64,000 bases of DNA from assembly GCA_028696455.1 (NCBI GenBank), contig JAQVGZ010000001.1, positions 1 to 64,000 of the forward strand. The letters are read 5' to 3'. The notes beneath the pieces were generated by a model that saw only the letters and a program-made list of their open reading frames with translations, had not been told where the DNA came from and did no database searches. Position 1 is the stretch's first letter. Each line of letters starts with the position of its first letter. The position numbers and the translations under genes were made by a program. Below, one piece after another: positions 1 through 64,000 of this stretch. The DNA comes from Desulfotomaculaceae bacterium. Its GTDB lineage: Bacteria; Bacillota; Desulfotomaculia; Desulfotomaculales; Pelotomaculaceae.

Positions 1-798
1 AACCAACAGCTTCATATGCATGCTTTCTGCCATTTCAGGTTCTTCCTTTATTACCTGCCGCATCCAGTCGATTACCAGATCGGCCAGGAAGCTTATCTCA
101 ACGGTTTCTTCAATGACCAGCCAGTTTACCGGTTGCAAATTACCTGCAGTTGGAGCAAAGCTTGCTGTATTGATAATACCGGACAAAGTTTTTCGATCTA
201 CCGGTTGGGTTTTGTAAGCACGAATAGATCTTCTGGCGGTCAGCAAGTGCCTTACTTGCTCAGGGGAAGGCAAAAGGTGGGTGTTTACCGGAGCGCACTC
301 CTCGGGTTTCATTGTTTGCAGGGAAATGGGACCGTAAAAAAGTGTTCCATCAGTTGCGACACTTAGCTTGCCTGGCTTTAATGTTTTTAGGGAAATGGCT
401 CCGGAAGGGCAAATGGTAACACAATGTCCGCAGTGGATACATAGTTCTTCTGCTTTTTCAATTGGTGTGGGCAGTTTATCCTTTTTATTAAAAGTAATTA
501 GTTGCAACGGGCATACCGCTGCGCAAATGCCCTCGCGCCTGCACTTTTGTAAATCAACTGTAAACAGGTTATTTGTTCTTCTTTCCTCTTCGTTCTTAAT
601 TATATTTAGGGAGATGGCCTGATTGGGGCAGGATGCAACGCAGCGTTCACATTTAAGACATTGTTTTTCTGCTCCTGCGACCCAGTGGGGCAGTTTATCT
701 TTTTCACTTATAGTGATTAGTCTCAACGGGCATGACGCCGCACATAACCCAGTATGCTTGCATTTTTGCGGGTCAACTTTAAACTGGGGTCTATACAT
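1..798 (-). CDS. Ferredoxin (4Fe-4S)-nitroreductase fusion protein, partial (runs off the window start)
   Basis: Minus-strand reading from ATG at 798 (upstream ggagaaaaaag) gives MYRPQFKVDPQKCKHTGLCAASCPLRLITISEKDKLPHWVAGAEKQCLKCERCVASCPNQAISL..., with four CxxxCP/CxxCxxxCP-type clusters, then RRSIRAYKTQPVDRKTLSGIINTASFAPTAGNLQPVNWLVI (nitroreductase-like). Missing from the ORF track because it has no stop inside the window. Confidence 0.85.
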   Translation of the reverse strand, partial: MYRPQFKVDPQKCKHTGLCAASCPLRLITISEKDKLPHWVAGAEKQCLKCERCVASCPNQAISLNIIKNEEERRTNNLFTVDLQKCRREGICAAVCPLQLITFNKKDKLPTPIEKAEELCIHCGHCVTICPSGAISLKTLKPGKLSVATDGTLFYGPISLQTMKPEECAPVNTHLLPSPEQVRHLLTARRSIRAYKTQPVDRKTLSGIINTASFAPTAGNLQPVNWLVIEETVEISFLADLVIDWMRQVIKEEPEMAESMHMKLLV

Positions 799-982
799 TC
801 TTTTTTCTCCTTTTTTTAATGCTAAGAAATTCGTTCTTTGACGTTAATCTCCTCTTATTTTAAAATGTATCGCGCTTCTGAAAAGTGCAAAGAAAAGACA
901 GTACTTTTGCAGGAGTTTATGCTTTTATCAAGAAATACTGTTTAATTCTTTGGTAAAGCCAGGATTATATTTTTACAATTCA

Positions 983-1080
983 CTCTCCGAGCCAGCTAAC
1001 CTAAAGCGCAGCAAGCTACGGTTACTGACCAAATGGGTACACTGGGAAACCAGTGCGCCTTCCATTGCGAAAAGGAGAGC
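983..1080 (+). ncRNA. Moco/Tuco riboswitch (Moco RNA motif), copy 1
   Basis: ctctccgagcc...taacctaa...ggttac...gggtacactgggaaaccagtgcgccttccattgcgaaaaggagag; P1 pairing ctctcc/ggagag; located upstream of tupA-like genes. Confidence 0.85.
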
Positions 1081-1209
1081 TGGTTTTGGATTTCTAGAGG
1101 CCAGTTCTGTGTTGTTTTTGCAATGCAGGCCTGGCCTTACCATATTATGAGAAGGAGGTTGAGCAGAGGGAAAAATATGAGTATGAATGTATATTGAAAG
1201 AAAGGGGGA

Positions 1210-2136
1210 TTGAAACAGACCAGTTTCTTTCATTCACGTAAGGGATGTGATAAGAAATTGAACAAGATGTATGCCCGGTTTTTCTTTTTGACAGTTTTGC
1301 TGCTCTTGGCTGCGGTTTTAATCGCCGGATGTTCGGACAAAAACAGCGCTTCACAAGAGAGCAGCAAACAAATCCTGCTCGCCAGCACTATCGGGCCCAT
1401 CGACGCCGGAATCGTCTCCGCTCTTGAGGATAAATTTGAACAGAAGACCGGAATCAGGGTCAGGCACGTGGGCGCTGGAACCGGGGAAGCGCTAAAAATG
1501 AGCCAGAGCGGTAATTTTGACCTGGTAATGGTACACGCTAAAGCGCTGGAGGAAAAGTTCGTGGCTGACGGATACGGCACAGAGCGGATTGACCTGATGT
1601 ATAATGACTTTGTGATCATCGGTCCGGAAGTTGACCCCGCCCAAATTAGGGGTATGAAAACTTCTGCCGAGGCCTTGAAAAGAATCATGGACACCAGGTC
1701 ACTATTTATAAGCCGGGGGGATAATTCCGGCACTAACGTCAAGGAAAAAGAGCTGTGGCAGGCGGCAGGGCTGACCCCACAGGGCGACTGGTACAAAATA
1801 TATGAAAAAGGCGCGGAAGGGAATGTCAAGACCCTTAAGTACACCGATGATCAAAAGGGCTATACCATTATCGACAGGGCTACGTACCTGACCTTGAAGG
1901 ACCAGATTGCCTTAAAAGTTCTGGTTGAAAAAGACGAATCAATGCTTAATTATATCAGCCTGATCCCCGTTAACCCGGCGAAATTCCCACAGGTAAAAAA
2001 CGACCTGACCAGGCAGTTTGTTGACTTCTGTACCTCAACTGAAGGACAGACTTTAATTAGGGATTTTGGGAAGGATAAATATGGCGAGCCGCTGTTTTTC
2101 CCTAATTCTCCTGCCGGGAGAAACCTGTCTAAATAA
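1210..2136 (+). CDS. Tungstate/molybdate ABC transporter substrate-binding lipoprotein (TupA-like), paralog 1
   Basis: Lipobox VLIAGCSDK; ILLASTIGPIDAGIVSALEDKFEQKTGIRVRHVGAGTGEAL...SRGDNSGTNVKEKELW typical of TupA. True start may be further downstream (about 1258-1267). Confidence 0.85.
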   Translation: MKQTSFFHSRKGCDKKLNKMYARFFFLTVLLLLAAVLIAGCSDKNSASQESSKQILLASTIGPIDAGIVSALEDKFEQKTGIRVRHVGAGTGEALKMSQSGNFDLVMVHAKALEEKFVADGYGTERIDLMYNDFVIIGPEVDPAQIRGMKTSAEALKRIMDTRSLFISRGDNSGTNVKEKELWQAAGLTPQGDWYKIYEKGAEGNVKTLKYTDDQKGYTIIDRATYLTLKDQIALKVLVEKDESMLNYISLIPVNPAKFPQVKNDLTRQFVDFCTSTEGQTLIRDFGKDKYGEPLFFPNSPAGRNLSK

Positions 2137-2180
2137 AATCTTAACTTGACGGCTGATTATATAATAGTAGGAGGTAAATC

Positions 2181-3044
2181 ATGAAAAGTAGAGCGAAATA
2201 TTTAGTAACTGCGGCTTTACTGGCGCTACTGGCATCCCTTGTCCTGGCCGGCTGTAGCCCTGCGCCCCAGGAAGAGCAAAACAAAGAGATCATCCTGGCC
2301 ACTACCACCAGCACCCAGGATAGCGGACTTTTAGATTATATATTGCCCAAATTTGAGGAAAAAACAGGGTATACGGTAAAGCCGATTGCTGTTGGCACCG
2401 GCGCGGCCCTGGCGATGGGGGAAAAAGGTGAGGCTGACGTCCTCTTAGTTCATGCCCCCGCGGATGAAAAGAAACTTGTCGACAGCGGCGCAGCTATTAA
2501 TTACCAGCTGGTGATGCACAATGACTTTATCGTGATTGGCCCTACTGCTGACCCGGCGAATGTAAAAGGTAGCCAGGCCGTGGATGCCTTCAAAAAAATA
2601 GCAACTGCCAAAGCCATCTTCGTTTCCCGTGGGGATGAGTCGGGTACGCATAAAAAAGAAAAAGAAATATGGAAAACTGCAGGAATTACTCCCGAGGGAG
2701 ATTGGTACCACCAAAGCGGTACCGGGATGGGCGCAACTATTAATATAGCCAATGAAAAGCTAGGCTACACCCTGTCCGACAGGGCTACCTACCTGGCCCA
2801 GAAAAAGAATATCAAGATGGAGATATTATCAGAAGGTGACAAGTCCCTTCTTAATGTTTACCACGTAATGCAGGTGAACCCGGACAAATTCACCAAGGTG
2901 AACGAAGCAGGCGGTAAAGCTCTTGTTGAATTCATGGTGGCTCCAGACACCCAGAAGCTAATCGAGGAATTTGGCAAGGATAAGTATGGTGAGCCGTTGT
3001 TTTTCCCTGACGCCGGTAAAAGTGAAGAAGACTTAGGCAAGTAG
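2181..3044 (+). CDS. tupA: Tungstate ABC transporter substrate-binding lipoprotein (TupA)
   Basis: LVLAGCSPAP lipobox; IILATTTSTQDSGLLDYILPKFEEKTGYTVKPIAVGTGAAL; SRGDESGTHKKEKEIWKTAG. Confidence 0.9.
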   Translation: MKSRAKYLVTAALLALLASLVLAGCSPAPQEEQNKEIILATTTSTQDSGLLDYILPKFEEKTGYTVKPIAVGTGAALAMGEKGEADVLLVHAPADEKKLVDSGAAINYQLVMHNDFIVIGPTADPANVKGSQAVDAFKKIATAKAIFVSRGDESGTHKKEKEIWKTAGITPEGDWYHQSGTGMGATINIANEKLGYTLSDRATYLAQKKNIKMEILSEGDKSLLNVYHVMQVNPDKFTKVNEAGGKALVEFMVAPDTQKLIEEFGKDKYGEPLFFPDAGKSEEDLGK

Positions 3045-3097
3045 GGAGGCAAGGCGACATAAGCATGCCGCCATAAGTGTTATAAAAAGAGGTTGCG

Positions 3098-4186
3098 ATG
3101 ACAGATAAAGTTACAGATAAAGTTATTGAAGGAAAAAATATAGCACTGACTATAGGGCGGCAAAATATTTTGGACATTGATTATTTTTCCGTCAGGCAAG
3201 GGGAAACGGTGGCCTTGCTTGGCCCCAATGGATCCGGCAAGAGCACCTTGCTAAAGGTTTTAATGCTGTTGCAGCGCCCCTCTGCCGGCGAACTGTTTTT
3301 CAAGGGGGAAAAAGTGGACTGGAACAGGCCGCTTATTTACCGCCGGCGCATGGCTATGGTTTTTCAGGAACCTCTGTTGCTGGATACCAGCGTCTACAAA
3401 AACGTAGAGGCCGGCTTGAAGATAAGAGGCGTTAGCAAGAATCTAATCCCCCACATAGTCACAACTTGGTTAATAAGGTTGGGCATTGACCATCTGGCCA
3501 GGCGCCCGGTGCGCTTTTTGTCCGGCGGGGAGTCCCAGCGGGTTAGTATCGCCCGCGCGCTAGCGCTGGAGCCGGAGGTGCTTTTTTTGGACGAGCCTTT
3601 TTCGGCCCTGGACGCCCCCACCCGGGTGGCGCTGACCGTGGAACTGGCGGGAATTATTAAGGACACGGGCATTACCGACGTTTTTGTCACCCACGATTAC
3701 AGTGAAATTACCATCATGGCCGAAACTGTGACGGTTTTAGACCGTGGCCGGGTGGTGCAATGCGCCTTTGCCCGGGAGGTCATGGCCAGGCCGGCGAACC
3801 GCACGGTAGCCTCGCTGGTCGGTGTCGAAAACGCCATACCCGGCCTGGTTGTAGACAGATCTGGCTGTGGACTCACCGTGCAGGCCGGCCCGCACCTACT
3901 GCAGGCGCCCGCCGTAACAGATCTAACCAGTGAAAAAGTATATATTTTACTGAGACCAGATGAAGTTAAAGTATCGTCTGGTACCAGCGCCGGAGACAAC
4001 ACAATTAGGGGAACGATCAGTGAACTGTTGCCGCAAGGCTACCAATTTAAGGCAGTGGTAGACTGCGGGTTTTCCCTAAAGGTGATCTTGAGCCCAGACC
4101 AGGTGATCGACGGAGGAGTAACCAAAGGCAGCGAAGTGTTTGTAAGCTTTAGTGCCGGTAAGCTGCATTTGATTGACCGTGTTTGA
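3098..4186 (+). CDS. tupC: Tungstate/molybdate ABC transporter ATP-binding protein with C-terminal TOBE-like domain (TupC-like)
   Basis: Walker A GPNGSGKST, signature LSGGESQRVSIARAL, Walker B VLFLDEPFSALD; C-terminal region with IRGTISELLPQGYQFKAVVDCG. Confidence 0.85.
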   Translation: MTDKVTDKVIEGKNIALTIGRQNILDIDYFSVRQGETVALLGPNGSGKSTLLKVLMLLQRPSAGELFFKGEKVDWNRPLIYRRRMAMVFQEPLLLDTSVYKNVEAGLKIRGVSKNLIPHIVTTWLIRLGIDHLARRPVRFLSGGESQRVSIARALALEPEVLFLDEPFSALDAPTRVALTVELAGIIKDTGITDVFVTHDYSEITIMAETVTVLDRGRVVQCAFAREVMARPANRTVASLVGVENAIPGLVVDRSGCGLTVQAGPHLLQAPAVTDLTSEKVYILLRPDEVKVSSGTSAGDNTIRGTISELLPQGYQFKAVVDCGFSLKVILSPDQVIDGGVTKGSEVFVSFSAGKLHLIDRV

Positions 4187-4314
4187 AACAGTAATAGGTA
4201 AGACAAAAACAACTTTCAAATTGAGCAGTTGATGTGAATCCCTATTTCCATTATTTATTAAATTAGCAGGGCTTTGACCACGCCTTATTCAATCAACTGG
4301 GTAGCTTACACAAC

Positions 4315-4345
4315 GATTGAACTGGCGAATTTCGCCAGTTCAATC
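4315..4345. terminator. Bidirectional terminator-like inverted repeat between convergent genes
   Basis: gattgaactggcgaatttcgccagttcaatc, perfect inverted repeat. Confidence 0.75.
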
Positions 4346-4369
4346 ATTAATCAGTACTCCCTTCCAAAC

Positions 4370-5539
4370 TCAGAACTTTAAAATCTTCCTTTTTTGCAAC
4401 TCCTGTACGGCCAGCCCGGCCACAAATCCCGCACCTATATTCCAAATGGAAAAACCGGCTGTCACCATAAAAGTAAAATAACAGGTTTTCTCTTTTTCTA
4501 TATCCCTGGTAGAGACCGCCAGTTCTAGGCCGGCGATAAATAAGATTACCCCTAATATTGAAGCGGGAAATATCTTAAAGATCAAAACAACTGAATTGCT
4601 AAAGAAAAGGGCAGTAACTAGCAATAGTGTCCCCAGGATGATCAGCGCCCCACCGGTCCGGGCGCCGAAGCGGATATGGCCCGCCATGCCGCCTGCACCG
4701 TGACAGACGGGGATCCCACCGAATAATGGAGAGACCAAGTTTAGCAAGCCAAGCGAGGTGGCTATTTTTTTTTCTGTTACAGGGCGCTCCGGAAATAATC
4801 GATTATTTTCCTCAACTGTAGCGATTACAGAGTTGCCCAAAGTTAGCGGTGCCTGGGGGATGCCCAAAATAAGAGCACCCGTGATGAATTCAGTCCAGGT
4901 AATCTGTCCCAGGGTAAAATTCGGCAGACTTAAATGCCAGCGGATTGCGGATAACTCATGACCTAGACCCGGGTCCCGCAGCAGAGCTATGGTCACCCCG
5001 AAGATGACTAAGATGAACATTACCGGAAAACGCTTATTGTTTAGCAGGGTAAAAGCGATGACCAGTGCGATTACAGCTAAAATAAAATCCGGCCGCATCA
5101 TCCGGATGCCCTCCATCATAAACAATAAGCCCAGCCCCATGACAATTCCCTTGCTTACAGGCTTGGTGATTATTTTGGAAATGATTTTTAAAGTACCGGT
5201 CAGCCCTAAAGCCAGCCAGAGCAGTCCGGTAAAAATGCCTGCGCCCCAAACCATGCCGGGAGTAATTGTTGCCGCCTGGGCAATGGCAGCCCCGCCAATG
5301 GCTTTCATAGGCTGAACCGATATCGGTGTTCGGTAATATAATCCTGATCCGATCATTAACATACCGAACATAAACAGTACGCCCTGGGGGTCCATATGCA
5401 TGATCGTGATATAACCCGTGACAAAAGGAATAAGTGTACCCAGATCGCCAAAAGCGCCCGCCCATTCAAAACGATCAAAACGGTTGCCAAGGAGGTGGGC
5501 TTGATTAGTATTAGATTTTGTTTCTGATGTGACTAGCAT
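4370..5539 (-). CDS. MOT1/SulP-like molybdate transporter
   Basis: FEWAGAFGDLGTLIPFVTGYI...PISVQPMKAIGGAAIA...IPQAPLTLGNSVIAT...FGGIPVCHGAGGMAGH, typical of the MFS_MOT1 family. Confidence 0.85.
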   Translation of the reverse strand: MLVTSETKSNTNQAHLLGNRFDRFEWAGAFGDLGTLIPFVTGYITIMHMDPQGVLFMFGMLMIGSGLYYRTPISVQPMKAIGGAAIAQAATITPGMVWGAGIFTGLLWLALGLTGTLKIISKIITKPVSKGIVMGLGLLFMMEGIRMMRPDFILAVIALVIAFTLLNNKRFPVMFILVIFGVTIALLRDPGLGHELSAIRWHLSLPNFTLGQITWTEFITGALILGIPQAPLTLGNSVIATVEENNRLFPERPVTEKKIATSLGLLNLVSPLFGGIPVCHGAGGMAGHIRFGARTGGALIILGTLLLVTALFFSNSVVLIFKIFPASILGVILFIAGLELAVSTRDIEKEKTCYFTFMVTAGFSIWNIGAGFVAGLAVQELQKRKILKF

Positions 5540-5775
5540 TTATTAATCAACTCATTTAATAGTAGAATAATTGACTAAGTACTATGATTATACATTTACC
5601 GCCTGTCTTTGCCATAAATATTTATAAATATTTTTAGAAAAAATACTTCCACTTTCGTCCTGATAGCCGACAAGATGAACAATATTTATAAAAGATATGT
5701 TCAAATGGCATCAACCAGCAAGTGTATAAATGACTGCTATAAATACCATATTATATAAAAAAGGGGGGCTTGACT

Positions 5776-5979
5776 ATGGAATTGAGTGCACGAAATCAAT
5801 TAAAGGGGCGAATTAAAGATATCAAGTCAAATGACGTCAATGCCGAGGTAATCATTGATGTAGGCGGTCAGGAAATGTGTTCAACCATTACCACCGGATC
5901 AATTCAAAGGTTAGGTTTAAAAGTGGGTGATGAGGTTGCCGCTCTTGTGAAAGCAAGTTCGGTGATGATCATGAAGTGA
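5776..5979 (+). CDS. mop: Molbindin (single Mop domain molybdate/tungstate-binding protein)
   Basis: MELSARNQLKGRIKDIKSNDVNAEVIIDVGGQEMCSTITTGSIQRLGLKVGDEVAALVKASSVMIMK. Confidence 0.93.
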   Translation: MELSARNQLKGRIKDIKSNDVNAEVIIDVGGQEMCSTITTGSIQRLGLKVGDEVAALVKASSVMIMK

Positions 5980-5980
5980 T

Positions 5981-6022
5981 TAAGAAGCCCGACATTACAT
6001 ATAATGTAATGTCGGGCTTCTT
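5981..6022 (+). terminator. Intrinsic terminator-like hairpin after mop
   Basis: taagaagcccgacattacat/atgtaatgtcgggcttctta inverted repeat. Confidence 0.8.
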
Positions 6023-6104
6023 ACCTTATTTAGAGATTAATTTTCTTTAATTAGAGGAATTTTAGTATTTATGTAGAAACAAGAATCTAAACCAAAGTAT
6101 AGTA

Positions 6105-6200
6105 AAATTCCTAAACGGCCAGCCTAAGCTATAGGTATGGTTGCCCGTTCGCTAGGGTACTCCGGGAAACTGGTGCGCCTCCCATTGTGGAAAGGAGTTT
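6105..6200 (+). ncRNA. Moco/Tuco riboswitch, copy 2 (first of tandem pair)
   Basis: aattcctaaacggcc...ggtatggttgcccgttcgctagggtactccgggaaactggtgcgcctcccattgtggaaaggagtt; 5' segment diverges from the ctccgagcc form but P1 can still pair. Confidence 0.75.
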
Positions 6201-6220
6201 TGGCTTTATAATTGTGATGT

Positions 6221-6260
6221 AAAGCTTTGACCCTGGCTGCGACTGGGGCAAAGCTTTTTT
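6221..6260 (+). terminator. Intrinsic terminator of riboswitch copy 2
   Basis: aaagctttgaccc...ggggcaaagctttttt. Confidence 0.8.
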
Positions 6261-6268
6261 ATATATTA

Positions 6269-6357
6269 TTCTCTCCGAGCCTTGCAGCCTATAGTGGTTG
6301 CCGGCCGTTAGGGTACATGGGGAAAACCGGTGTGCCTTCCAAAGTGAAAAGGTGAGT
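6269..6357 (+). ncRNA. Moco/Tuco riboswitch, copy 3 (second of tandem pair)
   Basis: ttctctccgagccttgcagcctatagtggttgccggccgttagggtacatggggaaaaccggtgtgccttccaaagtgaaaaggtgag. Confidence 0.8.
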
Positions 6358-6444
6358 AGGAATTGGCGACAATGCCGGGCTGGCTTGCATTTTCACAAAG
6401 CTTACCTGGCATTAGATTTGAAAGAGGCAAATGAAGGATAGCCA

Positions 6445-7011
6445 ATGCTACACAAAATGCTTGATAAGTTTTCCGTTTTCGATTTAATAATCATCGCGAT
6501 GATTTCAGCCCTGGGCGTGGCCAGTAAACCGCTTATAGTACCTCTTTGCCATATTATCACCGGGCCGCTGTTGATTCCCGGCGGGGTGGTGGCAGGTGGT
6601 TTTTACATGTTGTGGCTTGTCCTCGGGGCGGGAATTGTAAGTAAAACGGGAGCAGCCATTATGATTGGGGTTGTGCAGGCGTTAATGGTCTTCGGTTCGG
6701 GGATTTTTGGCTCGCACGGGGCGATGACTCTGCTTAGCTACACCTTACCCGGTCTTGCTGTTGATCTGCTGCTTTACCTGATGGGACATAATGTATGCTG
6801 TCTGCTTTGTGCTTTTCTGGCAGGTCTTGTTGCCAATATCTCAGGCTCGGCCTTAGTAAATATAATTTATTTCCGGCTGCCTTTTGTACCCTTGGTACTT
6901 GCTTTAACGGTGGCAGCTTTATCTGGTGGACTGGGTGGTATTATCGCTTATAAAGTATTGCAACTGGTTAATAAGCATAAGGGCTGGGGGAGTGGTTATT
7001 TTGGCGATTAA
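6445..7011 (+). CDS. ECF transporter S-component (substrate-specificity membrane protein)
   Basis: Small hydrophobic protein DLIIIAMISALGVASKPLIVPLCHIITGPLLIPGGVVAGGFYMLWLVLGAGI..., ECF S-component-like; preceded by tandem Moco riboswitches. Confidence 0.75.
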   Translation: MLHKMLDKFSVFDLIIIAMISALGVASKPLIVPLCHIITGPLLIPGGVVAGGFYMLWLVLGAGIVSKTGAAIMIGVVQALMVFGSGIFGSHGAMTLLSYTLPGLAVDLLLYLMGHNVCCLLCAFLAGLVANISGSALVNIIYFRLPFVPLVLALTVAALSGGLGGIIAYKVLQLVNKHKGWGSGYFGD

Positions 7012-7320
7012 AAGGCAGTGATTTTAATTTGGCCAGCTGACAAATATAGCTGGAAATCCATTATATTATTACAGGCTGACAAGCAGAACGTGGACAAACT
7101 AGCAATGGAAGAGGGCTTCCTATTTGTAACAATTATTTAGTTGCGGAGTGGTTGTACTTCCCTATCCTATGAGGATTATGCTGGAAAAACCCAAATTGTA
7201 AACACTTTTTGATTCTCAAAGAGCGATTGATAATTTTGTTAGAAGTGCTCATCCCTTAATTTATGGGGCTTGGGACTCTCGAATTAAAGCTAGGTTAATT
7301 TTAGACGAGGAGTGTATTCA

Positions 7321-10300
7321 ATGCGGATACGAAGCAAATGGGTCTTTAATACCTTAATGACCTTTTTCAGCGTGCTACTGCTAGTCGGTTCGGTTACCTT
7401 GCTCGCACCCACGGCCGCCCTGGCTATCGGGGACGACTTGATAATATCGGGACCCGGGTTGAATAGCACTGACCCTGTAACCATTACCCAAGACCAACTC
7501 CGGGGTAATCAGACATTATTAGACGGGACTACTTTACAGCAACAAGATGTAATCTACAGCACTATCAACACCTGGCCCACCAAGAGCTGGTACAGGGGGC
7601 AGGGCGTTAAGCTGACCGACCTGCTTGAGGCAGCCGGGGGAATCAAACCGGAGGCTACACAGATTAAATTTACCTCTAGAGATGGTTTTTCAGCGACCTT
7701 TACGGTGGATGAAATATTAAAAGCTCCCCGGTATCGTTTCCCTAACTTCATGAGCACCGGCCTACCCGGCCATCTCCCCGGTGACCCGTCGGGTAAAGAA
7801 TTAGTAGATACCATCATCGCTTACAGGAGCTTCTATGCCCAAAGTTATGATGATATCCTGGATGTGGAAAACTTTAACCGCTCGGATGCCAATCATCTGC
7901 TGTATGGTCAGCGGGCGGTAACCCAGCAGACCAATGCCAGGTTCGCCAAATATGTAAAACAAATCGAGGTGCTTACCGATCCTGCGGCCAAATGGGACAA
8001 TCCCACGATTACTCCGGCGCCTGGTGTGGTACCCGCAGGGACTATGGTTGAAATGCACAGTCCCTTCGACGATGAAGATAAGGTTCACTATACCCTGGAC
8101 GACAGCGTTCCGACCATAGAAAGCCCCATGTACAACTGGATTGCCAAACGGTGGTGGTCTTCAAGATCAGAAGAATTGGACGAAATTAACCACAAAATCG
8201 GTCCTATTAATAGCGACACCATCATCAAAGCCGTTGTCATCGGTCCCGGCCGGTTGGACAGCGACATAGTAACTTTTTCCTACCAGGTACCTGACCCTCC
8301 TGCTTTGACAGCTGATGTTTCAGATAATATAGTAGGGCAGCCGGTGGAGCTCACCTTTACAGACGATGCGGACTGGCGGGCGGCCATCACTAGCGTGAGC
8401 GTAGACGGCGCAGATCTGGTTGACGGTGAATATACGATTTCTGATGGTAAGATTACCATATCCGCAGATGTATTTACTGAAGCTAAAGATTACACTGTTG
8501 TAGTTAAGGCAACCGGGTACGAGGATGCTTGTGTGATGCAGACCATAAGATCAGGATTGCATGCTCCTCCGTCGTTGACGGTTGATGCCCTGGACAACGT
8601 AGTGGGGCAGCCGGTGGAGCTTACCTATACTGATGATGCGGCCTGGCGGGCGGCCATCACCGGCGTGAGCGTGGACGGCACGGACCTGATTGACGGCGAA
8701 TATACGATTTCTGATGGTAAGATTACCATTGCCGCAGATGTATTTACAGAAGCTAAAGATTACACTGTAGTGGTTAAGGCAACCGGGTACGATGACGTCA
8801 GTGTAACGCAGACAATAAGATCAGGATTGCATACTCCCCCGTCGTTGACGGTTGATGCCCTGGACAATGTAGTGGGGCAGCCAGTGGAGTTTACCTTTAG
8901 CGATGATGCGGCCTGGCGTGCGGCCATCACCGGCGTGAGCGTGGACGGCACGGACCTGGTTGACGGCAAATATACGATTTCTGATGGTAAGATTACCATT
9001 GCCGCAGATGTATTTACAGAAGCTAAAGATTACACTGTTGTGGTTAAGGCAACCGGGTATGATGAAGCCTGTGTGACGCAGACAATTAAGGATAAGACGG
9101 GTAATGGCGGCGGTCCAGTCGATCCTGACGAAAAGGTGATCCTGACAATCACAGGGGACGGGGTGCAGACTGAAAAGACATATACGTTGACCCAACTGCA
9201 GGCAATGAAGCAATATCAGCTGGATTACACCGCAATCAACACCTGGCCCAGCAAGAAATGGTATGTAGGGAAAGGTGTTAGCTTGAGAGAACTGCTCAAT
9301 GAGGCAGGGATGAAAAGCAGCGCCAGGCTGATTACATTTACTGCACGCGACGGCTTCAAAAGGACTCTTACGGTACAGGAGTTGCTTAACGACAGCAGGT
9401 ATCGTTTTCCTAACTTTATGGGTGGTGGCTCACATGATGGTGACGGGCATGTACCCGGTTCTTCCGCAGGCAAGGAAAAGGTAGAGCCTATACTCGGACT
9501 GGAAAGCGCTGAAGGAACGCGCGATCCCAGCTATATGAACAGCCTGAATGCCATCCTGCTGATGCTGGGGCAGCGGGCTGTCACCGAACAGACTGGTGAA
9601 TTGTTTGTTAAGAATCTAATAGAAATTGAGGTTTCGACCGAAGCGCCGGACAAGTGGGATAAGCCGGAAGCGGAGCCGGACAGCGGCGAGGTAGCCCCGG
9701 GGACGCTGGTAAAACTGAGCAGTGTGTACAACGATGCTGATAAAATCTATTACACAACGGATGGCAGCAATCCGACCATGGACAGTCCGATGTATAACTG
9801 GATTGCTAGCCGGTGGTGGTCGGCGCGGGCGGATGTTCTGGATAGCATCAATCACCCGATTGAAATTACCAAGGACACCACTATTAAAGCCAAAGTAATC
9901 GGTCCTGGGCGAAGAGACAGCGAGGTCGTTACCTTTACCTACAAAGTGAAGGAAGACCCGATTGAAAGCAGTAAGGTTTCATCCAGTCAAGGAGGCAAAG
10001 TGGAGCACGGCGAAGCCGTCATTGAAATACCGTCTGGAGCGCTGAAAAAAGCTAATGCAGAGCTCGGCATTCAAAAAGTAACCAACCCGCCTGCCGTACC
10101 TTCAGGTTTTAAACTGTTGAGCAGCGTTTATGAGTTCATTGTGGACGGCGAGAAGAGCTACAGCTTTGCCAAGAGCGTGACCATCAAGCTAAGCTTCGAT
10201 CCCAACGCTGTAGATGAGGGTGAGACTCCGTCCATCTACTACTATGACGAAAATCTGGAACACTGGGTGAACATCGGAGGTGAAGTATCCGGTAATACCG

Positions 10301-11298
10301 TTACAGTCCAGGTTGAGCACTTCACCAAGTTTGCCGTCATGGTCGCCGGCAAGCCCGAAATCGCGACCGGACTAATCACGCCCGGTGAAGGCGGTACCGT
10401 AAGTCTTGGCGGTGAAGCTGTCATAGAAATACCTTCCGGTGCGCTGACTGGAACCGGTGCGGTAGAGGTGAAAATTGAGAAAGTTACCGCCCCGCCCGCC
10501 GTGCCTGCAGGGTTCAAGCTGGTCGGCAGTGTGTATGAGTTTAGTGTGGACGGCAAAAGCAACTATAGTTTTGCCAATGATGTAACCATCAAGCTCAGCT
10601 ACGATTCCGGTACTATAAACGGGAACGAGACTCCGGTCGTATACTATTACGATGAAGAACTGGTTGAGTGGGTAAACCTCGGAGGTGAAGTATCCGGCAA
10701 TATAATATCAGTTCAGGTGGACCACTTTACCAAGTTTGCCGTAATGGTCGCTGTTAAAGAACCAATTCTGACAGACATAGACGATCACTGGGCTATGGAC
10801 AACATCAACAAGCTGGTTAGCATGGGGTGCATCAACGGTTATCCCGACGGTACTTTTAAGCCTGACCATCCCATTACCAGGGCTGAATTTGCAACTATAC
10901 TGGTAAAAGCTTTCCAGTTTGAGAACAAGGGCGGCATAGTTTTTGCCGATACCGCTGGGCACTGGGCCAGGGATTATATTGCCATGGCTTCGGCCAACGG
11001 GGTAGTAACCGGTTATGACGACGATACTTTTGGTCCGGATGATCTGATTACCCGCGAACAGATGGCCGTGATGATCGTCAGGGCCGCAAAATTAGCCTCG
11101 GAGGCAGGCGAGACCAGTTTTACTGACAGCGATAATATTTCTCACTGGGCTAAAGATTCCATTGCTATTGCGACGGGGAACGGAATCATGAAAGGATATC
11201 CTGACCACACAGTACGGCCTCAGGACAACGCTACCAGGGCAGAGGCGGTGACGGTCATTATTAATGCCTTGGAGATTAGTTTGTTGAATAGTCAATAA
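7321..11298 (+). CDS. Exported SLH protein with two SUOX/molybdopterin-binding-like domains, chitobiase-C-like domains, three Shr-HID/DUF1533 repeats, two ZU5-like repeats and three SLH domains
   Basis: Signal peptide; YSTINTWPTKSWYRGQGVKLTDLLEAAGG and YTAINTWPSKKWYVGKGVSLRELLNEAG; VHYTLDDSVPTIESPMYNW; LTADVSDNIVGQPVELTFTDDADWRAAITSV repeats; ITRAEFATILVKAF SLH motifs. Start refined from 7312 to ATG 7321. Confidence 0.88.
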   Translation: MRIRSKWVFNTLMTFFSVLLLVGSVTLLAPTAALAIGDDLIISGPGLNSTDPVTITQDQLRGNQTLLDGTTLQQQDVIYSTINTWPTKSWYRGQGVKLTDLLEAAGGIKPEATQIKFTSRDGFSATFTVDEILKAPRYRFPNFMSTGLPGHLPGDPSGKELVDTIIAYRSFYAQSYDDILDVENFNRSDANHLLYGQRAVTQQTNARFAKYVKQIEVLTDPAAKWDNPTITPAPGVVPAGTMVEMHSPFDDEDKVHYTLDDSVPTIESPMYNWIAKRWWSSRSEELDEINHKIGPINSDTIIKAVVIGPGRLDSDIVTFSYQVPDPPALTADVSDNIVGQPVELTFTDDADWRAAITSVSVDGADLVDGEYTISDGKITISADVFTEAKDYTVVVKATGYEDACVMQTIRSGLHAPPSLTVDALDNVVGQPVELTYTDDAAWRAAITGVSVDGTDLIDGEYTISDGKITIAADVFTEAKDYTVVVKATGYDDVSVTQTIRSGLHTPPSLTVDALDNVVGQPVEFTFSDDAAWRAAITGVSVDGTDLVDGKYTISDGKITIAADVFTEAKDYTVVVKATGYDEACVTQTIKDKTGNGGGPVDPDEKVILTITGDGVQTEKTYTLTQLQAMKQYQLDYTAINTWPSKKWYVGKGVSLRELLNEAGMKSSARLITFTARDGFKRTLTVQELLNDSRYRFPNFMGGGSHDGDGHVPGSSAGKEKVEPILGLESAEGTRDPSYMNSLNAILLMLGQRAVTEQTGELFVKNLIEIEVSTEAPDKWDKPEAEPDSGEVAPGTLVKLSSVYNDADKIYYTTDGSNPTMDSPMYNWIASRWWSARADVLDSINHPIEITKDTTIKAKVIGPGRRDSEVVTFTYKVKEDPIESSKVSSSQGGKVEHGEAVIEIPSGALKKANAELGIQKVTNPPAVPSGFKLLSSVYEFIVDGEKSYSFAKSVTIKLSFDPNAVDEGETPSIYYYDENLEHWVNIGGEVSGNTVTVQVEHFTKFAVMVAGKPEIATGLITPGEGGTVSLGGEAVIEIPSGALTGTGAVEVKIEKVTAPPAVPAGFKLVGSVYEFSVDGKSNYSFANDVTIKLSYDSGTINGNETPVVYYYDEELVEWVNLGGEVSGNIISVQVDHFTKFAVMVAVKEPILTDIDDHWAMDNINKLVSMGCINGYPDGTFKPDHPITRAEFATILVKAFQFENKGGIVFADTAGHWARDYIAMASANGVVTGYDDDTFGPDDLITREQMAVMIVRAAKLASEAGETSFTDSDNISHWAKDSIAIATGNGIMKGYPDHTVRPQDNATRAEAVTVIINALEISLLNSQ
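8300..9096 (+). repeat. Three tandem HID/DUF1533-coding repeats, period 270 bp
   Basis: gggcagccggtggag-type motif recurs at 8335, 8605 and 8875 with near-identical flanks (gatggtaagattaccat...gcagatgtatttac...). Confidence 0.9.
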
Positions 11299-11462
11299 CA
11301 CTCATCATGGCTTACCAATGCAGTTAGCGGTAGAGAGGACCAGCGGTCTAAATCATGCATGGGGAGTGTCAGATGCTGTTTGCTCTCAGAACATCACCGG
11401 TATAGGAGACATATCATAAGCGTAAAAGGGATGATACTCCATAGGCAGAAAGGGGACACATC

Positions 11463-13277
11463 ATGAGTGTAAAGGGGATACACCATGGGCAAAAAGACGA
11501 CATAACTCATATAGGGGATTGTCGCCGGACAAATACTCCCGATCGGATGTCGCCGGTGGCATACATACACTTGAATAAGCGATATTACCTGCTCTTGGTG
11601 AACACCCTAGTTATTTTGCTGTTTGCTGCTTTGCTTAATATGACAGCAGCCGGGCTGGCCCTGGCCGATCCGTCTAACTCGGTAGAAATCACCGGTGAGG
11701 GAGTGACGACTCCAGTGACGTTAACCCGTGCTCAACTAGAGGAAATGGAACATTACGAGCATGTGTACAGTGTGATAAACACCTGGCCCACCAAGAAATG
11801 GTATGTAGCTAAAGGAGTAAAACTAAGGGACCTGTTTGATCTGGCGGGGCTTAAAGAAGATGCCACACTGGTTAAATTCACATCAAACGACGGCTTCGAA
11901 GTGACACTTACGGTGCAGCAGCTTTTAAGAGACAAGCGATATTATTTTCCACGTTTAATGGATAATCACCCCAGTGACGGGAGCATTCCCGGATCTCCGG
12001 CGGATGCAATAGAAGTAGAACCAATTCTTGCCCTGGTCAGTGTTGAGGACAGTAATGATCCCAGCCAAATGATTGATAGAGACTCTTTGCTTCTGGTGGT
12101 CGGGCAGCGGGTGGTTACCGAGCAAACGAACCCCTTATTTTTAAAATATGTAAATAAAATAGAGATCCTCACCACTCCTCCACAAAAATGGGATAATCCC
12201 AAGGCCGATATGGAAAGTGGGGAAGTACCCGCAGGGTCTATGATAAAACTGAGCAGCAAGCGTAATGACATGGATAAGATCCATTACACCACGGACGGTA
12301 GTATCCCCACTATAAACAGCCCGGTGTTTAACTGGAGCGCCAGCAGGTGGTGGCCGCTGCGGTCGGATTTGGACAGTGTCAACCAGCCGATACAGATTAA
12401 CGAGGATACCGTGATTAGAGCTATCACCATTGGTCCAGGTAAGCTGGACAGCGACGTCGTTACCTTTACCTACAAAGCTGATTATACCGGCAGAGCGGCC
12501 GAGCGGTTGAGTCAACCGGGCGGGCCACCCACCGTGGTTACCTTGGACCAGAACTCAATCAACCTCAAAATCGGCAGCTCGTACGAGCTGGTAGCTACTG
12601 TCGGCCCGGGTAATGCCATAGACAAGAGCGTGACCTGGAGTTCCAGTGACACCAGTGTGGCTACGGTGGATAACAACGGTCTGGTGACGGTGATCGGGCC
12701 CGGTACGGCCGTCATCACGGTAAGAACAGTCATCGGAAACCTGACTGCCACCTGCGTGGTAAATAGTCCGGACCAGGACAGCAGTGGCTTGATCGCTGAA
12801 CCTGCCGACGCCGTTCCGCAGGATAAAGCGCAGGAAGAGCCGGTGGAGCCGCTAGAGCCGGTACCCGGTGAGCCAACCCTGCCGGAAACGGAGCCGGCTA
12901 CCGCTGCTCTAAATAATGCCGGTGCGGTGCTGGAGCTTTCAGTGCAGGAAACGTCTCCAGAGTTAGAGGAACCTCCCAAGCCGGAGATGCCTTCAGAATT
13001 TGAGGAGTCTCCCGAACAGGAGGAGCTGGTTGAAAACGGACGGTACCTGGTGGAAAAGGAGGTGGTAACGGCTGCTTCAATAACTGCCGATGTTTCTTCG
13101 GAGCAGACGGCCAGCCAACCGGCTCAAGTATTTGAGATGACGGTCGATGCCGGACCAACACAGCTGCATTTGGCGCAGAATAATCTGGATATTTACACGG
13201 CAGGGGTAGGTCTTTTCCTGTTTATTTTCGGTGGAAGTAGAAGGTATATAGAATACGTGAGGGAGGTCACAAGGTGA
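11463..13277 (+). CDS. Membrane-anchored exported protein: SUOX-like domain, chitobiase-C-like, Big2, acidic/Pro-rich linker, C-terminal TM
   Basis: YSVINTWPTKKWYVAKGVKLRDLFDLAG; VTLDQNSINLKIGSSYELVATVGPGNAIDKSVTWSSSDTSVATVDNNGLVTVIGPGTAVITV (Big2); C-terminal LDIYTAGVGLFLFIFGGSRRYIEY. Stop overlaps the next start. Confidence 0.82.
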   Translation: MSVKGIHHGQKDDITHIGDCRRTNTPDRMSPVAYIHLNKRYYLLLVNTLVILLFAALLNMTAAGLALADPSNSVEITGEGVTTPVTLTRAQLEEMEHYEHVYSVINTWPTKKWYVAKGVKLRDLFDLAGLKEDATLVKFTSNDGFEVTLTVQQLLRDKRYYFPRLMDNHPSDGSIPGSPADAIEVEPILALVSVEDSNDPSQMIDRDSLLLVVGQRVVTEQTNPLFLKYVNKIEILTTPPQKWDNPKADMESGEVPAGSMIKLSSKRNDMDKIHYTTDGSIPTINSPVFNWSASRWWPLRSDLDSVNQPIQINEDTVIRAITIGPGKLDSDVVTFTYKADYTGRAAERLSQPGGPPTVVTLDQNSINLKIGSSYELVATVGPGNAIDKSVTWSSSDTSVATVDNNGLVTVIGPGTAVITVRTVIGNLTATCVVNSPDQDSSGLIAEPADAVPQDKAQEEPVEPLEPVPGEPTLPETEPATAALNNAGAVLELSVQETSPELEEPPKPEMPSEFEESPEQEELVENGRYLVEKEVVTAASITADVSSEQTASQPAQVFEMTVDAGPTQLHLAQNNLDIYTAGVGLFLFIFGGSRRYIEYVREVTR

Positions 13278-13930
13278 TAGTTTCTATGTTGGCGCCGCTT
13301 AGAGAGACAATGCATACTATTTCGTCCGGTTTATTGATGCCTACTATTGCCATCCTGCTATTATTATTGGCAGTGTCGGTGATTGAGTTGGGCGGACTGC
13401 TGGTGGAGGCCCTCACTGAGCGGCGCAAGATGAAGATCAGCGTGCCGGACCTGGTTGAATCCTTCCAGGGTAAGAAGGCCGGGGAGATTATGGCTGAAAT
13501 TGAGAAAAGCGGTCTGTTCCGGCGCCAGAAAGCAGCCCTCGGTGAGCTGATCAAGCACAGCAGTTTACCTGCTGCCTCCTTACAGGCCCTGGCCCGCCGG
13601 TTGCTTGCCGGTGAGGATCTGCATTATGCCAGGATCACTACCAGGACTGACTTGGTAGCAAGACTGGGACCCATGTTAGGGCTGATGGCTACGTTGATCC
13701 CGCTGGGACCGGGTATGATTGCCCTGGGTCAGGGTGATACCAAGACCCTGGCCGAATCTCTGCTTACTGCCTTTGACGCTACGGTAGCCGGTCTGGCTGC
13801 AGCCGGCATTGCCTTTGCCATCTCCCGGCTGCGTAAAAGGTGGTATGAGGATTACTTGAATTCCTTGGAGGCCTTGATGGAAAGCTTATTGGAGGTGTTT
13901 GACCGTGGGCGGCGGACTGAGGAGCATTAG
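13274..13930 (+). CDS. MotA/TolQ/ExbB-family proton channel protein
   Basis: ARITTRTDLVARLGPMLGLMATLIPLGPGMIALGQGDTKTLAESLLTAFDATVAGLAAAGIAFAI is ExbB/TolQ-like. Confidence 0.85.
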   Translation: MIVSMLAPLRETMHTISSGLLMPTIAILLLLLAVSVIELGGLLVEALTERRKMKISVPDLVESFQGKKAGEIMAEIEKSGLFRRQKAALGELIKHSSLPAASLQALARRLLAGEDLHYARITTRTDLVARLGPMLGLMATLIPLGPGMIALGQGDTKTLAESLLTAFDATVAGLAAAGIAFAISRLRKRWYEDYLNSLEALMESLLEVFDRGRRTEEH

Positions 13931-14219
13931 GCGCAGGTTGTCTGAAGAGGTCAATCCACTTGATGGCGCGATTAATATCGTGGATGCCATGCTGGTATTT
14001 GCCTGCGGGCTGATGCTCTCTCTGGTGATGCACTGGAATGTCGACCTGGGCCAGATAGGAGAGCGCGTCAACCTGAATCGTGGCCAGGAAGTGACCCAGA
14101 CGCCGGAAATAAGGGAAGACTTGATTGAAACTCAGGGAGAGGGCAAGCTTTACGAAAGGATGGGCACGGTTTATAAAGACCCTGACACAGGGCAGCTGTT
14201 CATGCTAACCAGTGAGTAG
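13905..14219 (+). CDS. DUF2149-family membrane protein (putative ExbD-like partner)
   Basis: EEVNPLDGAINIVDAMLVFACGLMLSLVMHW; GTG 13905 after ggaggtg; overlaps the ExbB-like gene. Confidence 0.75.
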   Translation: MGGGLRSIRRRLSEEVNPLDGAINIVDAMLVFACGLMLSLVMHWNVDLGQIGERVNLNRGQEVTQTPEIREDLIETQGEGKLYERMGTVYKDPDTGQLFMLTSE

Positions 14220-14307
14220 AACAGTATAATGGTCTAACCGGCCAGTGATTATGCTTATATATTACGTATATATGGCAGCTACACTTTATGGAAAGGAGAT
14301 TATTAAA

Positions 14308-15840
14308 ATGATAGTACAAAGGGAAAGGGACACTTCTTTAAAAATGTGTCTGCACTCAAAAAAATGGTTATCCGGTATATTGCTAACCGTCCTGGGTCTA
14401 CTGTTTTTGGGTATGGCAAGCTTGACCACGCCTGCAGTTGCCCTTGCCGCTGACCCGGATACCCTTGAAATCACGGGGGATGGTGTAACTACACCCTTGA
14501 CCTTAACCAGAGCCCAACTGGAAGCAATGCCACAATATCAGCATGTTTACAGCGCCATTAATACTTGGCCTACCAAGAAATGGTATGTTGGTAAGGGAGT
14601 TAAGCTAAGGGACTTATTTGATAAAGCCGGGATGCGCGAGGACGCCAAGCTGATTAGGATAACTTCGCGCGACGGGTATGTAGTGAACCTGACCGTGCAG
14701 GAGTTATTAAGGGACAAACGCTATTATTTCCCGGAACTAAAAGGTGTTGTCGCCAAAGATGGTGACGGGCATCTTCCGGGCTCTCCAGCAAAAGCGCAAG
14801 AGGTAGAACCGATGCTTGCCCTGGTCAGTGTGGAGGGCAGTAACAACCCCGATTATATGAACGATTTGAATTCGCTGCTGCTGATGCTGGGACAAAGGGC
14901 AGTAACCGAACAAAACGGTAATTTATTTAGTAAGTATGTTAATAAGATTGAGGTGCTCACAACAGAGCCGGAAAAATGGGACAGCCCGCAGGCAAATCCG
15001 GAAAGCGGTATCATACCCGCCGGGTCTATGGTGGCACTGAGTAATGCCCACATGGATGACGATAAGATTTATTACACTACCGACGGCAGCACCCCGACTA
15101 TTAACAGCCCGATGTATAACTGGATTGCCAAACGCTGGTGGTCGTCAAGAGCAGATGATTTAGGCAAGATTAATCACCCGATCGGCCCGATTAATGAAAA
15201 TACGACCATCAAGGCCATAACCATTGGCCCAGGTAAGTATAACAGCGATGTGGTCACCTTTACCTATCAGGTTGAAGGGGCTGATCCGGCAGACGAAACG
15301 GAAATAACCACACCCAGCGACCCTTCTTTAAATGACGTTGCCGGCCACTGGGCTCTGGAAAACATTAATCAGCTTGTAAACCTGGGTTGCATCAGCGGTT
15401 ACCCTGACGGCAGCTTCAAACCTAACAGTACTATTACCAGGGCCGAGTATGCCACGGTGCTGGTGAAGGCGTTCAAGCTGCAGAACAATGGCGGGAAGAT
15501 CTTTAACGATACCGTGGCGCACTGGGCCAAAGACTCCATTGCCGCGGCAGCGGCAAATGGCCTGGTCGATGGTTATGCTGACGGTACTTTTGGCCCGGAC
15601 GACCTGATTACCCGCGAACAGATGGCCGTGATGATCGTCAGGGCGGCCAAACTAGCTCCGGCAGCTGAAGAACCCCAGTTTGCCGACAGCGGCGATATAT
15701 CCGTGTGGGCCCGGGAGGCCATTGTCACTGCCACCCAAAACGGGATTATGAAAGGGTATTCGGATAACACCGTCAAGCCCGCGGGCAGCGCGACTAGGGC
15801 TGAAGCGGTAACGGTTATTATCAATGCGTTAAATAAATAG
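14308..15840 (+). CDS. Exported SUOX-like + chitobiase-C-like protein with three SLH domains
   Basis: LEITGDGVTTPLTLTRAQLEAMPQYQHVYSAINTWPTKKWYVGKGVKLRDLFDKAG; three SLH repeats at C-term. Start refined to ATG 14308 after ggaaaggag. Confidence 0.88.
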   Translation: MIVQRERDTSLKMCLHSKKWLSGILLTVLGLLFLGMASLTTPAVALAADPDTLEITGDGVTTPLTLTRAQLEAMPQYQHVYSAINTWPTKKWYVGKGVKLRDLFDKAGMREDAKLIRITSRDGYVVNLTVQELLRDKRYYFPELKGVVAKDGDGHLPGSPAKAQEVEPMLALVSVEGSNNPDYMNDLNSLLLMLGQRAVTEQNGNLFSKYVNKIEVLTTEPEKWDSPQANPESGIIPAGSMVALSNAHMDDDKIYYTTDGSTPTINSPMYNWIAKRWWSSRADDLGKINHPIGPINENTTIKAITIGPGKYNSDVVTFTYQVEGADPADETEITTPSDPSLNDVAGHWALENINQLVNLGCISGYPDGSFKPNSTITRAEYATVLVKAFKLQNNGGKIFNDTVAHWAKDSIAAAAANGLVDGYADGTFGPDDLITREQMAVMIVRAAKLAPAAEEPQFADSGDISVWAREAIVTATQNGIMKGYSDNTVKPAGSATRAEAVTVIINALNK

Positions 15841-15942
15841 AAGATAATTTAAATAATGTCCGGCCCGGCTGGCGCCGGCACCAGCTTACAGCCTTTATGC
15901 CAAGATAAATGATAGTTCCAGGATAAGCGAAGGGATGGCCCA

Positions 15943-16836
15943 ATGAATCTAAAAAGTTTTTTTTCTAAAAACAATTACCTGCTTATTAGCCTGGTGATCA
16001 TATTTTGCGTTTTCTTGACTGCTGCCTGTAATGACAGAGCGGTGCAGGAGCAGGACAGTAGCCAAAATAGTGAACAGTCGGTTTTGGTTACCGGCAACGG
16101 TGTGCGGCAAGAAATCCGGATGAATCTGGAAGAGATGCTGCAGTTGCCCGGCGCCCGCTTTGAGCACGTTTATTCCACCGTAAACAACTGGCCAACCAGG
16201 AAGAAGTATGCGGTGAAGGGCGTTAAGTTGGCAACAGTGCTGCAAGCCGCAGGGATCAAAGACGAAGCGCAGTGCATTACTGTTAAGGGTAAAGACGATT
16301 TCGAGTGGTCCTTTACCCGGGAGCAGTTACTGGATACCCCGAGATTTTATTATCCTGAAGTAATATCTGGAGATCCGTCCGGCGCCGAGCCGGTTGAACC
16401 GGTTATCGCCTACGAGTACATGGAAAATAGTGATGATCTGAGTGAAGCCAGGGCGGACGACTTATGCCTGATCGTGCCACAGGCGTATGTCCATGAGCAA
16501 ACCAACCACACCTTTGTCAAGGGTGTCAGGGAGATCATGGTGACTGTGGAAGACCCGGGAAAATGGGCGCCAGCTACTGTTTTCCCCCAGGCAGGGAAAA
16601 TTACCAGGGGTGATACGGTAAAACTGCAGCATCAGGAAATCGGCAAGGTAAAAATGTATTATACTCTGGACGGCTCAACGCCGAGCGAAAACAGCACTCT
16701 TTATAATCCCAGCACCTATCAGCCTGAGTTGAACAAGCCCATCAGGATAGATGGAGGTACGACGATCAAGGTTTTCGTGCAGGGTTTCGGCAAGTATGAC
16801 AGCGACATAGCCGAGTTTCGCTACCAAATTGAATGA
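15943..16836 (+). CDS. Lipoprotein with SUOX/molybdopterin-binding-like and chitobiase-C-like domains
   Basis: Lipobox FLTAACND; VYSTVNNWPTRKKYAVKGVKLATVLQAAGI; MYYTLDGSTPSENSTLYNPST. Confidence 0.82.
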   Translation: MNLKSFFSKNNYLLISLVIIFCVFLTAACNDRAVQEQDSSQNSEQSVLVTGNGVRQEIRMNLEEMLQLPGARFEHVYSTVNNWPTRKKYAVKGVKLATVLQAAGIKDEAQCITVKGKDDFEWSFTREQLLDTPRFYYPEVISGDPSGAEPVEPVIAYEYMENSDDLSEARADDLCLIVPQAYVHEQTNHTFVKGVREIMVTVEDPGKWAPATVFPQAGKITRGDTVKLQHQEIGKVKMYYTLDGSTPSENSTLYNPSTYQPELNKPIRIDGGTTIKVFVQGFGKYDSDIAEFRYQIE

Positions 16837-16847
16837 ATAAACGTGAG

Positions 16848-16884
16848 CCCGGTAAAAGCCGGTGCCAAACCGGCTTTTACCGGG
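16848..16884 (+). terminator. Terminator-like hairpin
   Basis: cccggtaaaagccgg / ccggcttttaccggg perfect 15-bp stem; no long U-tract. Confidence 0.55.
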
Positions 16885-16923
16885 GCAAGCGGTATAACCT
16901 GTCAAATCTAACAAGGAGGGTGC

Positions 16924-18045
16924 TTGAGTTTGCGAAGAAGCGGCAAGAGTATATCTCTTTATCTTGTTTTATGCATGATTTGTTTTGCCCTGGCCGGATG
17001 TGACCGGCAGGAAGTTGCCGGCGCTCCTAATGCAGAATATGAAGCGCAAAAGATTATCGTTGAAGGCGATATAGAAAACCCCCGGGAAATCACCGTGGGA
17101 GAAATGCGTTCTCTTCCTCAAAAAAAACTGGACGCCAGTCTCACCCGTACCACCGGGCTCCTGGAAGAGTTTAAAGCAACCGGCCCTACCGTTAAGGATG
17201 TCCTGGAGCACATGGGCATCAACTATAAAGATTATAAGGGCATCGGTTTTACCGGAAGGGACAATTATTATTGCCTGGTGACGCCGGAGATTATAGCCGA
17301 ACGGGAGCTGATCCTGGCTTTAACCGTGGACGGGCAAAACGAACTACCGGACGAACTGAGGCCTGCGCGGCTATGCGTGCAGGGGGAGTTTGGCCCCTAT
17401 TGGGTGAAGATGGTCGACAGGATTGTTTTGTACAAGGAGATCCCAGAGAAAGACATTACTTCCGTATGGGTCTTTAAAAACCTGGCGGAAGGGATTGAAC
17501 CGTACCAGTATGAGTATTACGGCAGTAAAGACGACGCCATTGAATTGGCGCAGATCTTTTCCCGCTTTGACAATGTTGACAGCAAGGCCTTCTTCACGAT
17601 GAAATCATCTGATGGCTTTAAGAAAAATGAAGCGATAAACATGGTCAGCCAGCGCTATTACATTAAAGTTTCCGGTGAGGACGCGCCGATGAACATGGCG
17701 CCGAATATAAAACTGGGTATGAACGTCATGCATATTGCCTGGTTTTCCACCAATGCCGATGCGGCAATTTTTCCGGAAGAAATAATTGAATTAACCGGGG
17801 AGCGGCAAGTTGGCGCGCACAAGGGCATTTCTTTAAGTGCCATGCTGGAGGAAATCGGATTGACGGATATTGAGAATAAACAGTTTGAGGTGGTCGGTAC
17901 AGATGGCAATAGTGTTCGGGTAAGCGGCCAGGAGCTGGATAAAGGTATTCTGCTCATCAAAGAGGACGGCTCGTATCCGGTAGTCTGGCATGAGGGAGAA
18001 GGGCTGAAACCCATTGATAACTTGATGCGCCTGCGCCAGCGGTAA
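16924..18045 (+). CDS. Lipoprotein with two SUOX/molybdopterin-binding-like domains
   Basis: Lipobox FALAGCDR; GLLEEFKATGPTVKDVLEHMGINYKDYKGIGFTGRDNYYCLVTPEIIAERELILALTVDGQNELPDELRPARLCVQGEFGPYWVKMVDRIVLY, resembling the oxidoreductase molybdopterin-binding domain. Confidence 0.82.
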   Translation: MSLRRSGKSISLYLVLCMICFALAGCDRQEVAGAPNAEYEAQKIIVEGDIENPREITVGEMRSLPQKKLDASLTRTTGLLEEFKATGPTVKDVLEHMGINYKDYKGIGFTGRDNYYCLVTPEIIAERELILALTVDGQNELPDELRPARLCVQGEFGPYWVKMVDRIVLYKEIPEKDITSVWVFKNLAEGIEPYQYEYYGSKDDAIELAQIFSRFDNVDSKAFFTMKSSDGFKKNEAINMVSQRYYIKVSGEDAPMNMAPNIKLGMNVMHIAWFSTNADAAIFPEEIIELTGERQVGAHKGISLSAMLEEIGLTDIENKQFEVVGTDGNSVRVSGQELDKGILLIKEDGSYPVVWHEGEGLKPIDNLMRLRQR

Positions 18046-18054
18046 GAGGGGAGA

Positions 18055-18963
18055 ATGACAGTGCCAGGGATGCATAAGCTGCTTAAAAAAACAGGTCTGA
18101 TCGCGGTTTGGCTGGCCGCATGCTTAAGCCTTTTGACCGGGTGTCAAGGCCAAAAGGGTGATAAGCCCCCGGATGTAACCCGTAGTGAGCCGGGCGTATT
18201 GATAATCACTGGTAACGGTGTGGATCAGGAATGCAGGTTCACCACCGAGGAGCTAAAAAGTATGGAGGAGGCTTTGGCTGGCGCCTGCTACTCAGCCTTG
18301 AACAACTGGCCGGCAAAAAAATTCATTGTCGGTAAGGGCATAAAGCTTACCCATCTGCTGCAAAAAGCCGGAATAAAAGAAGATGCGCAGACGATCACCG
18401 TCCGGGCGGCAGACGGTTATAGCGCTAGATTTACCATGGAGCAGCTGGAGGAAAAGCGTTTTTGCTTTCCAAACTTGATCGAAGACAGTCCGGCGGAGGC
18501 TGTGGAAGTACCTATGATTTTGGCCTGGGAGTATCAGGAGGATACTACCGATTTGAGCAAGGCCGCCAGTGGTAAATTGCGTCTGATTTTTGGCCAAACC
18601 AGATTGAACGAAGTGGTTACGGCCGCCTTCGTTAAAGATGTAGCAGTCATCGAAGTATCAACAGCGCCGCCTGGTCAATGGAGTGTGGTCTGGGCTGAAC
18701 CGGCTCCGGGGAAGGTGAAGCAGGGAACAGAGGTCATTTTAAGTCATCCCGAGCAGGACCTGGTCAAGATCCATTACACCGTTGACGGGAGTGACCCGGA
18801 TAGAGAAAGCACGGTATATAACCCTAGCACCACCTACTTCCGGCCTGAACTGAACAAGCCGATCCCGGTTGATAAACCAGTTACCATCAAAGCCATTGCC
18901 ATTGGTTTCGGGAAACACAGCAGCCAGGTGGCAACTTTTAAATACGATGTAGAAGAAAATTGA
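18055..18963 (+). CDS. Lipoprotein with SUOX-like and chitobiase-C-like domains
   Basis: Lipobox SLLTGCQG; CYSALNNWPAKKFIVGKGIKLTHLLQKAGI; IHYTVDGSDPDRESTVYNPST. Confidence 0.82.
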   Translation: MTVPGMHKLLKKTGLIAVWLAACLSLLTGCQGQKGDKPPDVTRSEPGVLIITGNGVDQECRFTTEELKSMEEALAGACYSALNNWPAKKFIVGKGIKLTHLLQKAGIKEDAQTITVRAADGYSARFTMEQLEEKRFCFPNLIEDSPAEAVEVPMILAWEYQEDTTDLSKAASGKLRLIFGQTRLNEVVTAAFVKDVAVIEVSTAPPGQWSVVWAEPAPGKVKQGTEVILSHPEQDLVKIHYTVDGSDPDRESTVYNPSTTYFRPELNKPIPVDKPVTIKAIAIGFGKHSSQVATFKYDVEEN

Positions 18964-19057
18964 GAATGTCACCAATAGTAGAGTTCCCTAATGAAGATAA
19001 CAGCATCCGGCGAAACGATGATGCGAAACCTTGGTATCAGATGGGAGTTGGGAAAAT

Positions 19058-19675
19058 GTGCAAAATAAACACGTAGTCTGGATGCTTGCCGCAGCTATCC
19101 TCGTTGTTTTCGTGGTCTGGTACTTTACTGATAATAAAATGACCGCTCCCCAAAAGGAAGCTCTACAGGAGTTACTCCAAAGCGAGCAAGAAATCGCTGA
19201 CGAAGCTATTGAAGGTATTGAACTGCCGGCAGAAATCAAGGAAAAGTTTCCAGCAGTGAAGAAGGGTTTCGTAATAAACTGCGGTGAACAGAAATATTAC
19301 GCTTTTTTATCAAGCCCGCTAGGTTACCGGAGTGCCATTGATCTTTTTATTGTTGTTGATGGTCATAAAAACGAGATGCTGGGAACCAGGGTATTGCAGC
19401 ATGGTGAGACGCCTTTATATGGAGGAGATAGCCTTACCAAAGCCTGGTTTTTAAACCGGTTTAATAACAAAAGCGTCAGCGCTTATTTAAATAGAGTGGT
19501 TCTGGAGCCATCCCAGCCAAATGATATTGTCCAGATAACCTGTGCCACAGTAAGCTCCCAGGCCGTGATCAACGGGGTTAATGCCGCCATGGGGGCCTAT
19601 CGTGAATTGGTCCTGGGAGAGGAAACGCAACCGGTACCCATGAAAGTAGAAGGGTTTGTTACGGAAATCAAGTAA
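19058..19675 (+). CDS. Membrane-anchored FMN-binding domain protein (RnfG/NqrC-like flavin carrier)
   Basis: N-terminal TM; PLYGGDSLTKAWFLNRFNNK...IVQITCATVSSQAVINGVNAAMGAYRE resembles the FMN_bind threonine flavinylation motif. ORF track start 19031; GTG 19058 preferred. Confidence 0.7.
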   Translation: MQNKHVVWMLAAAILVVFVVWYFTDNKMTAPQKEALQELLQSEQEIADEAIEGIELPAEIKEKFPAVKKGFVINCGEQKYYAFLSSPLGYRSAIDLFIVVDGHKNEMLGTRVLQHGETPLYGGDSLTKAWFLNRFNNKSVSAYLNRVVLEPSQPNDIVQITCATVSSQAVINGVNAAMGAYRELVLGEETQPVPMKVEGFVTEIK

Positions 19676-19712
19676 GGGAAAAACCCGGTTACACCTGGAG
19701 GTAGTATTATTG

Positions 19713-20228
19713 ATGGAAAGCAAGGCAGTTGACCAAAAGAAAATCCTCTTTGTGGTGATTGCCCTACTGGTTATTATTATCGCTGTATTTGCTTTTTTGA
19801 ATCGCAGTAACGAAAACCTGCGGGAAGATCAAATCTTGATTAAGTCCGGCGATACTGTTTTCGGTGTCCTGACGGTTGCTGACCTGCAAAAACTACCGGC
19901 GGCGCAAAAGAAAATGGTGGTACAATCCACCAGCGGCATGACCAAACACGAGTTTACCGGTGTATCGCTATTAGATGCCTTAAACAGCATCGATACCGGA
20001 TTGACGCAAAAATACTCCAGGATTATTACCAAAGGCATCGACAACTACACCTCAGGGGTGGAAATGGATGAAGTCCTGCGGCCGAATAATGTGTTTATAG
20101 TGTACGCTGACTATGGGCAACCGTTAAAAACAAAGACCGGTGGGGAGGGAGCTATGCGCATTATTATATACCAGGATGAGTTCGGGCAGCGCTTCACCAA
20201 TTTCCTTACCAGCCTGGAATTGCAGTAA
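19713..20228 (+). CDS. Single-TM anchored SUOX/molybdopterin-binding-like domain protein
   Basis: TM KKILFVVIALLVIIIAVFAFL; HEFTGVSLLDALNSIDTGLTQKYSRIITKGIDNYTSGVEMDEVLRPNNVFIVYADYGQPLKTKTGGEGAMRIIIYQDEFGQRFTNFLTSLEL. Start refined to ATG 19713 after ggaggt. Confidence 0.75.
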   Translation: MESKAVDQKKILFVVIALLVIIIAVFAFLNRSNENLREDQILIKSGDTVFGVLTVADLQKLPAAQKKMVVQSTSGMTKHEFTGVSLLDALNSIDTGLTQKYSRIITKGIDNYTSGVEMDEVLRPNNVFIVYADYGQPLKTKTGGEGAMRIIIYQDEFGQRFTNFLTSLELQ

Positions 20229-20258
20229 AATCTGCCAAGACTAAATCACAAAATTAAA

Positions 20259-20352
20259 TTTTTCCGAGCCGCATGACCTAAAGGTGACTATGGTTATCGG
20301 CCTACAGGGTATGCCGGGAAACTGCCGTACCTCCCATTGTGGAAAGGAAAAG
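20259..20352 (+). ncRNA. Moco/Tuco riboswitch, copy 4
   Basis: ttttccgagccgcatgacctaaaggtgactatggttatcggcctacagggtatgccgggaaactgccgtacctcccattgtggaaaggaaa. Confidence 0.85.
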
Positions 20353-20369
20353 AAGCTGCTTTGATATTG

Positions 20370-20408
20370 AAGCTTTGTTCCTTGCTATCAATGGGACAAA
20401 GCTTTTTG
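20370..20408 (+). terminator. Intrinsic terminator of riboswitch copy 4
   Basis: aagctttgttcc...gggacaaagctttttgc. Confidence 0.8.
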
Positions 20409-20657
20409 CTTTATTAACTTATTAGGCGGATTGCAGCACTTAACACTAAATGCCAACTGTCTGTAACCGGATTAACGAGGGGGTGAATAGATTCGTAAAA
20501 CTCACAGGGATTAGGTCTGGTTACACATCTAGATTAGTTAACCATGAGGGGGGATAATATTTGCGCCAACACCCTGTGCGATAGATCTGGAAGTGGCTAA
20601 CAAATTAAATTTCTGGTCAAATCTAGTTCCTTTGGGTTAAATGAGAGGAGGTCTGTA

Positions 20658-23600
20658 ATGCACGTTATTTGTAATAAAGGGTTAGGAAGACTAGTGATCA
20701 CATTCATGATGCTAGGTCTGTTTTTGGGGTTAGGAATTGCTATGATACCAGCAGTTGCTGCTGCAGAAATACCAGTAACCTTAAACTGGGACGGGGCAAC
20801 GTCACCTGCCCAGGCACAGCTGGAAGCGCAAGATAATTCTGCGACAATTGATGTTCTCTACGATGGGACAGTTGACCTGACTCCGGGCGAGACCTTTAAC
20901 GTGACCGCCTATAACTCGAATACATCTTATACTGTAAACGAAGCCACACCGCTGGGGGCGCTTCAGGCAGCCGCAATTGCCGGTAACTTCACCTATGACG
21001 TCACCGATAAGAACTATGGGGCATCAGGCGCCCTTCTATTGGACAATGTAGGAAGCTACCCTTATGTAAAGGGAGGCAGCAAGTGGTATGCGTATGTTAA
21101 CGACGTCTATAAAGATGGCTACAACAATCCCGCCGGAGCTCTGAACCTGATTGAGCTTGTTAGCGGAGACCGGGTTGAGTTCTACTATGCTGATGGTATT
21201 GCCGAACCGACTGACCTCAATGCTGTTAAGGCTGCGGCAACCGCCGCGGTAAAAACTGTTGCAGCTACAGGTGTTTCACCGACCGACTGGACTCTTCAAC
21301 TCTCGGGTGCAAAGGACACAACCGTAACCAGGGCTTATTTCGAGTACGGTCTCGCCTGCCCGTCATCAGGTCACCAGGTGAGCTGGACCGACGATGACGG
21401 CAATGTTTGGGGAGGCGTGCCGCTCTGGCTGCTCGTAGCCATGATTGATGATGACCCCGATGTTGGCCCTGATCACTTCAACTTTAGCGACGACCTCGCC
21501 GCCCAGAACTATGAAGTTAATGTTATCGCCGGCGATGGATGGAAGGCAACCCTTGATAGTGCCGATATCGCCCGCAACGATGGGTATATCGTTGCCAATA
21601 CACTTAACGGGGAGCCGCTGCCGCTCCAGACTGAAGGGGGAAAAGGCTGCTGGCCGCTCCATCTGAAAGGTTCAGCCATTTTTGGCGGACAGCAGGTAGG
21701 CAACATCGTTCGCATCGAGCTGTCAGACCTACCTGAGCCAACCGCAGGATGGACCCTTGAGTTGATCGGAGACGTAGGGGATACCATTACGCAGATGGAG
21801 TTTGAAGATGGACTTGCCTGCACTGGCTCAGGCCATTACCAGGAATGGACTGATAATGAAGGTAAAGTCTGGTCAGGCGTGCCCCTGTGGGTGCTCTTGG
21901 GCGTAGTGGACGACATTGAGGCAGGCAGCCACTGGACTTTCAATGATGCATTGGCTGCAGAGGGTTATACTGTAAAAGTAGTTGCCGGAGATGGTTTTTC
22001 CAAGACCTTTGCCAGTGCCGATGTAGCCGGGAGTAACGATTATATTGTTGCGAATAAATGCAATGGTGCCCCGCTTGACGAGGCTGGGCCACTGCGCCTG
22101 GTCGGGGCCGGTGTTGCCAAAGGAGATGGATCCCTCGGGGGTTCTGCTGTCGGCAACATTGTAAGAATTGAAATTCCCGAGCGGCAGACACAAGCGGCTG
22201 AGCCGGGCAGCTGGAACCTTACCCTGAACGGCAAGATCAGTGATGTGATTTCCCAGGCCGAGTTTGAGGCCGGTCTTGCCTGCCCCAATTCAGGCCATTT
22301 GGTGGAATGGATTGACGGTGACGGCAATGTCTGGTCAGGTATCCCTCTGTGGTTCTTGACCGGCTGGGTAGATGACCGGCAGCCCCACAATTATGACGCC
22401 AATCAGGCCATGGCTGGTTATACTGTCCTGGTGAAAGCCGAAGACGGCTACACTAAGGACTTTGCCAGCGCTGATATCGCCAGAAGTGACGACTATATTA
22501 TTGCAAATAAATGCAACGGTGAGCCGCTGGCTGATTCATGGCCGCTGCGGTTGGTCGGCGCCGGAGTTGCCAAGGATGATGGAACCCTTAGCGGTACCAG
22601 TGTTGGAAATATTATCGAGATTGAACTGAATTCTTTTGAAACTGCCCTGCCCATTCCCAAAGTCCGCATCATCAAGTACGCCGAAGATGGCGCCACCATC
22701 CTTAATGAGATGACGGTCGATTATCTGTGGATGCAGAGCGAGTTCGACGTGATTGGAGACGGGGAAAAAGTATACCGTTACGAGGGAATCACGAATAACC
22801 CGGATGATGTTTGGGGTGCTGATGAGACCTATCCAGGCGGTTTCAAGATAGCTAATACCATTAAAGGTACCCGCATCAAAGATCTATGTGAACGTGTGGG
22901 CGGTATGGGGCCAGGCACTGAAATAATCCTTGTTGCCAGGGACGGTTATGAGACCAGGCTTCCTTATTCCTCCATCTATACCGACCCGGCGGTACAAGCA
23001 CGCCAGGGAGATGCTATTCTAGCCTGGTGGGGTGACGGGGAATACGTACCTAATTATAAAGATGGTATGCGTTTATTCTTTACTCCGGATGACCTTGTCT
23101 ACAGCCAATGGGATATGCACGAGACGCTTCCGGAAAATTACTGGCATTACTATTTTAGCGATGGTATCCAGTATCCTTCATGTGCCGGCTTAGCAGCAAA
23201 GTGGATTACGGAAATCAGGATATACTCCGTGCCCGAGGGGGAATGGACACTGGGGCTCGATGGCCGGGATATCGGCGGGATCAACTATGATATAAGCAAA
23301 ACCTACTTTGAGCAGGCTCTTGCCTGTCAGTTCGGCGCTGACCACAAGGCCAGCTACATCGATTCCAAAGGACGGGTTTGGGAAGGCATGCCGCTGTGGT
23401 TCCTTGTTGGATTCGTCGATGACGCTGACCAGCATTCCGATAATGCCTTTAATGATCAACTGGCTACGGCCGGGTACCAGGTGGTACTTACAGCGGCCGA
23501 CGGTTATGCTGTTACTATCAACAGCGCGGATATTATCCGGAACAGCGACTACATTATCGCCAATTCGCTGAACGGTGCACCGCTACCTGAATCCGGCAGT

Positions 23601-24041
23601 GACTGGCCGCTGCGGTTGGTTGGGCCGGCTGTCACCGGGGGAACATCGATTTCACAAATTGCAAGTATCGAGTTGGTAAAATCAGGGCCGGTTGATCCGC
23701 CCAATCCGGTCTACACTATTACACCTGAGCCCGATACTGTTTATACTGCAGGGACAACACCGGACGGCATCAATACTATGACCGTTAATGATGGTGTAAC
23801 AGGGGTTAAATACTTTACGGTTAGCATTACGCCAGTGATTGCTCATAGTGGCAATGAAACGGCGGTCTTTACTCATTTGAGAAACGGCAGTCAGCTTGGG
23901 CTTGTCGCCACTAGAGCTGATTTCGACCAGGTTGGTATTGCCCAGGCCGGTTTTAATGTCAAGCCTGGTGATGTAATCAAGGCTTACCTTGTTGATGAGC
24001 TAACCAACGCAATTGACCATGCTCCGAAGATTTTTCAATAA
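20658..24041 (+). CDS. Exported DUF4430 (transcobalamin-C-like) + five SUOX-like domains + shared C-terminal domain
   Basis: Signal peptide ending AVAAAE; WYAYVNDVYKDGYNNPAGALNLIELVSGDRVEFYYADG (DUF4430-like); repeats GLACPSSGHQVSWTDDDGNVWGGVPLWLLV; C-term VYTITPEPDTVYTAGTTPDGINTMTVNDGVTGVKYFTVSI... Confidence 0.8.
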   Translation: MHVICNKGLGRLVITFMMLGLFLGLGIAMIPAVAAAEIPVTLNWDGATSPAQAQLEAQDNSATIDVLYDGTVDLTPGETFNVTAYNSNTSYTVNEATPLGALQAAAIAGNFTYDVTDKNYGASGALLLDNVGSYPYVKGGSKWYAYVNDVYKDGYNNPAGALNLIELVSGDRVEFYYADGIAEPTDLNAVKAAATAAVKTVAATGVSPTDWTLQLSGAKDTTVTRAYFEYGLACPSSGHQVSWTDDDGNVWGGVPLWLLVAMIDDDPDVGPDHFNFSDDLAAQNYEVNVIAGDGWKATLDSADIARNDGYIVANTLNGEPLPLQTEGGKGCWPLHLKGSAIFGGQQVGNIVRIELSDLPEPTAGWTLELIGDVGDTITQMEFEDGLACTGSGHYQEWTDNEGKVWSGVPLWVLLGVVDDIEAGSHWTFNDALAAEGYTVKVVAGDGFSKTFASADVAGSNDYIVANKCNGAPLDEAGPLRLVGAGVAKGDGSLGGSAVGNIVRIEIPERQTQAAEPGSWNLTLNGKISDVISQAEFEAGLACPNSGHLVEWIDGDGNVWSGIPLWFLTGWVDDRQPHNYDANQAMAGYTVLVKAEDGYTKDFASADIARSDDYIIANKCNGEPLADSWPLRLVGAGVAKDDGTLSGTSVGNIIEIELNSFETALPIPKVRIIKYAEDGATILNEMTVDYLWMQSEFDVIGDGEKVYRYEGITNNPDDVWGADETYPGGFKIANTIKGTRIKDLCERVGGMGPGTEIILVARDGYETRLPYSSIYTDPAVQARQGDAILAWWGDGEYVPNYKDGMRLFFTPDDLVYSQWDMHETLPENYWHYYFSDGIQYPSCAGLAAKWITEIRIYSVPEGEWTLGLDGRDIGGINYDISKTYFEQALACQFGADHKASYIDSKGRVWEGMPLWFLVGFVDDADQHSDNAFNDQLATAGYQVVLTAADGYAVTINSADIIRNSDYIIANSLNGAPLPESGSDWPLRLVGPAVTGGTSISQIASIELVKSGPVDPPNPVYTITPEPDTVYTAGTTPDGINTMTVNDGVTGVKYFTVSITPVIAHSGNETAVFTHLRNGSQLGLVATRADFDQVGIAQAGFNVKPGDVIKAYLVDELTNAIDHAPKIFQ

Positions 24042-24156
24042 ATATTACTAGGATTTTTGTAGCATCGTGTTGGTCAATGGGCAGGAAAATGTGTTGGCTA
24101 GTTGACTTACGTATACCCTGCTTAGCCATTAAAAATAGTCGGGAAAGGAGATAAAG

Positions 24157-25494
24157 ATGCATAAGAAAAGTAGAAGAATTACAGCAATCCTTGTGGCTTT
24201 GTTATTTCTAATTTCCATGCTGCCTGGCATTGCTATTGCAAATCCTGTTAGTCTCACCTTAAGCACAAATAATGTAGAACCAGGAGGGCAGGTTACGGCG
24301 TCAGGGCAGGCCGATCCGGAAACGTGGGTTTCCATTAAGGTTTTGGATAGCGATCAGAACATAGCCTTTTTCGACGCTGTGAAATCAGATGCAACTGGCA
24401 TCTACAGCCTTACCTTTAAAGTACCAGATAAAACCGGAGAGCTTTTGGTGATATCCGGTTACGGCAGTAATGTGGCCAGTAAAAGTCTTGCTGTAAAAAA
24501 AGATACCGGTAACAGCGGTGGCGGTGGCGGCGGTAGTTCAACGTCACAGGCAGTTACCTCCACCACTGGTGCAGCGACAGTCAAACCTGCCGCTGGTGGC
24601 ACAATCGGCCTGGGCAGTGAAGCCACTATTATAGTTCCGGCCGGTGCGCTGACCGGAACCAGTGCAGTTGAAGTAAAAGTACAGAGAATAACCGATCCTC
24701 CCGCCGTACCCGCAGGTTTCAAACTGGGTAGTAGCGTATACGAGTTCAGTGTGAGCGGCGAAACCAGCTATAACTTCACCAGGGCTGTAACCATTAAACT
24801 CAGCTTTGATTCTGCAGCCTTGAGCCCTGGCGGGACCCCGGCGATCTACTACTACGACGAGCCCAATGGCCAGTGGGTAAACATCGGAGGCGTAGTATCC
24901 GGCAACACCATCACAGTGCAGGTTGACCACTTCACCAAATTTGCCGTACTGGTTGCTGGTGAACAGAAAGAGCAGATCACATTGAAAGATATCGTCGGCC
25001 ACTGGGCTGCTAACAACATTAATCAGTTGGTTACCATTGGTGCGATTAACGGTTATAGCGACGGCAGCTTCAAACCTGACAACAAGATCACCCGGGCCGA
25101 GTTTGCCACTGTGCTGGTGAAAGCGTTCCAGCTGACGTCCCAGGACGGTAAGATATTCACGGATACAGCCGGGCACTGGGCCAGGGAATACATTGCGGCG
25201 GCAGCAGACAGTGGTGTGGTCAACGGTTATGATGTCAATACCTTCGGGCCGGATGATTTGATTACCAGAGAGCAGATGGCGGTCATGATTGTCAAAGCCG
25301 CGAAGTTTGCCCCGGCTGCAGGAGAGCCCCAGTTTGCCGACAGCGGCAGCATTTCCAGCTGGGCTAGAGAGTCCATTGTCACAGCGACACAGAATGGCAT
25401 CCTGAAAGGGTATCCTGACAACACCATTCAGCCCCTGGGCAGCGCCACCAGGGCGGAGGCTGTGACGGTTATTGTGAATGCACTGAAGCAATAA
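24157..25494 (+). CDS. Exported SLH protein with ZU5-like domain
   Basis: Signal peptide; GGTIGLGSEATIIVPAGALTGTSAVEVKVQRITDPPAVPAGFKL; three SLH repeats (IVGHWAANNINQLVTIGAINGYSDGSFKPDNKITRAEFA). Confidence 0.88.
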   Translation: MHKKSRRITAILVALLFLISMLPGIAIANPVSLTLSTNNVEPGGQVTASGQADPETWVSIKVLDSDQNIAFFDAVKSDATGIYSLTFKVPDKTGELLVISGYGSNVASKSLAVKKDTGNSGGGGGGSSTSQAVTSTTGAATVKPAAGGTIGLGSEATIIVPAGALTGTSAVEVKVQRITDPPAVPAGFKLGSSVYEFSVSGETSYNFTRAVTIKLSFDSAALSPGGTPAIYYYDEPNGQWVNIGGVVSGNTITVQVDHFTKFAVLVAGEQKEQITLKDIVGHWAANNINQLVTIGAINGYSDGSFKPDNKITRAEFATVLVKAFQLTSQDGKIFTDTAGHWAREYIAAAADSGVVNGYDVNTFGPDDLITREQMAVMIVKAAKFAPAAGEPQFADSGSISSWARESIVTATQNGILKGYPDNTIQPLGSATRAEAVTVIVNALKQ

Positions 25495-25566
25495 AAAAAT
25501 ATTTCGGTCGCTTTTTGACAAATATATGCGAATTATTAAAACAGAAAAGACATACAAAGTAAGTAT

Positions 25567-25661
25567 TCTTCCGAGCCAAATAACCTAAGGGAGACTATGG
25601 TTATAGGCCTTTCAGGGTACGCTGGAAAACTGACGTGCCTCCCATTGTGGAAAGGAAAGCT
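25567..25661 (+). ncRNA. Moco/Tuco riboswitch, copy 5
   Basis: ttcttccgagccaaataacctaagggagactatggttataggcctttcagggtacgctggaaaactgacgtgcctcccattgtggaaagga. Confidence 0.85.
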
Positions 25662-25679
25662 AAGCTGCTGTGTTTTAAG

Positions 25680-25716
25680 AGCTTTGTCCTTTTAACCAAT
25701 GGGGCAAAGCTTTTTT
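25680..25716 (+). terminator. Intrinsic terminator of riboswitch copy 5
   Basis: agctttgtcc...ggggcaaagctttttt. Confidence 0.8.
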
Positions 25717-26259
25717 AAATGTCAACCATTTGCAGCCGGTGGAAATAAGGAGGTGAACAATTGCTCAAACGCGGAGTTAAGTGCAGGATTAAATACCGGC
25801 ACTTATTGACACCTCGCTTTTTGCAGGTACACTTTCTGTACCAGATACTTCTGGTACGGATGAAGTCTCATCTCCAGCAATGCGGTGGTGTCCAGTTTTC
25901 CCAAAGGCCTAATTTAGCAGAAGGCTGTACAAAACATTTGTTAAGTATCTGTTGCAACAGGCCGTGGGGCAAATTTTGAATGTCCGGTTGGACGTAATAA
26001 AAAGCGACCCACCAGACGTTTAATTATACCGGCTTATGGTTTGGCGTCTTTCCCCCTTTTAGGTCTAATCAGGAAAAAAGGCTAAAAATCGACTGGAGGG
26101 GAAAGTTCTCAGCTCCTTGACCCGCGCTCTAAAGAATTATATTGGTTCATCTAAATAAGAAACAGGAGGAAAACATACCAATTGGATCACGGGGAGGAGC
26201 GCTGCGTCGCAAAGAGTGACGAAGAGACTACGACAGATTTATATTAAGGAGGAGATTCA

Positions 26260-29200
26260 ATGAGAATACGAAGTAAATGGGTCTTTAATATCTTGCTGAC
26301 CGTCTTTAGCGTGTTGCTGCTTGCCGGGTCGATTAGTTTGATCGCGCCCATGGCTGCCCTGGCTGCCGGGGACGACTTAATAATATCGGGGCCCGGGTTG
26401 AACAGCACCGAGCCGGTAACCATTACCCAAAACCAACTCCGAAGCATTGATCCATTATCAAACGGGACTACTTTACAACAACAAGATGTAATCTACAGCA
26501 CTATTAACACCTGGCCCACCAAAAGCTGGTACAGGGGGCAGGGCGTTAAGCTGACCGACCTGCTTGAGGCAGCGGGTGGAATCAAACCGGAGGCCACCCA
26601 GATTAGATTCACCTCTAGAGATGGCTTTAAAGCGACCTTTACGGTGGATGAGTTATTGAATGCTCCCCGGTATCGTTTTCCTAACTTCATGAGCAGCGGA
26701 CAGCCCGGTCATCTCCCCGGTGATCCGTCTGGCAAGGTATTAGTGGATACCATCATTGCACACCAAAGTTTCTCTGCGCAAAGTTATGACGATACCCAGG
26801 ATCCTGAAAACTTTAGCCGCTCGGACGCCAATCATCTGCTTTACGGGCAGCGGGCGGTAACCCAGCAGACCAATGCCAGGTTCGCCAAATATGTAAAACA
26901 AATCGAGGTGCTCACCGATGCTGCGGCCAAATGGGACAATCCCACGGTCACTCCGGAGCCTGGCGTGGTATCAGCGGGGACCCTGGTGGAAATGCACAGT
27001 CCCTTCGACGATGAAGATAAGGTTCACTACACCATCGACGGCAGCGACCCGTCCATAGACAGTCCCATGTACAATTGGATTGCCAAACGTTGGTGGTCGT
27101 CGCGTTCTGATTTGGACCAAGTAAACCACAAAATCCCTATTAATAGCGACACCACCATCAAAGCCGTTGTCATCGGTCCCGGCCGCTCAGACAGCGACAT
27201 CGTTACTAATGAATACCTGGTCCCGTTCGGCTCCGCCGGCACCGGTGTTTTTGATTACGTAGCCGGGAAAAATTATCATACTGTCGCGATTAAGAACGAC
27301 GGTACAGTCTGGGCCTGGGGTTATGGCCAAGGGGGCAAGCTTGGTGACGGTGATACCTCTAATCATTGGGTAAGTACACCGGTGCAGGTCTCCGGCTTAA
27401 CGGAGGTCACGGCGGTGGCGCCCAGTTATTCCCATACCTTAGCCCTTAAAAACGATGGCACGATCTGGGCCTGGGGTGATAATATGTATGGACAGCTGGG
27501 TGACGGTACCAGCGGATTCACCGCAACAAAGTACGTTCCTGTACAGGTTGATGGTATGTCCGAAGTCCAGGCTATTGCTGCCGGAGATGCTTTTTCCCTC
27601 GCCCTCAAGAACGACGGTACGGTCTGGGCCTGGGGAAAAAATAGCAACGGACAGTTGGGTATCGGCACCCACGATTATAGCGATAAAAGAACAGTTGCGG
27701 AACAGGTCTATGGCCTGACTGGTGTTCAGAAGATTGCCGTTGGTAAGGAGCATTGTTTGGCCCTTAAAAGCGACGGTACGGTTTGGGCCTGGGGGCGCAA
27801 TAACGAGGGACAGTTGGGAGACAATAGCCAAACAGATAGCAATGTTCCCATCCAGGTTACTGCCATCACTGACACCGTGAAGGACATTGCTGCCGGACAT
27901 GGATTTTCTATAGTTCTTAAAGAGGACGGTACTGTCTGGGGTTGGGGCTTTGCTTCGAGTGGACAGTTAGGTAATAAGGATCTGGACCTGAAGAAAATAA
28001 TGAGAAGTCTTGTTCCGGTGCAAGCTTCCGAGCTGACGGATGTGAAAGTAATTAGCGCCGGGGATAACCATACGATGGCCTTGCAAAATGACGGCTCGTT
28101 ATGGGCCTGGGGCAACAATGCGTCCGGTCAACTCGGTAACGGTAAGAAGGGGTATGGTATTAATGCCAGTCAAGTACCAGTTAGGCTTTACGGGCCGGAG
28201 GCCGGTATTGCCATGATCAACGCCGGGTCCGACTACTCGCAGGCGTTAAAGACCGATGGCACTGCCTGGGCTTGGGGGGACAATGCGAGAGGCAAACTTG
28301 GTGATGGGACAACTAGTCAGTATGGTGAACGTTTGCTCCCCACTCAGGTTAAGTGGGCGCCCGTGACACTCACCCCGGCTGCCGCAGTAGTAGCCCAGGG
28401 TGAAGCCGTTGACCTGACTTTTACCGATGATGTCAACTGGAGAGATTCGGTTACCAGCGTGATTGTAGATAATAAGGGACTCTCAGAGTTCGATTATTCG
28501 GTTAGCGCAGGCAAGATAACCATCAACGCCGGCGTTCTTACCGAAATCGGGGAATATAACATTAAGGTCAAATCTGCGGGTTACATGGATTCGGTGGCAA
28601 CTTTACAAGTCGAAGCCCAACTCGTGGTGCCGCCAACACTGGCAGCCGATAACACCGATAACACGGTAGGCAACTCCATTGAACTGACCTTTATCGATGA
28701 TGCGGACTGGCGCAGCGCTATTGCCGACGTAACCGTCAATGAAAACTCCATTGCCGGCAAATACACTGTTACGGAAGGTAAGCTCACTATTGACGCCAGT
28801 GTGTTTGCTGCTGCCGGTAATTATGCGGTTGTAGTCAAGGCCACAGGTTACCATGACGCGAGCGTTAATCAGTCGGTCGCCGAATCGATTGCCAATCCCC
28901 CTGCCTTAACCGCCGACACAACTGATAACGAAGTTGGGCAGGCCGTAGAACTGACTTTTACAGACAGTGAGGGCTGGCGGTTGGCCATAACAGCCGTTAG
29001 CGTAGATGGTATAGATCTGGCAACCGGTAATTTTGCAGTTACCACTGGTAAGATTACCATTGATGCGGGCATATTCACAGAGGCGAAAGACTACGCCATA
29101 GTTGTCAAAGCCACGGGATATCAGGATGCAGCCGTGACCCAGACCATGAAGACTGCGTCTGCGCCAATTCCGGTCTACACGGTTACACCTGAAGCAGATG

Positions 29201-29505
29201 CAGCTTATACCGTGGGAACAGATCAGAACGGCATCAACACCATGACGGTTAATGCCAGTGTGACCGGGTTTAAATACTTTATGGTCAACATTGCGTCGGT
29301 GGTTTCTCATAGTGGAAATGAAACAGTAGTCTTTGGTCACTTTAGAAACGGCAGTCAGCTTGGTCTTAACGCCACCAGGGCTGATTTTGACCAGGTTACT
29401 ATTGCACAGGCTGGTTTTAATGTCCATCCGGACGATTTGATTAAGGTTTACATTGTGGACGACTTAACTAATGCAGTTGACTTTAACCCGACTATCTTAC
29501 AATAG
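26260..29505 (+). CDS. Exported SUOX-like + chitobiase-C-like + seven RCC1-type repeats + HID/DUF1533 repeats + shared C-terminal domain
   Basis: N-terminal ~315 aa nearly identical to the 7321 protein; repeated NDGTVWAWGxNxxGQLGDGT (RCC1); C-term VYTVTPEADAAYTVGTDQNGINTMTVNASVTGFKYFMVNI...DLTNAVDFNPTILQ. Confidence 0.88.
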   Translation: MRIRSKWVFNILLTVFSVLLLAGSISLIAPMAALAAGDDLIISGPGLNSTEPVTITQNQLRSIDPLSNGTTLQQQDVIYSTINTWPTKSWYRGQGVKLTDLLEAAGGIKPEATQIRFTSRDGFKATFTVDELLNAPRYRFPNFMSSGQPGHLPGDPSGKVLVDTIIAHQSFSAQSYDDTQDPENFSRSDANHLLYGQRAVTQQTNARFAKYVKQIEVLTDAAAKWDNPTVTPEPGVVSAGTLVEMHSPFDDEDKVHYTIDGSDPSIDSPMYNWIAKRWWSSRSDLDQVNHKIPINSDTTIKAVVIGPGRSDSDIVTNEYLVPFGSAGTGVFDYVAGKNYHTVAIKNDGTVWAWGYGQGGKLGDGDTSNHWVSTPVQVSGLTEVTAVAPSYSHTLALKNDGTIWAWGDNMYGQLGDGTSGFTATKYVPVQVDGMSEVQAIAAGDAFSLALKNDGTVWAWGKNSNGQLGIGTHDYSDKRTVAEQVYGLTGVQKIAVGKEHCLALKSDGTVWAWGRNNEGQLGDNSQTDSNVPIQVTAITDTVKDIAAGHGFSIVLKEDGTVWGWGFASSGQLGNKDLDLKKIMRSLVPVQASELTDVKVISAGDNHTMALQNDGSLWAWGNNASGQLGNGKKGYGINASQVPVRLYGPEAGIAMINAGSDYSQALKTDGTAWAWGDNARGKLGDGTTSQYGERLLPTQVKWAPVTLTPAAAVVAQGEAVDLTFTDDVNWRDSVTSVIVDNKGLSEFDYSVSAGKITINAGVLTEIGEYNIKVKSAGYMDSVATLQVEAQLVVPPTLAADNTDNTVGNSIELTFIDDADWRSAIADVTVNENSIAGKYTVTEGKLTIDASVFAAAGNYAVVVKATGYHDASVNQSVAESIANPPALTADTTDNEVGQAVELTFTDSEGWRLAITAVSVDGIDLATGNFAVTTGKITIDAGIFTEAKDYAIVVKATGYQDAAVTQTMKTASAPIPVYTVTPEADAAYTVGTDQNGINTMTVNASVTGFKYFMVNIASVVSHSGNETVVFGHFRNGSQLGLNATRADFDQVTIAQAGFNVHPDDLIKVYIVDDLTNAVDFNPTILQ

Positions 29506-29749
29506 GATCATAATTGTAAAACCTTGGGGACTAACATTGTCACCTGGTATAGGTTCTGCTAGTTTTAATATGACCACTTGGTAATACTTTTTGAGTCAAC
29601 CGGTATTTGCGCAGCGTCATGCTGGAATTGTAAGTTATTCAGTATGACGCTTGCTTTAAAATCATTACACGTTGGTTAAAATGTAGCGGAACCAAGAACC
29701 GTAAAGGCGCAAAACATCAAAGCTTTTAGAAAAGGCAATTGATACGTGA

Positions 29750-30022
29750 AATAATAGAATGGATTGCTCATCGTGGGGATCGCGGGAGGTGTTCTGGACA
29801 TCAATAATCACCCTATTGAAACTAGAGAGAACAATCATCATCAAGGCCGTTACAATTGGCGCCGGTAAGTTGGACAGTGATATTGTCACTTTCAGTTACC
29901 AGGTTGCTGAAGGCCATCCACAAACCCCTTATACACATTACCCCGATGACTGGCGTTGCTTATCAAACTGGAGCCGCGACGGGATCAAAACCATGATTGC
30001 CAAAATCGGATTTACGGAATGA
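29750..30022 (+). pseudogene. Decayed fragment of a SUOX/chitobiase-C-like surface protein gene
   Basis: Sequence around tggattgctcatcgtggggatcgcgggaggt... and IIIKAVTIGAGKLDSDIVTFSYQVAEG matches the chitobiase-C tail of neighbouring paralogs, but the frame is disrupted and there is no signal peptide or domain start. Confidence 0.75.
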
Positions 30023-30173
30023 AGTATTTCAGCATGCTGGTTGCCTGCAAACAACATTTCAAGACACATACGGCGGTAGAAACAAGGAGGTGAAATAGGT
30101 TTTGCTCAAACGCACAAGGAAGTTTTGGTTGTTAAATCTGATGTTTTAGTTAATCATGAAAGGAGGAGTTTTG

Positions 30174-33100
30174 ATGCGAGTTTTTAGCAATAAAGGGCTA
30201 GGAAAACTAGTTGTTATATTTTTAATGCTGGGTTTATTTCTTAGCTTAGGTAGTATTACAACTGCAGTTGCTGCTGACATCTCGGTAAAGGTAACCGGGG
30301 ATGGGGTAACCAATCCCAAAACCTACACCCAGGCCGAATTGGAAACGATGGATGGCCAGGTGGGGCCACGTCTTTACAGTACGATCAACACCTGGCCCAC
30401 CAAGAACTGGTACGCAGCTAAAGGCGTGAAAATAGCAAAACTTTTAGAAGAGGCCGGGATCAAAGACGAGGCCAAGACAATTATAGTTAAATCAAGTGAT
30501 GGTTTTAAGGCAACCTTTACCCGGAAAGAGTTGTTGGAAGATGACCGCTATTATTATCCCAGGCTGAAAGAAAACCATGAGTTTTTTGGACATATACCGG
30601 GTTCACCTGATGATGCGGAAAAAGTGGACGCTATTCTGGCCCTAAAAAGTGTAAATAGCGATAATCTCAATGCCTTGAACGATCGTGAAACACCGCACTT
30701 AATCTTCGGCCAGCGCTGGGTTACGGAACAGACCAACCATGCCTTTGTGAAATATGTAAGTGAAATAGAAGTTACCACTGCGACTCCGGGCAAATGGGCA
30801 AATCCGACGGCAGAACCGGCGGGTGGTACTGTTCCGGCAGGAACTCTAGTAGAATTAAAAAGTCAGTTCAATGACTCTGATAAAGTTTATTACACCGTCG
30901 ACGGCAACGACCCTACCTATAAAAGTCCAATTTATAACTGGATTGCCAACCGGTGGTGGGGTGCCCGGCAGGATGAACTGAATGAAATTAACCATCCGAT
31001 TGAAATCAAAAGTGACACCACTATCAAAGCCATAACAATCGGTCTCGGCAAGGAAGACAGTGATATCGTTAGTTTTAATTATCAGGTCCTGCTGGCTGCA
31101 GCTCCTATCTTAACGGCAGACACCACTGATAATACAGTAGGACAGCCGGTGGAACTGACCTTCACCGATGATGCGGCCTGGCGTGCAGCTATTACCAGTG
31201 TCACCGTGAAAGATACTGTTTTGAGCAGCAATCAGTATACAATCAGTGAGGGTAACATCAATATTGTCGCGAGCGTATTTAGCACCGCTGGTGATTATTT
31301 AATTACTGTGCAGGCAACAGGCTATACAGACACAACCGTAACGCAACCCATGGTAAATGCAAGTGGTGGAGAAGAGCCGGTAACCCTGAACCTCAGCGGG
31401 AGCACGGCAGAGGCAGGAGATAGCGTGACTGCATCGGGTACGGCCACCCCCAATGATTGGGTTCCCATTAAAGTGGTAGACAGCACACAGAGTATCGTCT
31501 TTTTTGATACAACGAAGGCAGATGCTAGCGGCAACTACAGCTTTGACTTCATTATACCGGATGGAGCCAGCGGGGTTCTCACCGTAGTCGCGGGGTCTGG
31601 AAGTAATGTTGCCAGCAAAACACTTACCGTAACTGTCCCGTCCGACACTACTGCTCCAGTTTGGACGGACGGCAGCCTGACAGCAAGCGACGTTAGCCAG
31701 ACTGGGCTGACCTTGAGTTGGAATGCAGCATCTGACAATATAGGGGTAACAGAGTATAAAGTGTACCAAGATGGTGTTGTTATCGATACAGTCAGCAGTG
31801 ACATCAGGACTTACAACGTCACCGACCTGACTGCAGGAACTGAATACACCTTCAAAGTAGAAGCATGTGACGCGAACGGTAACTGGAGCACTGACGGTCC
31901 CAGCGTTACTGCCACCACATTAGATGAGACACCATACATCGTAACCCTGAACCTCAGCAAGAGCACGGCAGAGGCAGGAGATAGCGTGACTGCATCGGGT
32001 ACGGCCACCCCCAATGATTGGGTTCCCATTAAAGTGGTGGACAGCACACAGAGTATCATCTTTTTTGACACAGCGAAGGCAGATGCTAGCGGCAACTACA
32101 GCTTTGACTTCATTATACCGGATGGAGCCAGCGGGATCCTCACGGTAGTCGCGGGGTCCGGAAGTAATGTTGCCAGCAAAACACTTATCGTAACTGTCCC
32201 GTCCGACACTACTGCTCCAGTTTGGACGGACGGCAGCCTGACAGCAAGCGACGTTAGCCTAACCGGGCTGACCTTGAGTTGGAATGCAGCATCTGACAAT
32301 ATAGGGGTAACAGAGTATAAAGTGTACCAAGATGGTGTTGTTATCGATACAGTCAGCAGTGACATCAGGACTTACAACGTCGCCGGCCTGACTGCAGGAA
32401 CGGAATACACCTTCAAAGTAGAAGCAGGTGACGCGAACGGTAACTGGAGCACTGACGGTCCCAGCGTTACTGCCACTACATTAGATGAGACACCATACAT
32501 CGTAACCCTGAACCTCAGTAAGAGCACGGCAGAGGCAGGAGATAGCGTGACTGCATCGGGTACGGCTAAGCCCAATGATTGGGTTCCCATTAAAGTGGTG
32601 GACAGCACACAGAGTATCGTCTTTTTTGACACAGCGAAGGCAGATGCTAGCGGCAACTACAGCTTTGACTTCATTATACCGGATGGAGCCAGCGGGATCC
32701 TCACGGTAGTCGCGGGGTCCGGAAGTAATGTTGCCAGCAAAACACTTACCGTAACTACTAATTCCGATACCACCGCCCCGGCGGTGAGCAGCAGCGACCC
32801 GGCGGACGGAGCTACGGGGGTAGCGATAGATAAGACCGTGGCGATTACCTTCAGCGAAGACATAGTAGCAGGTGACGCCTACGGGCAGATCAGCCTGAAA
32901 GACGCCGGCAACAACAGCGTAGCCATTACGAAGAGCATCAGCGGTAATGTCTTAAGCATTAACCCGGATGCCAATCTGGGCTATAGCAGCATCTATACCG
33001 TGACAGTGCCCGCCGGCGCCGTAGAGGATGCGGCAGGAAACGGCTTAGCCGGGGCCTATACCCTGAGCTTTACCACAGGAGTCGCGCCCGATACCACCGC

Positions 33101-34310
33101 GCCGGCGGTGAGCAGCAGCGACCCGGCGGACGGAGCTACGGGGGTAGCGATAGATAAGACCGTGGCGATTACCTTCAGCGAAGACATAGTAGCAGGTGAC
33201 GCCTATGAGCAAATCAGCCTGAAAGACGCCGCCAACAACAGCGTAGCCATTACGAAGAGCATCAGCGGCAATGTCTTAAGCCTTGATCCGGAGGACAACC
33301 TGGGCTATAGCAGCACCTATACCGTGACAGTGCCCGCCGGCGCCATAGAGGATGCGGCAGGAAACGGCTTAGCCGGGGCCTACACCCTGAGCTTTACCAC
33401 AAAAGGCGATCCTGGCACCGGGACGGACAACACTCCGCCTATTTGGTCTAATGGAAGTTTGACCGCATCCAATGTTGGCCAGACAACATTGACCTTAACC
33501 TGGAGCGGGGCGTCAGATAATGAAGGTGTAACTGGCTATAGGATTTACCGTGGTACGACACTGCTTACACCAACGCCAGTGAGCGGGAACAGCTACAAAG
33601 TAAACGGCTTGAATAAAAATACCACATACACCTTTAAAGTAGAAGCAGGCGACGCGGCAGGCAACTGGAGTACAGATGGCCCCACCACCATTACCAGGAC
33701 TCTTACGAAACCAGACAAGCAAGCACCAACATGGGTTGAAGACAATCTGACAGCATCTAATATCACCCATAGTGGGCTGACCTTGACCTGGAATGCAGCC
33801 ACAGATAACGTGGGTGTGACCGGCTACAGGGTTTACCAAGGCTCTAAACTGCTAACACCTGCACCGATAACCGATTTGAGCTATACTGTGACTGGTTTGA
33901 GCCAGCTCACTAAGTACACCTTCACTGTCCAGGCAGAGGATAAGGCTGGTAACTTAAGCAGCAGTGGTCCTAAAATAACGGTGAGGACATTAGCAGCGCC
34001 AGATACCAGTGCGCCTACCTGGTCAAAGAAGTGTACTTTAAGTGCCGTCGACATCGGTCAGACGATGCTCTTAATTTGGGACGGAGCACTGGACAATGTC
34101 CGCGTGACCGGCTATAAAGTTTACCAGGACGGAACTCTGTTGACCCCAACCCCAGTATTTGGCCCCATATATAGTGTGACCGGTTTGACTCCAGGTGTGC
34201 CGTACACCTTTACCGTACAAGCTGGTGATGCTGCGGGTAACTGGAGTACTGATGGCCCAAGCGTCACAGCTGCAACCAGCAAATGGCCCTTGCCCTCGAG
34301 TGGAAAATAG
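30174..34310 (+). CDS. Exported SUOX-like + chitobiase-C-like + HID + FN3 repeats + Big_5-like repeats protein
   Basis: LYSTINTWPTKNWYAAKGVKIAKLLEEAGI; FN3 APVWTDGSLTASDVSQTGLTLSWNAASDNIGVTEYKVYQDG; Big_5 TTAPAVSSSDPADGATGVAIDKTVAITFSEDI. Start refined to ATG 30174 after aggagg. Confidence 0.87.
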   Translation: MRVFSNKGLGKLVVIFLMLGLFLSLGSITTAVAADISVKVTGDGVTNPKTYTQAELETMDGQVGPRLYSTINTWPTKNWYAAKGVKIAKLLEEAGIKDEAKTIIVKSSDGFKATFTRKELLEDDRYYYPRLKENHEFFGHIPGSPDDAEKVDAILALKSVNSDNLNALNDRETPHLIFGQRWVTEQTNHAFVKYVSEIEVTTATPGKWANPTAEPAGGTVPAGTLVELKSQFNDSDKVYYTVDGNDPTYKSPIYNWIANRWWGARQDELNEINHPIEIKSDTTIKAITIGLGKEDSDIVSFNYQVLLAAAPILTADTTDNTVGQPVELTFTDDAAWRAAITSVTVKDTVLSSNQYTISEGNINIVASVFSTAGDYLITVQATGYTDTTVTQPMVNASGGEEPVTLNLSGSTAEAGDSVTASGTATPNDWVPIKVVDSTQSIVFFDTTKADASGNYSFDFIIPDGASGVLTVVAGSGSNVASKTLTVTVPSDTTAPVWTDGSLTASDVSQTGLTLSWNAASDNIGVTEYKVYQDGVVIDTVSSDIRTYNVTDLTAGTEYTFKVEACDANGNWSTDGPSVTATTLDETPYIVTLNLSKSTAEAGDSVTASGTATPNDWVPIKVVDSTQSIIFFDTAKADASGNYSFDFIIPDGASGILTVVAGSGSNVASKTLIVTVPSDTTAPVWTDGSLTASDVSLTGLTLSWNAASDNIGVTEYKVYQDGVVIDTVSSDIRTYNVAGLTAGTEYTFKVEAGDANGNWSTDGPSVTATTLDETPYIVTLNLSKSTAEAGDSVTASGTAKPNDWVPIKVVDSTQSIVFFDTAKADASGNYSFDFIIPDGASGILTVVAGSGSNVASKTLTVTTNSDTTAPAVSSSDPADGATGVAIDKTVAITFSEDIVAGDAYGQISLKDAGNNSVAITKSISGNVLSINPDANLGYSSIYTVTVPAGAVEDAAGNGLAGAYTLSFTTGVAPDTTAPAVSSSDPADGATGVAIDKTVAITFSEDIVAGDAYEQISLKDAANNSVAITKSISGNVLSLDPEDNLGYSSTYTVTVPAGAIEDAAGNGLAGAYTLSFTTKGDPGTGTDNTPPIWSNGSLTASNVGQTTLTLTWSGASDNEGVTGYRIYRGTTLLTPTPVSGNSYKVNGLNKNTTYTFKVEAGDAAGNWSTDGPTTITRTLTKPDKQAPTWVEDNLTASNITHSGLTLTWNAATDNVGVTGYRVYQGSKLLTPAPITDLSYTVTGLSQLTKYTFTVQAEDKAGNLSSSGPKITVRTLAAPDTSAPTWSKKCTLSAVDIGQTMLLIWDGALDNVRVTGYKVYQDGTLLTPTPVFGPIYSVTGLTPGVPYTFTVQAGDAAGNWSTDGPSVTAATSKWPLPSSGK
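31381..32755 (+). repeat. Tandem coding repeat, period 561 bp, 2.4 units
   Basis: taaccctgaacctcag at 31381, 31942 and 32503; near-identical sequence through each unit, third unit truncated. Confidence 0.93.
32766..33410 (+). repeat. Tandem Big_5-like coding repeat, period 324 bp, 2 units
   Basis: gataccaccgc.ccggcggtgagcagcagcgacccggcggacgg at 32766 and 33090. Confidence 0.93.
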
Positions 34311-34375
34311 TAAAATAATACAGAACGAAATGCTATTGGTGTTTCAGTTAAGTAAAAGTACAGAAAGTAACCGCC

Positions 34376-34452
34376 CTTGTGCAGTGCCGGCAGACTACTG
34401 ATAACACTGTTCAGCTCCTAAGCAACGCTACCAGGAATGCATTGAATAAATA
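34376..34452 (+). pseudogene. Very short remnant of surface-protein gene(s) (HID start fused to SLH tail)
   Basis: gcagactactgataacactgttcagc resembles ADTTDNTVGQ coding; agcaacgctaccaggaatgcattgaataaatag resembles the SATRAEAVTVIINALNK* end of SLH paralogs with an internal deletion. Confidence 0.5.
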
Positions 34453-34617
34453 GTTGGTTGAGAGAATATTCGGGACTTAAGGAAAATGAGTTTGATGTAG
34501 AGGTATAAATGGAAAGGGGACTAATAAACCCCTTTCCATCATATAACAACCGGCAATGCAGTATAGAATGAATAAAATAACAGAGGTTGCGGTAGAGCGA
34601 TTAGAGAGGAGAAGCTG

Positions 34618-35535
34618 TTGTGTATGTTGTCAGCAAGTAATGGATTAGGAAAACTCGTTGTCATATATTTAATGTTGACTCTACTCGAATTAGGCAGTAC
34701 CATGATGCCCGCAGTTGCTGCAACGGATATGTCGATAACAGTGACCGGGGACGAGGTTACTAATCCAAATACTTTTAAAGTGTCTGAACTGAAAGTAATA
34801 GAGAGTGCTACCGTAACCCTTAACCTTAGCAGGAGTACGGCAGGGGTGGGAGATAGCGTAACTGCATCGGGTACGGCCACCCCCAATGCTTGGGTCCCCA
34901 TTAAAGTGCTTGACAGTGCACCAAGTATCGTTTTTTTTGACACAACGAAGGCAGATGCAAGTGGTAACTACAGCATTGACTTTATTGTGCCTGAAGGTAT
35001 TAGCGGGTTGCTAACAGTTGTCACGGGATCTGGCAGCAATGTTGCCAACAAAACACTTATGGTAACAACATCGCCCGATACAACCACACCGGTTTGGACT
35101 AACAGCAACCTAATGGTAACTGCTGTTACTCACACAAGCCTGACCCTTACTTGGAGCGGTGCTTCAGATAACACAGGTGTAGTTGGGTACAGAATTTATC
35201 AGGGCGGGGCTCTGTTGATATCCACAGCAGCCAACGGAAACACTTTTGACGTGAACGGCTTGATCCCTGGCACTACCTATACCTTTAGGATCCAGGCAAT
35301 TGATGCGGCAGGCAATGAAAGCATAACCGGCCCCAGCGCAACGGTAACTACTGAAACATTTGTGTTCGGAGATATGAATGGGGATAAAAGTGTTAATATT
35401 CTAGACCTCCTCTTTATAGCCACTAATATCGGGCAACCGAGTACAAAACCAGAGGCTTATAAATCGGATGTTAATGAAGATCGCCAGGTTAATATACTAG
35501 ACTTAATGATGGTAGAACAGTATATTGGTCAGTGA
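34618..35535 (+). CDS. Exported FN3-type protein with C-terminal type I dockerin-like domain; SUOX-like domain truncated to its first strand
   Basis: Signal peptide homologous to neighbours; ITVTGDEVTNPNTFKVSELKVIE then FN3; C-term GDMNGDKSVNILDLLFIATNIG...SDVNEDRQVNILDLMMVEQYIG. TTG start. Confidence 0.83.
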   Translation: MCMLSASNGLGKLVVIYLMLTLLELGSTMMPAVAATDMSITVTGDEVTNPNTFKVSELKVIESATVTLNLSRSTAGVGDSVTASGTATPNAWVPIKVLDSAPSIVFFDTTKADASGNYSIDFIVPEGISGLLTVVTGSGSNVANKTLMVTTSPDTTTPVWTNSNLMVTAVTHTSLTLTWSGASDNTGVVGYRIYQGGALLISTAANGNTFDVNGLIPGTTYTFRIQAIDAAGNESITGPSATVTTETFVFGDMNGDKSVNILDLLFIATNIGQPSTKPEAYKSDVNEDRQVNILDLMMVEQYIGQ

Positions 35536-35548
35536 TGCTTAATATCAT

Positions 35549-38500
35549 TTGCAGCTAAAAGACTTAAATTGCTTAAAAGGAGGTACTCTGGAAAAATTGT
35601 ATACGAAAAGACTTCTAAGGTATGGATTGGGAATCCTGCTGGTCACATTGCTGGCCATGCTGCCCGCAGTATTTGCCCCGACAGATGCAAGCGCTGCTAC
35701 CACCAGCCTGACCATCAAAAAGCTAGCGTCTGACGGCACAACTGTCCTTGAGCAGAAAACCGTGACCTATCAGGAGTTAAGGGATGGCGAACTTAGTGAT
35801 GGAACCCCCATACCGGTAATGGGTGGTGATGGGACCACGCACTATTATCACCAGGGCCCGGTATTTATTGATCACCCTGATGAAGAGACTGAACAGATGC
35901 TCCGTTGGAATCCCGAAGAGGATACGAACGTCGACACAAAGGATATGGGTGCTCTGAAGGGGACTAATGTTAAAGACCTCTGCGAATTAGTGGGTGGTAT
36001 GAAAGCAGGCGAAACAATAAAAATAAAAGCAATCGATGGTTTCAGCAAGACGTTTGCCTATAAGAATGTTTACCAGTACTCAGACCGTGAGGGCCCTATG
36101 GTGGTCTGCTGGTACAAGGATGGCAATTACCCGGATTCCGGCTACAGTGATGGCATGCGTCTGGTCTGGTTTGCCGACACCTCGACCAACCCCGGTGGCC
36201 TTCACGCCTTCGGCAACTGGGACTGGCACGAAGCTGCGGATCCGGAATACTGGTACTATTACCTCGGCAGTGGCGGTGAAAAGTACCCGACTACTACCGG
36301 ACTTTCAGTACAGTACGTCTCGGAGCTAACGATATACAGCAATGAGGATCCGCCGGTAATGCCGGAGGCTGTCTTTGCCGCTGATGTAACTTCTGGCGAT
36401 GCTCCGCTCACGGTGAACTTTACCGACCAGTCAACCAATTCACCAACTACCTGGGCTTGGGATTTTGATAATGACGGCTCTGTGGACTCCACCGAGCAGA
36501 ACCCGTCATACACCTACAGCACGGCAGGCACTTTTACGGTTAAGCTCACTGTCACTAATGACGCCGGCAGCGACGACGAGACAAAAACTGACTACATCAC
36601 TGTCAACCAGTCACCGGTGGTTATTTCCTTAACCCCCGGCTCCGGGCCGGCCGGGACATTCGTTACTATTACCGGCAGCGGTTTTGCCCCCAGCACCGCC
36701 GGTATAATCTGGTTCGACACCAACGGTGACGGCATCCAGAATAATGGAGAACCGCCGGCGAAAATTTCTACGGTGACCACGGATGCAAGCGGCAACCTCC
36801 CATCTGATGTACTGGCCGTACCCGGAGATGTCGCGACAGGCAGCTATGCCATCCATGCTGATATTCCTGCCGGCGACGCAATAGAAGCTTCTGCAGCCTT
36901 CACCGTCAGCGCGGGGATACTGCTGAGCTGCAATGCTGGAATCCCCGGGGTAACCACATTTGTCACCGGCAGCGGTTTTGATGCCGGTGCGGCGGGGACT
37001 GTCTGGTTCGACACAAACGGTAACGAAGTTCTGGACGATGGTGAGCCATCGGTTGGCGTAAACACAGATACGAGCGGGGCCATTCCCCTGCTCACAAGTT
37101 TATCTGTACCCTCAGCAAGCACGGGCAGCTACAATGTGCGGGCTGATATCCCGGGCGGGGGCGGCATCGAAGCAAACGCCAGCTTCACGATTACCAGCAG
37201 TGGTATAATTGTGGAACCTAGTTATGGAAACAACAGGGTAAGTTCCACAATAACTGTTACCGGCAGCGGCTTTGCCCCCAGCACGAGCTTTAGACTCTTT
37301 TGTGACAGGAATAGGAACGGCGTTCGCGACGATGCTGGCTATAGGGATGGCACTACATCCGAATCCGGTACATTCTCCATCAATAGTCTGTCTTGGCCAT
37401 CAGCGCCAACAGGCATCTACAATTTCCTTTGCGACCTGGGTAAGGATGGCACAGCTGACGCTTCAGCCGGCATCTTTATTATTCCGAGCGTTTACATTAG
37501 CACTCCCGTCGGTCTTCCTGGCGCCAATATCGGTATGAATATTGACGGGTTTTTGGGAAATGCGACCGGGTATGTGTGGTTTGATACTAACGATAACGGC
37601 GTGTGGGATGATGGTGAGAATCAGACAGTGGTAACCACCAAAACCTCTGGAGCGGCTACCTCGCCCGGCCTGACTGTGCCTTCCGTGCCACCGGGACTCT
37701 ATCAGGTGTGTACCGAAATACCGGCCAGTGGTCTCAAAGCCCAGGCAGCTCCTTATACCGTCATGGGTATAGCGCTGAATCCCAGCTCAGGAACTGCCGG
37801 CACGAGCATAGATATTACGGGTTATGGCCTTTATCCAAACCAGACGACCGGTAAATATATCTGGTTTGACACTAACGGCAACGGCGCCTGGGATGCTGAT
37901 GAGAGCAAGATAGACATAACAACCGACGCCAGCGGCACCTTGTCTCCTGTATCTCTTATTGCTCCGGCAGTGTCAGCAGGCAGCTATAATGTGCGCCTAT
38001 CCTCCTCAGAATTCTTCGCCGTGTTTACTATCGTGACACCACCGGTAGCTGCTTTCATCGGCAGTCCCGTCACTGGCGATGCACCGCTGACGGTCAGCTT
38101 AACCGACGAGTCAACCAACTCACCGACCTCGTGGGCGTGGGACTTTGATAATGACGGTACGGTAGACTCTACTGACCAGAACCCATCCTATGAATACAGC
38201 TCAGCCGGTACCTACACTGTAAAGCTCACGGTGACCAATGCCGCCGGCAGCGACGAGGAGGTCAAGACCGACTACATCACGGTGACTGGACCGGCTCCGA
38301 AGACATGGTACGTTGATGACTCCGGCAGCGCCGACTTTATCACCATCAAGACGGCGGTAGACGCAGCAAGTGCAGGGGATACCATCATCGTTAAAGATGG
38401 TACCTATACCGAGAATGTGATTGTAGACAAGAGTCTGGTTATTCAGTCCGAGAACGGGGCGGAACTGACGATTGTACAGGCGGCCAATACGAACGCTGAT

Positions 38501-39850
38501 GTTTTCAAGGTGACAGCAGCGAACGTGACCATTGATGGGTTTACCGTCTCCGGAGCTACATCAATGGGCAAATCAGGCATCTATATTTCCGGCTCGACTA
38601 GTGGTTCCTGCACTGTAACAAATAACCTGTGCAGCGGAAACTCTCAAGGAATATCCATTGCATCATCCGGAAACACGGTTTCCAGCAACATTTGTACTCT
38701 CAGTGGCAGATATGGAATTTATTTATCCAACGCAACCGGCAACTCCGTAACCGGAAACACCTGCTTCAACAACACCGCTGGCTCAGGTTTTGCTCTTTAC
38801 CTGGCAGATAATGCTGATAACAATACTGTAAGCGGCAACACCTCAGACTCAAATATTATCGGCATAAGAGTTAAGAACGCAGACTCCAATTCCATCTTTA
38901 ATAACACTTCTTCAAACAACAACTATGGCATGGAGATTGCCACCGGCTCTATTGGCAATGTTTTCTACCTAAACAACTTTGTCGGCAGTACTAGCGGTCA
39001 GCTATCCGCGGGATATGGCGCAGTTGCCGGTAACTTCTGGAACTCCCAGACGGAGCAGACTTATGAGTTCAACGGTACCCAGTATACCGGCCAGGTGGGC
39101 AACTACTGGAGCGACTATGCCGGTGCGGATGCGGATGGCAACGGTGTCGGTGATACGCCGTACCAGACAATCCTGACCGATAATGACAACTATCCATTGA
39201 TGGGGCAATGGCAGAATGGCGTTATCGCCGGCTCCACCGCCGTTCCGCCGATACTGACTGCGGACAGCACGGACAACACGGTCGGGCAAAATGTGACCTT
39301 AAGTTTCACCGATGATGCGGCCTGGCGGACAGCGGTCAGCGGGATCAGCGTCGATGGAATTGCTCTGGATGGCAGCAAGTACAGCCTGGCAGAGGGAACG
39401 ATTATCATAGACCAGAGCGTATTTGCGACGGCCAAGGATTATGCGATCGTGGTCCAGGCCACCGGCTACACTGATGCCACCGTTACCCAGACCATCAACC
39501 AGCAAAATATAAGTGCCGTTTACACAATCACCCCCGCGCCCGATGCGGCTTATAAAGCTGGCGCCACACCTGAAGGGATAAATACCATGACCGTCAACAG
39601 CGGTATTACCGGATTGAAGTATTTTGGCGTCCAAGTTACCCCGGTGACGGAACATAGCGGAATGGAAGCAGTGGTCTTTACGCACCAAAGAAACGGCGCC
39701 CAACTTAGCATAAACGTAACCAAAGCCGATTTTGATGTAGTTAGTACTGCTCAAGCTGGCTTTAACGTGCAACCTGATGATGTGATCAAAGTCTACATTG
39801 TCGACGACTTGACCAACGATATTAACTTCAACCCGACTATCCTGCAATAA
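35549..39850 (+). CDS. Exported SUOX-like + PKD + Ig-like repeats + NosD-like beta-helix + HID + shared C-terminal domain
   Basis: GTNVKDLCELVGGMKAGETIKIKAIDGFSKTF; PKD ADVTSGDAPLTVNFTDQSTNSPTTWAWDFDNDGSVDSTEQNPSYTYSTAGTFTVKLTVTN; WYVDDSGSADFITIKTAVDAASAGDTIIVKDGTYTENVIVDKSL; C-term ...DDLTNDINFNPTILQ. Actual start probably TTG about 35597. Confidence 0.83.
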   Translation: MQLKDLNCLKGGTLEKLYTKRLLRYGLGILLVTLLAMLPAVFAPTDASAATTSLTIKKLASDGTTVLEQKTVTYQELRDGELSDGTPIPVMGGDGTTHYYHQGPVFIDHPDEETEQMLRWNPEEDTNVDTKDMGALKGTNVKDLCELVGGMKAGETIKIKAIDGFSKTFAYKNVYQYSDREGPMVVCWYKDGNYPDSGYSDGMRLVWFADTSTNPGGLHAFGNWDWHEAADPEYWYYYLGSGGEKYPTTTGLSVQYVSELTIYSNEDPPVMPEAVFAADVTSGDAPLTVNFTDQSTNSPTTWAWDFDNDGSVDSTEQNPSYTYSTAGTFTVKLTVTNDAGSDDETKTDYITVNQSPVVISLTPGSGPAGTFVTITGSGFAPSTAGIIWFDTNGDGIQNNGEPPAKISTVTTDASGNLPSDVLAVPGDVATGSYAIHADIPAGDAIEASAAFTVSAGILLSCNAGIPGVTTFVTGSGFDAGAAGTVWFDTNGNEVLDDGEPSVGVNTDTSGAIPLLTSLSVPSASTGSYNVRADIPGGGGIEANASFTITSSGIIVEPSYGNNRVSSTITVTGSGFAPSTSFRLFCDRNRNGVRDDAGYRDGTTSESGTFSINSLSWPSAPTGIYNFLCDLGKDGTADASAGIFIIPSVYISTPVGLPGANIGMNIDGFLGNATGYVWFDTNDNGVWDDGENQTVVTTKTSGAATSPGLTVPSVPPGLYQVCTEIPASGLKAQAAPYTVMGIALNPSSGTAGTSIDITGYGLYPNQTTGKYIWFDTNGNGAWDADESKIDITTDASGTLSPVSLIAPAVSAGSYNVRLSSSEFFAVFTIVTPPVAAFIGSPVTGDAPLTVSLTDESTNSPTSWAWDFDNDGTVDSTDQNPSYEYSSAGTYTVKLTVTNAAGSDEEVKTDYITVTGPAPKTWYVDDSGSADFITIKTAVDAASAGDTIIVKDGTYTENVIVDKSLVIQSENGAELTIVQAANTNADVFKVTAANVTIDGFTVSGATSMGKSGIYISGSTSGSCTVTNNLCSGNSQGISIASSGNTVSSNICTLSGRYGIYLSNATGNSVTGNTCFNNTAGSGFALYLADNADNNTVSGNTSDSNIIGIRVKNADSNSIFNNTSSNNNYGMEIATGSIGNVFYLNNFVGSTSGQLSAGYGAVAGNFWNSQTEQTYEFNGTQYTGQVGNYWSDYAGADADGNGVGDTPYQTILTDNDNYPLMGQWQNGVIAGSTAVPPILTADSTDNTVGQNVTLSFTDDAAWRTAVSGISVDGIALDGSKYSLAEGTIIIDQSVFATAKDYAIVVQATGYTDATVTQTINQQNISAVYTITPAPDAAYKAGATPEGINTMTVNSGITGLKYFGVQVTPVTEHSGMEAVVFTHQRNGAQLSINVTKADFDVVSTAQAGFNVQPDDVIKVYIVDDLTNDINFNPTILQ

Positions 39851-39947
39851 CAGATCAACTCATAGTACGATGGGAAAGGTAACGCTATCGGCTGAAACTT
39901 GGGTTAAGTGTTTAATTACTAGTTCAATTGCTGCTGCTATAAACCAT

Positions 39948-39975
39948 AAGCCCGCTAATCAAGCGGGCTTTATGT
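39948..39975 (+). terminator. Terminator-like hairpin
   Basis: ataagcccgctaatcaagcgggctttat. Confidence 0.7.
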
Positions 39976-40109
39976 CTAAAAGGAGAACATGATCTCATTT
40001 GAGATTCCTTAGGCTTCCGGCTAGGCTAAAGAAGCCATTACCATAGGGAAGGATAAAGGGATCATAAAATAACAAGGGAGACTATGTATTAAAGAAAGGA
40101 TGAGTTATT

Positions 40110-41480
40110 ATGCACATTATTGGCAGTAAGGGATTAGGAAAACTGGTCGTCACGTTTTTGATGCTGGCTTTACTTCTTGGATTAGGCAGTACCATGATGC
40201 CATCAGTTGCGGCAGCAGATATTTCGGTAACAGTTAAAGGAGATGGGGTAACAAATCCCAAAACCTTCACCCAGGCTGAGTTGGAGGCCATGGACCAAGT
40301 CGGCCCGCGTCTTTACAGCACAATTAACACCTGGCCCACTAAGAACTGGTATGCGGCTAAAGGCGTGAAACTGACCAAGCTTTTAGAAGAGACCGGGATT
40401 AAAGATGAAGCCAAGACAATTATTATTAAATCAAGTGATGGTTTTAAGGCAACCTTTACCCGGAAAGAGCTGCTTGAAGACGACCGCTTCTATTATCCCG
40501 GGCTGAAAGATAACCATGAGTATTTTGGTTATATACCAGGTTCACCTGAAGGTGCGGAAAAAGTTGACGCTATTCTGGCCCTGAGAAGCGTAAATAGCGA
40601 TAATCTCAATACATTAAACGAGCTCGAAGCGCCGCACTTTATTTTCGGGCAGCGCTGGGTTACGGAACAGACCAACCATGCTTTTGCGAAATATGTAAAT
40701 GAAATAGAAGTGACCACTGCGGTTCAGGGAAAATGGGCAAAACCGGAGGCAGATAAGAATAGTGGAGTTGTTCCGGCCGGGACTCTGGTAAAATTAACAA
40801 ATCAATACAATGATTCGGACAAGATTTATTACACCACCGACGGCAGCGACCCTACGTTCAAAAGTCCGATATATAACTGGATTGCCAGTCGGTGGTGGGG
40901 TTCCCGGCAGGATGTACTGAACGAAATAAACCACCCGATTGAAATAAACAATAATACCACCATCAAGGCCATCACAATCGGTCTTGGCAAAGAAGATAGT
41001 GATATCGCCACCTTTGAGTACCAGGTCCAGCTGGCTGCGGCGCCCTCCTTAACGGCAGATACCACCGACAATACAATAGGACAGCCGGTGGACCTGACCT
41101 TTACCGATGATGCAGCGTGGCGCGGCGCTATTGCAAGTATTATGGTTAATGATACTGTGTTGAGTAGCGACCAGTATACCGTCAGCGGGGGAAAGATAAA
41201 TATAGTCGCAAGCGCTTTTAGCACTGCTGGTGATTATGTGATTATAGTTCGGGCAACCGGCTACTTGGACGCAACCGTAACGCAACACATGGTTAATGCA
41301 GCAACTGTTATTGGAGATATGAACGGGGATAAGATAGTCAATATTTTAGACCTACTTTTTATAGCCGCTAATATAGGACAGCCTACTACAAAGCCTGACG
41401 CTTATAAATCAGATGTTAACAAAGATCTCCGGGTGAATATATTAGACTTAATAATGGCAGAACAGTATGTTGGAAAGTAG
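40110..41480 (+). CDS. Exported SUOX-like + chitobiase-C-like + HID protein with C-terminal type I dockerin-like domain
   Basis: LYSTINTWPTKNWYAAKGVKLTKLLEETGI; C-term GDMNGDKIVNILDLLFIAANIG...SDVNKDLRVNILDLIMAEQYVG. Confidence 0.87.
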   Translation: MHIIGSKGLGKLVVTFLMLALLLGLGSTMMPSVAAADISVTVKGDGVTNPKTFTQAELEAMDQVGPRLYSTINTWPTKNWYAAKGVKLTKLLEETGIKDEAKTIIIKSSDGFKATFTRKELLEDDRFYYPGLKDNHEYFGYIPGSPEGAEKVDAILALRSVNSDNLNTLNELEAPHFIFGQRWVTEQTNHAFAKYVNEIEVTTAVQGKWAKPEADKNSGVVPAGTLVKLTNQYNDSDKIYYTTDGSDPTFKSPIYNWIASRWWGSRQDVLNEINHPIEINNNTTIKAITIGLGKEDSDIATFEYQVQLAAAPSLTADTTDNTIGQPVDLTFTDDAAWRGAIASIMVNDTVLSSDQYTVSGGKINIVASAFSTAGDYVIIVRATGYLDATVTQHMVNAATVIGDMNGDKIVNILDLLFIAANIGQPTTKPDAYKSDVNKDLRVNILDLIMAEQYVGK

Positions 41481-41649
41481 ATCTTAATCAAAAACTGATA
41501 AATTGGCTCATTAATCAATCCAACCCACAGCATCTCAGTGCTGGTCACATTTTAGATCTTACAATAGCATTAATAAAAATGGTAAATATATAATCTTGCT
41601 GGTAATTTTGTAGTATAATAACTAATATAGACGTTTTGCCTAAGTAAAT

Positions 41650-41747
41650 ACTTCTCCGAGTCCAGTTGCCTGTCGTTAATAGCCACGGCAGTTGGGCCTA
41701 CAGGTGTAGTTGGAAACGGGTACACCTCCCATTGCGAAAAGGAGAGA
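41650..41747 (+). ncRNA. Moco/Tuco riboswitch, copy 6 (leader of phosphoesterase-ECF-mobB operon)
   Basis: acttctccgagtccagttgcctgtcgttaatagccacggcagttgggcctacaggtgtagttggaaacgggtacacctcccattgcgaaaaggagag. Confidence 0.78.
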
Positions 41748-41769
41748 CATGATATCATCTGCGCTTATT

Positions 41770-41806
41770 AAGGCTTTGTCTCCATCAAACAATGGGACAA
41801 AGCCTT
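41770..41806 (+). terminator. Intrinsic terminator-like hairpin of riboswitch copy 6
   Basis: aaggctttgtctcc...gggacaaagccttt. Confidence 0.7.
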
Positions 41807-41885
41807 TGTGTCATACGCAATTATTATCCAACAAAAAAGATTTTTGTAGATTTGAGGAAAACTTACGATAAAGGAGTGCGGTGAT

Positions 41886-43448
41886 ATGAGACCTGGATTT
41901 GATTACAGCAAAAGAAAAATAACGGCTGCAGAAAGCATTTTTTGCTTTATTTTTTTGCTATTAACGGTTTTATATTGCTGGTTTTTTTCTCCTGTTGCCT
42001 TAGCTGAGGAATCCGCGAAGCCTGAGCAAATTATTCTGACCTGGACTATGGATCCGGCTACATCTCAGACAATTACCTGGTTAACACCAACTAATTCCCC
42101 TGCCCGGGTAGAGTATTTAATTGCAGATGAATTTATCGGCAATTTTGATTCAGCCCAACAAGTGGATGCCGGGTGTTCTGCATTTGACAGTTCCAATTAC
42201 CGTTTTACAGTAAATATAACCGGATTGACCCCGGCTACAAAGTATGTCTACCGGGTTGGGAGAGAAGGGGCCTGGAGCGCGCCTTTATCCTTTACTACAG
42301 CCGCGGCCACACAGGATTTCTCTTTCTTGTACTTTGGAGATGTGCAGTCCGGCTATTCCGATTGGGGCAGTACGCTGGATTCAGTTGAACAAGCCTACCC
42401 CCAAATCAAATTTGCTCTTTTAGGCGGGGATTTAACGGATAACGGCAGCGATGAGAATGAGTGGGGGCAGTTTCTTGATGCCGCGACGGGCGTATTCTCG
42501 CAGATTCCAGTAATGCCGGCCATGGGAAACCATGATGGAACGATGTATCAGAAGTTTTTTGCACTCCCGGACAACGGCCCCGCAGGTTTTAAGCAGACTT
42601 TTTACTCCTTTGATTACGGGGATGCCCATTTTGTTATATTGAACAGCAGCAACAATACTGATGAAAGAGTGAAACAATGGCTGGCACATGACCTGCAAAA
42701 CACGACAAAAGTATGGAAATTTGTTGTTTTTCATATTCCCGCTTATCCGGCTACTTATGATTACAAGGGAATTGATCAATCCATACGCGCAAATTGGGTG
42801 CCCATTTTTGAACAACACAAGGTGGATATGGTTTTTGTCGGTCACCAGCATTTGTATATGCGGACCCATCCCATTTACCAGGGTGAAGTCCAGACTGAAC
42901 CGGCGTATGGGATTGTTTACGTGATGGGTAATGCCGGTTCCAAGACCTACGCCGGGGGCGGGGGATTTCCCTACATCGCCAGGGAACAGACCGGCAGCAA
43001 CTACCAGGTTATTGATATTGAAGATAATGTTTTGACATTGACATCAAAACAATCAACCGGTGAGCTGATTGAAATTTACACAATAAATAAAAGCGGCAGC
43101 ACGGACCCAAGGCCAGTCTACTCACTTTCTCCCCAGCCCGATCCATCTTATGCTGCTGGGACAACCCAGAACGGCATCAATACCATGACTGTCAATGCCG
43201 GTATGGTAGGTTTAAAATACTTCGCTTGCAGCGTTACGCCGGTGATCCCCCATAGTGGTAATGAAACATTGGTCTTTACACATTTAAGAAACGGTAGTCA
43301 GCTTGGACTCAACGCTACCAGAGCTGATTTTGACCAGGTCAGTATGGCCCAGGCCGGTTTTAATGTTCAGCAGGGTGATGTAATCAGAGCGTATATTGTA
43401 GATGCCATGACCAATGCCGTCGACGTTAACCCTGTGATTTTACAGTAA
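41886..43448 (+). CDS. Exported purple-acid-phosphatase-like metallophosphoesterase with shared C-terminal domain
   Basis: FLYFGDVQSG...ALLGGDLTDNG...MPAMGNHDG...VFVGHQHLYMRTHP metallophosphoesterase motifs; N-terminal FN3-like PAP domain; C-term YSLSPQPDPSYAAGTTQNGINTMTVNAGMVGLKYF... Confidence 0.87.
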   Translation: MRPGFDYSKRKITAAESIFCFIFLLLTVLYCWFFSPVALAEESAKPEQIILTWTMDPATSQTITWLTPTNSPARVEYLIADEFIGNFDSAQQVDAGCSAFDSSNYRFTVNITGLTPATKYVYRVGREGAWSAPLSFTTAAATQDFSFLYFGDVQSGYSDWGSTLDSVEQAYPQIKFALLGGDLTDNGSDENEWGQFLDAATGVFSQIPVMPAMGNHDGTMYQKFFALPDNGPAGFKQTFYSFDYGDAHFVILNSSNNTDERVKQWLAHDLQNTTKVWKFVVFHIPAYPATYDYKGIDQSIRANWVPIFEQHKVDMVFVGHQHLYMRTHPIYQGEVQTEPAYGIVYVMGNAGSKTYAGGGGFPYIAREQTGSNYQVIDIEDNVLTLTSKQSTGELIEIYTINKSGSTDPRPVYSLSPQPDPSYAAGTTQNGINTMTVNAGMVGLKYFACSVTPVIPHSGNETLVFTHLRNGSQLGLNATRADFDQVSMAQAGFNVQQGDVIRAYIVDAMTNAVDVNPVILQ

Positions 43449-43468
43449 CTATTTGGGAGGTCCTTGAT

Positions 43469-44200
43469 TTGGACGCCGTTGTGGTTGACAATCTTTGCTA
43501 TAAATATCAGCCCTCGGGCAGACAAATATTGAAAAACATCAGCTTCAAGGCCGGGCAAGGTGAGATAGTGGCTGTATTGGGTCTCAGTGGCTGCGGTAAA
43601 AGCACCCTGGGTTTATGCCTTGGCGGCATTATACCTCATTACCTGGGGGGTGAGTTGACCGGCCGGGTACAGGTACATGGAATAGAAGTAAAAGACCACA
43701 ATGTGGCCCGGCTGGCGCTGGAAGTGGGACTGGTCTTTCAGGATCCCGAAACGCAGCTTTTTTTACCAACTGTGGAGGATGAAATAGCTTTTGCCCCTGA
43801 AAATCTATGCCTGCCGCCGGAAGAGATAGGCAAGCGGGTTTATGACATGATCAATATGTTAGGTCTTAGTGATATAAGGCAAGCGAATCCAAACCAGTTA
43901 TCCGGAGGCCAAAAACATCTGGTGGCCCTGGGAGCGGTTTTAGCCCTGGAACCCGGTATACTGGTACTGGATGAAGTAATGGCCCAGATGGACTCTACGA
44001 GTAAAAAGAAGATTAAAGACATCCTGGTTAATTTGCGCCTTTACGGCAAAACCATTCTGATTATCGAACATGAACTGGAAAGCCTCTCCATCGCAGATCG
44101 TATTTTAGTGCTGGAGGACGGGGCTTTGATCCGGGATGGACAGGCATCAGAGATAGTAGCGGACGAAGAATTCCTGGCCAGGCAGAAGCTGATGTTTTGA
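43469..44200 (+). CDS. ecfA: ECF transporter ATPase (EcfA-type)
   Basis: GLSGCGKSTLGLCLGGIIPHYLGG; VFQDPETQLFLPTVEDEIAFAPENL; LSGGQKHLVALGAVLALEPGILVLDEV. Confidence 0.88.
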   Translation: MDAVVVDNLCYKYQPSGRQILKNISFKAGQGEIVAVLGLSGCGKSTLGLCLGGIIPHYLGGELTGRVQVHGIEVKDHNVARLALEVGLVFQDPETQLFLPTVEDEIAFAPENLCLPPEEIGKRVYDMINMLGLSDIRQANPNQLSGGQKHLVALGAVLALEPGILVLDEVMAQMDSTSKKKIKDILVNLRLYGKTILIIEHELESLSIADRILVLEDGALIRDGQASEIVADEEFLARQKLMF

Positions 44201-44363
44201 TCACGCTGATGGCGTATAACGCCGCCGGTCCTGGCTAAGGTAATACTACAATTGGAATATTAGAATCTGAAGATAGCAAGTCTCACCGGCGTTCTGGGCT
44301 GACAAGGGCTCGGTATAGGCCAGGTGGTATAGCTAATATTCAATAAATAGCTTGGGGGAACAA

Positions 44364-45032
44364 ATGGCGTTTATAGATCTAATTAACGTTTCTTACAAAT
44401 ACCCCGGTCAACAAAGGACTATTTTACACGACATAAACTTAAGTATCTGGAATAGGGGGTGCACTGCGGTAACTGGGTCGAACGGAAGCGGTAAGACCAC
44501 TCTTTCCAAACTGCTGTTGGGAATATTGACACCGGTAACCGGGCTGGTTAAATTAAACGGGCAACCGCTCACCTCCATGACCCTCCCCCAGATTGGCCGC
44601 CGGATCGGTTATGTTTTTCAAAACCCGGACAGGCAGATATTTTGTGCCACAGTAGAGGAAGAGATTAGCTTTGGCTTGCAGAACCAAGGCCTGTCCCCAG
44701 ACCAAGTGTTGCAAAAAGTAAAGGCTATTTTGGACTACTTTGAGTTGACCCGGTATGCCCATACCTTCCCCCTGGCCTTGAGCGCAGGGGAAAAAAGACG
44801 TCTGGCGATAGCGGCAGTTTTAGCCCTGGAACCGGATTTGCTTGTGCTTGATGAGCCGACCGCGGGCCTGGATCCTTATCGTAAAAGACTGCTTGGCGAT
44901 TATCTGGAAAAGATTATTGCCTCCCACAAGGGTGTAGTAATCATTAGCCACGACCACCAATTCATAGCCAGATATGCGACCAGGTTTATCCGGCTCAAAA
45001 ATGGTCAGGTTGTAGAAGGACAGGGAGCATAA
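44364..45032 (+). CDS. ecfA2: ECF transporter ATPase (EcfA'-type)
   Basis: GSNGSGKTTLSKLLLGIL; VFQNPDRQIFCATVEEEISFGLQN; LSAGEKRRLAIAAVLALEPDLLVLDEPTAGLD. ATG 44364 preferred over 44352. Confidence 0.88.
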   Translation: MAFIDLINVSYKYPGQQRTILHDINLSIWNRGCTAVTGSNGSGKTTLSKLLLGILTPVTGLVKLNGQPLTSMTLPQIGRRIGYVFQNPDRQIFCATVEEEISFGLQNQGLSPDQVLQKVKAILDYFELTRYAHTFPLALSAGEKRRLAIAAVLALEPDLLVLDEPTAGLDPYRKRLLGDYLEKIIASHKGVVIISHDHQFIARYATRFIRLKNGQVVEGQGA

Positions 45033-45034
45033 TC

Positions 45035-45913
45035 ATGAATAAGCTTGATCCCAGGACCAAAATAGTGATCATCCTATGCCTGTCGACCCTGGCCGTGGTA
45101 TTAAATTCACCCATACCGCTGCTAGTATTGTTTGTCTTGACCCTGGTTATCTTGTCCACCTTTCGGATTAATTTTATCGGTATTATGTTTAAATTTAAGA
45201 AATTGTTGCCGTTACTTTTAGTGATGCTTATTGTGCAAAGTGTTTTTGCGGCCGGGGGGGAAACGCTGCTTGCTTACAAAGGCATTAACATCCTGACCTC
45301 AAATGGTTTTAATGCCGCCCTGTGTATTTTATTTAGAATGCTGATCTTATTCAGCTCAGCTATGCTGATCATGACCAGCAGCTCCAAAGATTATGTCCTG
45401 GCCCTGGTGCAGTTAAAAATACCTTACGAGATTGCGTTCATGGTCATGGTGGCCTTTCGCTTTCTGCCTGTTTTCCTGGAAGAAATTAAAGATACCCTGA
45501 TTGCTGTACAGCTCCGTGGTGTTGATTTGAAAAGAATTGCCTGGGGGAATAAAGTTAAGTTTTATACGCATTTTTTTACCCCTTTGCTCTGGAGCGTAAT
45601 GCTCAAGGCCCGGCAGCTGGCCATTACCATGGAAGCAAGGGCGTTTAGAGTATACCGGAGGCGGACTTACTTGCGTGTTCTGCGATACAGCGTGCTGGAT
45701 TATTACGTGATGGCCTTTTTTTTATTAACAACAATAATGGTGCTGTTTTACGTTTCCCTGGACAAATTTTCACCGGGAATCTTTAGCATGACTGATCATT
45801 TCCAATTGTCACCGGGTAAGCCGCTGCTGACGACAGTAGCTTTACCAGTACTTCATTGCCAGAAATATAAAAAATGTCCGGATAGCTGTTCCAGCGGACT
45901 GATTAAGGAGTGA
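45035..45913 (+). CDS. ecfT: ECF transporter transmembrane component (EcfT)
   Basis: KLDPRTKIVIILCLSTLAVVLNSPIPLLVLF...MVMVAFRFLPVFLEEIKDTLIAVQLRGVD...LARQLAITMEARAFR-type coupling motifs. Confidence 0.88.
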   Translation: MNKLDPRTKIVIILCLSTLAVVLNSPIPLLVLFVLTLVILSTFRINFIGIMFKFKKLLPLLLVMLIVQSVFAAGGETLLAYKGINILTSNGFNAALCILFRMLILFSSAMLIMTSSSKDYVLALVQLKIPYEIAFMVMVAFRFLPVFLEEIKDTLIAVQLRGVDLKRIAWGNKVKFYTHFFTPLLWSVMLKARQLAITMEARAFRVYRRRTYLRVLRYSVLDYYVMAFFLLTTIMVLFYVSLDKFSPGIFSMTDHFQLSPGKPLLTTVALPVLHCQKYKKCPDSCSSGLIKE

Positions 45914-46677
45914 GCATATTGAAAGTATTTTCAGTTTACGGCCCCACCATGTCCGGAAAAACCACAACTATCGAAAATATTATCAGGGAGCTAAAGAAAA
46001 GGGGTAAAAAAGTTGGTTCAGTCAAGAATATACATTTCGAAAAATTTAGTCTTGATGATGAAGGGACAAATACCTGGAGGCATAAAGAGGCCGGCTCAGA
46101 GATGGTGGTAGCCAGGGGGCCGGCCGAGACAGACGTTCTGGTACCGCGGCAGCTGGGAATGGATCGGGTTTTAGATTTTTTTAATCAGGAATATGATTAT
46201 GTGGTTATTGAGGGTGTAGCTGACACCAATTTACCTAAAGTGCTCTGTGCTGATAACCTGGCGGATCTGGAAAGCCGGCTCAACGATCTGGTGTTTGTAA
46301 TTTCAGGCTGTATTTCCAACCAATTGACGGAGCATAAGGGTATCCCTGTGCTAAATGCCCTTGCCGCTGTGGAGAAACTGGTCGATTTGATTGAGGAGCG
46401 TGTGACAGATGTAATGCCGTTTATTTACGGGCTGGAACAGTGCCGGGCCTGTGGCAGCGACTGCCGGGGTTTTGTGGTGCAGACTTTAAAAAAAGAGAAA
46501 GCCCGCGAAGACTGTGTTTATGTAAAAAATGTGGTGTCAGTGATGGTTGGCCAGAGCGAGATAAAGGTTGATGTATTGTTTGAGAGAAAGTTAAAAGGCA
46601 TTATAGAAGACCTGGCAGCCGGGTTAGATAGTTATAATGCAGAAGATGAAATACAAATTAGAATAAGAAAGCAATGA
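45910..46677 (+). CDS. mobB: Molybdopterin-guanine dinucleotide biosynthesis adapter MobB
   Basis: VFSVYGPTMSGKTTTIENIIRELKKRGKKVGSVKNIHFEKFSLDDEGTNTWRHKEAGSEMVVARGP. C-terminal GLEQCRACGSDCRGF. Confidence 0.87.
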   Translation: MSILKVFSVYGPTMSGKTTTIENIIRELKKRGKKVGSVKNIHFEKFSLDDEGTNTWRHKEAGSEMVVARGPAETDVLVPRQLGMDRVLDFFNQEYDYVVIEGVADTNLPKVLCADNLADLESRLNDLVFVISGCISNQLTEHKGIPVLNALAAVEKLVDLIEERVTDVMPFIYGLEQCRACGSDCRGFVVQTLKKEKAREDCVYVKNVVSVMVGQSEIKVDVLFERKLKGIIEDLAAGLDSYNAEDEIQIRIRKQ

Positions 46678-46723
46678 TGTGCAGGCATTAGATATATAAA
46701 TTATTACACTTAAGGAAGTAAAT

Positions 46724-47482
46724 ATGGTGAATTTGAACGATAAGTTAGAAAGGGCGCTGAAAGTAAAGGTTATATCTTTAGAAAAGAGAATTAGTAAGCG
46801 CAATAATGTATATCTCGCGGCGGTAAATACCAAACATAATTTAAGAAAAAAGTATATTGTCAAGGAATATAAAGACTGGCCGGCAGGGAATGAAGTCTTC
46901 ATCTTGCATATACTAAAACAGCGCGGACTGAAAGTGCCGCAAGTAATATGGTATGATGACAAAATTTTAATAATGGAGTATATTCACGGCTTATTGTTGG
47001 CTGAATTGCTGTTAGATCGGGAATCGGATCAGGAATTATGGATTAATGCCCTTGCCGAATGGCTTCACGAACTGCATAGCTGTATGAAAATAAAAAATAA
47101 GAATCCGTCTGAACAAACCTGTCTATGTATGGCCGATTTAAATTTGCGAAATTTTATTTTTGATGGTCGCATATTTTATGGAATCGATTTTGAAAATGTA
47201 TCATTTTATCCGCCGGAAAGGGATTTAGGAGTGATTTGTGCGTTCATCCTTAATAATGACCCGATGTTTACCAGGTGGAAATATAACATCTGTAGCTTAC
47301 TGATTAGTCGCTATGACAAAATACTTATTAATGAGTGTGGATCTAGACTTAATCCCGGGTTGATCTGGTTCTATTTGATTAAAGAGCTTAAAGCTGCTGC
47401 AGAAAGGAGAAAACCGCAGCGTGAGTTGCTAAACGACAAAATAAAACAACTGCAATATAGCAGTATTTTTCAGGCATATTGA
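46724..47482 (+). CDS. APH-like small-molecule kinase (unknown substrate)
   Basis: WYDDKILIMEYIHGLLLAELL; catalytic-loop-like MADLNLRNFIFDGRIFYGIDFENV. Confidence 0.7.
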   Translation: MVNLNDKLERALKVKVISLEKRISKRNNVYLAAVNTKHNLRKKYIVKEYKDWPAGNEVFILHILKQRGLKVPQVIWYDDKILIMEYIHGLLLAELLLDRESDQELWINALAEWLHELHSCMKIKNKNPSEQTCLCMADLNLRNFIFDGRIFYGIDFENVSFYPPERDLGVICAFILNNDPMFTRWKYNICSLLISRYDKILINECGSRLNPGLIWFYLIKELKAAAERRKPQRELLNDKIKQLQYSSIFQAY

Positions 47483-47591
47483 GACCTTACAGGCACCTAG
47501 CAGTGCAAAATTTAATGTTTTTCCGGTAAATATTTGCGTATAGTTTTATATTTTGATAAAATACTCACCAAAATCAATGGAGGTGAGTATT

Positions 47592-47819
47592 ATGACTGGT
47601 GGAAAAATATTTGTTCGTGAAAGGCGCAAAGTAGGAGAAAAGGAGAAAAAGCCGCGCTATTTTGTGGTGGCGGTGGCGGATGTGGATCTTAAAATCAGGG
47701 CCAGGCATATAAGAAAGCAGGAAATAGAGGAGATTGCCAGTGTCATCGGGGCCGACGTCATCTACCTGCAAGCCGGAAAAGACAACCAGGAAGATGATGT
47801 GGATGATGACGATGAATAG
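47592..47819 (+). CDS. Small conserved-looking protein upstream of the Mo-storage-like gene, acidic C-terminus
   Basis: MTGGKIFVRERRKVGEKEKKPRYFVVAVADVDLKIRARHIRKQEIEEIASVIGADVIYLQAGKDNQEDDVDDDDE; ggaggtgag RBS before ATG 47592; 18 bp from next gene. Confidence 0.75.
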   Translation: MTGGKIFVRERRKVGEKEKKPRYFVVAVADVDLKIRARHIRKQEIEEIASVIGADVIYLQAGKDNQEDDVDDDDE

Positions 47820-47837
47820 AAAAGAAGGTTTGAATAT

Positions 47838-48671
47838 ATGGCGTTAATCCGTGAGAAGGATAGTAAAAGGCTGCATATTAAAAGCAAGCTAATGGGCGAG
47901 ACCCTGGTGGGAAAGACATTTCTTCAAAGCCTGGAGTACAGGGAAACCTATAAAATCTTGCCCGACGTTAATGTGCTTAAGATCGGCGGCCAGAGTATTA
48001 CTGACATGGGTGCTAAGGCGGTCCTGCCCATTATCAAGGAGATTATCGAAAACGCCGGGCAACACAAAATGATCATCGCCACCGGTGGGGGGACCCGCTC
48101 CAGGCATGTTTATGCTATTGCCATGGAACTGGGTATGCCGACGGGGATAATATCAAAGCTGGGCCAGAGCATCTCCGAGCAAAACGCCCTGATGCTAAGC
48201 GCACTCCTGATCTCGCATGGCGGGATCAAGGTAGGGCATGAGGACATTCCCAAACTGGGGGCCTATTTTAACCAGGGCTGCATTCCGGTGATTCACGGTA
48301 TGCCGCCATATGGTTTCTGGGAGCACCCGCCGGAGGAAGGCCGCATTCCCAGCAACCGTACCGACGTCGGGACGTTTTTGCTTGCCGAGGTGATCGGCGC
48401 CAGACAGTGCATTTTTGTCAAAGACGTTGACGGCTTGTATACGGATAATCCAAAAGTCGATCCGGACGCCAATTTTATTCCTAAAATTGGCGCAAAAGAG
48501 TTGCTGGACAAGAACCAGGACGATCTGGTTGTGGAAAGGGTTGTGCTGGAGTTGCTGACCCGTGCTCAAAACATGAAGCAGCTGCAAGTGATCAACGGCA
48601 CAATAGAGGGCAACATTACCAGAGCCTTAAATGGCGAGCATGTTGGAACGATTATCTATAAAGATGTATAA
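47838..48671 (+). CDS. Molybdenum storage protein-like (MosA/MosB), UMP-kinase fold
   Basis: VLKIGGQSITDMGAKAVLPIIKEIIENAGQHKMIIATGGGTRSRHVYAIAMELGMPTGIISKLGQSISEQNALMLSALL...GTFLLAEVIGARQCIFVKDVDGLYTDNPKVDPDANFIPKI. Confidence 0.85.
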   Translation: MALIREKDSKRLHIKSKLMGETLVGKTFLQSLEYRETYKILPDVNVLKIGGQSITDMGAKAVLPIIKEIIENAGQHKMIIATGGGTRSRHVYAIAMELGMPTGIISKLGQSISEQNALMLSALLISHGGIKVGHEDIPKLGAYFNQGCIPVIHGMPPYGFWEHPPEEGRIPSNRTDVGTFLLAEVIGARQCIFVKDVDGLYTDNPKVDPDANFIPKIGAKELLDKNQDDLVVERVVLELLTRAQNMKQLQVINGTIEGNITRALNGEHVGTIIYKDV

Positions 48672-48708
48672 TAAAAACTTGAAGTGTATTGGCAGACTTA
48701 TGTGCTTA

Positions 48709-48742
48709 GAAAAATCCCTTACCTCGGTGGGGGATTTTTTTT
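48709..48742 (+). terminator. Intrinsic terminator
   Basis: aaaaatcccttacctcggtgggggatttttttt. Confidence 0.75.
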
Positions 48743-48876
48743 TGAGATTCGATATTTAGGTGGTTATATTGTAGTTTGCGGAACCTGTTTCAATAATATG
48801 CTATATTATACAACACGATCAGTAAGTTTTTTATCTTGCTGTTTAGCTTGACACAATTTGGCAGGAGGGAATATAG

Positions 48877-49457
48877 GTGACGTATATAGTTCAAACGGGA
48901 GATACTTTTTTTACTATTGCAAAAAATTTTCTATAACCTTAGATGCCCTGATTGCTGCAAACCCACAGATTGAAAACCCGGGTCTAATCCTCTCGGGCCA
49001 GGTAATAAATATTCCGAATCAGGGTCAGGTGCAGGCACTAGCCTCATCTCCTCACGGAGGTAGAAAAAATACAGAACCAGGCATACTGGGAGAAAAACCC
49101 CTGCATGTTGTTGACATAACATGGGATGGCAAGGGGACTAAAGGTTTAACTGTAATTCCTAAAAAACCTACTTTAACAGTGGAGTTTAATAAAAACGTTG
49201 TCAGTGATGCAGTATGGGAGAATAATAGAAAAAGTATTTCCCGTAACAAAAAAACACCTATCTATGTAACCAGGATTAAGGACAACGTTGATTTTTCCAT
49301 GAGAAACAAAATATTTATTCAACCTGTAAATTTCCTTACCCCTGGGACTGTATATACCTTAAAAATATCACCGAATTTTAAATCAAAAGCCGGTGTCACT
49401 CTCGCAGGCAATATAGACGGATATGGTTATTCAATTGACTTAAGGACAGAAAGCTAG
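48877..49457 (+). CDS. LysM + Ig-like (Big_5-like) protein requiring a -1 frameshift within LysM
   Basis: GTG 48877 after aggaggg reads VTYIVQTGDTFFTIAKNF then stop; the -1 frame continues SITLDALIAANPQIENPGLILSGQVINIPNQ... The two halves form one LysM. Junction at gcaaaaaatttt (48919-48930). Confidence 0.8.
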
Positions 49458-49533
49458 TTTTTGTTGCCCGGGGCAAAAAAAGATCCGGCAATGAAAGCCG
49501 GTAGGTACGGAGAGAGGAAAAATTTTTACTTAA

Positions 49534-49576
49534 TAAAAAAAGCTTTATCCTCATGTGAATAAGGATAAAGCTTTAT
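49534..49576 (-). terminator. Intrinsic terminator (minus strand) of riboswitch copy 7
   Basis: Minus strand: aaagctttatccttattcacatgaggataaagctttttttatt. Confidence 0.8.
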
Positions 49577-49593
49577 AGCAAAATAAAGCATTA

Positions 49594-49690
49594 TGTCTCC
49601 TTTCCAACATGGGAGGCAGACCAGTTTCCCGGTGTACCCTAACGGCCAGCAACCATACCTTTCGGCTTAGATTTAACTGGCTCGGAGAAT
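49594..49690 (-). ncRNA. Moco/Tuco riboswitch, copy 7, minus strand, orphan
   Basis: Reverse complement: aattctccgagccagttaaatctaagccgaaaggtatggttgctggccgttagggtacaccgggaaactggtctgcctcccatgttggaaaggagac. Confidence 0.85.
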
Positions 49691-50206
49691 TTATTTAATT
49701 GTATTTAATTGCATTAATATCACTTCTTCATTCCTTTCAAAATTCCTGCTACATAATAATATTCTAAAAAAAATTTTTCCTGTAGAAAAACGATACTACC
49801 ATCACTGTTAACGAGAGTGTTACCGCGATGTTAATAGTGATAGCGCGGTAATGTACTATGAAGCTTTATGTGTAGCTGTAGTCTATATTATATGAGATCA
49901 GTTGGCGGCAGTAATAAAAAAAGCCTCGACTCAGAATGTGTACTGGGTGTCGCTGGTCAAACTAGGTTTTTTCCTAGTTAATAAAGGTTTTACCTCTAAT
50001 AAATCAACCCGAACCACATTTATGGCTTCGGCATTTAGAACTGCAGCCATACTTAATAAAATACCATTATTAGGAAGGGGGCTACGCTATAAAGCTCTGC
50101 AAATAGATTTTTTTATTTTAAACAACATCAGTTAGGATATTCCAAGAAATTATTGCAGGAATTTGTTACTTAATAGTCGAAAAAATAAGCAATAAAGTAC
50201 AAATAA

Positions 50207-50303
50207 TCTCTCCGATCCAAACTACCTAAAGCACTAAAGCAATGGTTTTTGGACGACAGGGTACACCAGGAAACAAGTGTGCCTTCCATTATGAAAAGGA
50301 GAG
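50207..50303 (+). ncRNA. Moco/Tuco riboswitch, copy 8
   Basis: tctctccgatccaaactacctaaagcactaaagcaatggtttttggacgacagggtacaccaggaaacaagtgtgccttccattatgaaaaggagag. Confidence 0.82.
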
Positions 50304-50316
50304 CTGGTTTATAAGT

Positions 50317-50362
50317 ATGCCGTGCCAGCTTTGTTTTTCGCAAAACTGGCACGGCATTTTTT
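50317..50362 (+). terminator. Intrinsic terminator of riboswitch copy 8
   Basis: atgccgtgccag...ctggcacggcatttttt, 12-bp stem plus U-tract. Confidence 0.85.
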
Positions 50363-50514
50363 AGGGACGTTATTAAAAATATAAAAGTGTGATATATACT
50401 GTGGCTATGGTAACAGATAAACAAAACAGCATGCTGATAGAATTGCAAAACAATGAAGATTGAATCATATTCTCGGAGCAAAAATATTAGTTATTATAGC
50501 GGGGGGGGGAACTT

Positions 50515-50766
50515 ATGGATAATACCGTCAAAGAAGTTGTTTCAAAATATGTTAGAGAGACAGATGGCATCAAGTATTTTACCGGGGACAGCAGTGTCGG
50601 GGATGACCTCAATGCCACTGTGATTCTTGCCGAAACCTGTCCATATTATCAAGATGATGTAGAGGAGGAGTCTTTTCTTGAAGATGCGTTGACCTGTTAC
50701 AACTGTCGTTTCAGGAGGTGGGCCCGCTCCGGATTTAGCTGCTATAAAGGTTTTCCAATCAGTTAA
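50515..50766 (+). CDS. Small Cys-rich protein (putative metal-binding)
   Basis: 83 aa with CPYYQDDVEEESFLEDALTCYNCRFRRWARSGFSCYKGF; RBS ggggggg; follows Moco riboswitch. Confidence 0.7.
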   Translation: MDNTVKEVVSKYVRETDGIKYFTGDSSVGDDLNATVILAETCPYYQDDVEEESFLEDALTCYNCRFRRWARSGFSCYKGFPIS

Positions 50767-50832
50767 TATTTATAAACTGTAAAAGCAATGCCTTAGGCAG
50801 AACTTAAAAATGTCCTTGGGAGGTTTAAAAAA

Positions 50833-51585
50833 TTGATCAGGGTTTTATTGTGTGCTGATGATACTGACAGTATTGACAGTGCGTGGGGTACCGGTGAACT
50901 GGTCTACTCAATATCAGAGACAATGGAAAAACGCGGCTGGGGCAAGAGTTATGGTGTTACCAGGCACCAGTTGTTGATTCATCCAGATGTGCCGTACACC
51001 TCACATAACAGCTCCATGTGCTTTGCCGCAGACTTAAATGAATCGGATCTTAATGCTTTAACCAGTTACGCAATTGAGTATTTATTTAAAGAAAGTGCGC
51101 CGGGGTCTGATCCAGGTCTGTGTATAGCAGTGCCTGATCGGCTCAAACAGCCTGATTTGCTTATTGCTTTTGGCCGAAAGGCCAAGGATGTTGTGGTAAC
51201 CATGCAGGAGGCCTATAGCCTCGCGCGGCAGTTGGGTGTGCATCTTTCCGAACATGGTGGGACCGGTCAGGGGGTCATCGGTGCGCTTGCTGGAGTGGGT
51301 TTGCGCTTAAGCGGTAATGACGGCCGTTTGAGGGGTAGGCTGGAATTAATAAGCAAGAATGGTATAGCCGATGTTTCCAGTATTCTGGCACAGACCAATA
51401 TAGCTCAGGTGCAGAGCCAGGACGGGGTTTTGCTGGCAGATGATGAGTTGGTGATGCTTGGGGATAAGGTAAAGCCGATTATGATGGACGGAAAGTTTGT
51501 TTTACTGGTAGCTCCTATTAGTGCCGGAGGCGCTGGCGGTGCAAAATGGCAGACGCTAACCAAGCAGCAGTTAAAGAAATATTAA
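50833..51585 (+). CDS. TiaS-like (threonine/agmatinylcytidine synthetase kinase-like) domain protein, function unknown
   Basis: VLLCADDTDSIDSAWGTGELVYSISETMEKRGWGKSYGVTRHQLLIHPDVPYTSHNSSMCFAADL resembles the N-terminal DDTDSxxxxGT motif of TiaS-like proteins; co-directional with the riboswitch-led gene. Confidence 0.6.
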   Translation: MIRVLLCADDTDSIDSAWGTGELVYSISETMEKRGWGKSYGVTRHQLLIHPDVPYTSHNSSMCFAADLNESDLNALTSYAIEYLFKESAPGSDPGLCIAVPDRLKQPDLLIAFGRKAKDVVVTMQEAYSLARQLGVHLSEHGGTGQGVIGALAGVGLRLSGNDGRLRGRLELISKNGIADVSSILAQTNIAQVQSQDGVLLADDELVMLGDKVKPIMMDGKFVLLVAPISAGGAGGAKWQTLTKQQLKKY

Positions 51586-51608
51586 AGAAAGATTAAAGAA
51601 TTTTTTGT

Positions 51609-51648
51609 TCCGGGAGACTGCCGGGCTTCCCGTTGTAGAATAAGGATG
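51609..51648 (+). ncRNA. Degenerate 3' remnant of a Moco riboswitch
   Basis: tccgggagactgccgggcttcccgttgtagaataagga aligns by eye with ccgggaaactgccgtacctcccattgtggaaagga of copy 4; the 5' half is not recognisable. Confidence 0.45.
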
Positions 51649-51808
51649 AGTTTAAATAAATTGATAGCTTGTTCTTCTTCCAAATAGGGCCTGGGCAGAG
51701 TTTTAAATTTGCATAATTAATTCATTTAAAGGGGTGATTAAGAGAAAATTTACTAAGTTGGAGTTTGTAAACAGCATTTAATTGAATTCAAAAAAAAGGG
51801 GGCTAATC

Positions 51809-54505
51809 ATGTTTATTAAGAGTACGAGGGCAAAAACAAAGGCCTTAATAGTTTTAGTACTGGCATTATTAATGCTTTTTTCTCTGACAGGTCTGTCTTG
51901 TGCCCAGCCTATAGACATACAGGGACACTGGGCGGAGAGCGAAATCAGCAGTTGGGTGAGCAAAGGGTTTGTCACTGGTTATCAGGACGGAACATTCAAA
52001 CCGGACAACAGTATTTCTAGAGCGGAATTCGTAACACTGGTCAACAGGTCCTTCGGTTTTACAAATTCCGCCAACACCAATTTTTCTGATGTTTTATCAA
52101 CTGATTGGTTTGCTGGTGAGATCGCCAGAGCAAAAGCAGTCGGCTATGTATCCGGCTATGAGGACGGCACCTTTAGGCCTAATGCGGAAATCAGCCGGCA
52201 GGAGGTCGCCACCATGCTGGCCAGGATGTTAAAGCTGGAACCTTCGACAAATTTTGCTGCGGTCAGTAAATTCAAAGACGCAGGGGATATTCCCCAGTGG
52301 AGCAAAGGCTTTATTGACGCAGTCGTGTCCGGAGGACTGATGAACGGGTATCCTGACCTTACCTTCTTAGCGGGACAAGCCATTACTCGTGCTGAAGCAG
52401 TTATTACATTAGATAAAGCGGTAACAACAAGTGGAAAGAGTATTACTATTCAGCCAGGAACACAAGGCCAAACTTCCGGCACGAATAACTCAGGCGGCAG
52501 TGGTTCCCAAGCAGATAGTGACACTATAAACATCAGTAATATATTAGCTACAAACACCCTCGGTAAGTTTAAATTCGACACCGACAAGGTGACCACGGTT
52601 TCGGAACTGGAGGGCAAAATCTTGGCTGACGGGATTGCTACCAAGACTTTTGCTAAAAGGGACACCGGTGAGGATGGTAAGGCCTGGAACTGCTTCATAG
52701 CGACTACGCCATATGAAAAAGACCGTGATTATGTAATAACCTGCCTAGACCCGTTTAAAATCAAAGGGGAGAACACTGTAAGGTGGTCAAGCTCAGAAGC
52801 TGCCCCGGCCGCCCTGAACGTTGCGGCAGAAGATGTTGGCAATAACGGGAACGGGTCTGACCTGGAAGTCAGCTTTGGCGGTCCGAAAGGGCAAAACACC
52901 CGAATAACTACTTATCGTATCATGGTAGTCAAATCGGACGATGCATCATCCTTCACCTTGTCTGCTGCCAATGACGTTTCATCGGGGAACTATACGACGG
53001 TAGAAAAAGAAATTGACAGAGAAAGTTATGTGAAAAAATTGTCTCCCAGTGCCAGGGACGTGGACGGGAAAACCATTACTACCGGCGTTGCTTATAAAGT
53101 ATTCGTACTTTCGGTTGCCGACGGGTCCAATGCCAAGGTAAATGCGCTTTCTAAGCCTTCCAATGAAATCACTCTTATTGGTAAGTCAGGTGGCAGTGGC
53201 GGTGGCGGAGACGACGATACGCCTGAGGCGCCTGTTTATGTGAGCTCCGAGGTGACCACCAAGGGAGATGTGAGTATCACCTTTAGTAAAGAAATGGCCG
53301 ATCCGTCCGGCAAACAGGCGCAGTTTGCCGTGACGGTGGACGGTGTTGAAAATGTGGTGACGGCGGTGCAATCCACCGATACGCCCGGTAAGATCAAACT
53401 GGTACTGACTACCAAGGTAACCGCCGGCCAGGTAGTGACTGTGACATACACCAAGGGTGTGGACAACGCCAGCCGGGTTAAGTCATCAGATGGTGGCGTG
53501 CTGGATTCCTTCGGGCCTGAGGTAGTAACGAACAAGCTTTCCGGGGTGGTGCCTGTATACGTGAGCTCTGAGGTGACCACCAAGGGAGATGTGAGTATCA
53601 CCTTTAGTAAAGAAATGGCCGATCCGTCCGGCAAACAGGCGCAGTTTACCGTGACGGTGGACGGTGTTGAAAATGTGGTGACAGCAGTGCAGTCCACCGA
53701 TACACCCAGCAAAATCAAACTGGTGCTAACCACCAAAGTGACCGGTGATCAGGCGGTAACCGTGACATACACTAAGGGTATAGATGATGCCGGACAGATC
53801 AAGTCGGCGGACGGTGGCGTGCTGGATTCCTTTGGGCCTGTGTCAGTAGGGGACAACCTTCCGGGGGCGGCGCCTGTCTACGTGAGCTCCGAGGTGACCA
53901 CCAAGGGAGATGTAAGTATCACCTTTAATAAGGATATGGCGGATCCTGCCGGCAAGCAGGCGCAGTTTGCCGTCACTGTGGACGGTATTGAAAATGTAGT
54001 GACCGCCGTACAATCCACAGAAACACCCAACAAAATCAAACTGGTGTTGACCACCAAAGTAACCGGTGATCAGGCGGTAACCGTTACATACACCAGGGGC
54101 GCCGATAACGCTAGCCAGGTTAAGTCGGCAGACGGTGGCGTGCTGGAGTCTTTTGGGCCTGAGGCAGTGACGAACAACCTTCCGGGGGCAGCGCCTGTTT
54201 ATGTAAGCGCTGAGGTGACCAATAAGGGAGATGTGAGCATTTTATTCGACAAGGATATGGCGGACCCCGCCGGCAAGCAGGCGCAGTTTGTTGTAACTGT
54301 GGACGGTGTTGAAAATGTTGTTACTGAGGTGCAATCCACTAATACACCCAATAAGATCAAACTGGTGCTAACCACCAAAGTCACCGGCAGCCACGCCGTG
54401 ACCCTGGCATACACCAAGGGCGCCGATGACGCTAGCCAGGTTAAATCGGTTGATGGTGGCGTGCTGGAATCTTTCGGGCCAGTGGAAGTGTCGAACAATT
54501 CATAG
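51809..54505 (+). CDS. Exported protein with three N-terminal SLH domains and four Ig-like repeats
   Basis: IQGHWAESEISSWVSKGFVTGYQDGTFKPDNSISRAEFVTLVNRSF; C-terminal VYVSSEVTTKGDVSITFSKEMADPSGKQAQFAVTVDGVENVVTAVQST x4. Start refined to ATG 51809. Confidence 0.88.
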   Translation: MFIKSTRAKTKALIVLVLALLMLFSLTGLSCAQPIDIQGHWAESEISSWVSKGFVTGYQDGTFKPDNSISRAEFVTLVNRSFGFTNSANTNFSDVLSTDWFAGEIARAKAVGYVSGYEDGTFRPNAEISRQEVATMLARMLKLEPSTNFAAVSKFKDAGDIPQWSKGFIDAVVSGGLMNGYPDLTFLAGQAITRAEAVITLDKAVTTSGKSITIQPGTQGQTSGTNNSGGSGSQADSDTINISNILATNTLGKFKFDTDKVTTVSELEGKILADGIATKTFAKRDTGEDGKAWNCFIATTPYEKDRDYVITCLDPFKIKGENTVRWSSSEAAPAALNVAAEDVGNNGNGSDLEVSFGGPKGQNTRITTYRIMVVKSDDASSFTLSAANDVSSGNYTTVEKEIDRESYVKKLSPSARDVDGKTITTGVAYKVFVLSVADGSNAKVNALSKPSNEITLIGKSGGSGGGGDDDTPEAPVYVSSEVTTKGDVSITFSKEMADPSGKQAQFAVTVDGVENVVTAVQSTDTPGKIKLVLTTKVTAGQVVTVTYTKGVDNASRVKSSDGGVLDSFGPEVVTNKLSGVVPVYVSSEVTTKGDVSITFSKEMADPSGKQAQFTVTVDGVENVVTAVQSTDTPSKIKLVLTTKVTGDQAVTVTYTKGIDDAGQIKSADGGVLDSFGPVSVGDNLPGAAPVYVSSEVTTKGDVSITFNKDMADPAGKQAQFAVTVDGIENVVTAVQSTETPNKIKLVLTTKVTGDQAVTVTYTRGADNASQVKSADGGVLESFGPEAVTNNLPGAAPVYVSAEVTNKGDVSILFDKDMADPAGKQAQFVVTVDGVENVVTEVQSTNTPNKIKLVLTTKVTGSHAVTLAYTKGADDASQVKSVDGGVLESFGPVEVSNNS
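53231..54505 (+). repeat. Four tandem 321-bp (107-codon) coding repeats
   Basis: cctgt(t/a/c)tatgt/acgtgagc... units start at 53231, 53552, 53873 and 54194. Confidence 0.95.
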
Positions 54506-54517
54506 GAGGTTCATAAC

Positions 54518-55357
54518 TTGCTTAAATTCATTAGTAAAAAATTTTTGGCTATGTCGTTGGTATTAATGCTGTCCTTGCTGACTGCTTTACCGGCGCTGGC
54601 CGGAGACGGAGACGGAACTGGGGGCGGCAAAGGAGACTCCTTAAGACTGGTTTCATCAACTCCAGCCAGCGGGCAGCAGAATGTTTCACTTCCTGTGGAA
54701 ATCCATCTCACCTTCAATAAAAACGTAGTAAATATGACTGTCAGCGATATTAACCAGAAATGCTTCAGCCTTTACACCGCTGCGGGAAGCGCTGTCCCCA
54801 TTGAAGTAGTGTTGGCTGACGACCAGGTTGAGCCCGAGAAGAAGAGAGACATATCATTAAAGCCTCTGCGGAGCCTGCAGCCAGGCACTGAGTATGTAGT
54901 AAGAATAGCGCCGGAATTAAAGTCCAAAAGCGGCGTCACTTTAGGAAGTGAAGTTTCTATTGCCTTTACAACCGCGGCAGCTGATATCGGGAGCTCCGGC
55001 GGTGACGGGCCAGCGGTACAGCCTTCTGGTACTGCGGAGCAGGGAGTAACAGAGCCGGCCCCGGCAGTTGTTGGTGACAACAGTTTTAGCAGCAACGGGC
55101 AAAATTCAAATCCACCGGTTGCGGGTGCTGTAACCCAGCAGGAAACTGTGCCAGACGCCCCTACGGTTGATAATACGACTGCTGACAATAACACACCCGC
55201 GGATACGGAAACGCCTGCCGCAGCCCATGATACAGAGCAAGCTTCGGCATCTGTACAAACCCCGGGACAGAGTATGAATAAAGGAATATTACTGGCACTG
55301 GGACTGGCCTTGGTTGCAGGGGCAGGCGGATATGTATACATGCGCAAAAGAAAATAA
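54518..55357 (+). CDS. Exported Ig-like (Big_5-like) protein with C-terminal TM anchor
   Basis: Signal peptide; LRLVSSTPASGQQNVSLPVEIHLTFNKNVVNMTVSDINQ; low-complexity linker; GILLALGLALVAGAGGYVYMRKRK. Confidence 0.8.
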   Translation: MLKFISKKFLAMSLVLMLSLLTALPALAGDGDGTGGGKGDSLRLVSSTPASGQQNVSLPVEIHLTFNKNVVNMTVSDINQKCFSLYTAAGSAVPIEVVLADDQVEPEKKRDISLKPLRSLQPGTEYVVRIAPELKSKSGVTLGSEVSIAFTTAAADIGSSGGDGPAVQPSGTAEQGVTEPAPAVVGDNSFSSNGQNSNPPVAGAVTQQETVPDAPTVDNTTADNNTPADTETPAAAHDTEQASASVQTPGQSMNKGILLALGLALVAGAGGYVYMRKRK

Positions 55358-55385
55358 CAGTTAGTTAAGAAGGCAGAGGTGAATA

Positions 55386-56393
55386 GTGACGAAGAAGAAG
55401 CTGATTTATATTATATTGTTTTTGGCCCCCTTTGCCTTTATCTTTCTTTCCCTGTTTGTAGGCAGGTATCCGCTGTCTGTACCGGAGGTAGCCCGAATCC
55501 TGTGGGGTAAATTGATTTTTAGCGCATGGGGCTTGCAGGATATATCCACAACCATCGTTTGGGATATCAGACTGCCCCGGGCTATCCTGGGCGCTCTGGT
55601 GGGCGGGTCGCTTGCCGTCAGCGGAGCCGCCTTTCAAGGGTTGTTCCGCAATCCTCTGGTGAGTTCCGGCATTCTGGGTGTCAGCTCGGGGGCCGGCTTC
55701 GGGGCTGCCCTGGCGATTCTGCTGTTCAATACAACTTCATATATTTATATCTTTGCTTTTTGTTTCGGGGGGATGGCTGTTTTATTTAGTTTTTTGATTG
55801 GAAAGATTTACAATACAACTCCGACCATCATGCTGGTTTTAGGCGGAGTGATTGTATCTTCTGTTTTCTCTGCCTTAATTTCCTTTGCCAAATACGTGGC
55901 AGACCCTTATAATCAACTGCCGGCTATTACATTTTGGCTGATGGGAAGCCTGGCCTCGGCCCGCTACCAGGATATTATGGTGGCGGGTGTTCCAATGTTG
56001 CTGGGAATAGCAGGTCTTATCGCCGTCCGGTGGCGGATCAATATTCTGTCCATGGGCGATAGGGAAGCCCATACCCTGGGTTTAAATACAGCGCTCAGCA
56101 AAGGTATAGTAGTTATCTGCGCCACCCTGGCCACAGCCGGAGCTGTCTGTGTCAGCGGCATTATTGGATGGGTGGGACTGGTGATTCCTCATATCGGGCG
56201 CATGCTGGTAGGTAATGATAATAAGATATTAATACCCACGAGTTTAGCTCTCGGCGCCTGTTTCTTAATCCTTGTGGACAACCTGGGAAGAGTGATCAGT
56301 GGCTCGGAAATACCCCTGGGTATCCTTACCGCTCTGGTAGGGGGACCGTTCTTTGTTTACCTGCTGAAAAAAACGAAGGGGGGAGGCTGGTAA
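55386..56393 (+). CDS. FecCD-family metal/cofactor ABC transporter permease
   Basis: LPRAILGALVGGSLAVSGAAFQGLFRNPLVSSGILGVSSGAGFGAALAIL; GIIGWVGLVIPHIGRMLVGNDNK. Confidence 0.92.
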   Translation: MTKKKLIYIILFLAPFAFIFLSLFVGRYPLSVPEVARILWGKLIFSAWGLQDISTTIVWDIRLPRAILGALVGGSLAVSGAAFQGLFRNPLVSSGILGVSSGAGFGAALAILLFNTTSYIYIFAFCFGGMAVLFSFLIGKIYNTTPTIMLVLGGVIVSSVFSALISFAKYVADPYNQLPAITFWLMGSLASARYQDIMVAGVPMLLGIAGLIAVRWRINILSMGDREAHTLGLNTALSKGIVVICATLATAGAVCVSGIIGWVGLVIPHIGRMLVGNDNKILIPTSLALGACFLILVDNLGRVISGSEIPLGILTALVGGPFFVYLLKKTKGGGW

Positions 56394-56395
56394 TA

Positions 56396-57229
56396 TTGCC
56401 TTTAGTTGAAGTGAGTAACGCCGGCTTTGGTTATAACGGGCGGGCAATTTTTAAAAATATCAATCTAGAGGTAAGGGAAGGAGAGGTTTTCTGTATTGTT
56501 GGTCCCAACGGGTGCGGAAAAACTACCTTTTTGGATTGCCTCCTGGGATTACTGAAGTTGGATCAAGGCGATATCCTGCTGGGAGGAAGAAATATAAAAA
56601 CTATTCGCCCGCCCGATGTCGCCAAAGTACTGGCTTATGTGCCCCAGTCTCATCAAAAAACCTTTCCTTATACAGTGATGGAAATAGTCTTGATGGGGCG
56701 GGCTTCCTACACGGGAATTTTTAGTTCCCCGTCTCCCGCAGACATTAGTATTGCCGAAGAAGCCCTCGCAATAGTCGGTTTACAGGAATACAGGAACAGG
56801 CCTTATACGCAGTTGAGCGGCGGAGAAGGGCAATTGGTAATGATTGCCAGGGCGCTGGCGCAAAAGACCCCCGTGATCATCATGGACGAGCCCACCGCAC
56901 ACCTGGATTTCAAGCACGAGTTGACTGTTTTGGAAACCATGGTGCAGTTGGTCCGGAATACGGGCAAGTCTGTAATCATGGCGACACACTTCCCGAACCA
57001 CGCCTTCTATTTCGAAAACAATGACGTACCGACATCCGTGGCACTCATGGATAAGCTGACTTTTTCGGTTATTGGCAGACCTGGGGAGGTTTTATCGGAA
57101 AAAAATTTGAAGTCACTCTATAGAATTAATGCCAGGGTGGTATCCTACCAGCTTGATCATAACACCGAAGTAAAGCAGATTATACCGATTAGTACGCTGT
57201 ATAGCAAGGAAAGTGAAAGGGTGAACTAA
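56396..57229 (+). CDS. ABC transporter ATP-binding protein (FecE/MolC-like)
   Basis: GPNGCGKTTFLDCLLGLLKLDQGDILLGGRNIK; LSGGEGQLVMIARALAQKTPVIIMDEPTAHLD. Confidence 0.9.
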   Translation: MPLVEVSNAGFGYNGRAIFKNINLEVREGEVFCIVGPNGCGKTTFLDCLLGLLKLDQGDILLGGRNIKTIRPPDVAKVLAYVPQSHQKTFPYTVMEIVLMGRASYTGIFSSPSPADISIAEEALAIVGLQEYRNRPYTQLSGGEGQLVMIARALAQKTPVIIMDEPTAHLDFKHELTVLETMVQLVRNTGKSVIMATHFPNHAFYFENNDVPTSVALMDKLTFSVIGRPGEVLSEKNLKSLYRINARVVSYQLDHNTEVKQIIPISTLYSKESERVN

Positions 57230-57254
57230 CATAAGCAATCACAAAGCTTCCAAA

Positions 57255-58355
57255 GTGATTTGTATAATTTTGCTGTTAATGCTGCTGGTTGGCTTGCTGG
57301 CAGCAGGTTGTGCGAAAAATGAAACGGTGGTTGATACTCCGGCAGATTCTATTAAGGACACAGGCTTTGTAACAGTTACCGACTTTATCGGGCGTCAGGT
57401 AAAAGTTCCTGATCAAGTGGAAAGAATTGGTTGCCTATATGCCTATACCGGGCACGTGGTTACAATGCTTGGTAGAGGGTCTGATATTGTGGCCGTTGTG
57501 GAAGGTCTCAAGAGGGATGTCATGATGACGGAGATGTCCCCAGGTATTAAGGACGCAGTAGTGCCTTCTGCGGAAGGGGCGATCAATATCGAGGAATTGA
57601 TCAAAGCAGACCCCGATCTAGTATTTATCAGGAACGAGACTGCTCAGAGTGAAGGGGAAATTGAGAAGCTGGAGAAAAGCGGCATCCCATACCTGGTTGT
57701 TGATTATCGAAACATTAAGGAGCAGATGTATACCATAGAAATGATCGGAAAGGCGATTGGTGCGCACGAACAGGCAAAAGAGTACAACGATTATTACCAG
57801 CACTGTATTGACCTGGTTCAGGCAAGAGTCGCCGGCATTCCAGAAAAAGAAAGGGTCACGGTTTACCACTCTGTCAACGAAGCCACCCGGACGGACGCCA
57901 AGGACACCTTGCCGGCAGATTGGTTAAAAGTGGCCGGGGTAAATAATGTTTCTATTAATGAGAACTTAAAGTTGCTGGGAAACAAGTATTTTGCCAGCCT
58001 GGAGCAGATATTGATGTGGGATCCGGAAGTCATCCTGGCAAACGAAGCGGGTGTTGCCGATTATATGATGACCAATAGGCAGTGGTCGGCGTTAAGGGCG
58101 GTAAAGAACAACAAGGTTTACCAGATGCCTAACGGTGTGTCTCGCTGGGGTCATCCCGGCTCGCTGGAAACTCCGCTGGCTATATTATGGACGGCAAAGA
58201 CTATATATCCGGACCGTTTTACCGACTTGGACATGGTTGCGGAAACAAAAACATTTTATAAGGATTATTTCCGTTATGAAGTCTCTGATGATGAAGTGGC
58301 TAGTATCTTGAGCGGTGTCGGCATGAGAGCAAAAAAAGAAGGAAAGCGAATATAA
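57255..58355 (+). CDS. FecB/BtuF-fold ABC transporter substrate-binding lipoprotein (possibly MolA-like)
   Basis: LLAAGCAKNE lipobox; VTVTDFIGRQVKVPDQVERIGCLYAYTGHVVTMLGRGSDIVAV; LEQILMWDPEVILANE. Confidence 0.85.
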   Translation: MICIILLLMLLVGLLAAGCAKNETVVDTPADSIKDTGFVTVTDFIGRQVKVPDQVERIGCLYAYTGHVVTMLGRGSDIVAVVEGLKRDVMMTEMSPGIKDAVVPSAEGAINIEELIKADPDLVFIRNETAQSEGEIEKLEKSGIPYLVVDYRNIKEQMYTIEMIGKAIGAHEQAKEYNDYYQHCIDLVQARVAGIPEKERVTVYHSVNEATRTDAKDTLPADWLKVAGVNNVSINENLKLLGNKYFASLEQILMWDPEVILANEAGVADYMMTNRQWSALRAVKNNKVYQMPNGVSRWGHPGSLETPLAILWTAKTIYPDRFTDLDMVAETKTFYKDYFRYEVSDDEVASILSGVGMRAKKEGKRI

Positions 58356-58786
58356 TATCCATATTTGGCCGTAAATATATTATTATGTCTGGCGCCAAGA
58401 AAGGTTGGACTTACTGTAGACAATAATCAAAGCCGCCTGAACAAAGCAACGGACGGGGTTGCTCTGACGGCGGCTGACGATCCTCTTTCCACCAGTAAAA
58501 GCGATCTGGATAACCGGATAATCGAGCTATGCATAATGCTACGATACCAATTCAGCTGTGGATTTGACGGGCGAAAGAGCATCTATTGGTATTATGCACC
58601 AATTAAAGGGATTCTAAACAGCTTCCCTGTAAGTTTGCTTAATACCATAATTGACTGGTAAGGAAAATATATGTAGAATTTAAGCATATTATAAAGACGG
58701 AAGTGAGATTATTAGTAATGTTCTACCAGCCTGAGTTTAATCTCTTATGTGCTTCTACGGTTTCAGTAAAGGAGAGCTGATGCTAT

Positions 58787-59956
58787 ATGGATTTTGATGC
58801 GCCATACTCCAGAAGAGGTAGTTATTCCGTTAAACATGATGGCCTGGCGGAAAAATTTGGCCTGACCGGTGAAGAGTGGCTGCCTTTATGGGTTGCTGAT
58901 ATGGATTTTCCCTCACCCCAGGTGGTTAAAGATGCTATTATCAAGCGTGCTGAACAGGGCGCTTATGGTTATGTGGGGGGCTACCAGTCCCAATATAAAG
59001 ATATAGTATATGCCTGGTTTGCTGGCAGGCAGGGCATACAGGTAGATAGAAAGGCTTTTTTAGTGAATGATACCATAGTTGCTGGCATAAACCGGATGAT
59101 TAGAGCTTTTAGTCAAAAGGGCGACAAGGTGATTATTCAAACACCGGTATATCCACCTTTTCATTATGCAGTGATCAACAATGAAAGAGAGCTGGTTTAT
59201 AATCCACTTAAAAAAACAGCAACAGGTTACGAGATGGATTATGATGATTTAGTCGCCAAGATTGATAGCAGGTGTAAGCTTCTGATTTTTTGCAGCCCGC
59301 ATAATCCGGTGGGTAGGGTGTGGCGCCTGGAGGAACTGAAAAAGTTATGGGAAATTTGTTATCAGCATAATATCTTAATTATATCCGATGAAGCTCACGC
59401 TGATATTGTGTACAGCGGGCATAAGCATATTAATTTTCTGAATGTAGCTTCACAGGTCAAAGAAAGGGTGATTGTTTGCACATCACCCCATAAAACTTTC
59501 AATATGGCAGGCTTACAAATATCCAATTTGATTATTCCCAATGAGCATTTGCGCCATGCCTATGCCAGGATGTTGTTAAGAGAGGCCTATCCCAAGCCAA
59601 ATATATTTGCCCTGGTAGCATGTATGGCGGCATATGGCAAGGCTGCGCCGTGGCTAGAGGAGTTACTTGTTTATTTAGAGGCAAACCGGGATTTTATTGC
59701 CGAATACTTAGCGCAGGAAATACCTCAAATAGGCTATGATAAACCAGAGGGCACTTTTTTGGCCTGGCTGGATTTTAGTGCCTTCGGGCTGACGGGGGAA
59801 AAACTGCGGGAGCTAATTTTAAAGAAGGCCAGGGTTGTGCTAAATGATGGTGCAGTTTTTGGAGTAGAGGGAAATTCTTTTATGCGACTAAACTTTGCAT
59901 GCCCCAGAGCGCAAATTGAAATAGCCTTGGAGCGGATTAAAAAAGCATTGTCTTAA
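58787..59956 (+). CDS. MalY/PatB-family PLP-dependent aminotransferase / C-S lyase
   Basis: EEWLPLWVADMDFPSPQVVKDAI; LLIFCSPHNPVGRVWRLEEL; ISDEAHADIVYSGHKHINF; TSPHKTFNMAGLQISNLII. Confidence 0.9.
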   Translation: MDFDAPYSRRGSYSVKHDGLAEKFGLTGEEWLPLWVADMDFPSPQVVKDAIIKRAEQGAYGYVGGYQSQYKDIVYAWFAGRQGIQVDRKAFLVNDTIVAGINRMIRAFSQKGDKVIIQTPVYPPFHYAVINNERELVYNPLKKTATGYEMDYDDLVAKIDSRCKLLIFCSPHNPVGRVWRLEELKKLWEICYQHNILIISDEAHADIVYSGHKHINFLNVASQVKERVIVCTSPHKTFNMAGLQISNLIIPNEHLRHAYARMLLREAYPKPNIFALVACMAAYGKAAPWLEELLVYLEANRDFIAEYLAQEIPQIGYDKPEGTFLAWLDFSAFGLTGEKLRELILKKARVVLNDGAVFGVEGNSFMRLNFACPRAQIEIALERIKKALS

Positions 59957-59973
59957 TTATATGGAGGTAAACA

Positions 59974-60495
59974 ATGTCATTATATCGGTTTTCCGGCAGA
60001 ACACCGGTAATAGGTACAGGAAGTTATGTGAGTGAGTTGGCTATGGTCATTGGTGATGTTAAGATTGGTGACAATTGCTACATTGGACACGGAGCTATTC
60101 TCAGGGGTGATTATGGAACTATCGAAATAGGCCCGGGCACTGCCATAGAGGAGGGTACTATTGTCCATGCCCCGCCTGGCGGTACCTGCCGGATTGGCAG
60201 GAGTGTCACGGTTGGACATGGTGCGATAGTACATGCCGAAGATATTGGAGACTATGCGTTAATTGGTATGGGCGCAATAATAAGCCTCCATGCCAGAGTT
60301 GGTAATTGGGCTATTGTGGCTGAGGGAAGTGTGGTAAAAAGTAAACAGTGTATTTCCGAAAAAGTAGTTGTAACCGGGAACCCGGCCCGTATTGCCAGAA
60401 GTATTGAGCCTAAGGATATAGAATTTTTAACAGGTGCAAAACAGCTTTATGTGGATCTAGCTCATCAATACTTAAGAGAAGGGAAGGAAAAATAG
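59974..60495 (+). CDS. Gamma-carbonic anhydrase family (left-handed beta-helix) protein
   Basis: IGDNCYIGHGAILRGDYGTIEIGPGTAIEEGTIVHAPPGGTCRIGRSVTVGHGAIVHAEDIGDYALIGMGAII. Confidence 0.88.
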   Translation: MSLYRFSGRTPVIGTGSYVSELAMVIGDVKIGDNCYIGHGAILRGDYGTIEIGPGTAIEEGTIVHAPPGGTCRIGRSVTVGHGAIVHAEDIGDYALIGMGAIISLHARVGNWAIVAEGSVVKSKQCISEKVVVTGNPARIARSIEPKDIEFLTGAKQLYVDLAHQYLREGKEK

Positions 60496-60803
60496 GGAGG
60501 GCTTCTGGAAAAGTTGATTTGCTGACAGGTGATTTACCAATTAAATAGGATTACTCTAATAGTGTTAGGAATAATTGTTTTTAAGTCATTTTGTAATTTG
60601 TTTAAGTGGACATAAAAAAATAGCACAGAGGATTAGAAAAAGAACGGTTAGGATTAATGGAGTTAACCTAAAAGTGTTAGCGATATTTAGAATATTCCAC
60701 CTTTATGTACTAGTTATTTTAAGGATATAAAGAGCGCTATAAAAATGAGGTGAGCGTCAAAAGAATTAACCTGAAAGTGTGAAGAATATTTAGAATTTTC
60801 ATT

Positions 60804-60832
60804 CTTGACAAACATTTCTTTGTTTGTTAATG
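60804..60832 (+). promoter_or_regulatory. Putative sigma-A promoter of the bam-like operon
   Basis: TTGACA (60804-60809), 17 bp, TAATGT (60827-60832). Confidence 0.6.
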
Positions 60833-60865
60833 TGAACATAAATAAATACATAGAGGGGATTGAAG

Positions 60866-62833
60866 ATGAGGTACGCAGAGACGGGGTATAATTTAGAAAT
60901 TGATTTATCGACAGGAAACATTGAGAAGGTAGAAACCGACCCAAAATGGACTGAGCTTTACCTTGGGGGGTTAGGTACCAACGCAAAGATAATGTGGGAT
61001 AGGGTCCCCCCTGAAACTGAGCCCTTTTCTCCTGATAATCTGCTAATCTTTAGCAGTGGTCTTTTAGGCGCCACACCTGCCGTTGGTGCTAATCGGACCA
61101 TAGTGACCGCAATTTCTCCCCAGACGCAATTTATGGCATATTCAATGATGGGGGGATTTTTTGCATCTGAAATGAAGTATGCAGGTTATGACAAGATCAT
61201 TATTCGCGGCAAGTCCCCCAAGCTCGTTTATTTGTGGATTAGCGATGACAAAGTAGAAATTCGTGATGCTTCTCATTTAGCTGGCAAGGGCGCTGTTGAA
61301 ACTCAGGAACTGATTAAACAGGAATTAAAGGATATGAGAATCCACGTGGCAGCTATCGGCCTGGCTGGTGAAAACCGGGTCTTTTTTGCCTCCATCGAGC
61401 AGGGCAGATCTAGTGCCAGCCGGCAAGGACTGGGTGCCGTGATGGGGGACAAAGGGTTAAAGGCAATAGCCATACGTGGCAAGAAGGACATCAGCATAGC
61501 CAGGCCGGAGGAATATATTAAGCTTTGTGATGATGTAATGCAATATATCCAGTTTCGGCAAGCTAATCCAATTCCCGGGGTAATGCCCATTTTGTCTATA
61601 CTTGGTTCACCGCAGGAGATGCTGCACGTTGATGAGAAGTGGCACACTGAAAATTTCGTATGGGGCAATGCCCGCGTCCGGAGAAAGGGCTTTTGGACCG
61701 AGGAAATCGAAAAGAAGTGGGAAGAAACACAATTAGGTGCGCGGACGCGATTAATCAGCTGCTATAATTGCCCTCTGAAATGCGGGGCGACAATTTCCAT
61801 CCCAGGTATATCCAGATACATGATGAAGTGCTTCTCCAAGCTGACTTATACGATGGCGGCCTTTTCAGATCTGGATTTTGGCTTTAGAATCGCTCAGCGT
61901 GCCACGGAGTATGGCATCGACGGTTTTTCAGGTCCGCAAGTGATGGCCTTCGCCGTTGAGCTGAAAGAAGCCGGCATCTTGACCGACAAGGACTTTGAAG
62001 GCTGTCCGTCTGATAATGAGGGGAGATTCTACTGGCTCTTGGACAGAATTGTCCGGCGGGAAGGTATTGGCGAAGTTCTGGCCGACGGCACTTATTGGGC
62101 AGCCAAAAAGATTGGACAAGGCGCGGAGGAATTTGCTCATAACAATATCAGAAAACATGAGCAGGCGCCGCTCAAGCTGGGCATGATTAATCCCATTTAT
62201 TACTTGATGTATTCTACCAACGAAAAGTCAAACATTACCCAGATTGAAGGACAGTTTCCCCAGGCGCCTTACCCTGAGCGGGAGCAGAGAGAAGAGTTTG
62301 TCAAGGATTGGTTCCAGGTTCCTAATGACAGGATTAAGGAATATTTCCTGAAGTGGGAGCCCCGCGGTGAATTCTCCATGCCGTATTATCCGGGCATTCA
62401 AGAATGCTGTGAGATAGTTGATTGGATGGAGAGGATGCACTACATTGATGATGCTGTCGGGGTATGCGCTGGTTTATCATCATTTCCTCTGAAGCCTCCT
62501 TATCATATTCACAATTACCCCAATTTTGTCACAGCGGGAACCGGGATCGAAATAGATGAAGCGGAGCTAGTCAAAATATCCAAGCGTAACCGTCAGTTAG
62601 TTAGGGCGAATAATGTCAGAAGAGGCTTGCGGAGGGCTGATGATACGCCGCCCGAAGACCATTGGAAGAAGAGACTGCCTGAGTATGAAAAACAGCTCCT
62701 TGATGCTTATTTCGAATTTAAAGGATGGGATATGGACGGTGTTCCTACAAAAGAGTCTTTACAAAGTTTGGATTTGAATTATGTAGTTGAAGACTTTGAA
62801 CAGAGAGGGATCATAAAAGATGGCCAAGACTAA
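60866..62833 (+). CDS. Tungsten-containing aldehyde oxidoreductase-family protein, BamB-like
   Basis: MRYAETGYNLEIDLSTGNIEKVETDPKWTELYLGGLGTNAKIMWDRVPPE; GENRVFFASIEQGRSSASRQGLGAVMGDKGLKAIAIRG; SCYNCPLKCGATISIPGISRYMMKCFSKLTY. ATG 60866 preferred to TTG 60860. Confidence 0.87.
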   Translation: MRYAETGYNLEIDLSTGNIEKVETDPKWTELYLGGLGTNAKIMWDRVPPETEPFSPDNLLIFSSGLLGATPAVGANRTIVTAISPQTQFMAYSMMGGFFASEMKYAGYDKIIIRGKSPKLVYLWISDDKVEIRDASHLAGKGAVETQELIKQELKDMRIHVAAIGLAGENRVFFASIEQGRSSASRQGLGAVMGDKGLKAIAIRGKKDISIARPEEYIKLCDDVMQYIQFRQANPIPGVMPILSILGSPQEMLHVDEKWHTENFVWGNARVRRKGFWTEEIEKKWEETQLGARTRLISCYNCPLKCGATISIPGISRYMMKCFSKLTYTMAAFSDLDFGFRIAQRATEYGIDGFSGPQVMAFAVELKEAGILTDKDFEGCPSDNEGRFYWLLDRIVRREGIGEVLADGTYWAAKKIGQGAEEFAHNNIRKHEQAPLKLGMINPIYYLMYSTNEKSNITQIEGQFPQAPYPEREQREEFVKDWFQVPNDRIKEYFLKWEPRGEFSMPYYPGIQECCEIVDWMERMHYIDDAVGVCAGLSSFPLKPPYHIHNYPNFVTAGTGIEIDEAELVKISKRNRQLVRANNVRRGLRRADDTPPEDHWKKRLPEYEKQLLDAYFEFKGWDMDGVPTKESLQSLDLNYVVEDFEQRGIIKDGQD

Positions 62834-63359
62834 GAAGATAATCAAGACAATTAAAATTGACATCGAGAAGTGTAATGGTTGCCGGGCATGCGAAGTGATC
62901 TGCTCCGCCTTCCACGCTAACCCAAGGTATAGCAGCAATAACCCGGAGCGGTCACGTATCCGGATGATCCGTGAACCACTCAATGACATATATCTTCCTG
63001 TATACGCCGGTGAATATGCTCCGGCTGAATGTATGGGGAGAGACATATACGTGCTTGATGGCAGGGAGTATGAAGAGTGCGCCTTCTGCAGGGCTGCCTG
63101 CCCGTCAAGGGATCTTTTTCATGAGCCAGATTCTGGTCTGCCACTCAAATGTGATATGTGTGAGGACGATCCGCCGCAAGAAGAGCCCCTGTGTGTTAAG
63201 TGGTGCATCAATGATGCGTTAATTTATGAAGTAAGGGAAGAGGAAGTTGAAGAGGAAGAGGATATAGACGAAGTAGAGATCGGATTACAGTCGTTGGTTG
63301 ACAAGCATGGAATGCAAAAGTTAGTGGAGACTATTACCCGAATGTCACTAAAGGACTAA
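62820..63359 (+). CDS. 4Fe-4S ferredoxin-type electron transfer protein, BamC-like
   Basis: DIEKCNGCRACEVICSAFH; ECAFCRAACPSRDLF; LKCDMCEDDPPQEEPLCVKWCINDALIYE; overlaps the 3' end of the BamB-like gene. Confidence 0.85.
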   Translation: MAKTKKIIKTIKIDIEKCNGCRACEVICSAFHANPRYSSNNPERSRIRMIREPLNDIYLPVYAGEYAPAECMGRDIYVLDGREYEECAFCRAACPSRDLFHEPDSGLPLKCDMCEDDPPQEEPLCVKWCINDALIYEVREEEVEEEEDIDEVEIGLQSLVDKHGMQKLVETITRMSLKD

Positions 63360-63363
63360 ACTA

Positions 63364-64000
63364 ATGAAAGAAGAGGATTTCGTGGAAACTGTAACCCCCT
63401 TCAAAGAAGTAATTGATGAAATAAAGCAGGGCGGCGGAGAAGCCGTCAAATACTGCTACCAATGTGGGAAGTGCGATACTGTTTGCCCCTGGAATAAGGT
63501 AAGAACTTTCAGTATGCGCAAGCTAATCCGGGAGGCTACCTTCGGTTTGACCGAAATTGAGAATGAAGAAATCTGGCGCTGCACCACTTGCGGGAAGTGC
63601 GTCCAGAAATGCCCGCGTGACGTCAAGCAGATTAATAACATGATCGCAGTGCGCCGGATGGCCACCGGCTATGGTGTATTTCCTGCCGCTGTCAAGCCGA
63701 TCCGCGGAATTGCCTCCAACCTAGGCGCAGAAGGCAACCCTTTCGGTGAAAGCCGGAAAAATAGGGCGGATTGGGCCGATGGTCTCTCCGTTAAAACCTT
63801 TGAGGAAGGCATGGAAGTTCTATATTACCCCGGCTGCTACCTCTGCTATGACCCAAGGTTGAAGAAGGTAGCCAAAGCCACGGCCAGTGTCCTCAACAGG
63901 GCCGGAGTGGATTACGGGATCCTGGGCGAGCAGGAGAACTGCTGCGGGGAAAGCATCCGCAAGACCGGCAATGAGGAATTGTTCAGGAAATTAGCCAAAG
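63364..64000 (+). CDS. HdrD/BamD-like iron-sulfur (CCG-domain) protein, partial (runs off window end)
   Basis: Translation from ATG 63364: MKEEDFVETVTPFKEVIDEIKQGGGEAVKYCYQCGKCDTVCPWNKVRTFSMRKLIREATFGLTEIENEEIWRCTTCGKCVQKCPRDVKQINN...VLYYPGCYLCYDPRLKKVAKATASVLNRAGVDYGILGEQENCCGES. Confidence 0.87.
   Translation, partial: MKEEDFVETVTPFKEVIDEIKQGGGEAVKYCYQCGKCDTVCPWNKVRTFSMRKLIREATFGLTEIENEEIWRCTTCGKCVQKCPRDVKQINNMIAVRRMATGYGVFPAAVKPIRGIASNLGAEGNPFGESRKNRADWADGLSVKTFEEGMEVLYYPGCYLCYDPRLKKVAKATASVLNRAGVDYGILGEQENCCGESIRKTGNEELFRKLAK

Follow-up and report, generated by a model that had tools for sequence, protein, structure and literature searches.

When two riboswitch aptamers of one class stand in series on a single leader, do they answer different signals, act at different steps of expression, or set the same control twice? 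This question is raised by the leader of an ECF S-component gene in a 64,000-nucleotide stretch of DNA from a Desulfotomaculaceae bacterium (the whole stretch is called the window below). The draft genome of the host comprises 2.69 Mb. Judged by the S-component gene, its nearest named relative is Pelotomaculum sp. PtaB.Bin104 (92% identity; locus L053, apparently the same contig as G002:C210), referred to here as the sister.

Two aptamers of one type precede the S-component gene

A cmscan search with RF01055 (Rfam Moco RNA, gathering score 36 bits) detected both members of the tandem on the forward strand. Copy 2 (6096-6213) scores 62.1 bits with E = 1.6e-12, and copy 3 (6261-6370) scores 50.3 bits with E = 4.6e-9. 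Both scores exceed the cut-off, so that the tandem Moco riboswitches of the original prediction are borne out, and copy 2, for which a covariance-model check had been proposed, passes it. The gene that follows on the same strand (6445-7011, 188 aa) was correctly read as an ECF S-component: it matches PF09819 (E = 3.7e-15), and its AlphaFold model (pLDDT 85, pTM 0.80) lies closest to solved S-components, the top match being Bacillus subtilis YkoE (5edl; PMC5037267), with a similar predicted fold at TM 0.71 and 19% identity.

The covariance-model alignment places a short linker where the P3 stem would stand in both copies, and a comparison of the two for P3 reveals no difference. Presence of P3 is the only published criterion for molybdenum versus tungsten that we found (PMC2408646), the P3-less type having been associated with tungsten-cofactor genes (Regulski et al. 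2008, PMC2408646); by this criterion copies 2 and 3 are assigned to the tungsten-cofactor type. In the E. coli Moco RNA, deletion of P3 did not switch specificity (PMC2408646). Both copies probably sense the same ligand, that of the P3-less type, and the shared type is the sole argument for it.

Moco RNAs are abundant in this lineage. Eight lie in the window, the six others at 973-1093, 20250-20365, 25557-25673, 41642-41760, 49581-49699 (reverse strand) and 50198-50317. The genome holds 23, which were examined locus by locus; P3 is absent by inspection from 22 of them and present in one (L012). The sister (G002) has 30, with 18 on one contig. Both counts exceed the highest of Regulski et al. 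2008, at least 15 in Syntrophomonas wolfei (PMC2408646). Elsewhere, three closely similar Moco RNAs in tandem, each with a terminator, were observed upstream of a TAT-signal molybdopterin oxidoreductase gene (L190, G000:C56:7124-7759, reverse strand).

A diverged aptamer with its own terminator

The conserved core of Moco RNAs consists of GA in J1/2, a P2 with its apical part, a P4 with a GNRA tetraloop, and a 3' GGAAAGG; copy 2 keeps everything except J1/2, which reads UA. The 5' segment of copy 2, described earlier as diverged, is TTCCTAAACGG in the alignment where other aptamers have CTCCGAGCC. Its first two P2 pairs are A-U and A-U instead of the G-C and C-G found elsewhere, a compensated change of the closing pairs from GC/GC to AA/UU, and the altered pairs are also present in the sister ortholog (L053). 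On the alignment, the divergence of copy 2 is mostly this compensated P2 change held in common with its ortholog. The J1/2 GA is nearly invariant in about 165 aptamers and is retained by the sister ortholog of copy 2. Apart from copy 2, UA occurs in just two tandem arrays, both from other genera and with a single such aptamer in each (L167/L178, at G007:C1:1781767-1781886, and L186, on G019:C128), and it may mark duplicated aptamers whose function is relaxed or altered.

These comparisons bear on the earlier proposal that the two aptamers may discriminate between molybdenum and tungsten cofactors, and on a reading of the pair as a two-input gate. The GA-to-UA change at an almost invariant site would suit such a gate, as would the presence of both a MOT1 molybdate transporter and a TupA-like tungstate transporter in the window. 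However, P3 is missing from both copies, the P2 change is compensatory and common to the ortholog, and that ortholog retains the J1/2 GA. Nothing in our analysis ties the 5' divergence of copy 2 to metal choice, and we consider discrimination between the two cofactors very improbable.

Downstream of copy 2, an intrinsic terminator is predicted at 6221-6260 on the forward strand, with arms at 6221-6233 and 6245-6257, a GC core at 6224-6254 and a U-tract at 6255-6260. Its U-tail score of 4.37 (d = +9.9) agrees with the claim that copy 2 carries a U-tract terminator of its own. A competing antiterminator (6188-6244) is predicted to pair the 3' strand of the aptamer (6188-6213) with the 5' arm of the terminator (6216-6244) at -17.6 kcal/mol; equally strong pairing arose in 32/2000 and 8/2000 shuffles. 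Nearly every Moco RNA in the host genome likewise has its own downstream terminator.

Upstream of copy 2, an inverted repeat (6055-6068/6099-6112, 93% over 14 nt) offers a possible pairing between upstream sequence and the 5' strand of the copy 2 P1; it has no counterpart at the equivalent place in L053. A promoter search returned a single weak consensus match, no better than in shuffled sequences.

A degenerate aptamer attached to a terminator-family hairpin

Copy 3 departs from its relatives more deeply. Among 20 aligned aptamers it is the only one that misses the P2 apex (12 columns) and the only one whose GAAA loop carries an additional A, giving a GAAAA pentaloop; a U-U mismatch interrupts its P1. 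These lesions are known from one draft assembly. The sister ortholog of copy 3 has an intact P2 apex, no extra loop A and no P1 mismatch, and identity to the sister ortholog is 76% for copy 3 versus 85% for copy 2. On these comparisons copy 3 is the more degenerate copy and presumably the weaker aptamer. A GAAAA pentaloop can still take a GNRA-like fold, and unusual P2 tips occur in other aptamers of the genome too, so ligand binding by copy 3 could persist.

The hairpin after copy 3 (6371-6413, forward strand) has a 9-bp outer stem and an inner stem, with a predicted energy of about -18 kcal/mol, and is followed by AGATTTG. Its U-tail score is 1.92, in keeping with the earlier remark that this hairpin lacks a good U-tract. 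For their best hairpin, the other Moco leaders of the genome score 2.7-5.3 with one exception, and copy 3 ranks second lowest among all; the lower value, 1.73, belongs to the tupA-like leader L016. The U-tail of the sister copy 3 hairpin is also weak (2.03). Because weak U-tracts recur in the sister copy 3 and in L016, a classical U-tract may be dispensable for this sub-platform. The leader of the TupA-like gene (window 1093-1140) shares the platform type of copy 3, has an equally poor U-tract and is followed at a short distance by AAGGAGG; it is a better place in the window than copy 3 to seek a non-classical platform.

To which platform does the copy 3 hairpin belong? Aptamers ending in GAAAAGG often have a downstream hairpin whose loop complements that end, and 12 such leaders, from the family of the host and other families of the order, were aligned. 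The hairpin stem is paired in 88% of cells, with 4 pairs changed on both sides, and its covariation score was reached by 0/500 shuffles. The competing antiterminator helix is paired in 87% of cells, versus 42-56% when slid, and at its columns 15/68 copy 3 and its ortholog have U-A in place of C-G. As the shuffle control for antiterminator covariation was weak (26/500 and 20/500), covariation alone is no proof of this helix. In copy 3 itself, the antiterminator (6342-6398), which is part of the minimum free energy structure of the leader, is predicted to join the 3' strand of the aptamer (6342-6360) to the 5' arm and loop of the hairpin (6380-6398); equally strong pairing was obtained in 30/2000 and 16/2000 shuffles. 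For both window copies the antiterminator pairing thus lies above about 98-99.6% of dinucleotide shuffles. Most members of the platform family have a better U-tract. Judged from the aligned leaders, the copy 3 hairpin corresponds in position and form to the terminators of this family and is a member or descendant of a conserved terminator/antiterminator family; its own U-tract is eroded.

The family also bears on the history of the array. Two single Moco RNAs with the copy 3 platform and U-rich tails (L118 and L068) lie upstream of orthologous S-component genes, L068 being at a contig end, where a further copy upstream is possible. These leaders suggest that the copy 3 type is ancestral for the S-component gene and that the lineage of the host genome and PtaB.Bin104 gained copy 2 in addition, as sampled by few genomes. 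Recent tandem duplication was ruled out as the origin of the array: each copy finds its best match in the corresponding copy of the sister and not in its tandem partner, and the platform types of copies 2 and 3 differ.

It is possible, if doubtful, that both copies are fully functional and that two terminators together sharpen the response in a pseudo-cooperative manner, in which case the weak U-tract after copy 3 would suffice, perhaps with the aid of NusA or NusG. Such a leader would share the form of its relatives, since among 13 resolved tandem arrays of the bacterial family all but one have, after the last aptamer, a hairpin with a U-tail of at least 2.9, and the exception is the ortholog of the window array. 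The antiterminator of copy 3 has also been retained. Against full function stand the lesions of the copy 3 aptamer and the rank of its U-tail within the genome.

Accessibility of the ribosome-binding site

The original prediction placed translational control after termination. A leader of this kind, in which copy 2 stops transcription and copy 3 governs ribosome access to the S-component mRNA, could account for the poor U-tract and for a hairpin that ends just 31 nt upstream of the start codon, and it has a precedent in the SAM-II/SAM-V tandem (PMC9481103). However, the Shine-Dalgarno site GAAGGA (6433-6438, forward strand) lies outside the hairpin. Structure modelling predicts it to be 73-85% unpaired with the antiterminator formed, with the hairpin formed, or with P1 and hairpin enforced together. 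In the sister (L053) the orthologous hairpin ends at 2722 and the gene starts near 2995, about 270 nt away, with a separate Shine-Dalgarno site. Most members of the platform family also carry the U-tracts of transcription terminators. Sequestration of the ribosome site by the copy 3 hairpin was set aside on the predicted accessibility and the hairpin-gene distance in the sister. A translational effect of copy 3 is unlikely on the modelled structures, and we hold out little prospect for a leader that combines the two mechanisms; the first half of the proposal, a terminator after copy 2, stands.

Proposed control of the S-component gene

We favour, with fair confidence, a leader that turns the gene OFF at two successive transcription checkpoints, both answering to one ligand and the second weakened. 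Binding of a molybdo- or tungsto-pterin cofactor would hold the 3' strand of the copy 2 aptamer in P1, so that the 5' arm of the terminator (6221-6260) would be left free and transcription would stop. When ligand is absent, this 3' strand would pair with the terminator arm and polymerase would read on. The scheme is built on aptamers, terminator, hairpin, competing pairings and an S-component fold that come from sequence and models, from which we infer the ligand, the switching and the efficiency of termination. Copy 3 would be the older switch of the S-component gene and follow the same logic, its 3' strand (6342-6360) pairing either in the aptamer or with the hairpin arm and loop (6380-6398). 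With no P2 apex in the aptamer and most of the U-tract lost from the hairpin, copy 3 would be weakened in the host species, and some loss of function is presumed. The sister retains the tandem, the copy 2 terminator and the copy 3 hairpin (L053). The target of repression by both copies would be an ECF S-component connected with Mo/W cofactor metabolism.

The arrangement itself is already known: P3-less arrays were described in 2008 (PMC2408646) and tandems surveyed in 2022 (PMC9481103), and the window adds an example. As in the window, the triple P3-less array of S. wolfei places serial Moco RNAs before Mo/W-related and unknown genes, the first copies being followed by terminators and the last by no obvious one (Regulski et al. 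2008, PMC2408646); a steeper response was the proposed outcome. It differs in having three copies and a seven-gene operon, whereas the window has two copies of different platform types and an ECF S-component. The 2022 survey also covers leaders that repeat one class, and it counted Moco tandems as pseudo-cooperative (13 doublets, 2 triplets, plus Wco tandems; PMC9481103). The platforms of the members were not worked out there, whereas that of copy 3 is compared here over 12 leaders. The SAM-II/SAM-V tandem resembles the window in that its first unit is a transcription terminator; unlike in that tandem (PMC9481103), no ribosome-site sequestration was found by prediction for the second unit here.

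The S-component and its genomic setting

The window genes around the S-component include MOT1, molbindin, TupA-like and WtpC-like genes, and these neighbours point to Mo/W metabolism. A Moco RNA at 41642-41760 (forward strand, RF01055 54.5 bits) stands ahead of an operon with an ECF A-A-T module at 43469-46677 on the same strand, in which Pfam matches identify ABC ATPases (43469-44200 and 44352-45032), a CbiQ-type T component (45035-45913) and MobB (45910-46677). This module is a probable partner of the S-component; in relatives (L054-L056) the S-component gene adjoins two ATPases and a CbiQ-type T component. Among 40 loci scanned (L053-L093), from Clostridia and Halanaerobiales, 27 have a Moco RNA at most 3 kb upstream of the S-component homolog. 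At PF09819 S-component loci, an ApbE or Oxidored_molyb gene often lies between the Moco RNA and the S-component.

The window also holds a run of surface proteins (7312-20228) that combine weak matches to Oxidored_molyb (PF00174) with Fn3_assoc, SLH or Shr-like domains. In an unaligned comparison, their stretch xxINTWPTK seems not to contain the cysteine that serves catalysis in sulfite oxidases, and these proteins may therefore bind cofactor without catalysis.

YkoE, which we take to belong to the same Pfam family, is a thiamine-related vitamin transporter, whereas the context of the window gene is one of Moco RNAs, MobB and Mo/W transporters, which makes a different substrate probable. A literature search, with most subscription journals beyond reach, found no publication that places a Mo/W ECF transporter under the control of Moco RNAs. 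As a speculation that we hold with low confidence, the S-component could be part of an as yet uncharacterised ECF transporter, controlled by Moco/Wco RNAs in Clostridia and relatives, whose cargo is a pterin precursor or the molybdo- or tungsto-pterin cofactor itself and not the bare oxyanion. If so, the tandem switch would be end-product feedback on the transporter. The recurrence of this PF09819 family behind Moco RNAs and its adjacency to MobB make it a candidate Mo- or W-related uptake system, and the lineage, which often uses serial Moco RNAs, is a good place to test what a second copy contributes.

Follow-up and report, generated by a model that had tools for sequence, protein, structure and literature searches.

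A candidate TonB-less, ExbB-DUF2149-energised surface receptor in a locus with molybdenum/tungsten cofactor riboswitches of a Gram-positive bacterium

Introduction

The closest described system to the genes considered here is the hmuSTUV cluster of Bacteroidota, which encodes HmuS (a CobN-like dechelatase), HmuT, HmuU (ExbB-like) and HmuV (a DUF2149 protein) (PMC12583661, PMC10434189). In monoderm bacteria, a survey has deemed the parts of Ton systems likely non-functional (PMC12204202). As for the regulatory RNAs that recur below, Regulski and colleagues linked Moco RNAs lacking the P3 stem to the tungsten cofactor, and found at least 15 Moco RNAs, some of them in tandem, in Syntrophomonas wolfei (PMC2408646). 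According to a 2022 paper, uptake of the molybdenum or tungsten (Mo/W) cofactor has not been examined or observed outside Caenorhabditis elegans (PMC9793310), and our search of the open-access literature turned up no importer of the finished cofactor in bacteria.

The stretch of DNA analysed, referred to as the window, comprises positions 1-64,000 (64,000 nucleotides) of contig JAQVGZ010000001.1 in assembly GCA_028696455.1 of a Desulfotomaculaceae bacterium, whose nearest relatives are Gram-positive (Pelotomaculum/Desulfotomaculaceae).

Results

Three overlapping open reading frames on the + strand (11463-13277, 13274-13930 and 13905-14219) were confirmed, together with the stop/start overlaps on which a preliminary description of the window had dwelt. 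The starts of the ExbB and DUF2149 genes each fall within the preceding gene, the former being a GTG at 13274, four bases short of the SUOX gene's end, the latter a GTG at 13905 within the ExbB gene, whose stop ends at 13930. The SUOX-ExbB-DUF2149 order and the overlaps were found again in about 70 Bacillota loci, therefore the trio does not owe its existence to chance. Its features are as follows.

11463-13277, + strand: SUOX-like candidate receptor of 604 amino acids, with a SUOX-like domain, Fn3_assoc, Big_2, a disordered Pro/Glu linker and a C-terminal transmembrane (TM) helix (Pfam, structural model)
13128-13274, + strand: tail module of the same protein, consisting of VFEM, a TM helix at 13167-13271 and RRYIEYVREV (tail alignment; tail profile E 2.7e-23 in its own genome)
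13274-13930, + strand: ExbB/TolQ/MotA-family channel subunit (PF01618, E 5.3e-8, above cut-off)
13905-14219, + strand: DUF2149 protein of 104 amino acids, with one TM helix bearing an invariant Asp27 and a C-terminal beta hairpin (PF09919, E 1.6e-9)

The Pfam match of the 604-aa protein to Oxidored_molyb (SUOX) is weak (E 6e-4, below cut-off). Its structural model has a pLDDT above 90 across most of residues 72-434, which span the SUOX-like, Fn3_assoc and Big_2 domains, followed by a disordered Pro/Glu linker (440-568) and a single helix (569-603) that corresponds to the C-terminal TM segment. The top Foldseek matches of this model are sulfite dehydrogenases (probability 1.00, E 4e-9, partial overlap), and a partial SUOX fold of the receptor head is thus predicted with confidence. 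The column of the Mo-ligating Cys, with Escherichia coli MsrP as reference, lacks conservation, Cys being present in 10 of the 121 aligned sequences, and the SUOX domain of the window protein holds no Cys. A catalytic molybdoenzyme is ruled out by the absence of this ligand, which makes the SUOX-like domain a candidate binding protein rather than an enzyme.

Thr140 and Thr170 of the window ExbB align with two threonines of E. coli ExbB, which are known to line the pore of the latter. In DUF2149, Asp27 lies in the sole TM helix, is invariant across 55 sequences and belongs to a D-x-M-L-V motif resembling the one in ExbD. Comparison of the DUF2149 and ExbD profiles by hhalign gave a p of about 0.015, with 3 of 200 column-shuffled profiles scoring equally high. 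The short soluble part appears, unlike that of ExbD, as a hairpin in a low-confidence model, and a sequence search of DUF2149 against the PDB returned unrelated matches only. DUF2149 may be considered, on weak grounds, a candidate ExbD-like subunit, its likeness to ExbD being limited to the Asp-bearing TM helix. The source genome contains a single MotA_ExbB match, and no match to ExbD (PF02472), a TonB-dependent plug domain or CobN was found in it. The sole outer-membrane match in the assembly is an Omp85 on a contig of 3289 bases (L220, G000:C2) with lower GC and a gammaproteobacterium-like gene order (bamA-skp-fabZ-lpxA-rnhB), which is probably contamination of a Bacillota assembly; an outer-membrane Ton system was ruled out, since this Omp85 sits on the contaminant contig.

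DUF2149 is present in 32 of 80 relatives and in 34 of the 399 genomes of a phylum sample. A scan of named genomes with an ExbB alignment found 80 loci; once the window is added to these, 64 have a SUOX-domain protein directly upstream. The loci are partly related, hence these and the following counts are not independent and the Poisson and Fisher values are descriptive. A basic ORF picker served for gene calling in the comparison loci. Among the carriers are Pelotomaculum, Desulfoscipio, Sporotomaculum, Syntrophomonas, Dethiobacter and gut clostridia. A sister arrangement, similar to hmuSTUV, is DUF2162-ExbB-DUF2149-CobN, with a full-length CobN and a DUF2162 permease, and the remaining partners of ExbB-DUF2149 include a CobN fragment some 460 aa long and a DUF3344 protein. 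The latter represents a third kind of head, found in L205 (3749-9406), where a divergent ExbB-DUF2149 pair accompanies DUF3344 surface proteins and a PF09819/CbiQ ECF set. In L202 (6338-8983) the pair occurs with an unannotated, C-terminally anchored protein of 881 aa, and in L054 and L206 it has no recognisable partner. In the ExbB tree, whose bootstrap has not fully settled, all pairs with tail-bearing partners (SUOX or CobN fragment) form one clade (100/100), apart from the pairs with full-length CobN.

The tail shared by the SUOX proteins upstream of ExbB comprises a juxtamembrane VFEM-like segment, one TM helix and, on the cytoplasmic side, a basic terminus of the form RYxEYxRE. A profile of this tail matches 70 of 74 ExbB-adjacent SUOX proteins, a count that is partly circular since such adjacent proteins served to train the profile, versus 1 of 166 other SUOX proteins. 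The sole non-adjacent match (L132) ends directly upstream of a partial ExbB match. Stand-alone CobN fragments adjoining ExbB-DUF2149 bear the same tail (E 1.5e-8 to 6e-4), and these matches, as well as the low rate in other SUOX proteins, are free of the circularity. Among 60 related genomes, a strong tail match was found in 19 of the 24 with this ExbB and in none of the 36 without it (descriptive Fisher value 2e-11); the five genomes with ExbB and no tail are expected for CobN-type or unassigned pairs. Shared by SUOX proteins and CobN fragments and co-occurring with ExbB across genomes, the tail looks, from sequence comparison, like a transferable docking module.

CobN fragments combining a signal peptide with the SUOX-type tail occur in L046 (6856-8226), L113 (5005-6465), L207, L208 and L213, and L046 additionally holds a near-full CobN without the tail. 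In L225, L226 and L227, tail-bearing SUOX proteins lie in clusters devoid of ExbB-DUF2149 (that of L226 resembles the window in gene order, minus the motor genes) and ExbB is located elsewhere in the genome, which suggests that one motor may serve several receptors.

The trio is embedded in a series of genes and RNA elements, listed here in order.

6096-6213, + strand: Moco riboswitch, aptamer 1 of a tandem, P3 stem absent (RF01055, 62.1 bits, E 1.6e-12, alignment)
6221-6257, + strand: intrinsic terminator-like hairpin between aptamer 1 and a T run (-19.1 kcal/mol, z -3.9)
6261-6370, + strand: Moco riboswitch, aptamer 2 of the tandem, P3 stem absent (RF01055, 50.3 bits)
6445-7011, + strand: YkoE-like ECF substrate-binding membrane protein (PF09819, E 3.7e-15)
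7312-11298, + strand: large S-layer-anchored protein with two SUOX-like domains, a Shr-like HID and SLH domains, without a tail match (Pfam, tail profile)
14245-15840, + strand: SUOX-like protein with SLH anchors (Pfam)
15943-18963, + strand: three SUOX-like secreted or lipoprotein genes, 15943-16836, 16924-18045 and 18055-18963 (Pfam)
19031-20228, + strand: FMN_bind (RnfG-like) protein and small membrane-anchored SUOX-like protein (Pfam, NCBIfam)
20250-20365, + strand: Moco riboswitch upstream of a 1127-aa SUOX-repeat protein (RF01055, 63.2 bits)
41642-41760, + strand: Moco riboswitch upstream of a phosphatase/ECF/kinase run (RF01055, 54.5 bits)
41886-48671, + strand: purple-acid-type phosphatase, two ABC ATPases, CbiQ-like EcfT, MobB-like protein, APH-type kinase and AA_kinase (Pfam)

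Both tandem aptamers exceed the gathering score, and the YkoE-like gene with which the run begins lies 75-350 bases downstream of them. The window holds eight of the 23 Moco riboswitches of the genome (0.55 expected), for which reason the greater part of it resembles a single Mo/W-cofactor regulon. In 14 further SUOX loci of Desulfotomaculia and Syntrophomonadia, 14 Moco RNAs were found versus 1.0 expected, distributed over 7 of the 14 loci; altogether 8 of 23 SUOX loci examined have a Moco riboswitch, and no cobalamin riboswitch was found in the SUOX loci scanned with Rfam. Cobalamin riboswitches are present in 10 of 11 loci with full-length CobN, and none of these 11 has a Moco RNA. In these loci ExbB-DUF2149 is accompanied by two heads, each with a riboswitch of its own: cobalamin for CobN, Moco/Tuco for SUOX. 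Rfam gave no match in eight gut clostridial loci, even at a loose threshold, and neither riboswitch was found in the CobN-fragment loci, which implies that the ligand may differ by clade.

Importer genes accumulate near the trio, and a YkoE-like ECF importer is frequent at SUOX loci. Within 9.5 kb of SUOX loci, FecCD was found 11 times (1.0 expected) and CbiQ 10 times (1.2 expected), and in L073 the order SUOX-tail, ExbB, DUF2149, YkoE, EcfA1, EcfA2, EcfT is contiguous. Phosphatase genes occur in 11 loci by clustering, the figure of 27 from pairwise searches being probably inflated by fn3 domains, and in L084 a Moco RNA (32-150) lies directly upstream of a purple-acid-type phosphatase gene at 189. 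The run at 41642-48671 of the window is a candidate operon, the gene content of which would suit import of a dephosphorylated cofactor followed by its re-phosphorylation. A general molybdate/tungstate transporter neighbourhood was rejected, TupA-like genes being found in 1 of 59 SUOX loci, that of the window; the case for Mo/W rests consequently on the riboswitches, not on TupA-like neighbours. AFOR genes lie near 5 of 59 SUOX loci, a weak association that comes mostly from one gut group. In the gut clostridial L116 and L127, FecCD, ABC, PBP, SUOX-tail, ExbB, DUF2149 and a SUOX lipoprotein form a single run, with an AFOR gene close by and no recognised riboswitch. In the RnfG-like FMN_bind protein of the window (19031-19675), TCAT is found at the position at which the usual flavinylation motif shows GAT following S/T; the protein may or may not be flavinylated.

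Discussion

We consider it somewhat probable, from gene content and homology, that the trio encodes a Ton-like energiser that would work without TonB, be driven by the proton motive force (PMF) and act on surface receptors in Mo/W-cofactor-responsive uptake, its coupling, contacts and ligand being inferred. The preliminary description had likewise seen in it an ExbB/DUF2149 energiser coupled to a SUOX-like, membrane-anchored protein, which may power a conformational change or ligand release by cell-surface receptors, and this interpretation holds in part. The tail module bears out a specific partnership of ExbB-DUF2149 with a membrane-anchored surface protein, and the Moco riboswitches supply the link of these neighbourhoods to the Mo/W cofactor. 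Of the SUOX-like nature of the partner, the fold and the anchor stand, but not the Mo ligand, which leaves a candidate binding protein. The SUOX pairing recurs across the neighbourhoods; it is however not exclusive, as the sister set with CobN under cobalamin riboswitches demonstrates.

We propose the following mechanism. ExbB would form a channel ring, within which the DUF2149 helix, with its invariant Asp, may act as a proton-carrying axle, as in ExbD. The TM helix of the receptor would pack against this motor, as homology and co-occurrence suggest, and proton flow may pull the Pro/Glu linker, which at about 50-130 residues would be long enough to cross the cell wall, so that the SUOX/Fn3/Ig head gives up its ligand or passes it on. 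These heads, of SUOX fold, may bind a tungsten or molybdenum cofactor of the molybdopterin type, or Mo/W species, and would hand it to a YkoE-like ECF or a FecCD ABC importer, the system being presumably activated by a shortage of Mo/W cofactor. We are less sure that the ligand is the finished cofactor, as opposed to a Mo/W species. The fuller proposal, namely that single-membrane bacteria scavenge the intact Mo/W cofactor with energy from the PMF, through capture at the surface by SUOX-fold heads, release by a shared ExbB-DUF2149 motor with an exchangeable tail, and a route completed by a surface phosphatase, an ECF importer, a kinase and MobB, is put forward tentatively, as a possibility about which we have some doubt.

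The alternative closest to this proposal keeps the motor and the receptor and changes the ligand to molybdate, tungstate or a metallophore loaded with either, the Moco riboswitch merely reporting Mo/W sufficiency. Moco RNAs indeed precede ordinary molybdate/tungstate transporter genes too, such as the one at 973-1093 of the window, which lies ahead of two PBP_like_2 proteins and an ABC ATPase, and FecCD/PBP transporters are present in the gut loci. Nevertheless, the heads share the fold of molybdopterin-binding proteins, the importers are of the ECF type with a YkoE-like S-component instead of Mod/Tup, and the phosphatase, kinase and MobB-like genes of the run led by a Moco RNA would be superfluous for oxyanions, which makes this alternative rather unlikely in our judgement. 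We find it improbable that ExbB-DUF2149 powers, instead of uptake, some enzyme-like or redox process that the SUOX proteins carry out outside the cytoplasm: the SUOX fold, a purple-acid phosphatase close by, and the FMN_bind and ApbE genes (in 7 and 4 of 59 SUOX loci, respectively) would fit such a process, but the Mo-ligating Cys is absent and, near the trio, importer genes are commoner than redox genes.

It is very improbable that the trio is a functionless vestige of a Ton/Hmu system in a monoderm. The survey verdict cited above would favour this explanation, as would the lack of the ExbB-DUF2149 set in a genome of the same genus (G001); in about 70 loci from many families, however, the order, the overlaps, the pore residues, the TM Asp and the tail have been kept, and the tail was retained through partner swaps. 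Hardly credible, and rejected on partner, neighbourhood and tail association, is a flagellar or other stator homolog beside an incidental SUOX neighbour: MotA proteins are the only significant PDB sequence matches of ExbB (best E 2e-5), but DUF2149 has no OmpA-like domain, neither flagellar nor gliding motor genes were seen beside ExbB in the loci examined, and the tail is associated with ExbB.

If the favoured interpretation, a TonB-less energiser of surface receptors, is true, ExbB-type motors can function in the absence of an outer membrane, energising in an exchangeable manner surface receptors that dock through a shared tail, and such motors active in monoderms would contradict the view that Ton parts are likely non-functional there. 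The interpretation likewise suggests a path for bacterial import of the molybdenum or tungsten cofactor, and offers two parallel systems, differing in ligand, in which the role of HmuU/HmuV can be tested.

In comparison with known systems, the trio resembles hmuSTUV in having an ExbB homolog and DUF2149 beside a large extracytoplasmic protein with a C-terminal TM helix, in a presumed context of nutrient acquisition (PMC12583661, PMC10434189). It differs in that a SUOX-like protein stands in the place of CobN, the DUF2162 permease is found within 9.5 kb in 0 of 59 SUOX loci versus 10 of 16, no TonB-dependent receptor accompanies it, and the control would be by Moco, not cobalamin or haem. With the ExbB/ExbD/TonB system it shares the ExbB fold with its pore threonines, a small single-TM partner with a membrane Asp and a long Pro-rich linker to a distal domain; the genome of the trio lacks, on the other hand, a TonB-dependent receptor, a PF02472 ExbD and an outer membrane, and the linker and the TM helix belong to the receptor itself, in reversed topology (C-terminal anchor). 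Unlike MotB of the flagellar stator MotAB, with its OmpA-like domain, DUF2149 consists, in its 104 aa, of a TM helix and a hairpin. The receptor heads share their fold with the sulfite oxidase family (SorA, SorT, MsrP), but comprise part of this fold only, in a receptor-like domain context, and do not conserve the Mo-ligating Cys. Finally, as in ECF vitamin transporters of the YkoE type (PF09819), the S-component, two ATPases and EcfT are encoded in or near the operon, accompanied here by a candidate energised surface receptor and predicted Moco riboswitch control.
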